From Isoperla grammatica (Eukaryota > Arthropoda > Insecta > Plecoptera > Perlodidae), in assembly GCA_945910005.1 (NCBI GenBank), contig OX246742.1, positions 47,035,902 through 47,099,901 of the forward strand: a stretch of 64,000 nt of DNA. The letters run 5' to 3'. The notes under the pieces are model-generated. The model was given only the letters and a program-made list of their open reading frames with translations, was not told where the DNA came from and did no database searches. Within the stretch, counting starts at the first letter, position 1; every line of letters starts with the position of its first letter. The position numbers and the translations under genes were made by a program. Below are positions 1 through 64,000 of this stretch, piece by piece.

Positions 1-3000
1 CTGCGCAGAGCAACAGGTACACCTGTGAGGGTAATGGTGGCTCCGGCACCCCACGGGTATCAGAGGTGGTCGCGATGAAGTGGGGGTCTAACGACCTGAC
101 CCCGTACTCGGACACACCTGCGCAGAGCAACAGGTACAACTGTGAGGGTAATGGTGGCTCCGGGGACCCCACGGGTATCAGAGGTGGTCGCGATGAAGTG
201 GGGGTCTAACGACCTGACCCCGTACTCGGACACACCTGCGCAGAGCAACAGGTACATCTGTGAGGGTAATGGTGGCTCCGGGGACCCCACGGGTATCAGA
301 GGTGGTCGCGATGAAGTGGGGGTCAAACGACCTGACCCCGTACTCGGGCACACCTGCACAGAGCAACAGGTACACCTGTGAGTCTAATGGTGGCTCCGGG
401 GACCCCACGGGTATCAGAGGTGGTCGCTATGAAGTGGGGGTCAAACGACCTGACCCCGTACTGGGGCACACCTGCGCAGAGCAACAGGTACATCTGTGAG
501 GGTAATGGTGGCTCCGGGGACCCCACGGGTATCAGAGGTGGTCGCGATGAAGTGGGGGTCAAACGACCTGACCCCGTACTCGGACACACCTGCGCAGAGC
601 AACAGGTCACAGCTGTGAGGGTAATGGTGGCTCCGGGGACCCCACGGGTATCAGAGGTGGTCGCGATGAAGTGGGGGTCAAACGACCTGACCCCGTACTG
701 GGGCACACCTGCGCAGAGCAACAGGTACATCTGTGAGGGTAATGGTGGCTCCGGGGACCCCACGGGTATCAGAGGTGGTCGCGATGAAGTGGGGGTCAAA
801 CGACCTGACCCCGTACTCGGACACACCTGCGCAGAGCAACAGGTCACATCTGTGAGGGAAATGGTGGCTCCGGGGACCCCCCGGGTATCAGAGGTGGTCG
901 CGATGAAGTGGGGGTCAAACGACCTGACCCCGTACTCGGGCACACCTGCGCAGAACAACAGGTACATCTGTGAGGGTAATGGTGGCTCCGGGGACCCCAC
1001 GGGTATCAGAGGTGGTCGCGATGAAGTGGGGGTCAAACGCCCTGACCCCGTACTGGGGCACACCTGCGCAGAGCAACAGGTACATCTGTGAGGGTAATGG
1101 TGGCTCCGGGGACCCCACGGGTATCAGAGGTGGTCGCGATGAAGTGGGGGTCAAACGACCTGACCCCGTACTCGGACACACCTGCGCAGAGCAACAGGTA
1201 CACCTGTGAGTCTAATGGTGGCTCCGGGGACCCCGCGGGTATCAGAGGTGGTCGCGATGAAGTGGGGGTCTAACGACCTGACCCCGTACTGGGGCACACC
1301 TGCGGAGAGCAACAGGTACAACTGTGAGGGTAATGGTGGCTCCGGGGACCCCGCGGGTATCAGAGGTGGTCGCGATGAAGTGGGGGTCAAACGACCTGAC
1401 CCCGTACTGGGGCACACCTGCGCAGAGCAACAGGTACAACTGTGAGGGTAATGGTGGCTCCGGGGACCCCGCGGGCATCAGAGGTGGTCGCGATGAAGTG
1501 GGGGCCTAACGACCTGACCCCGTACTCGGGCACACCTGCGCAAACAACAGGTACAACTGTGAGGGTAATGGTGGCTCCGGGGACCCCGCGGGTATCAGAG
1601 GTGGTCGCGATGAAGTGGGGGTCAAACGACCTGACCCCGTACTGGGGCACACCTGCGCAGAGCAACAGGTACAACTGTGAGGGTAATGGTGGCTCCGGGG
1701 ACCCCGCGGGTATCAGAGGTGGTCGCGATGAAGTGGGGGTCAAACGACCTGACCCCGTACTGGGGCACACCTGCGCAGAGCAACAGGTACAACTGTGAGG
1801 GTAATGGTGGCTCCGGGGACCCCGCGGGTATCAGAGGTGGTCGCGATGAAGTGGGGGCCTAACGACCTGACCCCGTACTCGGGCACACCTGCGCAAACAA
1901 CAGGTACAACTGTGAGGGTAATGGTGGCTCCGGGGACCCCGCGGGTATCAGAGGTGGTCGCGATGAAGTGGGGGTCAAACGACCTGACCCCGTACTGGGG
2001 CACACCTGCGCAGAGCAACAGGTACAACTGTGAGGGTAATGGTGGCTCCGGGGACCCCGCGGGTATCAGAGGTGGTCGCGATGAAGTGGGGGTCAAACGA
2101 CCTGACCCCGTACTGGGGCACACCTGCGCAGAGCAACAGGTACAACTGTGAGGGTAATGGTGGCTCCGGGGACCCCGCGGGTATCAGAGGTGGTCGCGAT
2201 GAAGTGGGGGTCAAACGACCTGACCCCGTACTCGGGCACACCTGCGCAGAGCAACAGGTACAACTGTGAGGGTAATGGTGGCTCCGGGGACCCCGCGGGT
2301 ATCAGAGGTGGTCGCGATGAAGTGGGGGTCAAACGACCTGACCCCGTACTCGGGCACACCTGCGCAGAGCAACAGGTACAACTGTGAGGGTAATGGTGGC
2401 TCCGGGGACCCCGCGGGTATCAGAGGTGGTCGCGATGAAGTGGGGGTCAAACGACCTGACCCCGTACTGGGGCACACCTGCGCAGAGCAACAGGTACACC
2501 TGTGAGGGTAATGGTGGCTCCGGGGACCCCACGGGTATCAGAGGTGGTCGCGATGAAGTGGGGGTCAAACGACCTGACCCCGTACTGGGGCACACCTGCG
2601 CAGAGCAACAGGTACATCTGTGAGTCTAATGGTGGCTCCGGGGACCCCACGGGTATCAGAGGTGGTCGCGATGAAGTGGGGGTCTAACGACCTGACCCCG
2701 TACTCGGGCACACCTGCGCAGAGCAACAGGTACACCTGTGAGGGTAATGGTGGCTCCGGCACCCCACGGGTATCAGAGGTGGTCGCGATGAAGTGGGGGT
2801 CTAACGACCTGACCCCGTACTCGGACACACCTGCGCAGAGCAACAGGTACAACTGTGAGGGTAATGGTGGCTCCGGGGACCCCACGGGTATCAGAGGTGG
2901 TCGCGATGAAGTGGGGGTCTAACGACCTGACCCCGTACTCGGACACACCTGCGCAGAGCAACAGGTACATCTGTGAGGGTAATGGTGGCTCCGGGGACCC

Positions 3001-6000
3001 CACGGGTATCAGAGGTGGTCGCGATGAAGTGGGGGTCAAACGACCTGACCCCGTACTCGGGCACACCTGCACAGAGCAACAGGTACACCTGTGAGTCTAA
3101 TGGTGGCTCCGGGGACCCCACGGGTATCAGAGGTGGTCGCTATGAAGTGGGGGTCAAACGACCTGACCCCGTACTGGGGCACACCTGCGCAGAGCAACAG
3201 GTACATCTGTGAGGGTAATGGTGGCTCCGGGGACCCCACGGGTATCAGAGGTGGTCGCGATGAAGTGGGGGTCAAACGACCTGACCCCGTACTCGGACAC
3301 ACCTGCGCAGAGCAACAGGTCACAGCTGTGAGGGTAATGGTGGCTCCGGGGACCCCACGGGTATCAGAGGTGGTCGCGATGAAGTGGGGGTCAAACGACC
3401 TGACCCCGTACTGGGGCACACCTGCGCAGAGCAACAGGTACATCTGTGAGGGTAATGGTGGCTCCGGGGACCCCACGGGTAACAGAGGTGGTCGCGATGA
3501 AGTGGGGGTCAAACGACCTGACCCCGTACTCGGACACACCTGCGCAGAGCAACAGGTCACATCTGTGAGGGAAATGGTGGCTCCGGGGACCCCCCGGGTA
3601 TCAGAGGTGGTCGCGATGAAGTGGGGGTCAAACGACCTGACCCCGTACTCGGGCACACCTGCGCAGAACAACAGGTACATCTGTGAGGGTAATGGTGGCT
3701 CCGGGGACCCCACGGGTATCAGAGGTGGTCGCGATGAAGTGGGGGTCAAACGCCCTGACCCCGTACTGGGGCACACCTGCGCAGAGCAACAGGTACATCT
3801 GTGAGGGTAATGGTGGCTCCGGGGACCCCACGGGTATCAGAGGTGGTCGCGATGAAGTGGGGGTCAAACGACCTGACCCCGTACTCGGACACACCTGCGC
3901 AGAGCAACAGGTACACCTGTGAGTCTAATGGTGGCTCCGGGGACCCCGCGGGTATCAGAGGTGGTCGCGATGAAGTGGGGGTCTAACGACCTGACCCCGT
4001 ACTGGGGCACACCTGCGCAGAGCAACAGGTACAACTGTGAGGGTAATGGTGGCTCCGGGGACCCCGCGGGTATCAGAGGTGGTCGCGATGAAGTGGGGGT
4101 CAAACGACCTGACCCCGTACTGGGGCACACCTGCGCAGAGCAACAGGTACAACTGTGAGGGTAATGGTGGCTCCGGGGACCCCGCGGGTATCAGAGGTGG
4201 TCGCGATGAAGTGGGGGCCTAACGACCTGACCCCGTACTCGGGCACACCTGCGCAGAGCAACAGGTACAACTGTGAGGGTAATGGTGGCTCCGGGGACCC
4301 CGCGGGTATCAGAGGTGGTCGCGATGAAGTGGGGGCCTAACGACCTGACCCCGTACTGGGGCACACCTGCGCAGAGCAACAGGTACACCTGTGAGGGTAA
4401 TGGTGGCTCCGGGGACCCCACGGGTATCAGAGGTGGTCGCGATGAAGTGGGGGTCTAACGACCTGACCCCGTACTGGGGCACACCTGCGCAGAGCAACAG
4501 GTACAACTGTGAGGGTAATGGTGGCTCCGGGGACCCCGCGGGTATCAGAGGTGGTCGCGATGAAGTGGGGGTCAAACGACCTGACCCCGTACTGGGGCAC
4601 ACCTGCGCAGAGCAACAGGTACAACTGTGAGGGTAATGGTGGCTCCGGGGACCCCGCGGGTATCAGAGGTGGTCGCGATGAAGTGGGGGTCAAACGACCT
4701 GACCCCGTACTGGGGCACACCTGCGCAGAGCAACAGGTACAACTGTGAGGGTAATGGTGGCTCCGGGGACCCCGCGGGTATCAGAGGTGGTCGCGATGAA
4801 GTGAAGGTCAAACGACCTGACCCCGTACTCGGGCACACCTGCGCAGAGCAACAGGTACACCTGTGAGTCTAATGGTGGCTCCGGGGACCCCACGGGTATC
4901 AGAGGTGGTCGCGATGAAGTGGGGGTCAAACGACCTGACCCCGTACTGGGGCACACCTGCGCAGAGCAACAGGTACAACTGTGAGGGTAATGGTGGCTCG
5001 GGGGACCCCACGGGTATCAGAGGTGGTCGCGATGAAGTGGGGGTCAAACGACCTGACCCCGTACTCGGGCACACCTGCGCAGAGCAACAGGTACATCTGT
5101 GAGGGTAATGGTGGCTCCGGGGACCCCGCGGGTATCAGAGGTGGTCGCGATGAAGTGGGGGTCAAACGACCTGACCCCGTACTCGGGCACACCTGCGCAG
5201 AGCAACAGGTACACCTGTGAGGGTAATGGTGGCTCCGGGGACCCCACGGGTATCAGAGGTGGTCGCGATGAAGTGGGGGTCTAACGACCTGACCCCGTAC
5301 TCGGGCACACCTGCGCAGAGCAACAGGTACACCTGTGAGGGTAATGGTGGCTCCGGGGACCCCACGGGTATCAGAGGTGGTCGCGATGAAGTGGGGGTCA
5401 AACGACCTGACCCCGTACTGGGGCACACCTGCGCAGAGCAACAGGTACATCTGTGAGGGTAATGGTGGCTCCGGGGACCCCACGGGTATCAGAGGTGGTC
5501 GCGATGAAGTGGGGGTCAAACGACCTGACCCCGTACTGGGGCACACCTGCGCAGAGCAACAGGTACACCTGTGAGTCTAATGGTGGCTCCGGGGACCCCA
5601 CGGGTATCAGAGGTGGTCGCGATGAAGTGGGGGTCAAACGACCTGACCCCGTACTGGGGCACACCTGCGCAGAGCAACAGGTACAACTGTGAGGGTAATG
5701 GTGGCTCCGGGGACCCCACGGGTATCAGAGGTGGTCGCGATGAAGTGGGGGTCAAACGACCTGACCCCGTACTCGGGCACACCTGCGCAGAGCAACAGGT
5801 ACACCTGTGAGGGTAATGGTGGCTCCGGGGACCCCACGGGTATCAGAGGTGGTCGCGATGAAGTGGGGGTCTAACGACCTGACCCCGTACTCGGGCACAC
5901 CTGCGCAGAGCAACAGGTACACCTGTGAGTCTAATGGTGGCTCCGGGGACCCCGCGGGTATCAGAGGTGGTCGCGATGAAGTGGGGGTCTAACGACCTGA

Positions 6001-7830
6001 CCCCGTACTCGGGCACACCTGCGCAGAGCAACAGGTACAACTGTGAGGGTAATGGTGGCTCCGGGGACCCCGCGGGTATCAGAGGTGGTCGCGATGAAGT
6101 GGGGGTCAAACGACCTGACCCCGTACTGGGGCACACCTGCGCAGAGCAACAGGTACAACTGTGAGGGTAATGGTGGCTCCGGGGACCCCACGGGTATCAG
6201 AGGTGGTCGCGATGAAGTGGGGGTCTAACGACCTGACCCCGTACTCGGGCACACCTGCGCAGAGCAACAGGTACACCTGTGAGTCTAATGGTGGCTCCAG
6301 GGACCCCGCGGGTATCAGAGGTGGTCGCGATGAAGTGGGGGTCAAACGACCTGACCCCGTACTCGGGCACACCTGCGCAGAGCAACAGGTACATCTGTGA
6401 GTCTGTCTAATGGTGGCTCCGGGGACCCCGCGGGTATCAGAGGTGGTCGCGATGAAGTGGGGGTCAAACGACCTGACCCCGTACTGGGGCACACCTGCGC
6501 AGAGCAACAGGTACAACTGTGAGGGTAATGGTGGCTCCGGGGACCCCGCGGGTATCAGAGGTGGTCGCGATGAAGTGGGGGTCTAACGACCTGACCCCGT
6601 ACTGGGGCACACCTGCGCAGAGCAACAGGTACACCTGTGAGTCTAATGGTGGCTCCGGGGACCCCACGGGTATCAGAGGTGGTCGCGATGAAGTGGGGGT
6701 CAAACGACCTGACCCCGTACTGGGGCACACCTGCGCAGAGCAACAGGTACACCTGTGAGGGTAATGGTGGCTCCGGGGACCCCACGGGTATCAGAGGGGG
6801 TCGCGATGAAGTGGGGGTCAAACGACCTGACCCCGTACTCGGGCACACCTGCGCAGAGCAACAGGTACAACTGTGAGGGTAATGGTGGCTCCGGGGACCC
6901 CACGGGTATCAGAGGTGGTCGCGATGAAGTGGGGGTCAAACGACCTGACCCCGTACTGGGGCACACCTGCGCAGAGCAACAGGTACAACTGTGAGGGTAA
7001 TGGTGGCTCCGGGGACCCCGCGGGTATCAGAGGTGGTCGCGATGAAGTGGGGGTCAAACGACCTGACCCCGTACTGGGGCACACCTGCGCAGAGCAACAG
7101 GTACATCTGTGAGGGTAATGGTGGCTCCGGGGACCCCACGGGTATCAGAGGGGGTCGCGATGAAGTGGGGGTCAAACGACCTGACCCCGTACTCGGGCAC
7201 ACCTGCGCAGAGCAACAGGTACATCTGTGAGTCTAATGGTGGCTCCGGGGACCCCGCGGGTATCAGAGGTGGTCGCGATGAAGTGGGGGTCAAACGACCT
7301 GACCCCGTACTCGGGCACACCTGCGCAGAGCAACAGGTACAACTGTGAGGGTAATGGTGGCTCCGGGGACCCCACGGGTATCAGAGGTGGCTGCGATGAA
7401 GTGGGGGTCAAACGAACTGACCCCGTACTCGGGCACACCTGCGCAGAGCAACAGGTCACAGCTGTGAGTCTTATGGTGGCTCCGGGGACCCCACGGGTAT
7501 CAGAGGTGGCTGCGATGAAGTGGGGGTCAAACGACCTGACCCCGTACTGGCGCACACCTGCGCAGAGCAACAGGTCACAGCTGTGAGGGTAATGGTGGCT
7601 CCGGGGCCCCCCCGGGTATCAGAGGTGGCTGCGATGAAGTGGGGGTCAAACGAACTGACCCCGTACTCGGGCACACCTGCGCAGAGCAACAGGTCACAGC
7701 TGTGAGGGTAATGGTGGCTCCGGGGACCCCACGGGTATCAGAGGTGGTCGCGATGAAGTGGGGTCAAACGACCTGACCCCGTACTGGGGCACACCTGCGC
7801 AGAGCAACAGGTCACGTCTGTGCGCAGGGC
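1..7830. repeat. 118-bp GC-rich satellite array, about 66 copies
   Basis: Tandem copies of a 118-bp unit fill the first 7.8 kb. Each copy carries recognisable blocks such as GGTGGTCGCGATGAAGTG and CCTGACCCCGTACT. Copies differ at a few recurring sites: CCCAC or CCCGC, GTCTAAC or GTCAAAC, CGGGCAC, CGGACAC or GGGGCAC, and TACAC, TACAAC or TACATC. The most diverged copies sit at the right edge (7380-7830), as expected for an array margin. Occasional 1-bp indels (for example near 45, 1549 and 2758) shift the period. The array is clearly more GC-rich than the flanking DNA. Because 118 is not a multiple of 3, frames change from copy to copy, and the open frames on both strands look like by-products. 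The left end is cut by the window. The array lies on the 3' side of the JHBP-like exons, so it could be intronic to that gene. Confidence 0.97.
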
Positions 7831-8079
7831 AGCCATCTTTGAGACCAAACCTTCACGTTGCCATTGAGGAACAATTCAGTATATCTGCTTTATCATTAGT
7901 TCTTTCAAAATCAGCCTTTTTATATATTATAGTAGTATGTGATTCTTTTTTACTCAATTTAACTTTTTGTATAGTTTACAAGAAAAATAAATAGTTAGTT
8001 AATTCACAATGCATCATATTGTGTTGATGTAGCCTCGGCTATTTTGGTCACCTCGCACGACGAGCAGAGCTGTACCTAC

Positions 8080-8172
8080 CTGCTTTGAAGAGCGGTCTAA
8101 CAGCATTCAGCGCGATCTTCAGGCAATCGTCAAACCCAGGCTTTCCAACTTTGCAGTTCTTAAAATAATCCG
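8080..8172 (-). CDS. JHBP-like gene exon 2 (paired-cysteine region)
   Basis: The exon has 93 bases between a TTTTGCAG acceptor and a GTAGGT donor. It carries the C-x9-C pair and the LKIALNAVRPLF helix typical of the start of the takeout/JHBP fold. It ends in phase 1, so a further exon is needed to continue the domain. Confidence 0.78.
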
Positions 8173-9195
8173 CTGCAAAATAACACAACATATCGGGTTA
8201 CGAATTAACACATATATTATCAGCTTGAATATAATATACAATCATTTAATCTGCTTCTTATGTAGTTACAATTATTAACATATGCAAATATTATATTATA
8301 GTAAGGACTGGATGCACAGTGTCCACTTGATTTGAGCAATTCTTTGTTGCTATGGAACTGTTTTATTACATACTATGACGATCAAGTTGAGTTACAAGTA
8401 CAGACTATCCTAATTTTAATTAATTCTGCTATAATTGATCCTTGGCCAGCACAGCCTGGTATCTTGACTCAAGTCTTGATGCAATGTTCACTGCACATCG
8501 TAATGAACTGGTCACACTGGTCAAGTTGTGCCGTGATTGGGGTCACCGGTGCATTCAGGCATCTACATAATATACCAGGTACCGGTCAAGCGTGGTAACG
8601 CACATGGTGAGAAGTGTGACTTATCAGCAGAGGTGTTTGTTTTTCGCAAAGCTCGATACATCGAAATATGTTATTCGATGCGTTATGTCTTTTTGTTTCA
8701 CATATCTCCAAGAAATTATATCGCGAAATAAAACGAGTACTGTGAATAAAACGAATTGTTTGATTTTTTAGCGGAATAAGAACATTTCGAGTCCAAAAAG
8801 CGAAAAAAAAAACAATTTCGCCTTTTTGAAATATTCAAACGGAAATTGCCGTTGTATTTTATCATTAAAATGTTAATATTTAAACAAAATACCATAACTT
8901 CCGCGAATTTAATGCCTACTAATGTGCTCAATTGTTTGCTCCTACCTCGTCTACTAATGCATAATTTATAGAAACACACTAAAAGTCATTTTCTAAATTC
9001 CTAACATTCCTCAAAAGTTTCAATTTTAGTCATATTCCGACCACAATTAATAAGAAAATATCTGACATGTTAACTCGACTCACCCAATGGTAACACTTCC
9101 ATCCCGGCAGCCCGTACCTCCATGTCCATGTTCATAAGACACAACATTAACACACACACTCCATAACTCTGAACGAAGAGCATGTTGATGCTCAT
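8080..9195 (-). CDS. Takeout/JHBP-like secreted protein, first two exons only
   Basis: Exons are 9195-9084 and 8172-8080. Exon 1 starts at the first in-frame ATG; an in-frame TGA lies upstream with no ATG between. It encodes 37 residues with a hydrophobic stretch (VCVLMLCLM), read as a signal peptide. The donor is GTGAGT. Exon 2 follows a TTTTGCAG acceptor, and the phase-1 junction restores an alanine codon. It encodes DYFKNC then FDDCLKIALN and RPLFKAG. This is the paired-cysteine start of the hemolymph JHBP/takeout family (cysteines at residues 44 and 54), which binds small hydrophobic ligands outside the cell. The exon 2 donor is GTAGGT. Family members are usually near 250 residues, so most of the gene is missing here; it would have to lie in or left of the satellite. 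I see nothing notable in the 911-bp intron. Function beyond family membership is inference. Confidence 0.75.
9084..9195 (-). CDS. JHBP-like gene exon 1 (signal peptide)
   Basis: The exon has 112 bases and holds 37 codons plus one base. It begins MSINMLFVQS and ends EVLPL before a GTGAGT donor at 9083-9078. The start is the only in-frame ATG after an upstream TGA. Confidence 0.72.
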
Positions 9196-9930
9196 GTTGA
9201 ATACTGTCACAGTACACTTAGCGTTGCAGAGATATGAGTGATCGCCCAATCAGTGGATGCGGACCACAGCTGCACCGAAGAGGGGACTTTCCCTTTCACC
9301 TAATCAGATCTGCCAAAATGCAGTCGGCTTGAGTTGAGCAACAAGTCGTTTGGCCAGACTGCAGCTGCAGTGGTCCATGTTGCACTCGTTTTCACGCGAA
9401 CCTGTCGCGCATAATTCATCCCAGCGATCAACCCAACTATCTAAATGTTAATGATTCAAGAACAGGATTCACAAAAAGTTGCATCTCAGAGATTTTAAAT
9501 GCCACCACTTGTTGCATACTACAAATTGTTTATAAGAAATTATATTTGAGATAATATTTGATAACTTTTCGTAGGAATATCTGTTGCAGTGTTCTTCGCT
9601 TCAGGGTCCTCATTCCAGTAATCTTGCGCCCAGGTTGCGGAATAGGAGCGCAACTTTACAGCCGACTAGAACTGTCCTGGAATGAGGGCCTTGGTGACTA
9701 TTAGGGTGCTGGGGTAGCTGGGAAGGATATCCAAGGGCCCCGAAATACCTTACCGATATGTTCGTCACAAGCGACCGACTCGTGACCAATCAGAGACCGG
9801 TATTTCTATTTGTGGCTCGCTGATTGGCCAAGAATTACTCGTCTGTGACGTAACCATCTGTAAGGTTGTTTCAGCACAAGTATAATAAGAGACACAGACG
9901 ATTGTCAACGTATGTTTACATGAGTACCCG
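9196..9930. other. Spacer between lipase 3' end and JHBP-like start
   Basis: This is the upstream (promoter) side of the JHBP-like gene. I see no convincing TATA box. The stretch at about 9655-9735 matches the body of the tRNA-derived repeat at 12115-12335 for about 50 bp. It is followed by the foldback element at 9747-9865. Confidence 0.5.
9747..9865. mobile_element. Foldback MITE, copy 1
   Basis: The ends are inverted repeats (ACCTTAC at the left, GTAAGGT at the right), with an inner CCAATCAG / CTGATTGG pair. The same organisation (GTTCGTCACA near one end, TCTGTGACG near the other, CCAATCAG inside) recurs at 20972-21120, so this is a family rather than a chance hairpin. There is no coding capacity. 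Confidence 0.6.
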
Positions 9931-9936
9931 TTTATT
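9931..9936 (-). terminator. Polyadenylation signal of the lipase gene
   Basis: AATAAA on the minus strand, 140 bp downstream of the proposed lipase stop codon. The position is right for a 3' UTR and gives independent support to the small last exon. Confidence 0.5.
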
Positions 9937-10075
9937 TGCACATTATAAAGCGATCTTTGACGATCTAAGCCAACTTTGTTAGAGTAACTTGCATGTTGCA
10001 GTAAGAGATGCTTTGAGCGTCGAGTCTAAAGCCAGGTTTACATGATGAAAGAACAACATTGTGTCTTGTGCAGAT

Positions 10076-10115
10076 TTATAACCTGATTTGTTGCACTGAT
10101 TTCTTCCAGGCACCC
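10076..10115 (-). CDS. Proposed lipase terminal exon 6
   Basis: The exon has 40 bases after TTGCAG and encodes GAWKKSVQQIRL then TAA. The phase fits exon 5 and an AATAAA follows 140 bp on. The sequence is only loosely like family C-termini, so this is an inference. Confidence 0.45.
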
Positions 10116-13100
10116 CTGCAACGTAGCTGACGGGGCCCTAGTCTCACGATGCCACCCCCCGGTAACGCCTCCACCCCCACATCGCCGCCCCCGTGAGTCC
10201 GGCGCCGCCCGAGAAGCAGACCACCCCCAGCAGTGAGGGTAAGCCCCACACCCTCCAGGCTGAGGCACCTCCACCCTCTGTACCGGGGACCGGGGGTTGA
10301 CTGAAGTATAGAGTGTCACCCCTAGAAACAAGCAAACACACAATCAATGGTTCCTCTGTCACTGTTCACATTAAAATCGTAATGTTGTAATGATTATCAT
10401 GAGAAAATGTACAATTGCGACCCCAATCCCGATTACGATCACGATGCCGACAATTGTGGTTGAAGCTTTGGGTTTTAAATATTGAATATTATCAAATAAA
10501 GCCGCTAGATTGTGACAACAGCAAGAATAGTCTCATGTTTACCCTATAATTATACTTCGGCTAATCAAGGTATACTTGATCTCCGCTAGGCGAAGATCAA
10601 GCAGACCTTGCGGCTAATAAGATAGTAATCTATGTGTTTTGTGGGGCGCAATTATTAAACACGTTAAAAGAAGATAGAGATCCACAATAACTTGATTATA
10701 TCAATCAACAACAACTTACGGCGCAATGGCTGCAAACTCTCCCATCAAGTTACTCGAATTAGCGTTGCAACCTCGACATCCGTCCTGCCCGCGTATCTCG
10801 AGGTCAAAGCAGCCGGTGACGTCATCAATAGAGTCACACTCATAGGCTGAGTAGTCTCTGTCTTTGAGGATGGACTCTCTGAAGTAGACGTGCGCTCTGC
10901 TGTGGCTGCAGGTGGGCAGTACACACCCCGGCTGGTAGACCCCTCGATGGGGGTAGAAGTCTGCGTGGCCGCACGGGGCCTTCAAGCCCAGCAGCTGAGT
11001 GTCTGTGTGGATCACGTCGACAAACAACGCGTCACTCTTGTCCAGCCTGGTGTCCGGGCCCTGAGAGCCGTACCTCACACCCGCAGGGTCCAGCCCTAAA
11101 CAATACGTCAGTTCATAAGATTGCAATATTACGAAATTTCAATAAAACCCCACAATATTGTCTCATTTTTTCGAAACAAAATCAGATTTGCGTTCGTTTT
11201 TACGGATCGTTTGTTTTTGCCGAAGACATCCAAAATATCCCGCTACGTATACTCCTAATTTTTTTAATTGTAATTGTCGATTATTTTCAAATTATGAACG
11301 AAACCCGTTAAACTGTCACAATAGCGGCATTTACACGTACACTCTTGCGCGCACGCTTGCGTGTCGCGTTCTTGTGCAGAGGAAAGACAGCGCGCAAAAC
11401 CGTGGGTTGGAGCACCGCGCAAGAGTGTGGTGTCTAAAACTGCATCACACTCTTGCGCGCACGCTCCGCAGGGAAACGAAAGCGCGCGTTCCAGAGTGTG
11501 CGTGTAAATGCCAATCCCTTCGTCTTTACTACACTTTTACGTGGCGCGTGGAGTGTTCGGAGTTTTCAGATGATTCAGGACGTTCTTTCCCTTGCAAGCT
11601 TGCTTTTACACGGACAGTTTTACCTGCACTCTTGCGCGCGCGCAACCCTCAGATGATTCGCGACGTTCTTTCCCTTGCAAGGCATTTGCTTTTACACGTA
11701 CAGTTTCACCTGCAGGAAAGAACGCGCGACAACGAATCCCGCGCGCAAGAGTTCACTTGTAAAGGCCCCTAATGCCCGAGTGTTTAGTCCGAGTCCTCAC
11801 CTGTGATCCTGGCTACCCGGCCACGCGTGACGTGTTGTCCGGCCACCCCCGCCACGTGCGCGCCCAGGCTGTGTCCAATCAGGTGCAGGCTGTCAAGGTC
11901 AACAGCTTCCTGCTCAACCAGGTAGTCCAGGAACATGGCCAGGTATCGGCCCACGTCCAACGTCCTTCTCATTGGTCCCAGGTAACAGTGTAGAGACAGT
12001 CCGGCTAGGTCTCCCCAGTCTACAGCTATCACGTTGATACGCGAGCTGTTTCGGCTGCGGGGGTCCAAGTAGGCTGAAATTATAATAATGTTGGTGCACA
12101 CCAGCTTTACCTGATGTGCCCCTCTTCAGGTGACTATCTAGGTTATTAGGGTGTTTGGATAGTTGGGAAGGATTGTCCGAGGGCTGATAGTATGACTCAA
12201 TCCCAGCATTCGCTTTTACGACTGAGGAAAACCTCGAAAAAACCTTCAGTCAGGACTGCCGGTGACCGGAATCGAACCGGCGACCTCCCGAATAAGAGTC
12301 TCGCGTCTTACCGCTGAGCCACCTCTATCGGTAAGTTGGCTGCATCAGTTGTCCGAGTCCAACTGTACCAACCTAATCATCTACTTCCTACCGTCTTCTT
12401 TGAACAGGTCCATTAGGAATAATTAATGACCTTGGGTTGGAGCGGGGGTGACTGATAAGGGTTCTGCACTCCACTAACCGCCTGTACGAAGGTGTGAACG
12501 AACCCCAGGAATCTGTTTAGTTTGTTGGCCCTTCGAATAAGTCAGTCTACTTGTCCTTTTCTATACTAATTGACAGTCTAACTCGCTCGGCGAGGCTAAA
12601 ATCTGTCTTCAAGAATATCCCAACAATCTCTCCCTGTGTAAGGACTAAGGACCCTTAAGGTTTGTGCTTTCTATATCCTCTTGACTTCAGCCAACACTCT
12701 ATGATGTTTTTAAGTATTCTTGCCTGAATATCCCACGTTGCTGCCACACAAGATATATCACTCCCAACTCTTTGGCCCTCTCACCATCTTTTATCTTCTG
12801 GATCATCTCAGCTTTGAGGGTGTTTATGAACCCGTGGATGAGTACCTTGGTCGGGGCTCGTCTTAGCATCATGTAAGGCAACGAGTTGTTGATCTTCAAC
12901 TGTGTCTCAGCCACTTGGTCGCCCTTCAACCTGGAAGCATATTATGATGTATATTTCCATTTGGATTTATAATAAACATTGCATGTGTTGGCGGTGGGGA
13001 AGTGTATCTAGGTTAGTCCTAGTTGGTGATAACCTATCGAAGAGTGCTCATCATTGATCAGTACTCGAAATATTGCGTTTTAATTTTAATTGTGACAAGA

Positions 13101-14841
13101 AATAGTGCACTGTCCAAAAGTTTGTTTTATAATGATTAGATGTATTTTAAAGAGACAGTCCTCAAAGTCAGATCGTCCCGTGTACAAAAACATTGCCAGT
13201 CTCGTGCCCACTGCAAAACAAAACCATGGTTTTTAATTAAATTTACAACTTTCTTATATAAAACATTAATTTTGATGGAAAATACTTATAGTAAAAATGT
13301 GGATTTAGGTTTTTCAGTTTGGTATTTTGCCATTTTGTGTCCAGAGTTGGTTTTGGCAGATCAATTACTTTGTCCAACTAGTGGGCGTACCTTCTGAAGA
13401 GGTGGAACCGGACATGAGTTTCAAGGTCAAGCTCTGTCTCCCTCTTCTCCCGGCAGTTAACCCTGACCTCCACAGTGTCCCCGTTGTCGTCGGGGAAGGG
13501 CAGCATCGCGATGTCCCGGTCCTGGGACACAACTGAAACCATTGGCTGCTGTCTCACTGTCTCACTGGTGTACTCGTGATCATACCAGGGCACACTTTCA
13601 GATTATAGCTATTTATCACGGCTAACTCTAAAACTTGTCGCTTGAGATTAAAAATAATGTATACTTATCAGTAAATAAGTATATCTTATACATTTAAGAT
13701 ACTGTTCATACTTTTTTTAAATTTCATAAAATAAATAATATTTATTTATTATCTACCCACCCATCATTACAGGAACTGATATTCAGTGGGGGGTATTATA
13801 CATTATTATTTCCTCATTCCTAAGACTCAAAGTCACAGTTTACATGATTATGTCAGGGGCTGAATTATGAAATGTCGGAAAGCTATTATCTTGTTTTCAC
13901 CATGGCCACACATTGGTTGTTGCCTTCATACTACGGCCTCAGTAGCCTATCGTAGAGTTGTGTCAATGAATGGAGTAAAAAACTCATCCCGGACCGGGAA
14001 TCGAACCCTGGATGTTATTCATTGGAATAAGGAATAAACCCACAATATCACAAGTCCAAAATAAACGAATCAGTACAACGTGAATCAAGTAGCGTCAGTA
14101 TATTGACTATCACATGTCTCACGTCACAATGTCTCAACCACTCAAGTAGTTCTAAACTTACCTGCGTTTACAACCATTCAAGTAGTTCTAAACTTACCTG
14201 CGTTGACAACCACTCAAATAGTTCTAAACTTACCTGCGTTGACAACCACTCAAGTAGTTCTAAACTTACTTGCGTTGACAACCACTCAAGTAGTTCTAAA
14301 CTTACCTGCGTTGACAACCACTCAAGTAGTTCTAAACTTACCTGCGTTTACAACCATTCAAGTAGTTCTAAACTTACCTGCGTTGACAACCACTCAAGTA
14401 GTTCTAAACTTACCTGCGTTGACAACCACTCAAATAGTTCTAAACTTACCAGCGTTGACAACCACTCAAGTAGTTCTTAACTTACCTGCGTTGACAACCA
14501 CTCACGTAGTTATAAACTTACCTGCGTTGACAACCATCACGTAGTTATAAACTTACCTGCGTTGACAACCACTCACGTAGTTATAAACTTACCTGCGTTG
14601 ACAACCATCACGTAGTTCTAAACTTACCTGCGTTGACAACCACTCAAGTAGTTCTAAACTTACCTGCGTTGACAACCACTAAAGTAGTTCTAAACTTACC
14701 AGCGTTGAGAACCACTAAAGTAGTTCTAAACTTACCAGCGTTGACAACCACTCACGTAGTTCTAAACTTACCAGCGTTAATCAACGAAGCCAAAACTACG
14801 ACCACAACCACAACCACAACACACTCTCGAAACAGAAACAT
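10076..14841 (-). CDS. Secreted lipase, pancreatic-lipase/PLA1-like family (six exons)
   Basis: Assembled exons are 14841-14772, 13532-13391, 12930-12785, 12073-11801, 11095-10720 and 10115-10076. All junctions are in phase and total 1047 bases, or 348 residues. Exon 1 is a valine-rich signal peptide (cleavage likely after INA). PTKVLIHGF near residue 103 holds the HG oxyanion motif. VIAVDWGD follows at 134-141. The nucleophile elbow GHSLGAH gives Ser188, GLDPAG gives Asp213, and CSHSRAH gives His275, so the triad is complete. The enzyme should hydrolyse ester bonds of lipids or phospholipids outside the cell. Only four residues separate the lid cysteines (268 and 273), so it is nearly lidless, as in insect PLA1-like members. 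Length fits insect secreted lipases. An AATAAA follows the stop. The last exon (GAWKKSVQQIRL) is the least certain; a stop also occurs directly after exon 5 if it is not spliced. Substrate cannot be decided. Confidence 0.85.
10550..10622. repeat. Short hairpin, MITE-like
   Basis: In the last lipase intron, CAAGGTATACTTGATCT faces AGATCAAGCAGACCTTG around GCTAGGCG. The motif resembles one end of the inverted-repeat element at 37169-37546 (GTAGACCTTGGCTTA), so it may be a solo end of that family. Confidence 0.4.
10720..11095 (-). CDS. Lipase exon 5 (catalytic Asp and His)
   Basis: The exon has 376 bases after TTGTTTAG. It encodes GLDPAG (catalytic Asp), LDKSDALFVDVIHTD, GHADFYP, QPGC-VLPT-CSHSRAH (short lid loop, catalytic His) and a cysteine-rich stretch ending SSNLMGEFAAIA. 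The end GCGCC/GTAAGT is a consensus donor. Read through, it gives a stop one codon later. Confidence 0.9.
11337..11769. mobile_element. Nested CpG-rich foldback element in lipase intron 4
   Basis: The outer ends are inverted copies (GGCATTTACACGTACACTCT and its counterpart ending at 11769). Inside are further direct and inverted copies of TTACACGT, CTCTTGCGCGC and GACGTTCTTTCCCTTGCAA. This suggests repeated insertion or duplication of one small family. The sequence is CpG-rich against an AT-rich intron. The open frame across it is probably fortuitous. Confidence 0.55.
11801..12073 (-). CDS. Lipase exon 4 (catalytic serine)
   Basis: The exon has 273 bases after TTTCAG. It encodes INVIAVDWGDLAG and LHLIGHSLGAHVAG, with the nucleophile serine in GHSLG. 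It ends ATCACAG/GTGAGG. Confidence 0.9.
12115..12335 (-). mobile_element. tRNA-derived SINE in lipase intron 3
   Basis: On the minus strand, TGGCTCAGCGG (12321-12311) and GGTTCGATTCC (12279-12269) are good pol III A and B boxes at tRNA spacing. The flanks do not pair as an acceptor stem, so this is not a tRNA gene. The downstream body (CCTTCCCAACTATCC region) matches about 50 bp near 9655-9735. Degenerate relatives appear near 17273-17320 and 13985-14015. Confidence 0.65.
12785..12930 (-). CDS. Lipase exon 3 (oxyanion HGF motif)
   Basis: The exon has 146 bases from TTCCAG to GATG/GTGAGA. It contains PTKVLIHGF and joins exon 4 as KIKDAYLD, the usual MRDAYL-like helix of the family. Confidence 0.85.
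13391..13532 (-). CDS. Lipase exon 2 (N-terminal strand region)
   Basis: The exon has 142 bases after TTTCAG. It encodes VSQDRDIAMLPFP through LETHVRFHLFR before AAG/GTACGC. This is the N-terminal beta region that precedes the oxyanion motif in this family. A near-identical copy lies at 16318-16459. Confidence 0.82.
14138..14761 (-). repeat. 36-bp minisatellite built from the lipase exon 1 splice donor
   Basis: Seventeen copies of a 36-bp unit (two are 34 bp) lie directly downstream of lipase exon 1. Read on the gene's strand, almost every unit carries AACGCAG/GTAAGT or AACGCTG/GTAAGT, the same sequence as the authentic exon 1 end and intron start. The array therefore presents about 17 extra consensus 5' splice sites in intron 1. 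Most units carry an in-frame TGA soon after the donor, so use of a downstream site would usually truncate the protein. The plus-strand open frames are a by-product of the 36-bp period. Confidence 0.9.
14772..14841 (-). CDS. Lipase exon 1 (signal peptide)
   Basis: The exon has 70 bases: MFLFREC, then nine valines, then LASLINA, and one base before GCTG/GTAAGT. The phase-1 end fits the start of exon 2 exactly (it makes a Val codon). The valine run is encoded by a GTT/GTG microsatellite-like stretch. Confidence 0.75.
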
Positions 14842-15854
14842 TGTTTCAGTTCGGCAACGATTACAGATTCTGTTTTTTTTTTAGTTATCTTTATTCTTGG
14901 AATCGCTTTGTTAGAATGTAATTATTATTTAATAGATATGCACTGATTTGAGTGGAATCTAGTCCAGTCCTTAAACATATGACATCGTTCGACGTTGCCT
15001 TGAGTTGCAAATAATGTTTGCTGCGATGAATGCGGACTGGGGCAACATTCATGCGGGCTTCCCTTCCTCAGGATCACAACAGACTCTTCCCTGGGTTTTC
15101 TCTACTGTTCGCCAACCGGAAACCCATCCTTTTCCTGCTGATAAAAATTCGCGACTGGTAAATCCACGCATGTTTGTTTTTTGGCAAGATACCCAGCTTA
15201 TCAGCTCGCGTTGTTCCATGGGGCTCACAAGAGGGTCTGGGTCACAGGGTATATCTTACTATCTTTGGTCTGGGTTCTCTTCCTACCGCGTGCAATCCTG
15301 TCCGGAATCATACCGTGATGCGTTCAGCACTGCACTTCATTTGTGTTGACGCAGTGGTCGTGGTCTGATGAACTGTGATTCCTCTGTTCCAGTGGGGACA
15401 TAGCATGTAGGCCTTGGCCTACACCATGCGGTTGCTAAAACATCGATTACAATAGTCTTGCCTGTATTAGGCCTAAACGTTTGACAAAAGCTTCCTGAAT
15501 GTGGCATCACATGTGTTGAACGCTTTGTGTATTATAGACCAGTCCCCTGCCCAAATCTTACTTGTTTGATTGTACAAGTTGTATGTAAATATGTATACTG
15601 TATACAAAGGCCGTGCCAAATAAGCTTGTTAATGTAGTATTCACAAGCAACAGCACTTTCTCCCAAGCATCCATCCACGAGTAACAATATTAACATTGAA
15701 AAAGCCTATAAATACAGTAAAACCACAATATCTTGTTTAATTATTAACATTGAAAAGGCCCAAATACAGTAAAACAACAATATCTTGTTTAATTATTAAC
15801 ATTGAAAAGGCCTAAATACAGTAAAACAACAATATTTTGTTTAAAATATGCTTG
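14842..15854. other. Upstream region of the lipase gene; no gene recognised
   Basis: No TATA box is evident within about 100 bp of the lipase start. A 114-codon plus-strand frame at 15005-15349 matches nothing I know and has no splice or promoter support. 15700-15840 holds three near-repeats of ATTATTAACATTGAAAAGGC with CAGTAAAAC, period about 55 bp. Confidence 0.4.
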
Positions 15855-16150
15855 TGTTCTATGTGTAGTACGGGCAAGAAGTGGCTGTGGCGTTACGAAG
15901 ACTACAGCCATGATCACCCCTGAGCGATGGAGGGAGCTGCCAGTCTCCAAAACATCGTCGTTACAACTACTTTCTAGTAGGGCATGAGAAGAAAATACCT
16001 TAAATATAAAGTTACCTTCCTTTACAAACACTTTGCACGAACCTTCAAAGCCCATTGATCCCCTAGTGGGAGGTTTATAGACCTCAACACTTCCCAAGAT
16101 ATTATGGTGTTTCCAATGGCTGCACAGGGGGGCAGCGAGGGGGGGTCGAC
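15855..16150 (-). mobile_element. Dispersed repeat, copy A (minus orientation)
   Basis: Nearly the same sequence occurs in plus orientation at about 63455-63760. Both copies run from a G- or C-rich end (GCTGCACAGGGG), through the stretch encoding MGFEGSCKV, to GTCTTCGTAACGCCAC. Their shared open frame follows from DNA identity and does not show that they code. The element class is unknown. Confidence 0.55.
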
Positions 16151-16317
16151 CCGGGTCGGGCCAACCACAAACTTAAAAAAAGGAAAATATTGAATAAAAT
16201 TTTCTCATAACATTAATAATGATGTGTTGTCTTTTCGTCAACCATATTAAACTTGCATCTCTTGACTCCAGAGTTGGTTTTGGCAGATCAATTACTTTGT
16301 CCAACTAGTGGGCGTAC

Positions 16318-16459
16318 GTTCTGTAGAGGTGAAACCGGACATGGGTTTCAAGGTCAAGCTCTGTCTCCCTCTTCTCCCGGCAGTGAACGTTGACCTCCAC
16401 AGTGTCCCCGTTGTCGTCGGGGAAGGGTAGCATCGCGATGTCCCGGTCCTGGGACACAA
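16318..16459 (-). pseudogene. Duplicate of lipase exon 2, open frame intact
   Basis: The 142-base copy is the same length as exon 2 at 13391-13532. It keeps the TTTCAG acceptor and a donor (GAAC/GTACGC). It translates without stops (VSQDRDIAMLPFP to VRFHLYRT), with a few substitutions. About 45 bp of flanking intron are also copied. It lies upstream of lipase exon 1, so it cannot be a simple mutually exclusive exon unless another promoter lies beyond. It may be a relic of an upstream gene copy; no matching copies of the other exons are seen nearby. Confidence 0.7.
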
Positions 16460-17165
16460 CTGAAACCATTGGCTGCTGTCTCACTGTCTCACTGTCTCAC
16501 TGTCTCACTGTCTCACTGGTACAGTATAAACCTGGGACACAACTGAAACCATTGGCTGCTGTCTCACTGTCTCACTAGTACAGTATAAACCTGGGACCCA
16601 ACTGAAACCATTGGCAGCTGTATCACTGGTACAGTATAAACCTGGGACACAACTGAAACCATTGGCTGCTGTCTCACTGGTACAGTTTAAACCTGGGACA
16701 CAACTGAAACCATTGACAGCTGTCTCACTGGTACAGTATAAACCTAGGACACAACTGAAACCATTGGCTGCTGTCTCACTGGTACAGTATAAACCTGGGA
16801 CACAACTGAAACCATTGGCTGCTGTCTCACTGGTACAGTATAAACCTGGGACACAACTGAAACCATTGGCTGCTGTCTCACTGTCTCACTGGTACAGTAT
16901 AAACCTGGGACACAACTGAAACCATTGGCTGCTGTCTCACTGTCTCACTGGTACAGTATAAACCTGGGACACAACTGAAACCATTGGCTGCTGTCTCACT
17001 GGTACAGTTTAAACCTGGGACACAACTGAAACCATTGACAGCTGTCTCACTAGTACAGTATAAACCTAGGACACAACTGAAACCATTGGCTGCTGTCTCA
17101 CTGGTACAGTATAAACCTGGGACACAACTGAAACCATTGGCTGCTGTCTCACTGGTACAGTATAC
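16460..17165 (-). repeat. About 51-bp minisatellite built from a lipase splice acceptor
   Basis: Twelve copies abut the duplicated exon 2 on its upstream side. On the minus strand each unit reads GTACCAGTGAGACAGCAGCC, AATGGTTTCAG, then TTGTGTCCCAG. That is the intron end, acceptor and first 11 exon bases of lipase exon 2. Some units carry extra GTGAGACA steps. This mirrors the donor-derived array at 14138-14761. Confidence 0.9.
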
Positions 17166-17599
17166 TTTTAGTGACCGACCACCCTTAAATAGCTCATCCC
17201 AATCGCATTTATCCACTTAGATCGTGTTCCTACATGTAATTTATCAACAATTATCCCCACAAACCGTCTGCCAGGATTGCCGGTAACCAGAACAGAACAG
17301 AAGACCTTCCGAATGAAGTATTGCATGTGTTCCACTGTTTTTCAATACCGCGCCTTTTTAACTTGTCACGCAGGCGACTGGTGTACTGCGTTCCTTCGTC
17401 CGCCTTCGTCGCCGAACATAACCTCACAAATTGAGTTAATTGCTACCGGCTTAGCAAGGGTAAAAAGAAATATTACGGTAAATAACTTATTGGATATACG
17501 TTTTTTTCAATAAAATAACTAACGATTAACGATTCTAACTCAGTCTCAATTTTTTTTAGTATTTTGGAGGCTTCATCCTAAAATCTTCATCGTTTCCAG

Positions 17600-18644
17600 T
17601 CGCTGTGCAGTGGACGTGCTTAGGACCATCTCCAACCAGTTTAGCAGTACGCTCGATTTAAGGAGTTCTGTAAGTATTACTTCATAGGAAAATGTATTGC
17701 GTTAGTCAGCTTGCCTTAAAATGCTGGAATCTACGTGTAGGTCTAGGCTAGGCTAGGGCTAGGCCTTACTCCTAGATGCCCGTGCCTAGGCCTAGGCCTA
17801 GGCCTCATTCATCTAATTAAAATCTAACAATTTACGATACTATCAGAACGGTAGCCTAAACCTAGGGCCTATTCTAGGCTAATCCATAGAGTAGTGAAAT
17901 TCCCATAGCAGCTCCATTGAACAACTTGCGCTCAGTGACACAGGGCCTATCGCGGTGTGGCAGTGATTGGGTTGACATCTGTTCCTTTTTCCTTACCAAT
18001 ATATAAACTAGGCCCTATCTCATGTTGTAATAGTACTACTACTACTTGATCGGCTCTTCCACTTCACCCACAGCTCGTAAAGCATAGCCTAGGCCTTAGG
18101 ACCTGCGCGTGCATGTGTTTGCAGCAAGAAAATTGCTCAAGTTTCGCTACTGTATAGGCTAGGGCCTAGGCCTAGTAACCTATATTATTGTGTTAACATA
18201 CAGTCTCAATTATTTTATTTTCGTGTTCTGGGGGATTTCATCCTACAATCTTCATCGTTTTCAGTCGCCGAGCAGAGGGAGTGCCATGGTGTAGGACCCT
18301 AGCCCCATCGCCCAGGTCCATCCAGTTAGGCAGTACGCTCGATCTAAGGAGTTCTGTAAGTTTTACTTGTTAAATTAATATATTGCATTTGTTTGTCAGC
18401 TGAAAGTGTTTTAATATAGGCATTATGGTTGGCCTATTGCCATAATTTTAATATAATAATATAATAATAATAGGCCTAGGCATATGTCTACTATGCCTCT
18501 TGACTTCTTTAAAAAGCTTATCTTATGAGTGTATTTCTCTTTGTATTTCAGAAACAACAAGAAAATCTACTTCAGCATTTTCGTTTTAAACAAGAAATCA
18601 AGTTTTGCATCAAGAACATTCTTGAAGATATAGAACATTTTTAG
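17600..18644 (+). CDS. Putative small gene: duplicated internal exon plus terminal exon
   Basis: Three exon-like blocks occur: 17600-17669 and 18265-18355 (paralogous, both ending GTTCT/GTAAG after CAGTACGCTCGAT) and 18552-18644 after TTGTATTTCAG. Both duplicated blocks are open in the same frame and end in phase 0 (STLDLRSS). The third block opens in phase 0 and encodes KQQENLLQHF through EDIEHF and a TAG. The lengths 70 and 91 differ by 21, a multiple of 3. The upstream intron ends are duplicated too. No family is recognised and no start exon was found. A non-coding transcript is equally possible. Confidence 0.3.
17700..18180. repeat. AGGCCTA-rich stretch
   Basis: Multiple overlapping copies of the palindromic AGGCCT/CCTAGG motif occur (for example CCTAGGCCTAGGCCTAGG near 17786-17803). 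The same hexamer is scattered through the rest of the window. Its function is unknown. Confidence 0.5.
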
Positions 18645-18669
18645 TCAGGGATTTAGCAAATTTACCGAG

Positions 18670-18940
18670 TTAAAGTATTTTGTGTCTTAATTTGACCATA
18701 TGGTAGCAAAAATACTGATTATTTTAAAACCTCAAGAACTGTGGCAGAAAAGGACTGAAAATTACCTTCTGATCCACCAAAATATTGGAAGATTATACGT
18801 GTGTTTCTGTTCATGTTCTTTTGTTTCACTGAGTTTAAGTATTTTGTGATTTAATACGACCGTAAAGTATCTGAAAATACGTTAACCTCAAGAATTGTGG
18901 CAGAAAAGGACTGATAATTACCTTCTGATCCACCCAACAC
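18670..18940. repeat. Two tandem copies, about 157-bp period
   Basis: The block from GAGTTAAAGTATTTTGTG to CCTTCTGATCCACC recurs once with about 85 percent identity by eye. It has no open frame of note. Confidence 0.6.
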
Positions 18941-19107
18941 ACAAGTGCATACTTCCGTGAAGTTGTTTGCTCTTTATGTCCACACATGTGTATTGTGCAT
19001 GTGTGCAATGTATTTCTTCCTCACAGCCTAGGTTGGTTGGCGATCGGTTTCTTCGCATGGAAACTATAGGTAAGGTGGTTTTCATGAATTAGCATCAAGC
19101 CAATTAA

Positions 19108-19776
19108 AGGAATAGTCACGTGAAAAACTAAAAAACTACGATTTGTATATGTCCACCCTCAAATATGGAAAACATGACTAAAAGATACCATACTTTAAAA
19201 GCAGGCAGTTAAAAAACTAAAGAAAACGCGATTTTTTGGCTTGTTGCTACCAAGTAGCACCGAGCAACTCTTCTCATGGTAATTCCCATATATAACAAAA
19301 ATGTTGCCTCGAGATAGTAAAACCACCGCTAAAATAGGGCACTTATCAAAAATCGATCAGGAGGTTTAATGTGCATCGTTTCTCTACCGATAACATGCTT
19401 CTTAGTACGAACGAGTACGTACTTCTACAAAATGCCCTTCAATTAATTTTTTTGTGACTTGATGTGTAGAAAAGTTGCAATTTGTTTTGAGCGGCACTGT
19501 CTGCAGTCGCCGAGTGTTGTATCTGGATTCGTATAACACAAAATGAGTGCTCTGTCGATCGGGAAGGCACTAGCGAGCTCACAACCGATACAGCTGTACT
19601 ACCCTTTAGAAGAAAAATGCAGCAGAGCTGGCGAAGGGAATCTAGTAGAATAGAGAATGTTCACTATTTTTTTTCTTGCATTGAAGCAACCTATATCAAT
19701 TTTATTTGAAACATAACTGAATTTCTTGCACTTATGACTCATTGGTGATTTTTTAGTTTTTCACCTGACTATTCCT
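19108..19776. mobile_element. MITE with 28-bp inverted ends and TTAA duplication
   Basis: The left end AGGAATAGTCACGTGAAAAA and the right end are inverted copies with one mismatch. They are flanked by TTAA at 19104-19107 and 19777-19780. A TTAA target is typical of piggyBac, but AATT (4 bp) would fit equally because of the palindrome. The element is 669 bp and non-coding. Confidence 0.75.
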
Positions 19777-20398
19777 TTAATTAGGCTGTATCTATAGGGC
19801 ACCACCCAGAATAAATTTGTCACTTTGGACTTGATTCAATATTCATACTGTAAATACAAAAACAAATTACGAATTGAAGGCATGTGTCCAATAATTTAAC
19901 ATGACAAAGTTTATTATTAAATTAATTATTGGAACTTTATTTATTTTATTTATTTATTTTATTTATAACTATTATTAAGCATAGCTACAGTGAATCACCC
20001 ATAAGTCTGCAAGAAAGTAGTTGTTAGTAGTAGTTTAAAGTAGGAACACAGAAATAAACTTATCCATTGGGAGTGAATGTAATAATGACAGTAGGACAAC
20101 AGCTGATTGAACAAGTAGATAAGTTGCAACAAGAAATAAAGAGTTATATTTATGAAAAGAGAAACATTGAACTGAGACGTTTTGGCCAAGTAGGTAGGCT
20201 AGTTGTCTTGATCACTTGACAAAAAGACAGGCAAAGTCCTAGCAACCTGACTGGACCAAGGGCTTAAAACCAGCTTCATTTCTGAATGGATTCATAATTA
20301 ATTTACTAAAATACTAATTCACTATGGTAGTAATTATTGCATAGCCTAGATTGTGTCTGTCTATATCTGTAACTGTTTGCGGTTGTCATTCATCATCA

Positions 20399-20704
20399 TT
20401 ATCCATCGCCGTTTCCTGCTTCTGGCAGGGTCAGCTTGGGTTTCATAACCAAATTTTTCCGCCTCTTCCTATCTTCCCACAGTCGTATTTCCTCTACTTG
20501 CTCCCAGTTCTCTCCTCTCATCTGTAGGTCTTCAGCAATCTTTTCCTTCCATCTCTTCCTTCGTCTTCCCCGTCTTCTTCTTCCTTCGATCTTCTTTTCA
20601 TATATTCTCCTGGGCATCCTCTCTTCCGTCATCTGTTTCATGTGTCCAAACCATCTCAGCCTTGTCCTTCCCATTCTGTCCCCTAGCTTCTCTTCACCAA
20701 GCAT
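20399..20704 (-). mobile_element. Non-LTR retrotransposon 3' fragment (RT C-terminus)
   Basis: The frame encodes LRWFGHMKQMTEERMPRRIY and RRRRGRRRKRWKEKIAEDL. This is the well-known basic C-terminal tail of LINE reverse transcriptases. It ends in a GATGATGA-like simple repeat on the minus strand. The copy is 5'-truncated and non-functional. Confidence 0.85.
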
Positions 20705-20971
20705 TTCGCGGTTGTATCACTGCATAATTTTCCAGGATCGTGTCAAGATCGCCAGCCAGCTCGAGATCATCCAACATCGACGTCGAGACGGCTTCTTTGT
20801 GTCGCCGCTTCGATTGTAAGTTCAACACGTGTGTAAGTCGATGCACAAAATGTAGTACCTGGTTTCAAAAATGCTCATTCCATTATCGTTTCCATATCTC
20901 ATTTGGAAGCTTTGCACGTTGGGTAAGATAATGGAGTGGGCACTAACTTGGCAACTTCAAACTATAGTTGT

Positions 20972-21120
20972 CCCAAGACTACCTTACACATGTTTTCGTC
21001 ACAGGCGACGGGTTCGTAGCCAATCAGCGATCGGTATTTGCGCGTGCTTTTCTCGGGCGGTTCGCTGGTTGGCTATGAATGCCTCGCCTGTGGCGAAAGC
21101 ATGTGTAAGGTAGTCTTGGG
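20972..21120. mobile_element. Foldback MITE, copy 2
   Basis: Long inverted ends (CCCAAGACTACCTTACACAT and its complement ending at 21120) surround an inner CCAATCAGCG / CGCTGGTTGG pair. It is related to 9747-9865. Confidence 0.75.
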
Positions 21121-22058
21121 TCAAGTATATGAAATCATCAACACTGAAAACATGTGTAGGAATTTGATTGGTGGAATACATCCTTTTTTTTTTTCCTGTT
21201 ACTGTACCCACTATTATAGCTGAACTATAGAAAATTGGCATACTTTGGACCTTCTACTTTCTAAGTTTGTATTTTTCAGTTCAATAAGCTTTGAGAAAAC
21301 TGTTTAAATGCTTTTAATTAATTTTATTCTTGTTTTGGTTTCATTGAGAGACCATTTTTTTGTGGTTTATCTATTTTTGACAAGTTTGTTAGAGTCATCT
21401 GAAAATGTGATTTATGTAAAAAAAAAAAAAAAAAAAAATGTTGGCTGCTGTCTGGTGCTTGCTTTGCTACTCAATGATAAATTATCTTAATATAGTGATT
21501 CAGATAATTAATTTTGGTTTTATTACTGTCGGTTTTGCTGTTTTACACTGGTGATTCAATTCAAGTACTTTTTGTATTGCTTTGACAGTTCGAGTTTTCT
21601 AGATATACGGTCCCATTCAACAAGCATATTGGTTGAGTTCTAAGTTTCAATCAGTGTTGATGATATCAGAGTTGGAGCTGTCATTGGTGAATGGTAAGTG
21701 CATATGTAGCTTACACTTAGACTACTCCACAGTTCATACAAGAATAATTGTGCTTGTAAGATAGATCCAATTCTACTGATACTTCTTCTGTTAAGTAGCC
21801 ATATCACATAGCTTCAAGCTATTTTGAGCTACAAAGTTCCACGTACATAACCCATATACTGTAGTTTCTAAGTTTTTGTCAAAATATGAATGCAAATAAT
21901 CTGTGCTGTTAAAGCACCCTAAGTCCATAATCTAGCAAAAATAATTTTAGATATTAAGCAATACTAAACATGTAACCATTTTTTTTCTGCAGAATCAAAA
22001 TTGAAAAGCTTAACAAAATGAAAGAAAATGAAATTCAGAAATAATTGCAATACAAATA
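21121..22058. other. AT-rich spacer, no gene seen
   Basis: It contains a 20-bp A tract near 21420. No open frame carries coding signals, and no splice-bounded exon stands out. Confidence 0.5.
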
Positions 22059-22875
22059 CAGTACAACCTTGATATAACGTCGCTGAAGGGACAATTGATT
22101 TTTGACGATATATCAAGCAGGACGTTGTAGCAAATTATAATTTAAAACGGTAGGCCTAACTGATTAATGGCTCAGTTTGAAGTAAATGTACTCTCAGGGG
22201 CAACATCAATAATGAAGGGACTGAAATAGACACAGATTAGATTTGTTGCAGAGTATGACCTGCAGTATTCTATAGTAGGTAACATTAAAGATAACAAAAA
22301 ATGATATTACACAATTTTGGTGGGGGGGAGTAGACGTTTTTTAGCCAACTATCTTAGGTATAGGCCTACACACTTCCTTCTAATTTGACTGTACAGTCGG
22401 CTGTCACCGCTCTTATCAAGGAGGAGATAACGTAAACATCCAGTGCTTTTAAGAATATGCGTATCTCACGAGTGGTAAACTGGTTTATTTCCATTTTGGG
22501 TCTTTGTCGAGACAATGTATTAGATACAGCCTGCCGGCTAGCTGTGAGTCACTCGCAGGGGCCCTCTACTTGAGTCAAGGTTCACAGCGCATAAGGCGGG
22601 GGGGGGGGGGGGGGGGGGGGAGTAAAATGACAGTTGAATTCAATTGTAAAAGCAGGAATTTTATCTGAAAGGACGTTATATCAATTGCTTTACTAAGGTA
22701 GGGATGTTAATTTAGCGACGACGTACTATCACATTCAACGTTATCAGGTAACGTATTATCAAGAGATAATTATTAATTAACATTGCGTCTTATGGGGTTT
22801 CGTCGGGACTTTATCAAAACGACGTGATAATGCGAACTACGTTCTATCAGATGACATAATAACGTGGTTGTACTG
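22059..22875. mobile_element. pogo/Tigger-like non-autonomous element
   Basis: It starts CAGTACAACCTTGATATAAC and ends with the inverted form (GTTATTATGTC region, then GGTTGTACTG). TA is duplicated at each side (22057-22058 and 22876-22877). CAGT-initiated ends with a TA target are the hallmark of the pogo/Tigger branch of Tc1/mariner. Near the middle is a 23-bp G tract (22598-22620). No transposase frame survives. Confidence 0.75.
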
Positions 22876-22877
22876 TA

Positions 22878-24658
22878 ATTAGTATGAGCTAATATTATTA
22901 AATATATTATTTATGCTAATAATTAATTAATAATTTGTAATATTTTTGCTAGGCCTAATTAATATGAGCTAATGACTAATATTATTAAATATATTATTAA
23001 TTAATGCTAATAATGAATTAATAATTTCTGGTCTATTATAAATTTATAATTCATAATAGGGGTGTATGAAGGAAATAAAAATAGAAATAGATTTAAAACA
23101 ATGCCTTGAGTGTTACGGTCATTGTTGGGGTTTTTAACTTCATGCGTTGTTCTTTTAAAGCCATCTGTAACCAAATTCTAGTAAAATTTTAAGTTGATAG
23201 TACGTATTCTCATATGTGAACTGTGGTATGTAGCCTAGTGTAAGCTGTGTTGTACTATGGTGGTGGCCTATGCCAGTGGTACTATGTACATGAAATTGAG
23301 AGCTGCTGTCCGACAGTACCCTGTAAAGCAATATGGAAACAAACATGACAAATGACTCGGTAGCTTAAATAATTATTTTCATAACACATTCTGGCATTTA
23401 AGTAGGTGCCTATTATTTTGCAATAATTGTGTACAATAAATTTTCTTGAAGGAGGTTCTTGTTTGTTGACTAAACATTCATCACAGCTAATTATTTGTTC
23501 AATACCGGTATGACAGTAATTGTTACAAATTCTAAAGTGAATATGGTACCACCTTGAAGCATTTTTTCTTCTTTGTATAAAGCTCAACCATTTAGAAAAA
23601 GCATCGCGCTGAGCCAATCGCAGATGTAAGTGTTCGCCGGCCAATCACTCCTTGATACTATAATCGATTCTTGGTTGAGTGGGTTCCATACTTATTGATA
23701 CCTATTACTGTACGTATTTATTTATACCTCCATAGCTTGCTGGTTATCATTGCCAGAATCAGAAAAATGTTTACTCACAAAATGCTTTTTACATTGGTTT
23801 GTTTATCAGTACAATACACCTAACAGCTCATAGTTGAGCTTTTTTAGCTTTGAAAGTAATTTTTAAACAAGTAAACTGGTAGGGTCGTATGTATACATAT
23901 TTTGCCATTGGCAACGTGTTTCCATATTGTTTTAGCAGGGAAGTCGAAACTTCTACATTTCTCAATCATGGATGGATTACAAAATGTTTACGTCGCACAC
24001 TACTTAAGCCCAGTATAACAATATCCCAATATTAATGATTTATTTGTTGAAAAGCTTTTCACCATGTGGCAACTCAAAATCTTTAAAATCCACTAAAATA
24101 GCTTATTGCTACAATGACAAATTGTTAATTATAATACTTGCCCTTATTGTAGTAAAGTAGGCTATATATTGCTCGTATGAGATGGTACGCTTACCATAGG
24201 AAAGCAAAACTACATAGCCTAGATGCATATTAATCCATATAAACATTTGACTTCAATTTTAAAATGTATCCAAATGACAGTTAATAACTCCATATCAATC
24301 AAACCTTCAAACATCAACATTCTAAGTTCCAAATTTCTTGTTCGTACAGCGTACATACAGTTTATGAGAATACCATGCTGTTAAAGAAATACAGTATGTC
24401 TATGTATATTCTTAATAACATAACAAAACCAAAGTAACTGTAATTGGATCGAATCCCACTGAACATACAAAATCCCATTAAGTGGTGGAGTTTTATGTCT
24501 CCCACTTGGCTAAGTTACCTATATAAACACGAAATGATGCCTCGTCTGTTATTTTGTACTCCATCCATGGTCTGTTGACTGGTGAGCATACCGTGTATGT
24601 ATGTACAGCAGACATCAAGTATTTACATGAACAGCATAGTGTACTCGGGCGTTCTTAC
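22878..24658. other. AT-rich region, no gene recognised
   Basis: A 75-bp AT-rich block (TGAGCTAATATTATTAAATA) occurs twice at 22885-23035. A 120-codon minus-strand frame at 23282-23644 has no recognisable domain and no splice context; I do not call it. Confidence 0.4.
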
Positions 24659-24761
24659 CGTTCAGCCGATATCGTGACCGGTCTGTCCGTATAAGTGTTA
24701 GCTTTGTGACCGGGGGTCTGATCTCCATCCTGTCCCCGTCCATCTGTTTGCGGTCACCTTT
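24659..24761 (-). CDS. Putative orphan internal exon
   Basis: The 103-base block lies between AATAACAG and CG/GTAAGA. It is open as KGDRKQMDGDRMEIRPPVTK then LTLIRTDRSRYRLN. It is more GC-rich than its surroundings and carries both splice sites on the same strand as the other genes here. No partner exon or family is recognised. Confidence 0.3.
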
Positions 24762-25797
24762 CTGTTATTCCTAGAGATGAGCTTTTACAGCATTAAACCA
24801 ATTAGTTTACCGTTCACTTTTAAAAATTAGCATTTATAACTAAATAAAATTGGTAAAAAGTAACAACGTTTATTTGAATACTGTATTTAATTTGACATGC
24901 GAAATTTTGTATTACTAGGAATTTCTCCCCAACTTGCATCAAACTTATGCAAAATTTGATATTTTTTTTTATTACTGTCTTCTACTTTAGGTAAGACTAA
25001 AAATTATAATGATGAATTAGCTGAAATTAGATGCTTTTATTAGCTAAATTAGTACCCAAAAAAAAAGTATTGTTTGCATTAATATTTAATAACATTTTTA
25101 GCATTAATTTTATAATTATTAATGAGGAGAAATGAAAATTATGAAATACATAGACAAGAACAACCCATCAAAAGTTCAACAAATGAATTCTATACTCAAT
25201 GTCTTCACATTTAAGCATTTATAGTTGTTTGCAACTAAAAAAAAGCTCTTCTCTAGCTACTGCGTGTCGGGAGAATTGCAACATTTGAACTGTTCATGAA
25301 ACACGGTGCTGTCATGGAAATACTTGGAAACTCTAACACTTACTGCGATCACGGCCAAATGGAAATGGTTAAATTGTATTACATTACATCATTCTCCGCT
25401 TAGCTCGTAGATGCTATTCGATGTTCAGTACACAGAACTGACTTACGAGCATGTATACTAGCTACATACTTTACTTACCAACTAGTGTATTTAAATTGAC
25501 ATTTAACCCTTTGCAATTGGCTGAGATTGTGTTTGTTGTTCTGTACAGCGGCTTTCTTGATTGTGTATTGTGTACCACTGGTGTAGCTAGAATCTACAAT
25601 AGTATGTTCATATTGGCAACACCATTTAGCTAAGCAGGAAACTGGAGGTGTGTGAAAATAGGTTTTTACTTTCAAATTTAGTTAAAGCTTTGCGTTTTTC
25701 CCATAAAAAGAGTGGCTTAAATCGCGATTCTTTGCATTTTAAATAGATAACTATGGATACACACTACATATTGAACAATTTAAACTCATTAAATGTA
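24762..25797. other. AT-rich spacer, no gene seen
   Basis: No convincing open frame, repeat or hairpin was found. Short A tracts only. Confidence 0.4.
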
Positions 25798-25800
25798 TAA

Positions 25801-26477
25801 AGCCCGATTCACACAAAGTTATAAGAATGTTATAAGGTATAGGTATAGTCACAAGCCGAGTTGGGCCATAGGGATTACGTACAAGGGTTCACACAAATGT
25901 GTCATTGCAATAGCAATAGCAATTGGTATAAGACTGGTATAAGAGAGTTCAGATATTTCAACTTTCTTATGACGGACCAATCATGCGTTGAAACCTCACT
26001 TATAACACGCCAATGGGATGCTAGCAACTTGAATCAATGTAACAGATGTTTTCATTGTAAATTATAAGTCAAAACAAAAACTCACCGTATACATCCCGTA
26101 CACATCAAAGAGACCTTGCATCCGGTGACTACGTGCAAAATATCTTCTCCCATCGGCCTCATTAATGATTTAACAACACAACAATAATGAATAATAATAA
26201 TTATTGTTTTTCTTATTATTTTTAACTATTTTTTTAAATTATTGTCATTAGATTCGATGCCGGTTTAAAGCGTAAATAACTGCTGCGGGAAGTCAGCTGA
26301 TTGACAGCCAGCTATAGTTACTCAAACTGCCGCCAGAGCAAGTCAAAGAAGTCTACACAAAAATGTAGTATCTTTTCAGGAAAGTCTTGGGCGTCCTAAG
26401 CTTATACCTTATACCACTTTCTTATACCCTATTCTTATTGCTATTGCAATACCTTATAACTTTGTGTGAATCGGACT
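25801..26477. mobile_element. PIF/Harbinger-like MITE
   Basis: The inverted ends AGCCCGATTCACACAAAGTT and AACTTTGTGTGAATCGGACT are flanked by TAA at 25798-25800 and 26478-26480. A 3-bp TWA duplication with TTCACACA ends fits PIF/Harbinger. Inside, ATAAGGTAT-type and TTGCAATAGCAAT motifs recur near both ends. Confidence 0.75.
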
Positions 26478-26759
26478 TAATGCACCAATTAAAAACTGTA
26501 TAGAGTATAGAGTCATATTGTTCTTGGCTTTAGTGGTTTGGAACATACCGGTAATCAAAACAAAATAACTTCAAAATACAATTTAAAAATAAATAGCTTC
26601 ACTTGTTTAAATCATAGGAATAGTATTTGGAATATTTTACTGTAATATAACATGATGGTGGGTTCGTAGCCTTTTATTGTTTTTATTTAACAGAAAAATA
26701 GCATTTTAGTTATAGCTTTTTCAACTGAAAAAAATGACCTTGGGCACTTTCAGAGCTAA

Positions 26760-26760
26760 T

Positions 26761-26800
<40 letters not shown>
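26760..26800. repeat. (ATT)n microsatellite
   Basis: About ten TTA/ATT repeats, followed by degenerate TTGTTATT. Confidence 0.9.
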
Positions 26801-26802
<2 letters not shown>

Positions 26803-27588
26803 TGTTATTTGTTATTTGAATTGAAACTAGGCAAAAAGACTGTAGAACGTTTTAAAGATATTTAAACTAAAATTCCGCAGATTCATTGCCACCGATTAAA
26901 AGTGGGGCATACAGCCTCAATAGTCAATGTCAGTCAATAAGTTAATAGTACTTGAGTAAAATTATAAAAGAAATAACAGAAACACAGTTCAGAACCTCAA
27001 TTTGTTATGAAAAATCTTCAAAAATATGTTGATTGATTTGGTAGGCTAGCATTTTCTATTTTTACACACCTCTAGCCAAACATATTGTCTTCAATCGATT
27101 CAAAATAACTTTCTATAAAACATATTCTAAGCTTGTAAAGCATTTTATATATGAAATGGAAATGATTTCACATTGTTTGGTGTTGCCTTTATGAACAGCC
27201 TTTTGTTGTACCCTACAATTTTGAGCATAAATATATTTGGAAGCACATTAGTTGGCCGCGAATAGATAGAACGTTTTTTAACCAAATAGGCAACATTTGC
27301 TTTCATTTTGAAATTGTTGCTAAATAGAATCATCCGAACAGAGCATAAATAAGTCAGGGAAATGTAGTGTATTAAGCTTAGGATGTAAATCTTGAATTCT
27401 TTGCCAGTTTAGGATGCCAAACTCTTAATGTTGTCTTGGTTGCAAACAGGAAAATTTGGGTATAAGCTTCACTTCAAACTAGATCGCATAATCATTATAT
27501 TGTTATGTTTGACTATCGATGTTGAAATGTTGTATGTTAAATATTTATAAATATTTAAATTTATAAATATAAATATTTATTATAAATA
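26801..27588. other. AT-rich spacer, no gene seen
   Basis: No domain-bearing frame; AT-rich simple sequence towards the right end. Confidence 0.4.
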
Positions 27589-27840
27589 AATAATATTGGT
27601 AAATAATTGTTATTACATAGCCTTGAAAAAGTAGACTATCTCCATAAATTAGGTCGCAACCTCTAGATGACCTTCAAAAAAAATACTAAGTCCATAAATT
27701 AGGTCGCGACCTAAATAATTAATATTGGTAAATAATTGTTATTGAATAGCCTTGAAAAAGTAGACTATCTCCATAAATTAGGTCGCAACCTCTAGATGAC
27801 CTTGAAAAAAGTACTGTCCGTAAACTAGGTCACGATAAAT
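27589..27840. repeat. Tandem duplication, about 130-bp period
   Basis: The block ATTGGTAAATAATTGTTATT, through AGCCTTGAAAAAGTAGAC, to TAGGTCGCAACC recurs once, with internal repeats of CCATAAATTAGGTCGC. Confidence 0.7.
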
Positions 27841-27924
27841 TCGTTTTCTGATCTGTGCTTCCAATTATTCATGCTCGTTATTGTATGCGTACGTAGTGTG
27901 GTATTGGTATCTTTGCATGCAACC

Positions 27925-28010
27925 GTTCCTCTCGCTCAGACAGGACTGATGATGGATTTGTTGGAAACTTTTTCGAATTCTGTCGTCAGTCCTGTCTTGG
28001 CGTTGGGGAG
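27925..28010. repeat. Inverted repeat, possible small foldback
   Basis: CAGACAGGACTGATGA pairs with TCGTCAGTCCTGTCTTG across about 40 bp. No coding content. Confidence 0.5.
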
Positions 28011-28139
28011 AACGCTCTGTGAACCTGAAAAGTTTCGATGCTAAACCTGGTCGCTTGAAAAACGCAAAAAGACTTAGTATATAAAAAGGGGCTTTTTTTG
28101 GCCATTTTTTCGTATTTTTTGCTTATTTTTCCTAGTTTT

Positions 28140-28320
28140 TTGTTAATTTTTATAAAATTTCATAAAAATTTATAAATATTTAATAAAAATTTATAAATAT
28201 TTAATAAAAATTTATAAATATTTATAAAAATTTATAAATATTCTTAAAAATTTATAAATTTTTATAAAATTTATAAAATATTTATAAATTTTATAATTGT
28301 TAATATTTATTGGAAATAAA
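28140..28320. repeat. TTTATAAATATTT-type AT-rich tandem tract
   Basis: Irregular tandem copies of AAATTTATAAATATTTAATA. A TATAAAAAGG sequence at 28080-28089 looks like a TATA box, but nothing downstream looks transcribed. Confidence 0.75.
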
Positions 28321-28365
28321 TATTATTGGAAAAGGAAATGTTTTTGATTGGTAACCTTGGAAAAG

Positions 28366-28430
28366 CCTAGTTCACGAGGTGAACTAGGTCACAACCCTTT
28401 CATTGCCGGGAGTTGGCAATGAAAGGGTTG
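28366..28430. repeat. Two adjacent perfect hairpins
   Basis: 28366-28388 is a 10-bp perfect stem (CCTAGTTCAC / GTGAACTAGG) with a 3-nt loop. 28392-28430 is a 16-bp perfect stem (CAACCCTTTCATTGCC / GGCAATGAAAGGGTTG) with a 7-nt loop. They may be recombination remnants or structured RNA; nothing shows which. Confidence 0.7.
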
Positions 28431-28737
28431 CTGCTGAGAAGGGAAGCAAGGTACAAGTTAGTGTATACAACAAACAGCATAGGTGTAACAATATTTATTG
28501 AACATCTTATAGTACATGGCAATAGCAACAACTGGGAAAGTGAACAGGGCTAAGTCAAAGAATGTAAACACAACAGCATTGGGTTAGTAAGCATATATTG
28601 AGCAAGGTCATGTACATGTGATGCAAGCTGTCTCCAGCGGCCTTGAAAAAGCAAAGGGTTAAGGGTTAAGGATTAGCATGTAGAATGCTTACAAGTGCGT
28701 AGCTTCAGAGGTGTGCATGGCGGCGAGAGGAGTCGAG

Positions 28738-28895
28738 CAGAAGATGTTCGACGTGTGGCAGAAGATGTTCGACGTGTGGCAGAAGATGTTCGACGTGTGG
28801 CAGAAGTTCGACGTGTGGCAGAAGTTCGACGTGTGGCAGAAGTTCGACGTGTGGCAGAAGTTCGACGTGTGGCAGAAGTTCGACGTGTGGCAGAT
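28738..28895. repeat. 21/18-bp coding-period minisatellite
   Basis: Three 21-bp units (GCAGAAGATGTTCGACGTGTG) are followed by five 18-bp units that lack ATG. Both lengths are multiples of 3, which creates long frames on both strands. No flanking coding exon is seen. Confidence 0.85.
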
Positions 28896-29444
28896 GGCGG
28901 AAGTGAAGTGATGCGATGTAGAGCGCAATGTGACCAACTGCTGAAACAAAGAAGACAACAATGTACTGTCGAGACAACAATAGCAGTAGCACACAACACG
29001 GCATTGGACAATTGGTGCAATAGCAATAGTACAAGACTCCATCAAAAATAGCCATGTGGCTGCGTTTTCTTTCGGACAAACATTGAACATGCACCAAACT
29101 AAGAAAGATGCAACAATGGAGTTCCCTAGCAACACCTTATTTGTACGCCTGTGTTGTCACAACCACCTGAATTGAGCCTTGTGCTATACAATTAACACTG
29201 TCACAAATGGGACTTGAACCCAGATCTATATATGCAGCCATGGAATTAATGAGATTAGTTAAAAGATTTGAAGCACAATGATTATAACTGGAGATACGTC
29301 TTTCTAGCATCGATTTCTCTTAATTTAGCAACTGGTAGGTCTTTCTTTCTCCTTTTCAAACATTCATGAATATGAGGGGTATTCATGCACTTCTAACAGA
29401 AAATTATGTGCAGATATTTAAAAAACCATTTATTCAGGGTTAGG

Positions 29445-29692
29445 TATATAATGTAAGGAAAGGATCCACAGCTTTCCTTCGTGTAAGATGACAGTTGCGA
29501 GTTGGAAGTTACACATAACATAATACAAATATAACGAGACGTTTCAACCAAGGTCTTGTTCACTTCGAGTGAACAAGACCTCAGTTGAAAGGTCTCGTTA
29601 AATTTGTATTATGTTTTATGTGTACTTCAAACTCGCAACCGTCATCTTACACGAAGGTAAGCTGTTGGATCCTTTCCTCACATTATATACCA
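29445..29692. mobile_element. Penelope-like foldback copy
   Basis: A near-palindrome of about 248 bp has ends AAGGAAAGGATCC and GGATCCTTTCC and a centre around CACTTCGAGTG. The arms include AACGAGACGTTTC and AGGTAAGCTGTTGG. The last motif is shared with elements at 34533, 34941 and 40806. Confidence 0.65.
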
Positions 29693-30303
29693 TTCCAGCC
29701 GATTAGCACCTACTTTCATAACCCATTTATTCAGGGTTACAATGCAATTCGACACTAAATCTCAATGTGAATGGAAACTCATTTTTATTTTTGAATTAGC
29801 ATCTTGAAGCATTTGCAAAAATATATGTTCACTGATTTAGTACCCTAAAACGCTAGAAAAACGTATCTCTAATTATAACAATAGCACATCTGGGACTCGA
29901 ACCCAGATAAGTAATGGCCACCTCATGTGGGTGTGGGTTAAAAGGACTCTACGTTTGACATCCTCATTTATAGAAAGAGGTGGGCTGTAGTTAGAGATGT
30001 GCTTTTTTCATTGAAACTACAAATATTAAATGAGTAAGTGTAAGAAAATTTAATTTATGGTCTATTTGTCAACTTTCAATAGATTGAGTATATCTGACCA
30101 TTGTAATTTTTGCTAATAGTAATAACAAAAAAGAATTGATGCTAAAATAGGTTGTTCTGGCTTATTTCCAGTAAAAGAAGAGCTAGCTAATTCGTAATAA
30201 TCAAATATTTACATTTCAAGTGTTATTCTACAGATATTAAATTAATGAATTTTAAACTTTTAATTTTGCAGAAATTTGATGCAAATTGCCGAGCAATTTC
30301 CAT

Positions 30304-30766
30304 TTAAGGCTGATTCACACAGATTATTAAGACATTAGATTTAAGGTTTAACGCGTAGTCGTAAAGTTGGATCATAGGAAACACGTACTGGCGTTCACAC
30401 AAAGTTTTAGTTTTAAGACGTGGTTTTTATGCGTTATTCTTTGTCTTTATGCTTAAATCTTAACAAGTTACTAAAATCTCAAGTCAACGGACCATCTACT
30501 TTCATAATACTTATTAATTAATTGTATGATGCACAGGAATTGTTGTAAACAAGCCTCTTATAATTAATTATCTATGGATAATACGAATTTCATTTCAATT
30601 TGTATTGAATCACAATGATATTTTAACTGAGGGTAAAACGCTACAAAGTACTTCACTTTACTAGGCCTATCTTGAACGAAACGAAACTATGTGAACCAGA
30701 GCCCTAAAAACAGCGTCTTAAAACCTTATGCATTATGTCTTAAAAATCTGTGTGGACTAGCCTTAA
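30304..30766. mobile_element. TTAA-flanked MITE with TTCACACA ends
   Basis: The ends GGCTGATTCACACAGATTAT and TCTGTGTGGACTAGCC are inverted, with TTAA on each side. Internal TTAAGACATTA and AAAACCTTATG motifs are also mirrored. It resembles 25801-26477 and 46236-46500 in design and is probably PIF/Harbinger-like. Confidence 0.65.
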
Positions 30767-31340
30767 AACAAAAAATACTGTGACAAAATATGTAAATAAA
30801 TGATTAATTTACAAATGTTACTTAATGCAAATTTAACAAAAGTTAATGCAAAATTATATAATTTTATGACTTAAAAAGCACGTCTCTAGTTGCAGCGTAC
30901 GCCCAAAATCTACTGTTACGTATACTGAGGGATTAATATATTTGGGTTTACTCTGTATAGCCGCACACGTATTCATTGCCGACATGGCACAATGCGTGTC
31001 GAGCGAAACATATTGGATGTAGAAGGTAGCGGGACGTGAGCACCATTCACATGACATGAGGAAAGTTTCTCATCCATTATGACAGAAAAAATGGTAAGTA
31101 CAGTATATGAATTTAGTTTAGTTTATTAAACTTGCTTCCAGAATTACAATCAGTTCATTTTACTACATGTACTTGGTTATTTCCTAATTATGTCATGGTA
31201 TTATTCAAAATGGTAATAGTAAGTTCAAACAAAGCACATTATAAATAGTATAAATGTCCACCATTTGTCTATATAGGCCTACTATAAATAAATAATAAAA
31301 CTACTTAACATGTGTACACCATAACATTTAAAAATCAATT
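30767..31340. other. Spacer, no gene seen
   Basis: A 67-codon minus-strand frame at 30854-31057 has no recognisable domain. Confidence 0.35.
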
Positions 31341-31506
31341 AATTTTAAATGGCTGTCTGGTATTGAACTGCTCGTACTTCCCCAATACCCATAAACGAAT
31401 GGGAAAATTTTATTATTCTTTAATTAACAAACATCCCCGATCATGTGTGTATTGAATTGTACATGTATCATTCATTTCAAACTTTGATCATTTTTTAAGT
31501 CTATAC

Positions 31507-31996
31507 CAGCGGTACTCAAACTGCGGCCCTCCTGAACAATTTTGTGGCTCAGAGCTTTTGCGTTTTCATTAATATATTTTACTATTTTAACTGACTATTT
31601 GTTTGCTGCAGGCTATATGAAAATAATATTGTATTCGTGATGAATTAATATATATCGCCAACCAATTAGGCTAAACTTTACTTGGTATTTGTTACCTTAA
31701 TAGTAATATAAACTAATGGGTAATGCTTCGAGTTTTACGCTTTGACTCGAAAAAGCACCAAATATCTATAATAGTCGAACAAATTTTGCGCCTGGGCGAA
31801 AAGGCCTCCGGCTGCTGGGGCTTTGCCCCAGATCCTTTGCTATTTCCACACCTCACTTTTCCCTGTTACCCCCCCCCCCCCCCCACACCCTGAAATAATT
31901 GCTAGTTACGCCACTGCATACTTGTATAAGTGCGGCCCAGCTTTACTTGGATTTTTGGAAAAGTGGCCCTCCAGGAAAAAAGTTTGAGTACCACTG
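31507..31996. mobile_element. hAT-type MITE
   Basis: The ends CAGCGGTACTCAAACTGCGG and AAAAGTTTGAGTACCACTG are inverted. The flanks GTCTATAC and GTCTATAG form an 8-bp duplication with one mismatch. Ends and target length fit Charlie-like hAT elements. A 16-bp C tract lies at 31869-31884. Confidence 0.8.
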
Positions 31997-33409
31997 GTCT
32001 ATAGTCTATACCCTTTATAAAATTACGAGGGGGAAAATTGAGATTTAGAAATAGGTCTTTATGAAGGCATTTTCTGATTGGGATGGATTCACGAATGCAA
32101 ATACATATACCATTTCATAAAACATGCGTATACCCAAATCCTTAGAAATCAAGAAATATCAAATGGCTGTGATTGGTATTAAAAGGTTTGTACGCCCCCC
32201 ATACCCATAAAAAAGGGGGGAGAATGCTATTATTCTTTAACCCTATCATGTGTGTGTTGAATTGTAGGCCTACATGATCATTTTTTAAGTCGATACCCTT
32301 CATAAAATTTAGAGGGAAAAAATTGAGACTTGGAAATAGGCCATTGTGAAGGTATGTTCCGATTGGGATAAGACTCACGTAGGCAAAATTAATGCAAATT
32401 AATAGTATTTTATTAGATTTGCATATACCCAAATGGAAATGCTTACAAATCAAGAAATATCAAATACATAGATGTGTCAGGTGTTAAACTGCTCTTACCC
32501 AATACCCATAAAAGAAGGGGAAAATGTTATTATTCTTTAATATACCAACATCCGCTGTCATGTTTGTAATGAATTATACATGTATCATTTATTTAAAAGT
32601 TTTGATCATTTTTGAAGTCTATACCCTTTATAAAATTCTAGAGGAAAAATACGAATTTAGAAATACGCTATTATTAAGGTAGTTTCTGGTGAAGATGGTT
32701 AAGTAGTCCAAATTAATGCAAAAATACTATTTTATTAGATTTACGTACACCCAAATGGAAATACTTTCAAATCAAGAAAGTTCAAACACTGTGTCTGGTA
32801 TTAAACTGCTCGTATGCCCCCAATACTCATAAAATAAGGGGAAAATATTATTCTTTAATAAACAAACATCCCTTATCATATGTGTGTGTTGAATTATACA
32901 TGTATCATTCATTTCAAATTTTTATCATTTTTGTAGTCTATACCCTTTATAAAATTTCGAGGGGAATTTAGAAATATTCTATATTGGAGGTATGTTCCGA
33001 TTGGGACAGATTCTTGCTGTCAAAATTAATGCAACTGTACCATTGTATTGTATTTGCGTACACCCAAATGGAAATGCTTAGAAATCAAGGAAGTTCAAGT
33101 GTCTGGTATTAAACTGCTCGAACGCCCTCAATACTCATAAAAGGTGGAAAATGTTATTATTAACGTCCCTGTCATGTGTGTTGTGAATTTTACATGTGTC
33201 ATTCATTTCAAACTTTTCATTTCTGAAATCTATACCAGATTTAGAATTTGGAGGGGAAAAATAGAGATTTAGATGTATGTATAGTATATTGTTGGTAATT
33301 TTTTATTGGGATGGATTCACGTACTCAAAATTAAAAGCAAATATACCATTCTATTAGACATGCGTACACCCAAACGCTTACAAATCAAGAAAAATCAAAT
33401 GGCTGTGTC

Positions 33410-34014
33410 AGCACTGTGATCATGTAACTATGGTAGATAACGTTCGATATTGTTAAAGATTGTACGTTTGAACCATCGTAGCTCTTAAATGCAATTATGT
33501 ACAGCTCGGTAATGCTATTAAATGTTTAACACTCATCCCGGGGATGACAACTAGCCATAGTTGCAAAAATATGTGATGTAAACCCCAAATATCATTATTG
33601 TCATCATCACAAATATCGTGCGCGCCTCTCGATCACGGGCACCCAGCCATCAACAGCTTTCGATAGCAAGAAATGGCGGAAACGTCGACGTTCAAACGAA
33701 TTTATTTCACAAAACTAAAGTAGGACGGACTATACATTTCGAGTTTAGACCTACCTCTAGAACACAAGTGGAATATTAGAATAAATACGTGCTGTGAGTA
33801 GCTACTCTATGGATCTACTCAGTAAAGTTATTGTTGAGTTTGATACATTTTGACAGGCTTTCAATAAAAACAAAAGACTGCCAATGTTGCTCACAGCTTG
33901 CTGGATTTTGACTAGTTCCTGTGAACTTCTTCGAATTATCGAACTCTCACTGGCTACACAATAACGATAGCTGAATTTTCAACGTTAGCGACCAAAGTTA
34001 CATGATTGCAGTGC
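33410..34014. mobile_element. Inverted-repeat element inside the 300-bp array
   Basis: The ends AGCACTGTGATCATGTAACT and CATGATTGCAGTGCT are inverted, with the match continuing to AACGTT. It splits one copy of the tandem unit between GTGTC and GTATTAAA. The class is uncertain. Confidence 0.55.
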
Positions 34015-34532
34015 TAGTATTAAAATGCTTGTACTCCCCCAACACACATAAAAGAACAGACAAATTATTTCTCTTCAATAAACGAACATCCCCTATCATA
34101 TTTGTGTTGAATTATAATGTGTCATTCGTTTCAAATTTTGAACATTTTTGTAGTCTATACCGTTTATAGAATTTCGAGGGGAAAAATCGTGATTTAGAAA
34201 TATACCATATTGATTGGATGTATGTTTTGATTGGGATAGATTGACTTAGTCAAAATTATTGCAAATATACCATTTTATTAGATATGCATACACTCAAAAG
34301 CTTACAAATCAAGTGAAGAAAGTTCAAATTTCTGTTTTAAACTGCTCACATGCCCCAAATACCCATAAAAGTAGGGGAAAATGTAATTATTCTTTAATAA
34401 ACAAACATCCCCTATGTGTGTGTTGGAATTGTACATGTACATAAACTTTAATTAATCTGAAGTCTATACCGTTTATAAAATTTCAAGTGGAAAAACGAGA
34501 TTTAGAAATACACTAAATTTATTTTGTTTGGT

Positions 34533-34780
34533 TATGAAAGTAGGTGCCAATCGGCTGGAATGGTATATAAAGTGAGGAAAGGATCCAACAGCTTACCTTC
34601 ATGTAGTAAGATGACGGATTTGCGAGTTTGAAGTACACATAAAAGACATAATACAAAATATAACGAGACGTTTCGACCGAGGTCTTGCTCACTCGAGAGA
34701 AGAATGGCTACTGCAACTACTCTAGTCAACTAAACAACTAAAATAAACTAAGCTGTTGGATCCTTTCCTTACTTTATATA
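34533..34780. mobile_element. Penelope-like element fragment
   Basis: It shares GGCTGGAATGGTATATAA, GGAAAGGATCCAACAGCTTA, AACGAGACGTTTCGACC and AAGCTGTTGGATCC with the foldback at 29445. The right arm is incomplete. It is inserted in the 300-bp array. Confidence 0.6.
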
Positions 34781-34940
34781 CTAAATTTAATTTGTGTATT
34801 TTCTGTTTGGGATAGATTGACGTAGTCAAAATAATACAAATCTACCATGTTATTAAGCTTGCGTACACCCTAGCGCTTAAAAATCAATTAATTACAAATA
34901 GCTGTGTCTTGTCAATGTGTTAGTTTGCCTAACGGCTAGG

Positions 34941-36088
34941 TTTGAGCTAGGGGAGAAGGATAGGAAGGAACCAACAGCTTACCTTGTAGAAATTGCGGCC
35001 TTCGGAGTCGATAGAAACACAAAAGATATAAACAAAACGTCGAGACAGTTTCGGCCTGACGTGGCCTTGATCATCCGACGAAGGTGAAGGAAAGACTGGG
35101 TCGGAAGTCTCTATTGTCACGTGACTTCCGGTGTGATCGAGACTACATCACATCTGGTATTGACATAAAACACTTCCAGTACACTTAAATGCGCTAATTC
35201 TACTATTTACACTATTTATACTCTTTATACTATTTACAGGTCGCTGTTGGTGTATGGAGTTGGGAAGAGAGGGATGAGCTTACCACAGGTTTAGGTTGGG
35301 AGGGATTCTGGAGTTTGTAATCCACTGGTAAGCTAGCTCCCATCTCCGTAACTCCATGTCTGTACAGTTGCTAGGCAGGGACCTAACAACTATTGCTTTG
35401 TAGCAGTCGTTGAACAGTTTGTTGTGGTCACCGGCATGCTTGGCTACTGGCTTTTTAACTTTCTTTGATCTCGTGCCGTGCCTGTGCCCATTGATTCTGG
35501 CGTTGAAACTTCTGGTTGTTCAACACCAGAATCAATGGGCACAAGACACGACTTGAGATCAAAGAAAGTTGAAAAGCCAGTAGCCAAGCATGCTGGTGAC
35601 CACAACAAACTGTTCAACGACTGCTACAAAGCAATAGTTGTTAGGTCCCTGCCTAGCAACTGTACAGACATGGAGTTACGGAGATGGGAGCTAGCTTACC
35701 AGTGGATTACAAACTCCAGAATCCCTCCCAACCTAAACCTGTGGTAAGCTCATCCCTCTCTTCCCAACTCCATACACCAACAGCGACCTGTAAATAGTAT
35801 AAATAGTATAGATAGTGTAAATAGTAGAATTAGCGCATTTAAGTGTACTGGAAGTGTTTTATGTCAATACCAGAATTGTGATGTAGTCTCAATCATACTG
35901 GAAGTCACGTGACAATAGAGACTTCCGACCCAGTCTTTCCTTCACCTTCGTCGGGTGATCAAGGCCACGTCAGGCCGAAACTGTCTCGACGTTTTGTTTA
36001 TATCTTTTGTGTTTCTATCGACTCCGAAGGCCGCAATTACTACAAGGTAAGCTGTTGGTTCTTTCCTATCCTTCTCCCCTAGCTCAAA
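34941..36088. mobile_element. 1.15-kb Penelope-like palindrome
   Basis: A nearly perfect inverted repeat runs from TTTGAGCTAGGGGAGAAGG to its complement ending at 36088. The arms are about 565 bp and the loop is about 12 nt, near 35514. Each arm carries the same partial coding stretch and the GGCCACGTCAGGCCGAAACT motif often found at the 3' ends of Penelope-like elements. The copy sits in the 300-bp tandem array and splits a unit. The arms match almost completely by eye, so formation is fairly recent. Confidence 0.75.
35478..35747 (+). pseudogene. Partial GIY-YIG-type C-terminus of a Penelope-like element
   Basis: The frame crosses the palindrome centre and enters the right arm. There it reads PVAKHAGDHNKLFNDCYKAI, then ELRRWELAYQWITNSRIPP and NLNLW. 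That layout (PVAxH, H-N, R-x-E/W and a final LN) matches the C-terminal end of GIY-YIG endonuclease domains of Penelope-like elements as I remember them. The catalytic GIY and YIG parts are absent, so it is a fragment. The mirror copy is on the minus strand of the left arm (about 35281-35470). Confidence 0.5.
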
Positions 36089-36250
36089 TGGCTATGTCTG
36101 GTATTAAACTTAAACTGCCCGTACCTCCCTAATACCCATAAAATAAGGGGTAAATGTTATTATTCTTTAATAAACAAACATCCCCTATCATGTGTATCAT
36201 ATAGTAAATGTATCATTTATTTCAAATTATCAGATTTAAAGTCTCTAGTA

Positions 36251-37168
36251 CCCATATTATTTCTGTAATGAATTTTATGATTTATTGTGCAGGAATTTCT
36301 TTGTATTCTTTCAACCTACTCTGTTACATGAACTGATTTTCATTGAGTGCGAGGGACTTTACCCCTATTTCGTTAGGACATTTATACCATTTATTGTGTG
36401 CTTTCGTTGCTATGACGCATTGTTGCCGCTGTTGTGATTGCAAATTGAAAACCACCATTGATATGATATGTAGTAGGCCTACATGGTTTGAGGGATCCAA
36501 GATTTATGTGGATCTGCATGCACATTTTATAATTTGTGTTAATAATTTAAACTGCTCAATACCTTTGTTCATAACAGAACTAGTTAAACTTGAATTTATT
36601 TGAATTTAATAATTTTGAACTTTTCACAGATAAAAGATGTATTATTTTTTTTTATATCTGCTCCCTGTGTCCAACAATGAAGTTGGGTGGGGGATAGGAA
36701 ATTACTAATCCCATCATATTCTGGCCACTAGGTACATCAAAGCCATACTTTTCTATCTTCCCAATTAAACAATGCAACGAATAAAAATCAAACTCTGAAT
36801 AATTTTAAGTTTTCAATTTTTGACATTTCTTTCCAAAAAACATTGAAGTATTAAGAGTTAGAACACAATGGAACTATTAACTCAATTTTTTCGTAAATAT
36901 GAGCTAGAACAATATGTTTCTAGGGTGACGCTATTTATACAAGACACTGTAAACTGAAATTACCAAATAAAGGTATGGATTATTTTGTTTTGAAATAGAT
37001 ACATTTAAAATAAAATAAATTTGTATTTCAACTTCACCCACTCAGACTAGAACAGCTGATTTTCAGTGGGATACATTTGTTCACTTTGTAGTGTGAATGC
37101 CATAACAATGGGGGGGATTCAATTTGCAATAATATTTCCATGGCACCCTGCTATGGAGTGCTAGGGGC
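36251..37168. other. AT-rich spacer, no gene seen
   Basis: The 86-codon plus frame at 36343-36603 has no domain. No repeat structure was noted. Confidence 0.4.
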
Positions 37169-37546
37169 TTAGACCATGGTCCACTAGATCGCTAGTAGCG
37201 CGCGCGCGAAGTAAGGTCATCTAACCTATTTCTATAATGTTAAAAATCACATGTTATTCAAATGGGAGAATCATTCAGAAAAACAAATGAATTGATCTGT
37301 CAAAACAAATTATGGGCCAAAAAGGCAAAATAACAATCTGTAATGAGATTTTGTCTTCCCATTCTATATATATTTTCAAAGGAAATACTTTACGCGTTAA
37401 TTCACATTATTGGTGAGGATTATTTAAATAATAATGCGATTTTTGTAGTTGGATCCAAAATTGCGATTTTGGATCTCATTCAATGACCTTACTTTGCGCT
37501 TCGCAATTACTCCGCTAGGAGTAAATCAAGTAGACCTTGGCTTAGA
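37169..37546. mobile_element. Imperfect inverted-repeat MITE
   Basis: TTAGACCATGGTCCACTAGA at the left and its imperfect complement at the right (AGTAGACCTTGGCTTA) bracket the element, with a mirrored GTAAGGTCAT. One inner end is CG-rich (GCGCGCGCGCGAAG). Confidence 0.55.
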
Positions 37547-38060
37547 CTGAACAATCCAACTCACCGAGAGTAATGCGAGACTTGGATGTGTGGACGATGA
37601 TTGCGTCGCGGGATTATTCGGGGTAAGCTGGCCGTAGAGGTTCTTCAGTCTTGAAGCCGATAGGGCAGGGCCGTGTGTCAAACTGCCAGTCTGGAAACAA
37701 AAATATTCACGTTAGTTCGAGCCACAGTCAAAAGAACTTCCTACCTACGACCAGTGAAACGAGTTCCAAAGTAGGGTACCCAAACGCTTTTGGTGGGACC
37801 ATATTGCAAGAAAAAATGCAAAAATTGTAAGTTCTTATGTGGTTAAGATTTATTTGATTGACTAGTCCTTTGTTCAACTTCGAAAATACTTCGATTTTAA
37901 CTATTTAGATCCCGCTAAAGGGGTTAAACTGGGGGTTTGCAACTGAAGAGAGAGATAGTCTAAATGGAAGTGATTTAAGTAGGCCTATTAATTACTAAAC
38001 TCGCTACTTTTCTTTATTACTAGTGTGGGTTAGTATTACTCATGAGTCATGACATATATA

Positions 38061-38528
38061 AGCCGCTTTCGTTTACCTCGCCAGAGTAACCCGTCCGATC
38101 AGTAATGTCACGTGACTTTACGTCACTGGGTCAGAGTTTTCAACCCGAGTAAACGAAAGCGTTTCGGAGTAGGGTTTGTTTGCAAATGGATGCCGTGCGC
38201 TTCCATAGCTAAACCTAACCTTCAAATTGTTTTGAATTTTTTGTAAAGTACATTAATAGCCTACCTACTCAAAAACGCGGTTTTGCGCCCAAATATCCAC
38301 ATGCACCATCCACAGCCACTTTTAACACCAACATCAAAATCATAACATTTTGAATTCTCCGCCCAAACCTAACTTACCCTGCTCCCGAGGCAGGTCAGTT
38401 TTTTCGTGATCGGGTTAGAAAACCGGGTTACTCTGGCATAGTTGCCGAACGCACCAGAGTAACCTGCTACTGATCGGGTTTGGTTTGCGGACTGACAGAT
38501 TGCTCTGGCGAGGTAAACGAAAGCGGCT
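38061..38528. mobile_element. MITE with 29-bp inverted ends, ATA duplication
   Basis: AGCCGCTTTCGTTTACCTCG and its complement form the ends, flanked by ATA. Internal CCAGAGTAAC and GTTACTCTGG blocks are mirrored. Confidence 0.7.
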
Positions 38529-40948
38529 ATAGTTTATATGAAGAAGGCAATACTGTATGTTTTATATCTGCGGTCAGTATGTGTGGGAGGGAGGGAGTGC
38601 TGCCACCAATGAGTACAGTCTGACAGTCATTAACTACTTGACTGTCATGCCCGGAATAATCAGTTTCAATGCTCTCTTTTGATTAAATTACTGTATTTAG
38701 AACGGAATTGTTCGTATTTCTTATTTCAACATTGTTGCTGTCTTAAAGGAAGCTTGCTTAATTGACACTAATTATATTTTTATTCAATATGTTGCACCAA
38801 TTATTTCTTTTCTCCCATTTCATCAAGAATATTTGCCACCTACTAAATGCATAGCTGAAATAAGTGGACATAGCGGAGAGCTTGATGCACGGCTAGTTGA
38901 CTGTCAAGTGGTTAACTTTACCGACACTTTAGGAGTAATATAGTAGTTAACTCACCTCATCATTCTTATTATGGTACTCTCGTAGCAACACTCGATGAAA
39001 GCTCTCGAGGTAAGCTGGATGTCTCATATGAAGATCGTGTGATGAGTCCAGACGTCCATTCTTGCAGCCAGGTATATGTTATGTGTAGCATTGTGCCAGC
39101 ATACAGTCTACCGGTATCTGGAAACAAAAATACAATATTAGTCATATTCATAAATGAACTAAACTCAGCCTGTTCTAGAATTGTATGTATTTTTTACTTT
39201 TAAATAAGGTATGTGAAAACTGTATATAAGTTTTGGTGACATTAGCACTAACTTATGATCCAAACCAGAGACACAATATCTCCCCTCTTGCTGCATTAAT
39301 GGTTACAAATATTAAGTCACTATTTAAATATTTCCCCACAAACTAGCTATACTACTAAGGTTCACTTTTATTGTTATCAGAACTAAGCAGCATCAACATT
39401 GCATGTATTTGTTATATATTTATAGTTAGTATTTTGTATTGGAAAACCTTTCTTATTTATATTCTACATTTTCAAACGTAAGCCTATTTTTATTTTTCCA
39501 CAAAATGTTGCCAATTGTGCGCCTATGCTCAACCAGTCATTAACTTAACCGACACTTTAGGAGTAAGAGTAGTTCAACTCACCTCATCATTCTTATCCCG
39601 GTACTCTCGTAGCGACGCTCGATGAAAGTTCTCGAGGTAAGCTGGATGTCCCAGATGGCGATCGAGTGAAGTTTCCACACGTCTCTTCTCGCAGCCAGGT
39701 ATATCTGTGTTGTGAAGCATTCTGCTAGCACACAGTCCATCTGGAAACAAAGATATAATATTAGTCATATTCATTAATAAACTCAAGTCTGTTCTAGAAT
39801 TTGATGTATTTATTTTTTACTTTTCAATAGGGTTATGTGAACACTGTATAAAGTTTTGGTGACATTAGCTCTAATTTACGATTCGAACCTAAGACAAAAT
39901 CTCCCCCCTTGCTGCGTTAGTTAAAAAAAATATTGTTGTTATTTAAATATTTTCCCACAAACTAACTATACTAGGCTCACTTTTATTTCCATCAGTCGAA
40001 TCGAATTACATGCATTTGAAATATATTTATATTATTATTTTTTTTTGAATCAGAAATGCTTTCATATTTATTAAGTTTTCAAATGTAATCCTATTTTTAT
40101 TTTTCTCAAAATGTTGCTAATTGTGGGCCTATGCTCAACCAGTCATTAACTTAACTGACACTTTAGGAGTAAGAGTAGTTAACTCACCTCATCATTCTTA
40201 TCCCGGTACTCTCATAGCGACGCTCGATGAAAGCTCTCGAGGTAAGCTGGATGTCCTAGACAGCGATCGTGTGAAGAGGCCAGGGCCAGGTATATCCGTG
40301 TTGTGTAGCCTTCCGTCAGCATACAAGCCCACCGCATCTGGAAATAGAAAATTTTCAACATTAGTCATACTATTAATAAATGGAACTAAACGCAGCCTGT
40401 AGGTACACAAATTGAATGGTTATTTTTACTTTGTATTTTATGTAAATATAAAAGTTTTGGTCATTAACTGATGTATAAATGTTCTGTAATTGAGCAAAAG
40501 AGCTCTCTAAACTGATCAAAGAAATATAATAAAAATGCAAACCCTATGTGTGGTTTCTTAATTTGTAGAAATATGTATTGCTTCAATGGTACCTTCCTTC
40601 CTTCATACTTAGGGAAGTTAATTTAAAAATAACATTTGGTAATTTGTTTCATTTATCCACCATTCAAGATAGAAAAAAGGAAAAATTACAAACATCTTTC
40701 TACTCTTGATGGGGGCTTCGAACCTATGCCACACAATCTCCACTCTTTCTTTGTGAATGGCTAAGTTTTAAGATGTTTGGTAGGAGGGGCCAAACGGCTA
40801 GATATGTGCAAGTAGGGGATAAGAATATAGGGAACCCAACAGCTTACCTGGTTGGTGACTGCAGGGGTCTCGTAGATAAAATTAGGGTTTACACATAAAA
40901 GATTCATATCTAAATTCTTTTATGTGTAAACCCTAATTTTATCTACGA

Positions 40949-41104
40949 TGTAGTGTACTGTATTACCGACTCCTACGCTTTAATTGCTCAGCGCTGCGCT
41001 GATAACGCAATCACATGAATAGTGTAATTAGTTAATAAAACATGGCGCTAACTGGAGTGCTCGCATATTGTTTTGCCTTTCCTTCCACCTCCAGATACAT
41101 TACA
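40949..41104 (+). repeat. 5' LTR of the gypsy element
   Basis: The 156-bp repeat starts TGTAGTGTACTG and ends GATACATTACA. By eye it is identical to the 3' LTR. It is short for the group. AATAAAACATG near its middle could serve as a polyadenylation signal. Confidence 0.95.
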
Positions 41105-41105
41105 A

Positions 41106-41118
41106 TGGCGACGAGGAT
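41106..41118 (+). promoter_or_regulatory. Primer-binding site, tRNA-Ser type
   Basis: TGGCGACGAGGAT starts one base after the LTR. It matches the complement of the 3' end of a serine tRNA of the GCT kind, from memory of that tRNA. This is the expected site for minus-strand cDNA priming. Confidence 0.75.
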
Positions 41119-41211
41119 CAATTTCTACGGTGTTCCGAGATATTGCGAGTGCATGGTGCGTGTTTTGTAGTGATTTAATTCGGTTGCCGCGAAGTTTTAA
41201 TACGGTTCGCG

Positions 41212-44200
41212 ATGGACTCTGATAGCGCGTCTATCAAGCCGTTCGTGCCTGGTGCCGATACCAGTGTTGCATCACTTAAATGGGACAGATGGCTGAGATC
41301 GTTCGAACTCTTTGTTCTCGCGAAGGGTGTCACCGGAGCCCAGCGCAAGAAGGCTCTTTTACTTCATCTCGGGGGAGAGTGTGTGCAAGACATATGGTTC
41401 ACATTGCCCGAGTCACAGGTAGAACATGACGACCTATCGCTCGAGTATGATGCATGTAGAGCGACATTGCAAAAGTACTTCCAGCCACAAACGTGCTTTG
41501 CTCACCAGAGACAAGTTTTTCGAGCAATGAAGCAAGCTTCGGGTGAAACTGTTGCACAGTTTGTTACGCGCCTACAGGGCCAAAGTAAGTACTGTAATTT
41601 TGGTTCACGGGCCGAGGATGCCCTCCTCGACCAACTTCGAGAAATGTGCTCTCTCAGTGACGTCAGGCGGGACTTGCTGAAGGTAGGAGACGCATTAACT
41701 TTGAACCAAGCGCTCGAGATCGGTCGGGCGGTCGAGGTGACGCAATCCGTACGCCACCCACCGCTGTCCGCGTCTGGCGCGGGCGACAGTCTCCATGCGA
41801 GCGTGAACGCAATTGCGCGCTCGGCTGAGCGAGAAGGAGGGAAATTCAACAAAAAACGTAAGTGTTACCGTTGTGGCTCCTCCAAGCACTTAGCAAGTGA
41901 TGCGAAATGCCCTGCAAAGGGGAAAACCTGCAATAAATGCGGTAAAGATGGCCATTTTGCAGGGGTGTGTAAAACAAAAAATGAAACTAAATCCTCCACT
42001 GCAGCACAGCAGAATGCCAAAGGTGGGAGAAATAGAGTGAACAACCTCACTTCAGAAGAAGAGCAAGGGGTTGGCTACACATTCACAGTAGGTACAAAGC
42101 CAGATGAGATGCTTACCGTCGAACTGGGCGGTGTCGCAGTTGAAGTGATAATAGATTCTGGTGCTACTTGTAATATCCTCGACAAGGAGACTTGGGAATA
42201 CTGCAAGAGAAACCGTATTTCGGGGAAATGCGGTGAATCCAACAAAACCCTGTATGCTTATGCCAGTACTGAACCATTACAAGTGCTTGGCAAATTCACA
42301 ACCACTATAAGGGTTGGGCCTAAAGTGTGTGAAAGCATAGTGTTCCATGTGGTAGAAGGGAAGGGAGTTCCTTTGCTAGGGAAAATCTCTGCTAAAGGCC
42401 TAGGTGTTCTGAAGCTAGGCTATCCTTTAAACCACGTGTCCACAGATCAAGGTGGAAAAGCATGCAATCTTGATAGTATTCAGAGGGACTTTCCAACACT
42501 ATTCTCAGGGATAGGGAAACTAAAGGACTTCGAATTGAAACTCTATGTAAAGGAGGGAGTTACACCTGTTGCACAAGCCGTTAGGAAGGTACCGCATCAA
42601 CTGAAGCCGGCGATCAAGGCTAAGATTGATGGGCTAGTTGCAGCAGACCTGATCGAAAGGGTTGTCTCCCCCTCCGAGTGGGTATCACCTATCGTCCCAA
42701 GTCAAACCAAGTCAGGTGAGATCAGACTTTGCATTGATATGCGCGAACCTAACAAAGCAATTGTCAGGGAGAGATATGTAATCCCTACAATAAATGATAT
42801 CATGCCAGAGTTACAAGGTAGTAAGGTGTTCAGCAAGTTGGATTTAAAGTCCGCGTTTCATCAGATAGTACTAAACAAGGAATCTCGAGAGATAACGACT
42901 TTCGTTTGTGCTGCTGGCCTGTTCCGGTTCAAGAGATTATTCTTCGGAATAAATTGCGCCCCGGAAATCTTCCAACGCCTAATGGAAACCGTGGTAGCAG
43001 ACTGCGAGGGAGTCGAAGTATTTATCGATGACTTGATCGTCCATGGTAAAGACCAAGCAGAACACGATCGTAGACTTCTAAAGTTGTTGCAGACGCTTCT
43101 AGAGAAAGGACTAACGCTGAACGCGGGAAAATGTGAGATTAGCAAAACCCAGGTTGATTTCCTAGGACACCATATTTCTGGGCAAGGAGTAAAACCTCTT
43201 CACAGTAAGGTTAAAGCGGTGCAAGAGTTTAGACCGCCAGAAACCAAGGAAGAGATCAAATCATTTCTCGGTATAGCCGGATACTGTTCCCGGTTCTTGC
43301 CGAACTACTCCACTGTTACGGAGCCACTTAGAAGACTTCTGAAGCAGAACGTGAGCTTCAAATGGGGTAAGGACCAGGCTGAGGCATTCAATGAAATCAA
43401 AGGGATGCTAGCTGATACAAGTACTTTAGGGTTCTATACTCCTGGCGCTCCAACAACTATAATTGCGGATGCCAGCCCATACGGGTTGGGGGCTGTTCTA
43501 ATCCAGGAACAGAGAGATGGGCCCCGAATTATCGAATTCGCGAGCCGATCCCTCACTGATGCAGAAGTCAAGTTCAGCCACATCGAAAAGGAGGCACTGT
43601 CTCTTGTATGGTCGTGTGAGCGTTTTCACCACTACATTTATGGTGGCGAATTTACGCTTGTCACAGATCACAAACCCCTACAATTTATCTTCGGGACTAA
43701 ATCGAGACCGTGTGCTCGAGTAGAGAGATGGATGTTAAGACTTCAAGGCTACAACTACAAGGTTATGTATCAACCAGGGAAGACCAACATAGCCGATCCA
43801 CTATCTAGACTACTGAAGCCAAGACAGAACGGCAATCCAGAACTTGATGAGATCCAAGACACTTACATACACTGGGTCGCAACACAGGCTGTACCTCAAG
43901 CAATGCGCCTAGAAGAGATACAAGCAGTGTCAGAAAGTGACGAAGAAATAACCCAACTGCGGCAAAGCCTCACGGCAGACATTTGGCCCGCAGAACTCAG
44001 AACTTATGAGCTAATCAAACAAGAGCTCAGTTGCTACGAGTCAATCGTCCTACGCGGATCTCGCCTTCTCATTCCAAAGAAACTTCGTGCGCAAGTTCTC
44101 GAACTAGCACATCAGGGTCATCCAGGGATTGTCGCTATGAAGCAAAAACTTCGCACCAAGGCGTGGTGGCGCAATATCGATAAAGATGTCGAGTTATTCT

Positions 44201-45213
44201 GCAAACACTGTCACGAGTGCCAGCTAGTAAGTTCCTACAGTCCACCAGAGCCGATGGTACGGAGCATTCTTCCAGAGCGCCCCTGGCAGGACATTGCAGT
44301 CGATTACCTGGGACCGTTACCAGACGGACAATTCATTCTTGTTGCTGTGGACTACTACTCCAGGTTTTACGAAGCTGCCCTGACAAGAACTACAACTTCG
44401 GAAAAAACTATCGACATCCTGGACGAGATATTTATGCGCTTCGGTTACCCTGAATCCGTAAAGACCGACAATGCCGCGTACTTTACGAGCGACGAGTTCA
44501 AGTCATACTGCACGGCTAACAACATCGAAATTAGGCATTCGACGCCGCTATGGCCTTGCGCTAATGGACTTGTTGAACGCCAGAATCGCGGTATCGTCAA
44601 GCGTTTAAAGATAGCCGCATCGAAAGGAGAAACGATGAAGAACGCTCTCCGGGAATACTTGTTTTTGTATCGCACAACTCCCCATTCCGTGACTGGGTGT
44701 ACTCCCGCATTCCTTATGTTTGGGAGGGAACTACGTGACAAGATACCTACCCTACACCCGACACCGAACTTGGATGAAGCAGTCCGCGACCGAGACCGGG
44801 TGAAAAAGCAGATCGGGAAGGAGTATGGTGATAACACCAGACATGCTATAAACAGCAACATAGCAGTGGGAGACCTAGTGCTGGCTCGACAGGACAAACA
44901 GAATAAACTGTCAACTCCCTACTTTCCTGTACCCTTCGAGGTGACTGGTCGCACCGGCAGTGAAGTTACTATTAGTTCCCCGCAAGGTGTGAACTACCGC
45001 AGAAATGCGAGTCACCTACGGAAGTATTGGCCGCAGGACAAAGCTAAGGCAAACCCCGAGAGTGAGCCTGTTCCTGCCGCATCATCCGACACAGGCCCTC
45101 CACTCCAAACCCTGCAAGCTACACAATCACCTGCTCGCAGTCAGGACCAGGACTTACCGAGACCCAGCCGGGACCGGAAAGCTCCCGCATGGTTGAAGGA
45201 TTTTCACCATTAA
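41212..45213 (+). CDS. gag-pol polyprotein of the gypsy retrotransposon
   Basis: A single frame of 1333 codons. The N-terminal part is gag-like. Two CCHC zinc knuckles follow near residues 218-253 (CYRCGSSKHL, CNKCGKDGHFAGVC). Aspartic protease DSGAT is near 315. Reverse transcriptase runs from about 440, with LDLKSAFHQI and FIDDL (Asp606/607). RNase H has ADAS near 753. Integrase has the HHCC finger from His967 (HQGHPG ... CKHCHEC) and a DDE triad at about Asp1031, Asp1086 and Glu1122. The last two are 35 residues apart, as in D,D-35-E integrases. The order protease-RT-RNase H-integrase is Ty3/gypsy. The start is the first ATG after the leader. Gag and pol share one frame, so no frameshift is needed to make pol. 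Closest type by appearance is the Mag/K02A2.6-like group; this is not tested. Confidence 0.97.
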   Translation: MDSDSASIKPFVPGADTSVASLKWDRWLRSFELFVLAKGVTGAQRKKALLLHLGGECVQDIWFTLPESQVEHDDLSLEYDACRATLQKYFQPQTCFAHQRQVFRAMKQASGETVAQFVTRLQGQSKYCNFGSRAEDALLDQLREMCSLSDVRRDLLKVGDALTLNQALEIGRAVEVTQSVRHPPLSASGAGDSLHASVNAIARSAEREGGKFNKKRKCYRCGSSKHLASDAKCPAKGKTCNKCGKDGHFAGVCKTKNETKSSTAAQQNAKGGRNRVNNLTSEEEQGVGYTFTVGTKPDEMLTVELGGVAVEVIIDSGATCNILDKETWEYCKRNRISGKCGESNKTLYAYASTEPLQVLGKFTTTIRVGPKVCESIVFHVVEGKGVPLLGKISAKGLGVLKLGYPLNHVSTDQGGKACNLDSIQRDFPTLFSGIGKLKDFELKLYVKEGVTPVAQAVRKVPHQLKPAIKAKIDGLVAADLIERVVSPSEWVSPIVPSQTKSGEIRLCIDMREPNKAIVRERYVIPTINDIMPELQGSKVFSKLDLKSAFHQIVLNKESREITTFVCAAGLFRFKRLFFGINCAPEIFQRLMETVVADCEGVEVFIDDLIVHGKDQAEHDRRLLKLLQTLLEKGLTLNAGKCEISKTQVDFLGHHISGQGVKPLHSKVKAVQEFRPPETKEEIKSFLGIAGYCSRFLPNYSTVTEPLRRLLKQNVSFKWGKDQAEAFNEIKGMLADTSTLGFYTPGAPTTIIADASPYGLGAVLIQEQRDGPRIIEFASRSLTDAEVKFSHIEKEALSLVWSCERFHHYIYGGEFTLVTDHKPLQFIFGTKSRPCARVERWMLRLQGYNYKVMYQPGKTNIADPLSRLLKPRQNGNPELDEIQDTYIHWVATQAVPQAMRLEEIQAVSESDEEITQLRQSLTADIWPAELRTYELIKQELSCYESIVLRGSRLLIPKKLRAQVLELAHQGHPGIVAMKQKLRTKAWWRNIDKDVELFCKHCHECQLVSSYSPPEPMVRSILPERPWQDIAVDYLGPLPDGQFILVAVDYYSRFYEAALTRTTTSEKTIDILDEIFMRFGYPESVKTDNAAYFTSDEFKSYCTANNIEIRHSTPLWPCANGLVERQNRGIVKRLKIAASKGETMKNALREYLFLYRTTPHSVTGCTPAFLMFGRELRDKIPTLHPTPNLDEAVRDRDRVKKQIGKEYGDNTRHAINSNIAVGDLVLARQDKQNKLSTPYFPVPFEVTGRTGSEVTISSPQGVNYRRNASHLRKYWPQDKAKANPESEPVPAASSDTGPPLQTLQATQSPARSQDQDLPRPSRDRKAPAWLKDFHH

Positions 45214-45446
45214 TCATAAGACTATTCTATTCTATTAACCATGTACTAGTGTTAGTTGATATTTACTCATTTGTAGTATAGTCAAGACCAAGTTAAGACC
45301 TTCAGTTTTCTTGTGTTTTTAAAGCTCTGTTTCATAAGTATTTTTACTGTATACTAATACCTTCTCAATGAACAGTTGACACCTGAGAAGAGGTCATTGA
45401 AATATAATCCTAACGTTTACTTTTCATTTCATGTAGCCAAACAACT

Positions 45447-45459
45447 AAAAGGGGAGAGA
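45447..45459 (+). promoter_or_regulatory. Polypurine tract
   Basis: AAAAGGGGAGAGA lies directly before the 3' LTR and is the expected primer for plus-strand synthesis. Confidence 0.85.
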
Positions 45460-45615
45460 TGTAGTGTACTGTATTACCGACTCCTACGCTTTAATTGCTC
45501 AGCGCTGCGCTGATAACGCAATCACATGAATAGTGTAATTAGTTAATAAAACATGGCGCTAACTGGAGTGCTCGCATATTGTTTTGCCTTTCCTTCCACC
45601 TCCAGATACATTACA
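45460..45615 (+). repeat. 3' LTR of the gypsy element
   Basis: 156 bp, identical by eye to the 5' LTR and followed by the TACGA target duplication. Confidence 0.95.
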
Positions 45616-46235
45616 TACGAGACCCCTGCAGTCACCAACCAGGTAAGCTGTTGGGTTCCCTATATTCTTATCCCCTACTTGCACGTTAAGTGTTAAGAGT
45701 AATAGTAGTTAACTCACCTCATCATTCTTATTCCGGTACTCTCATAGCGACGCTCTATGAAAGCTCTCGAGGTAAGCTGGATGTCCCACATGAAGATCGT
45801 GTGACGAGTCCAGACGCCCATTCTCGCAGCCAAGTATACCCGTGTTGTGCAGCCTTCCGTCAGCTTGCAGTCACTCGCATCTGGAAATTAAAGATTGAAC
45901 GTCAGTCATATGCATAAATGAACAAGTTTTGGTCACTAACTACGTATTAAAGTTCTGTAATTGAACAAAAGAGCTCTAAACTGGACAAATAAAATAAAAA
46001 TGCAAAACCTATTTGATGTGTTTTAATTTGATGTGGCGTTTGATATGCTGGGGAACTTCATTACAAAAACAAAAACTGACAAAATTGTTTCATTAAAAAG
46101 AAATTTACAAAAATCTATACCTGATGAGAGTTTAAAAACTAAATCTCATATCTCAACCCTTGCCGTGTTGATTAATTTGTTAATTTACAATTTAATTATT
46201 ACTCCACCAATATAACTGTCACTAGAAAGACTGTA

Positions 46236-46500
46236 AAGGCGCATTTACACAAAATGATTAATGTGTAAGTCGTATGGTTTAAGGTTTAATGTTTAAGTCG
46301 TAATTACTTGTCCCCGCCATGACTACTATCTATTGGATGGTCGTAAGCCTTACGACAGTAGTTCGATCTGGTTCAACTACTCTTAAACACTAATCATTAA
46401 ACATTACACCTTACGACACTGTGCGAACACTAACACGTAAATCATATGCCTGAACTTGCTTAAACCTTAAACATTAATCATTTCGTGTAAACGCGCCTTT
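46236..46500. mobile_element. MITE with AAGGCGC ends
   Basis: The ends AAGGCGCATTTACACAAAAT and ATTTCGTGTAAACGCGCCTT are inverted, with TA or TAA/TTA at the borders. Internal TTTAAGG and CCTTAAAC blocks are mirrored. It is close in style to the elements at 25801 and 30304. Confidence 0.7.
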
Positions 46501-47900
46501 AGGCTCGCTTTCATTTAAGAAAGTTTACTCACCAAAACAGCTCCAAGTAGGTATTGTGTAACGTTCAGCGAGGTTCTAGAAGATCTCGGCGATGAAGATC
46601 TCGGTGACGAAGCCTCCCCATGGCCCATCACGCATTGGTTGCGCAGTCGTGGAACTTCCAACTATATTGAAAAAAAATGAGTAAACTTTAGATTTGTTAT
46701 CAAACTAAACCTTGCTAAAATAATTAGATTAAATAAAATAAATTCACATTTTTAGTCTACCCACTCAGTAATTAAGTGATTTGCAGTGGGGGACTTTAAT
46801 TTTAAAGTGACTAAACCAACCCTGTAGGCTTCGAACACCATCGACGAGTGAGCGATAACCAATCAAAGATCGATATTAATTAAACTCTACTCTGTATACT
46901 TATGAAGACCTTGTTTACTTTGCCAAAAAAAAAAGTTCTATTAACAGTTAATAGTAAGTATGATCTAACACTAAGATAAACCCTGGTAATTTTTAAGGAA
47001 CGAGTCGATCGATTTTAATTTTGTTTCTTCAAATCTTTATTATTTCATTATTTTAATATGTAGGCTTACTCCTTTAAATTCGCGGTCATCTCAGTTTCGA
47101 GTAAATTTACGGTATTAGTCTATGTAGCCTAGGTATTTCAATTTTAGCAGTTATAGTTGACTCACCGAAGGATCCTGATGCTGGTACTGTGCGATGCTCC
47201 AGGAAACTCTCGAGGTCAGCTGGCTGTCGGCGACCCAGGCACAGTTGTCGGCTAATAGAGCGGACCCCCGTTCTCGCAGGCGACCGACGGACCCTGGGTT
47301 TGGGGACTGTCCAAAAGCGCAACTCACCATCAAGTCTGGAAACAAAGAACATAAATCAGTCATGTTTATTAAGAAAACGAGCCTTGCCATAAAAAGCTAT
47401 TCTAAAAAGAAATACGAAACGTAGGGCGTGGCACGAAAAAACGCTACAAAGTAAATTTCTAAAACCAAGTTGTGCAAATTTTGCGTTTAAAACCAATGTA
47501 TTAAATAGTGGACTGAAGAGCGATGGTATATTAATTCACAAATAGCAATTAAACAACGGAAGATAATGGAAGCCAAATGGAGACGAAACAAAGAAAAGCT
47601 CGCCCAAATAAATTATATCATTAGCCGATAAAATGTTTTCTAAAACCGCGATGCATTGTAAATAATAATAATAATAATAATTACATGAATAATATATTAT
47701 ATAGTAACTTTAAATAATGAAAACCAATAATATTGAATTAATTGCATGAGCAATACTACACAGAAATGGCGAACAATGAAACACAATTGGGAGATATCAA
47801 AGCGAACTGCTAGCAGTAAGTAATGCCGAGGCTTACCTGGTGATGTGTTGACTCCACGAATTTTGGACAGTAAATGAGCCTTGCGGCAAGAGCGCACCCC

Positions 47901-49915
47901 AATAAATAGCTTCGGTTCGTTACGTCATCAACAGCCGACTGTGTTGCTACGCGGACAACTCTAGGACTACTACTATCACGAGATAACAGCAGCTCGGTAT
48001 TGATTATTTGATTTCATGTTAGTGGGGCGTATGTCCCAACTAATGCTACGAAGCTAATCGAGACGATGAGTGGGTGTGTATCCCATACAACAACCACATT
48101 CTTGTCACTTATTGTATTAATATTATTTTTGTTATTTTATTGTTGTAATATATATACATTCGCGGTAAACCGGGGCGAACATGTTTTACGGACACAAAAT
48201 TAATGTATATTATTTATTTACATGTTAACCCTATTTAACTCCACTTACAACCAGGGCCGTTTTAACTATGGATGACAACATAGGCACACTTTTTAGCCCC
48301 CCCCCCCCCCCCCCCGCCACTTTGGAATTCAAAATATCGAAGTGATTATATGCTTTTTTTGATTATATGTTGGTTGTTCATGCACGTCTCGCACTCGAAA
48401 AGTGACTGAGCTAAGGGATCTACCTAGGCAACTGAAATGACCAAGACGACAAATATTTTTATAAATGTGTTGGGTCGGACTTACGCCTGGTTAATCCAAC
48501 AGCTCATCCCCCTCCTCATCGACGAAGTTTGATCCTTTGTATTGTAAATACACATTTCTTGGAAAACAACTACGTACCCACAAAAGCAGGGGATTAGAAA
48601 ACCTGTGACACTGACATGACTTGTACGCCCCCAATCAATGCTCACAAAGCAACTTTTTCAGCATACGTTCTAAGCAATGTTTTGGAGTTGTTGGGTAAAC
48701 AAACACACAAACACTAAATGAGTGCAGTGTCAGTTTTATGCTATTTTTTTAATTAGTCAATCTTGTCATCTGCTAGTCATTAATTCATATATGTTTTTTA
48801 AATTTCTGCATACGATATTCTGTGAGACGGGAGGGGGGGGGGGGGGGGCAGGCGCCCCTGTCTCTCGGCGGCCTAGGCAGTGCCTAGTCCGCCTATTGGG
48901 TAATATGGCCCTGCTTACAACTAATTAATTAATAACATTGTTCAATGTTCATATTATTTCCCCCAAACCAAACTGTATAATTATGATATAATTATGTGTA
49001 CGGTCGTGGCCGATTGTTGTACCCATCCTAGCATTCGCCCCCAAATCAGATAGTGGGATACTTTAAAATCACCATAAGAATTATTTGTATATTCTATAAT
49101 AATGCAGTGATGCCATTTAAGCTACAATGGATAATAATATGATTGATTTAATTAGGATAGTTGTTGTTTAATGACGCACTCGACAACTATGGTCATATGG
49201 CGCCGGGGGGGATTGGGGGAAAGGAACAAGTAGGACGTGGAGGACGTGGAGTGGATTCGTCTGGCTTTTTCCACTGCGACCTGTTGCTAGGGGGGCCCTA
49301 CTAGAAACATCTCTCGGGATCAACCAAGCAGGCAAACATACCCACCACGATAAGGCAACAGTCCCTGGGCAGGTGAATCATGCGGACGATATTGACATAT
49401 GAGAATAAAAGCAAAGTACCAAGTTTCAAGCCATACATGGTGATGCAAACCAACGCCCTATTGTTGTGTACAGTGAACGTCTCGAACCTTCCCCGAAGCC
49501 AATCTGGTGACATTATTACATAACGACTGAGATGCACCATATTAATGAGAGTACTGAGAGGGGTAACAACATATTATAAGAGTTATTAAAGATAATATAT
49601 CTGTGTTCAGATGTGTGCGAATAGATTCTAAAAACTCTCATTCTGGTGAAAAATCAATGCAATCCGCTGATATGTTGAAGCTTTATGTCGGTCTATAATG
49701 ATGTCACACGATTTCAGACCAAACTAGGATCCCCCCCCCCCCCCCCCCCCCTGTAACAGTTAAGTCACAAAACGTGTAAACTCCCCCCCCCCCCTTAGAA
49801 ATGTCACACACGAAATAAAACAAATCACGGCCCTCCCCCCCCCGCCCACCAAAAGTGTTAATGAAAAGCATATGGAGCAATAATTAAAAAATTACTATAA
49901 TATCTTCTGAACTAG
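47901..49915. other. Spacer with G/C homopolymers, no gene seen
   Basis: It contains C19 (48297-48315), G16 (48833-48848) and C21 (49731-49751), plus shorter C runs near 49783 and 49830. No frame with a recognisable domain was found. Confidence 0.5.
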
Positions 49916-49918
49916 TTA

Positions 49919-50066
49919 GGCCCGGTATTACAACGCCCGGCTAAATGTTTTATACCACCGCTAACTTGTTTTCTCCTTTGAAGCCACGCTTCTGATCGGC
50001 GGTTGCCATGGAGAGAACAAGTTAGAGGTCGGCTAAATATTTAGCCGGGCGTTATAATACCGGGCC
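49919..50066. mobile_element. 148-bp Harbinger-type foldback MITE
   Basis: The ends GGCCCGGTATTACAACGCCC and GGGCGTTATAATACCGGGCC are nearly perfect inverted repeats, flanked by TTA (49916-49918, 50067-50069). The next motif inwards, GGCTAAAT, is also mirrored, so the element folds over most of its length. Confidence 0.85.
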
Positions 50067-50069
50067 TTA

Positions 50070-50890
50070 GTAGATAAAATTCTAATAACGTTATTAAAAT
50101 ACCAATATAAGACATACTGGACTGCGGAAAAGTGGATGCACATAAACATTGCCCCTCCACCCAACCCCCCCCCCCCCCCCCCCTACAAAAATTATGAGGT
50201 AATTCAAGGACAGCCCCATTGAAGCTTAAACCAGAACCTTCTACAATCTAAATAAAACAATTCATGACTTCTAGATGAGATGTGGAATATTTCATACAGA
50301 GAAAAATAAAACATACAAACATATATACACAGGTTGTTTGAGAAGCTTAAGCATAAAAAATGTTAATTATTGTGCAAATTTGTATATTTGGAATTTTTTT
50401 GAAATGTTTTTAGGTCGTACCGGACCATTTGTTTAGCGCATTCGTCTCCAAATTACATGGGAGAATGTCAAAGTGCATTAAGTCATATCTTGTATATTGT
50501 TGTTTCTATATGGAATAAGGGAATTCCATGTCTGTAGATCGTTAAATAACTGTGTATATGTACTAGTGGACATGGACTACACATCAGCAATAGATAACAA
50601 ATATGACTATACGATGTATAGGGTCAAAGTGAAAGTAAAAATCAAATCAAATTAAATGACACAATGACATTTTCAGGATGTTTTGATCATGCAGTGTGGC
50701 GTGATTCAAGAGATAAGCTTATGCAGATAACAGGAAACGCCCATGGGCCATGAGTGTTGTTTTCCACTCTAATAAATTGAATTGTTATCATTATAAATGA
50801 TGTTTAAAGCACAAAGGTTATCAATGCCTACCTACTAAATTAGGGAATACAAAATACTTTTAATATTTAAAAAAAAATTGCAATAATAAA
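50070..50890. other. Spacer, no gene seen
   Basis: C19 tract at 50165-50183; otherwise unremarkable AT-rich sequence. Confidence 0.4.
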
Positions 50891-50894
50891 ATAC

Positions 50895-50958
<64 letters not shown>

Positions 50959-51360
50959 GTTAGTTAGTTAGTAAACTCTCTTCTGCGGCTGGGCCTTATA
51001 GCCCGGTGGCAGAGGCAACCCTCCCCCAAGATTTACTAAGTGGGCATCTATATTATGCATCTCATTCCATAAAAAATACCCTAAAATAAAATAAAAATCC
51101 CCCCTCCACCTCGTTCGTGATTTAGGTACACTACACTTCACTACACCTCCCCACACCCTAAACGAACATTATACTAACAACGCATAATGAAACTGGATCC
51201 ATCTATTTACCTCCCTATTCACCATATACCATTACCAATTGAAATATTTGCTCATCCATATTATTTTCTGTATTTCATGTTCATGTACTTGTAAGCTAGA
51301 CTGTTATTATGTTATCAATTCTTAAATATTGTAAACTATTGTACTATTATAAAGGAGGCT
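50895..51360 (-). mobile_element. LINE 3' end with (TAAC)n tail
   Basis: On the minus strand the region near 51025-50985 reads GGTTGCCTCTGCCACCGGGC then GCCCAGCCGCAGAAGAG, and runs into a roughly 75-bp TAAC repeat (50972-50897). A 4-bp repeat tail after a 3' UTR is typical of several animal LINE clades. The left limit of the fragment is uncertain and no RT domain remains. Confidence 0.5.
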
Positions 51361-51549
51361 ATAAAGAGAGTCCTTACCTATTCTAGTACTTCTACGCGGC
51401 CGCCTCAAACCCGCCACGCTTATACACACGTATAAAGATTTTATTCGCCCCGTCTTCAACTATTAGTAGAGGAGCAAAAGGTATCTCGTGCGCCTTTCGT
51501 GAAAGAGTATTGCGGTAAACGGTATTCTGTTACGGCATACCATACGAGT

Positions 51550-52130
51550 ATTTTGCACCTACCTGGCAGATCCTGGCACGCTGCAGAGGGCGCCAGGAGC
51601 GTCGTGACGTCATAGACACGTTTTAATTAATTACTTTTGAACGGTTTATGTCACAGAAAATATCAAGAGAACAATTTTATGATGTCATACTAGATGAGAA
51701 TTTATAACCTATCTGCCACATTCTGGCGGGCTGCAGAGGGCGCCAGGAGCGTCGTGACGTCATATACACGTTTGAACTAATAACGTTTGAACGGTTCATG
51801 TCACAGAAAATATGTAGAGTACAATTCTTCTATAAAATACTAAACGAGTATTTTGCACTTACCTGGCACATCCTGGCACGCTGAAGAGGGCGCCAGGAGC
51901 GTCATGACGTCATACACACGTTTTAATTAATAACGTTTGAACGGTTCATGTCACAGAAAATGTCAAGGAAACAATTCTATTACGAAATACTATTTGAGTA
52001 TTTTGCATCTACTTTGCACATCGTGTCACGCTGCAGAGGGCGCCAGGAGCGTCGTGACGTCATACACTTTTTCATTAATAACTTTTGAACGGTTTATATC
52101 ACAGAAAATATCAAGAAGACAATATTATAG
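51550..52130. repeat. Subterminal repeats, left arm (four units of about 150 bp)
   Basis: Each unit has GCAGAGGGCGCCAGGAGCGT (with small changes), CGTGACGTCAT, a TTAATTAATAACGTTTGAAC-like stretch and TCACAGAAAATATC. The copies end near 51600, 51750, 51905 and 52060. Such repeats are commonly transposase-binding sites. Confidence 0.8.
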
Positions 52131-52421
52131 AAAATTTAAATACAAATCGATTGATATGTACCAATAGGGTAATCATGTAATATTTAAGGGAGAAATTGCT
52201 AACAGATAATAATAATTAGATGTGTATATGAAATGCAGGGCATCCCTCATCGTAATATCTATTTATTACTATTTCGAAGTTATAATTGTATCACTGTGAA
52301 GGACTTAATAATCGTAGTCATCCCAACATACCCATGGGTATCTGTTGTTTAACAATAATAATAATTATTATTATTGTATACGAGTTACTATTCATAGACT
52401 GATTAGTAAAACTCACGTTTG

Positions 52422-52985
52422 CTAGAAGTTCTCTTCATCTTCATCATCATCGTCTTCATCCTCATCTCCCGTGTTGTCGGTATTCAAGCACTCTTGTTCC
52501 TCGTCTTCAGTAGAACAGCCACAAAGCTCGGTGCACCTCATGTTATTTGCTTTGCAGCTGCATCTTGACGCACACCTTGATATTAAGCAGTTGCATTTAA
52601 CTAGTTGAATGACGGCAGCCGGTGCAGGTTTGAGGGTTGTCATGACTGCCACATACTCGTTGCTCTCAAGTATAGCCATCCGTATAGTCTTCGGGTAATA
52701 AGTTGATAGGGTTGGCAACCTGGTCATTATGCCACACCCAGCATTGATGGTGAGCACCTAGTATGGCTTGGAGATATGCGGCTTTGCTGGGTGGAAGCTT
52801 TTGGTGGGTGCTTAGCAAGACTTTTTGTGAAATATGCGCCATCGAAGGTCAGACACTGATCTCAGTTTAGTGAATGGACAGTACAGTTTGCAAACAAACT
52901 TCTCTAGACCACTTATAACGGAGTCTTTTAGAGCAACAGTTTAACCTAGTTCTTTAAATGCTGAAAATATTTCATAGTCGGATTC
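52422..52985 (-). pseudogene. Inverted copy of the CXC-end of the same gene
   Basis: This mirrors about 53677-54239. The open part encodes AVIQLVKCNCLISRCASRCS and the acidic tail. It shares the frameshift before SKAAYLQ with the right copy, so the gene was already dead when the arm was duplicated. A 2-bp TA difference (GGCTATACTT against GGCTACTT) arose since. Confidence 0.7.
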
Positions 52986-54239
52986 TTCCACACACCAGCA
53001 CTTGTGAGGATCTAGCCAAACTTCTTGTCATGCGCATTGACAACTGTTATAGTGAGTTTTCAGAGGTCCACGTGGTATTTGATAGATATAATATTCCTGT
53101 TTCATTACAATCGGCTACTCGAAAGACTTGCAAGGAGCCTAGGAGGCAAAGCTGCTGTAGCTTATCGCATTACAGACAACACGCCAATCAGGCACTTGAG
53201 CATGTCACAACTACTTGGTCACACCAAAACCAAGTATGAGCTGACAGAATATTTTTCACAGAAGATAATTCAAGCCTCACAGATAAGGAGCGACAACCAG
53301 TTGTCGCATGGAGTAACAAGACTATTAGTACAAAAACACTTCTATCACACTTAAATAGTGAACAGGAAGAAACCGATACTAAGATGTTGCTTCATGCATT
53401 AGATGCGACAAAACGAGGAGCTACTCAAGTATCTATTTTTTCCCCAGATACAGATGTCCTTATCCTGGTACTGCGACGTTACACCGATCTCTGTAAAAAT
53501 ACTGTGTTCATTACAGGTAAAGGGGGAAATAATAGAAGGATAGCACTTGGGTCACTATACAACACACTTGGGCAAAATCAAGTTGCAGGACTAACTGGAT
53601 TTCACGCTTTCAGTGGTTCCGACAACACTGGGGGATTTTCAGGAAAGGGGAAGCTTTCGTGCTGGAAAGCTTTCAGAGAATCCGACTATGAAATATTTTC
53701 AGCATTTAAAGAACTAAGTTTAACTGTTGCTCTAAAAGACTCCGTGATAAGTGGTCTAGAGAAGTTTGTTTGCAAACTGTACTGTCCATTCACTAAACTG
53801 AGATCAGTGTCTGACCTTCGATGGCGCATATTTCACAAAAAGTCTTGCTAAGCACCCACCAAAAGCTTCCACCCAGCAAAGCCGCATATCTCCAAGCCAT
53901 ACTAGGTGCTCACCATCAATGCTGGGTGTGGCATAATGACCAGGTTGCCAACCCTATCAACTTATTACCCGAAGACTATACGGATGGCTACTTGAGAGCA
54001 ACGAGTATGTGGCAGTCATGACAACCCTCAAACCTGCACCGGCTGCCGTCATTCAACTAGTTAAATGCAACTGCTTAATATCAAGGTGTGCGTCAAGATG
54101 CAGCTGCAAAGCAAATAACATGAGGTGCACCGAGCTTTGTGGCTGTTCTACTGAAGACGAGGAACAAGAGTGCTTGAATACCGACAACACGGGAGATGAG
54201 GATGAAGACGATGATGATGAAGATGAAGAGAACTTCTAG
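52953..54239 (+). pseudogene. Decayed transposon gene: nuclease-like domain plus CXC cysteine cluster
   Basis: Segments in different frames follow one another in the order of a single protein. CEDLAKLLVMRIDN and VHVVFDRY come first (about 52995-53085). LGHTKTKYELTEYF follows (about 53215). Then comes a long frame (53384-53851) with MLLHALDATKRGATQVSIF, SPDTDVLIL and FHAFSGSDNTGGFSGKGK. Next is WVWHNDQVANPINLLPEDY. The cysteine cluster CNCLISRCASRCSC ... CTELCGC and an Asp/Glu-rich end (54009-54239) finish it. I count at least four frameshifts, so it is dead. The family recurs in animal genomes as uncharacterised proteins. The acidic motifs and the G-x-D-N-T-G ... GKGK block resemble PIN/FEN1-like nucleases, and the cysteine cluster resembles tesmin/TSO1 CXC. 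Both resemblances are inference. Confidence 0.65.
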
Positions 54240-54589
54240 CAAACGTGAGTTTTACTAATCAGTCTATGAATAGTAACTCGTATACAATAATAATAATTAT
54301 TATTATTGTTAAACAACAGATACCCATGGGTATGTTGGGATGACTACGATTATTAAGTCCTTCACAGTGATACAATTATAACTCCGAAATAGTAATAAAT
54401 AGATATTACGATGAGGGATGCCCTGCATTTCATATACACATCTAATTATTATTATCTGTTAGCAATTTCTCCCTTAAATATTACATGATTACCCTATTGG
54501 TACATATCAATCGATTTGTATTTAAATTTTCTATAATATTGTCTTCTTGATATTTTCTGTGATATAAACCGTTCAAAAGTTATTAATGA

Positions 54590-55130
54590 AAAAGTGTATG
54601 ACGTCACGACGCTCCTGGCGCCCTCTGCAGCGTGACACGATGTGCCAAGTAGATGCAAAATACTCAAATAGTATTTCGTAATAGAATTGTTTCCTTGACA
54701 TTTTCTGTGACATGAACCGTTCAAACGTTATTAATTAAAACGTGTTTATGACGTCATGACGCTCCTGGCGCCCTCTTCAGCGTGCCAGGATGTGCCAGGT
54801 AGGTGCAAAATACTCTTTTAGTATTTTATAGAAGAATTGTACTCTACATATTTTCTGTGACATGAACCGTTCAAACGTTATTAGTTCAAACGTGTATATG
54901 ACGTCACGACGCTCCTGGCGCCCTCTGCAGCCCGCCAGAATGTGGCAGATAGGTTATAAATTCTCATCTAGTATGACATCATAAAATTGTTCTCTTGATA
55001 TTTTCTGTGACATAAACCGTTCAAAAGTAATTAATTAAAACGTGTCTATGACGTCACGACGCTCCTGGCGCCCTCTGCAGCGTGCCAGGATCTGCCAGGT
55101 AGGTGCAAAATACTCGTATGGTATGCCGTA
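54590..55130. repeat. Subterminal repeats, right arm (inverted)
   Basis: Four inverted counterparts of the left-arm units, each with CTCCTGGCGCCCTCTGCAGC (one has CTTCAG). They correspond to the left-arm copies in mirror order. Confidence 0.8.
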
Positions 55131-55177
55131 ACAGAATACCGTTTACCGCAATACTCTTTCACGAAAGGCGCACGAGA

Positions 55178-56109
<932 letters not shown>

Positions 56110-56224
56110 AGGACTCTGACGTCGTCCTAATGGATGCATGAAGACGCCAATTTTTACCACACTAGACGTTTTATAGGTAAATACAAATAAAAGTAATCAA
56201 TAGCATAGAAGACTTGATAGTATC

Positions 56225-57490
56225 ACCGTAAAGAAAATAAAAACCTCGAAATATTTGACGAGACGTCACGTCTGTTTGTGAAACCTCGGGGACTCAACTT
56301 GTTCGTTTCCTTCACTGGTCACCTGTTCTGAATACCTATGCCACGTCTCATAATTATAGGTTACACCGTTCGATTGGTATGGCTGTTTTTGCTGGTCGCG
56401 TTTTAATTGCAAATTCTCACCCATACCGTTTTGAAACGGTTTATTTATTTGCGGGCTAATGATTCGTTAGCACCGAAAACGGTTTCGGATTCAGAAAAGC
56501 ATAATCTATTTAATTCCGTCAAAAACAAGACAAGTCCGAAATCGATCTTTCTGAGACGGGTTTCGTTGGGACAGCTCTTGCATTGTTTTGCTCCTCGTTA
56601 CAAAAGTGTTTTTAAGGGGGGGGGGGGGGGGGGTCACACATTACCACTAGCTTTTGACTGTAACTGTATTGTACTTAGCTATAATAACTTATAATAATAG
56701 ATTGTACTACTTTTATATACAGTTATAACTTATAATTAATTAATCATAATATGAGAAATCAATGTAATAAGCTGGTTGTTCGTTATCGTTTATTCGCCAG
56801 TCCGCATTCGGGGTGGAGGGGTCGATTGCTCGCTAATTTTGGGGTGAAGATACTTCATGCCTGGGAAAATCTTCCAAATTATACAGAAAAAACGGGGGGG
56901 GGGTCGAATAAAACGGTCGACACGACGAATATATTTGTCTAAATTACTGGTATGAAATATGAGGGGGGGGGGGGGGGGATGCGGGGAAAGGGCTAAAAAC
57001 AGGTGTAAGAGATTCATCCCAGGTTTTCACAAATCTTAGCTTGGCTGTATAGATTCAATCGCTACATTCCACAAAGTTGTACATGAACGCAAACAAGCAG
57101 GGTGACGCGTACGGGCGTGGTCAAGGCCAGTGCACTACCTATCAGTTGTCAACAACAGTCACCCCACTTGTCCATATCACAACGCAGTGAGTCTGCTGAT
57201 CTAATCGCGTACCGGGTGGACAAAAGTACCGAGACAGAAATTGAGCAACAGAACAAATAAATCAAGTAATGACACAATTATCCCAAAGGTAAAACGGTAA
57301 CTGGCTGGCTTACAAAGTCACAACACAAAACAACTAAATGTAAAGAAAAATATGAAAATAATGTTTCCCATGAATAATATTGGTTTTGTTGGGTCTAGAG
57401 GGTAAAATTACCCCAACACATGTTTGCCTCTGGCAGCTGGGGCAATTCGTCCCAGATCCCTGGGGGCACACGCAAGTCCGACGTAATCTC
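56225..57490. repeat. Tandem segmental duplication, copy 1
   Basis: It shares with 58050-59430 the sequence from ACGTCTGTTTGTGAAACCTC, through TTGCAAATTCTCACCCATAC, to CCCCAACACATGTTTGCCTC. It contains G18 (56616-56633) and G16 (56963-56978). No coding frame is conserved between the copies. Confidence 0.85.
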
Positions 57491-58049
57491 AACCCAATGT
57501 CCCAGTTTTTCGTTTTTATATTTATATTGTCACCCTAGACAGTGTAAACATAGTGAACGATAAAAATGTAATGTCACTTTGAAATTGATATGTTCTGTAC
57601 CATACTCAAGTTCAAATTTGTCTTTATTTTAATATCTAGAATATTGACATTTGCACTAATGTTACTATACAGTAATTATATTTCAATAAAAGTTCAAGAT
57701 AATACAGTCAATTTTGAATTAATGATCTCAATTGACTGTTAATTTTAAAAATGTGGTGTAAAGACAAGACTAGCTGATGAGTAACCAATTAGATATATTT
57801 CCTTCATGAAACTTACTTTTTGTAGCGCCTGTATACCTCCTTGTCGGGGAACCGATTGGCGTTAATACGTTTATTTTGGAATCGTACAGCCCGATCGCCC
57901 CTAGAAGCACATTTTTTATCTAAATCTCATATTATTGGAGATAAAGACAGCCAAAGTTTCCAGAAACAATTATGGAGAGTAAAAATCCAAGAGAAGTTAG
58001 ATTTTTATTTGTTTTTATATTCTTTTTAAATACTTATCACTGTTTCATG
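57491..58049. other. Spacer between the duplicated blocks
   Basis: AT-rich; no gene or repeat recognised. Confidence 0.4.
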
Positions 58050-59430
58050 GTATAACCGTAAATAATTAAAAACCCCTAATCGTCATGTTGTGTAACCATA
58101 TATAGGACAACACCTCACGTCTGTTTGTGAAACCTCGGGGTCTCGAGTTATCCGTTACCTTCACATGGTCATCTGTTACGAATATAGTGAGCAAAGTTTT
58201 ATTACTATTGGAAACAACGTTCTAACTGCAATTGCTGTTTTTGCTGGTCGCGTTTCAATTGCAAATTCTCACCCATACCGTTTTGAAACGGTATATTTAT
58301 TTGCGGGCTAACGATTTATCAGCGCCGAAAACAGTTTACGGTTTTGGATTCAGAAAAGCATATTCTATTTAATTCCGTCAAAAACAGCACTAGTCTTAAA
58401 ATCGACCTTCTTTTGTGAAATGGGCTTCGTTGGGACAACTTTTGTATTGTTTTCTTCTCATAACAAAAGAGTTTCTTTAGAGGGGGGGGAGGGAGGGGGG
58501 GGGTCACACGTTACTGTTAGCTTTTGACTGTACTTGTATTGTACTTAACTACAATAACTTGTACAATAATAGCGATGTATTACTTTTATATACAGTTATA
58601 ACTTATAAATAATTAATTAATTAATTAATTAATTAAATCATGTGAAATCAATGTAATAACTGCTGCCTCTTCTTCACCGTTTATTCCGCTAATCCACATT
58701 CGGGGATTGGTGGCTAATTTGTGAGTGAAGATACTTCAAGCCTGGGAAATTCGTCCAAATTATATAGAACAAAACAAGGGGGGGGGGGGGGGGGGGGAAT
58801 AAAACGGTCGACACGACACCCAGCCCGTATGAAAGTCTAGACTACTGTTATGAAATATGAGGGAGATGTGAGGCGAGAGGTTAGAGATTCATACTACGTT
58901 TCCACAAATCTGAGCTTGGTTAAATATTCATAGCAGATTTCCAAAACCTCAATCTCAGCTTGGCTGTGTATATTCAATCGCTACAATCCAGAAAGTTCTG
59001 TATGAACGCAAACAAGCAGTGTGACGCGTACATAGGATGTGTTGGGAACGCCAGCGCACTATCAGTTATCAACAAAGTCACCCGACTCGTCCATGTGACT
59101 ATGATAACACGATGAGTCTGATCTAATGCCCTTATCGATCGAGTACCGGGTGGACATAAATAACGACACAGACATTGAACAACAGAACAAATAAATCAAG
59201 TAATGACACAATTATTCCAATGGTAAAACGATAACTGGCTGGCTTACAAAGTCACAACACAAAACAAATAAATGTAAAGAAAAAGATGCAAATAATGTTC
59301 CCTATGAATAATGTCTGTGTGGCGCAGAACAGTTCAAAACGCTGTCTTGAGGGTAAAATTACCCCAACACATGTTTGCCTCTGGCAGCTAGGGCAACGCC
59401 CCAGATCCCTGGGGGCGCACACAAGTTATT
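58050..59430. repeat. Tandem segmental duplication, copy 2
   Basis: Counterpart of 56225-57490 with many substitutions. G-rich tracts stand at the same two places (about 58480-58502 and G20 at 58778-58797) but with different lengths. A TTAA microsatellite (58610-58635) has expanded here. Confidence 0.85.
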
Positions 59431-59477
59431 AAATATGATCACCCTAGACAGCTAGACACAGTGAACGATTAATGTAG

Positions 59478-60200
59478 TGTTGCATGGGAGTCTAGTGAGG
59501 GTCCTGTGTGATGCCAGAATAAACCTCGTTTCCCTCTACAATGCACGGTTTCTGTAAAATGCAATCAAAAATGAATCCCAAGGCAGGCACTAGTGTTGTA
59601 TGGGAGTCTAGTGAGAGTGCCTGTGTGATGCCAGAATAAGCCACGTTTCTCTCTACGATGCACGGTTTAGCTATAAAATGCAATTAAAAATTGATCCAAA
59701 GGCAGCCACTAGTGTTGTATGGGAGTCTAGAGAGGGTGCCTGTGTGATGCCGGAATAAGCCCCGTTTCCCTCTACGATGCACGGTTTAGCTGCTACTAGT
59801 GTTGTATGGGAGTCTAGTGAAAGTGCCTGTGTGATGCCAGAATAAGCCACGTTTCCCTCTACGATGCACGGTTTAGCTGTAAAATGCAATTAAAAATGGA
59901 TCCAAAGGCAGCCACTAGTGTTGTATGGGAGTCTAGAGAGGGTGCCTGTGATGCCGGAATAAGCCCCGTTTCCCTCTACGATGCACGGTTTAGCTGTAAA
60001 ATGCAATTTAAAGTGGATCCCAAGGCAGTTACTAATGTTGTATGGGAGTCTAGTGAGGGTGCCTCTGAGATGCCAAAATATGCCTCGTTTCCCTCTACGA
60101 TGCACGGTTTAGCTGTAAAATTCAATTAAAAATGGATCCAAAGGCAGCCACTAGTGTTGTATGGGAGTCTAGTGAGGGTGCCTGTGTGATGCCAGACTGT
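59478..60200. repeat. About 119-bp tandem array, seven partial or full units
   Basis: Units start GTTGTATGGGAGTCTAG at about 59478 (variant), 59593, 59714, 59802, 59920, 60037 and 60158. They include CCCTCTACGATGCACGGTTT and AAAATGGATCCAAAGGCAG. One unit is shortened to 88 bp. Both strands stay open for 70-80 codons; I do not regard this as coding. Confidence 0.9.
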
Positions 60201-61935
60201 GTGATACGCCTAGAACCCACGTCCCTAGATGCCGTACGCCTAGAACCCACGTCCCTAGTTGCCGTACGCCTAGAACCCTTGTCCCTAGATGCCGTACGCC
60301 TACAACCCACGTCCCTAGATACCGTACGCCTAGAACCCTCGTCCCTAGATGCCGTACGCCTACAACCCACGTCCCTAGATACCGTACGCCTAGAACCCTC
60401 GTCCCTAGATGCCGTACGCCTAGAACCCTCGTCCCTAGATGCCGTACGCCTAGAACCCTCGTCCCTAGATGCCGTACGCCTACAACCCACGTCCCTAGAT
60501 GCCGTACGCCTAGAACCCTCGTCCCTAGATGCCGTACGCCTACAACCCACGTCCCTAGATACCGTACGCCTAGAACCCTCGTCCCTAGATGCCGTACGCC
60601 TACAACCCACGTCCCTAGATACCGTACGCCTAGAACCCTCGTCCCTAGATGCCGTACGCCTAGAACCCTCGTCCCTAGATACCGTACGCCTTGAACCCAC
60701 GTCCCTTGATGCCGTACGCCTAGAACCCACGTCCCTAGATGCCGTACGCCTAGAACCCACGTCCCAAGATGCCGTAAACCTAGAACCCACGTCCCTAGAT
60801 GCCGTACGCCTAGAACCCACGTCCCTAGATGCCGTACGCCTAGAACCCACGTCCCTAGATGCCGTACGCCTAGAACCCACGTCCCTAGATGCCGTACGCC
60901 TAGAACCCTCGTCCCTATGCCGTACGCCTACAACCCACGACCCTAGATACAGTACGCCTAGAACCCACGTCCCTAGATGCCGTTGGCCTAGAACCCACGT
61001 CCCCAGATGCCATGCGCCAAGAACCCTCGTCCCTATAACGTACGCCTACAACCCACGTCCCTAGATACCGTAAGCCTAGAACCCACGTCCCTAGATGCCG
61101 TTGGCCTAGAACCCACGTCCCCAGATGCCGTACGCCTAGAACCCACGTTCCTAGATGCCGTACGCCTAGAACCCACGTCCCTAGATGCCGTACGACGAGA
61201 ACCCACGTCCCTAGATGCCGTACGCCTAGAACCCACGTCCCGTGATGCCGTACGCCTAGAACCCACGTCCCTAGATGCCGTACGCCTAGAACCCACGTCC
61301 CTAGATGCCGTACGCCTAGAACCCACGTCCCTAGATGCCGTTAGCCTAGAACCCACGTCCCTAGATGCCGTAAGCCTAGAACCCACGTCCCTAGATTCCG
61401 TACGCCTAGAACCCACGTCCCTAGATGCCGTTAGCCTAGAACCCACGTCCCTAGATGCCGTAAGCCTAGAACCTACGTCCCTAGATGCCGTACGCCTAGA
61501 ACCCACGTCCCTAGATGCCGTACGCCTAGAACCCACGTCCCTAGATGCCGTTAGCCTAGAACCCACGTCCCTAGATGCCGTAAGCCTAGAACCCACGTCC
61601 CTAGATTCCGTACGCCTAGAACCCACGTCCCTAGATGCCGTACGCCTAGAACCCACGTCCCTAGTTGCCGTACGCCTAGAACCCACGTTCCTAGTTGCCG
61701 TAAGCCTAGAACCCACGTCCCTAGATTCCGTACGCCTAGAACCCACGTCCCTAGATGCCGTACGCCTAGAACCCACGTTCCTAGTTGCCGTACGCCTAGA
61801 ACCACGTCCCTAGATTCCGTACGCCTAGAACCCACGTCCCTAGATGCCGTACGCCTAGAACCCACGTTCCTAGTTGCCGTACGCCTAGAACCTACGTCCC
61901 TAGATGCCGTACGCCTAGAACCTACGTCCCTAGGA
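60201..61935. repeat. 30-bp minisatellite, about 57 copies
   Basis: The unit contains GTACGCCTAGAACCCACGTC then CCTAGATGCC. Because 30 is divisible by 3, a 10-residue peptide period is open on plus (VRLEPTSLDA) and on minus (GSRRTASRDV). This gives frames of up to 310 codons. No start context, splice site or non-repeat coding sequence is attached. Between 60300 and 60660 units alternate in pairs (TACAACCC with ATACC, then TAGAACCC with ATGCC), a 60-bp higher-order period. Confidence 0.95.
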
Positions 61936-61989
61936 CTTGCGCCCCAACTGCACGCGCCACTCCGAAGGCAAATGAATAGTGTGTGAGCT

Positions 61990-63215
61990 TACCAGACAGG
62001 TCGCAGTCTCCACGCAGTCACACTTGTTACTGTGAGGCAGTGTCGGCTGAGCTGCAATGGGTCAGTGTAACACTTGTTGCGGTGAGTCAGTGTTGGCCGA
62101 GCAGGGATGTGTCAGTGTAACACTTGTTACTGTGAGGCAGTGTCGGCTGAGCTGCAATGGGTCAGTGTAACACTTGTTGCGGTGAGTCAGTGTTGGCCGA
62201 GCAGGGATGTGTCAGTGTAACACTTGTTACTGTGAGTCAGTGTCGGCTGAGCTGCAATGGGTCAGTGTAACACTTGTTGCGGTGAGTCAGTGTTGGCCGA
62301 GCAGGGATGTGTCAGTGTAACACTTGTTACTGTGAGTCAGTGTCGGCTGAGCTGCAATGGGTCAGTGTAACACTTGTTGCGGTGAGTCAGTGTTGGCCGA
62401 GCAGGGATGTGTCAGTGTAACACTTGTTACTGTGAGTCAGTGTCGGCTGAGCTGCAATGGGTCAGTGTAACACTTGTTGCGGTGAGTCAGTGTTGGCCGA
62501 GCAGGGATGTGTCAGTGTAACACTTGTTACTGTGAGGCAGTGTCGGCTGAGCTGCAATGGGTCAGTGTAACACTTGTTGCGGTGAGTCAGTGTTGGCCGA
62601 GCAGGGATGTGTCAGTGTAACACTTGTTACTGTGAGGCAGTGTCGGCTGAGCTGCAATGGGTCAGTGTAACACTTGTTGCGGTGAGTCAGTGTTGGCCGA
62701 GCAGGGATGTGTCAGTGTAACACTTGTTACTGTGAGGCAGTGTCGGCTGAGCTGCAATGGGTCAGTGTAACACTTGTTGCGGTGAGTCAGTGTTGGCCGA
62801 GCAGGGATGTGTCAGTGTAACACTTGTTACTGTGAGGCAGTGTCGGCTGAGCTGCAATGGGTCAGTGTAACACTTGTTGCGGTGAGTCAGTGTTGGCCGA
62901 GCAGGGATGTGTCAGTGTAACACTTGTTACTGTGAGGCAGTGTCGGCTGAGCTGCAATGGGTCAGTGTAACACTTGTTGCGGTGAGTCAGTGTTGGCCGA
63001 GCAGGGATGTGTCAGTGTAACACTTGTTACTGTGAGGCAGTGTCGGCTGAGCTGCAATGGGTCAGTGTAACACTTGTTGCGGTGAGTCAGTGTTGGCCGA
63101 GCAGGGATGTGTCAGTGTAACACTTGTTACTGTGAGGCAGTGTCGGCTGAGCTGCAATGGGTCAGTGTAGCACTTGTTGCTGTGAGTTAGTGTTGGCCGA
63201 GCAGGAATGTGTCAG
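61990..63215. repeat. 120-bp dimeric tandem array, about 10 copies
   Basis: Each 120-bp unit is two diverged 60-bp halves: one with GGCTGAGCTGCAATGGGTCA, the other with GGCCGAGCAGGGATGTGTCA. Both halves carry GTGTAACACTTGTT. Copies are almost identical; the main variable site is GAGGCAG or GAGTCAG. The last unit decays near 63165-63215. Confidence 0.95.
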
Positions 63216-63454
63216 TCCCCCCCCCCTCATCATGTAGTCTTCAAGAAGTACTGACGTACTGTGCTCGGCTGGGTGCAGACTGCACTTGTTAGTCCAGAGT
63301 AATAACATAACAGTGTTGTACAGCCGCTGTACAATATGTTTCATTTGGAGTCAAGAGATGCAAGTTTAATATGGTTTATGAAAAGACAACACATCATCAT
63401 TATTAATGTTATGAATAAATTATATTCAATATTTTCTTTTTCCCGATCTAGATC

Positions 63455-63760
63455 AACCCCCCTGACCCCCCCCCCCCCTTGCTGCGCCCCTGTGCAGCCA
63501 TTGGAAACACAATAATATCTTGGGAAGTGTTGAGGTCTATAAACCTCCCACTCCACTAGGGGATCAATGGGCTTTGAAGGTTCGTGCAAAGTGTTGGTAA
63601 AGGAAGGTAACTTTATATTCAAGGTATTTTCTTTTCAGGCCTTACTAGAAAGTAGCTGTAACGACGATGTTTTGGAGACTGGCAGCTCCCTCCATCGCTC
63701 AGGGGTGATCATGGCACATGGCTGTAGTCTTCGTAACGCCACAGCCGCTTCTTGCCTGTA
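63455..63760 (+). mobile_element. Dispersed repeat, copy B (plus orientation)
   Basis: Matches 15855-16150 in opposite orientation over about 290 bp. It starts near a C13 tract and TGCTGCGCCCCTGTGCAGCC and runs to GTAGTCTTCGTAACGCCACA. The shared frame (GFEGSCKV ... SSLHRSGVIMA) is open in both copies but belongs to a repeat. Confidence 0.55.
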
Positions 63761-64000
63761 CGTACTACGTTTTGTACAACGGAAGTAATCAACCTTCATG
63801 GTGATGGATGTTCTTGGCCAACAGTTGTGTTGTTACAATTACAATGCTTGGATTACCATCTGAAGGGATACTTATGTGAAATATATCCTTAATTGAAAGT
63901 ATTTTTTATTCTCCAGTAAAAGTACATTTTTTTATCTTATCTTTATAAATATATCATAGATTCATAATTTGTAATTATTTACATGACAAAGATCTGACAA

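Follow-up and report, generated by a model that had tools for sequence, protein, structure and literature searches.

How a gene keeps its product when the splice site that ends an exon has been copied many times over into the adjoining intron, and whether such copies regulate the gene, are questions raised by a predicted lipase gene of Isoperla grammatica. The gene lies in a 64,000-nucleotide stretch of contig OX246742.1 (hereafter the window), in which a minisatellite at the end of its first exon repeats the 5' splice donor 18 times.

A donor array at the first exon-intron boundary of a predicted lipase gene

The predicted gene is encoded on the minus strand by six exons, with introns that are all GT-AG and 1185 nt in one frame. 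Its parts are as follows, with a slash marking the splice junction here and below:

14772..14841, minus strand: exon 1, with ATG and hydrophobic leader MFLFRECVVVVVVVVVLASLINA, ending in phase 1 (in-frame join to exon 2; start codon and leader putative)
13391..13532, minus strand: exon 2, with the single acceptor caatggtttcag/TTGTG (gene model and sequence)
12785..12930, minus strand: exon 3 (gene model, paralog comparison)
11801..12073, minus strand: exon 4, with the GHSLGAH motif (gene model, Pfam, paralog comparison)
10720..11095, minus strand: exon 5 (gene model, paralog comparison)
10144..10321, minus strand: exon 6, with a hydrophobic C-terminal segment and the stop (gene model, paralog comparison)
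14135..14778, minus strand: 36-bp minisatellite in which GTAAGT occurs 18 times, counting the authentic donor at 14771 (Tandem Repeats Finder and motif count)

That the gene encodes a lipase, as a first-pass annotation of this DNA had proposed, is supported by a match to the Pfam Lipase family (PF00151; E 2e-51), with the GxSxG nucleophile motif present as GHSLG in exon 4; the product is related to pancreatic lipase-related protein 2. In a search of a 5.8-billion-protein database, identity was at most 49% among the best 120 of 2475 matches, this value belonging to a protein without a name. The names within these 120 were mainly arthropod, the others being Porites, Mya, Grus, Patella and Lytechinus, with no lancelet named, and the named matches with the best scores were arthropod lipases, the best at 43% identity over 51% of the query. 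The gene model is supported by a paralog on contig C12 (32.7 Mb), which breaks at the same residues, 120/121 and ~212, and many further paralog matches break near residues 208-212. Exon 1, whose leader is GT-rich simple sequence, is the least certain exon, a prediction from its ATG, hydrophobic leader, donor and phase, the last being compatible with exon 2. Within intron 3 (~12140-12320, minus strand), a tRNA-like start leading into a SINE-like tail was seen by eye, on which ARAGORN and Rfam were silent; no tRNA or Rfam matches were found within the window.

Tandem Repeats Finder places the donor array at 14135-14778 (period 36, 17.9 copies, 94% matches, score 1113), and its minus strand holds exactly 18 GTAAGT, with first intron bases at 14771, 14735 and onward to 14161, spaced by 36 bases in 15/17 cases and by 35 in 2/17. 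The first donor closes the predicted exon 1 (14841-14772) and the other 17 lie inside intron 1, bearing out the earlier description of a 36-bp donor-spanning repeat with 17 extra copies on the gene's strand. Each unit corresponds to 7 exonic and 29 intronic bases around the donor at 14771, and the tandem repeat therefore spans the exon-intron boundary. The exonic part that is repeated exactly consists of the 7 bases AACGCTG, which in most units have drifted to AACGCAG. The extra donors read CAG/GTAAGT (13), CTG/GTAAGT (3) and CAA/GTAAGT (1), and 13 of the 17 match U1 better than the authentic donor does, position -2 now being A beside an intact G; CAG/GTAAGT is a perfect U1 complement, with a duplex energy of -12.1 kcal/mol versus -9.1 at the authentic site (scored with a donor frequency matrix and against the 5' end of U1).

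Splicing from any of donors 2-18 is predicted to yield one identical 29-residue peptide, MFLFRECVVVVVVVVVLASLINAGKFRTT (MFLF...INAGKFRTT, then stop), because an in-frame TGA already occurs in the first unit. The first-pass annotation had pointed to a TGA after the donor in most units; truncation from every downstream donor stands, but the TGA of the first unit suffices for all of them, so that the coding content of later units is irrelevant.

The consensus unit, searched across the whole 874-Mb genome with up to 3 mismatches, matched within the lipase array in 16/16 cases (control, 0). Eleven of the 17 unit sequences are distinct, and neighbouring units resemble each other more than shuffled units do (permutation p = 0.006), pointing to homogenisation within the array and supporting the earlier proposal that it grew by tandem duplication; the copy number is that of one assembly. 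Selection on the donor columns was not significant in this alignment (by a hand estimate, ~12% chance for a given 6-column stretch), and in RNA folding the first donor was no more accessible than the decoys.

A second copy of lipase exon 2 with an acceptor array

Upstream of exon 1, the window contains a further copy of exon 2, preceded by an array of its own:

16267..16494, minus strand: exon 2', which duplicates lipase exon 2 and its flanks (96.5% identity over 228 bp)
16459..17164, minus strand: acceptor array with 13 copies of ggtttcag/TTG, the last being that of exon 2' itself (Tandem Repeats Finder and motif count)

The acceptors are spaced by 51 bases eight times, by 59 three times and by 83 once. 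One acceptor copy precedes the working exon 2 and 13 precede exon 2', despite the near identity of the two, and on sequence comparison these counts hint at length polymorphism of the array. No copies of other lipase exons were found beside exon 2'. An interspersed repeat that occurs in inverted orientation at 15865-16270 and 63346-63765 (87% identical) ends where the exon 2 duplicate starts, and may have taken part in the duplication.

Junction arrays in the neighbouring genes

Similar arrays occur in the genes on both sides of the lipase gene, one of them of the juvenile-hormone-binding-protein (JHBP) type and the other resembling IFT52:

9084..9195, minus strand: JHBP-type exon 1, with leader peptide (gene model)
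8080..8172, minus strand: JHBP-type exon 2 (gene model)
1..7812, continuing to L009:8858 in the left flank, minus strand: 118-bp acceptor array filling most of JHBP-type intron 2 (75.8 copies counting the flank)
L009:7105-7405: 55-base donor array ending JHBP-type exon 4, 5 copies (7365-7143), 4 with GTAAGT and 1 with GTAAAC
L010:7267-7871, 7 kb right of the window: donor array of the IFT52-like gene, 14 copies of CCCAG/GTACGTTG that take up most of a 664-base intron

The 118-base unit copies the acceptor and the first ~80 bases of JHBP-type exon 3, which itself sits left of the window, with 71 exact occurrences of CTGCGCAG; 8,874 of the 9,141 bases of intron 2 are thus an array of its own acceptor. 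When exons 1-3 were joined at the last acceptor copy, the product matched the Pfam family of haemolymph juvenile-hormone-binding proteins (E 2.2e-14), and joining exons 1-4 brought the match to E 1.9e-24. The JHBP domain has an arthropod distribution. For the donor array of exon 4, the exon end alone was seen. The exon before the joint in the IFT52-like gene matches the Osm-6-like protein in PDB, a solved IFT52-type structure (E 9.5e-10), with a Pfam score below the cut-off (E 0.0093), and joining the first donor to the exon past the array gives an open frame that runs on to a stop.

All three non-mobile genes recognised in the local 84 kb (lipase, JHBP-type and IFT52-like) therefore carry junction arrays. 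Five of the 14 distinct arrays in this region lie at splice junctions (P 1.7e-6 to 3.1e-5), or 4/13 when the lipase array, which was given, is set aside (P 3.9e-5 to 3.9e-4), these P values being post hoc, set after the arrays had been seen, and assuming 22-40 junctions and a 60-base target. In the Tandem Repeats Finder rows of 284 kb, at least two MAGGTRAGT were present in 1/53 (the lipase array) versus 0 for the reversed pattern, and at least three GTAAGT on one strand in 3 versus 2 for the reversed pattern, overlapping rows being counted.

Elsewhere in the window, inverted copies of a 150-bp tandem array, whose unit holds the donor-like CCAGGTAGGTGC, flank a transposon-like gene (51546-52133 and 54538-55137), and a 1344-residue open frame of a gypsy-type LTR retrotransposon occupies 41179-45213. 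The RT/RNase H piece of the retroelement scored highest mostly with pseudoscorpion proteins (37-45% identity), followed by those of insects, molluscs and echinoderms (up to 58%); a second protein of the window that was searched gave 21 matches, the one named being from Actinostola.

Arrays elsewhere in the genome

We searched the genome for three exact CAGGTAAGT spaced by 24-54 bases, with the reversed pattern as control. This strict donor-array pattern matched 16 times genome-wide versus 10 for the control, no clear excess by match count. The 16 matches fall into five places, four of which are recognisable as the ends of coding exons, one each in the lipase and PTPA genes and two in maltase-like genes. 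Places found beyond the local region, together with one array from a sample of contig C12, are:

Contig C1, L031-L034: exon end of a PTPA gene, 23/46-bp donor array with 18 CAGGT (Pfam E 4.7e-22)
Contig C16, L043-L046: two maltase-like GH13 genes, each with an intron that starts in a donor array and ends in an acceptor array
Contig C13, L042:1468-1619: three 51-bp units around GGATCAG/GTAAGT
Contig C12, L017:5790-7057: 92-bp array, 13.8 copies, the last of which enters a very long open frame

At the PTPA array, where the exon end alone was seen, the exon matches human PTPA up to ...KVFNR. The two maltase-like genes have 4 and 26 donor units, with 6 and 4 acceptor copies, respectively, at the next exon. 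In both, the frame is continuous when the first donor is joined to the last acceptor (...SKTDNIT-R-VMMTEAYAPLNETMRYYGTEQRRG...); one gene matches Pfam Alpha-amylase across the joint (E 1.8e-20), and the one that was aligned to a solved salivary alpha-glucosidase has no gap at the joint. In the 26-unit donor array, 9/26 units read CAGATAAGT, with the GT lost, and 3/26 carry GTAGGT. The units on contig C13, where a 27-residue frame had no Pfam hit, are perhaps a repeated small exon.

On contig C12, twenty 10-kb stretches at even intervals (L011-L030) contained 26 arrays, of which at least one is a likely junction array, a lower bound because most array-edge frames were untried; between 0.4 and 0.65 would be expected by chance under assumed gene numbers and reckoned on 27 arrays. 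This one, at L017:5790-7057, is judging by its open frame a likely acceptor array of a predicted gene, although the part of the frame that was tried had no Pfam hit, nor did seven other array-edge frames from these stretches.

Probable tolerated growth of repeats at splice junctions

Junction arrays thus recur in unrelated genes, at 5' (donor) and 3' (acceptor) boundaries alike, a pattern that favours a general repeat process over a device specific to the lipase gene. We consider it fairly probable that the lipase array is a splice-junction minisatellite (a 'mirage'), in which growth of the repeat on the intron side is tolerated, the outermost donor is used and the decoys are passengers. A short tandem duplication across the boundary of exon 1 and intron 1 would have started the array, and slippage or unequal exchange would then have enlarged and homogenised it on the intron side, a step that the relationships between units support. 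Since the extra copies are all intronic, lipase would still be made while splicing starts from the outermost donor, the one next to the exon; the array may have survived because this outermost site alone matters, and copies spreading into the exon would be removed. The tolerated decoys may exact a small cost through mis-splicing to a truncated, decay-prone mRNA, and exon definition, or exonic enhancers outside the repeat, may let the outermost site prevail over stronger and more numerous copies. Wherever the protein could be read across the joint (in the JHBP-type, the IFT52-like and both maltase-like genes), it fits a join at the outermost copies, which leaves the decoys inside the intron. 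Loss of GT in the maltase-like units, and GTAAAC in 1/5 JHBP donors, suggest that copies are tolerated without selection. The arrays are probably tolerated repeat growth that needs no benefit to the lipase, and for the lipase gene itself the array is probably a passenger and not a regulator.

Some observations run against this passenger reading. GTAAGT is intact in all 18 lipase donors, more than neutrality alone would demand, but this argument is weak because 26/36 columns of the unit are invariant, with a longest invariant run of 7. Exon 1 is itself predicted, its leader being simple sequence, and folding gives the first donor no advantage in accessibility. A regulatory alternative, raised in the first-pass annotation, is that the 17 extra donors divert some splicing into the 29-residue product, copy number setting the yield of lipase. 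GTAAGT is present in all 17 decoys, 13 of them pair better with U1 than the authentic donor does, and each leads to the truncated peptide; moreover, a title cited in a report on human CBS ties its donor-spanning 31-bp VNTR to reduced activity (PMC2630376). However, unrelated genes carry like arrays, some at donors and some at acceptors, and 9/26 donors are dead in one maltase-like array. We therefore regard such tuning as unlikely, while granting it some plausibility for the lipase gene because its decoys all keep GTAAGT and are mostly stronger than the true site.

A role for unspliced decoys, in which they would recruit U1 near the promoter and so block early polyadenylation or raise transcription, appears very improbable to us. 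Although 13 perfect 9-base U1 matches fall within ~680 bases of the ATG, and the AATAAA/ATTAAA of intron 1 come solely beyond the array (13750, 13746), acceptor arrays of the same style would need another explanation, and donors decay in the maltase-like array. We give still less credence to recursive splicing, in which an upstream donor would join the CAG of a unit and re-create the same donor. The 13/17 decoys reading CAG/GTAAGT would allow it, but a 36-nt unit is too short for an intron, the lower length limits of introns exceeding 36 nt, and the commonest unit, as read from the units, has 6 pyrimidines in the 15 bases preceding CAG, short of the pyrimidine tract of recursive splice sites. 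Joined haplotypes might also have created the copy number or exon 2', or the gene might be dead, and exon 2' is indeed a 228-bp duplicate upstream of exon 1 that stands alone. Ordered private variants in the lipase units, a frame intact across six exons and the recurrence of junction arrays on other chromosome-size contigs speak against an artefact or a non-functional remnant, which we find hard to credit.

The lineage might direct the birth of minisatellites to splice junctions, so that many genes would carry inward-growing arrays of donors and acceptors and the spliceosome would pick the outermost site against up to ~70 exact or near-exact decoys; candidate causes would be DNA damage linked to transcription or splicing, R-loops, or slippage that starts at the edges of exons. 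The local count of 5/14 arrays suggests junction-targeted formation. Because this excess is post hoc, the even sample yielded 1/26 and the genome-wide search showed no clear excess, we advance it only as a tentative and somewhat doubtful hypothesis.

Genes with junction arrays are natural competition experiments, in which one splice site faces 3 to ~70 of its own copies in a fixed order, at donors, at acceptors and in some cases at either end of a single intron. Whether position relative to the exon or the strength of the site decides could be read from RNA data of this species alone. The arrays also reveal one way in which introns grow longer, and new exons may arise likewise.

Comparison with known junction repeats

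Repeats spanning exon-intron boundaries were named 'mirages' in the globin genes of amphioxus, in a report that also cites Adh, describes length instability, finds its data to suggest that normal splicing is left undisturbed and proposes that new introns can originate in this way (PMC3087553); PGBD5 and troponin C are added in another (PMC3902484). As described there, the amphioxus mirages (Adh3, the globins BflGb6 and BflGb9, and PGBD5) resemble the present arrays in being minisatellite-like, in lying at 5' and 3' boundaries, in their AG/GT units and in their concerted evolution (PMC3087553, PMC3902484). They belong to a cephalochordate, whereas the present arrays belong to an arthropod, reach ~75 copies and, in the maltase-like genes, occupy both ends of one intron. 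The host lineage is no part of the mirage mechanism.

To our knowledge, the intronic VNTR of human ABCA7 is not built on a duplicated splice junction. It shares with the lipase array its place as a tandem repeat in an intron and, by the title of the report, an effect on splicing (PMC5954066). Minisatellites in the first intron of an earthworm metallothionein gene and in an intron of an abalone TSSK1-like gene are also large and in invertebrate introns, with no junction-spanning repeats described in the accessible portions of the sources (PMC12783039, PMC6905558).

Human CBS comes closer. Its 31-bp VNTR, c.1444_1467+7(16_21), comprises by name 24 exonic and 7 intronic donor bases and is polymorphic at 16-21 copies, so that it is like the lipase array in a unit that spans a 5' splice site and in having at least 16 copies, the lipase array having 18 donors (PMC2630376). 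The CBS repeat concerns one human gene and is mostly exonic, whereas the lipase repeat is mostly intronic (7 exonic bases to 29 intronic ones) and its first unit already brings a premature stop. The CBS insertion 844_845ins68 likewise duplicates an intron-exon boundary, one copy of the site being favoured and the other segment removed, and differs in having, as far as these excerpts describe it, two copies and no array (PMC2630376, PMC7277093).

Among the matches listed from open-licence PMC literature, the amphioxus mirages and the CBS repeat were met, with no recognisable arthropod case, and recurrence over neighbouring genes, such copy numbers and double-ended arrays were not met. The first-pass annotation had called the array unusual, but arrays of the kind are already known from amphioxus and human CBS, and they recur here in several genes. 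What is new is the arthropod setting and the recurrence within a genome, and arrays of this kind in an arthropod would extend the mirage phenomenon beyond chordates.
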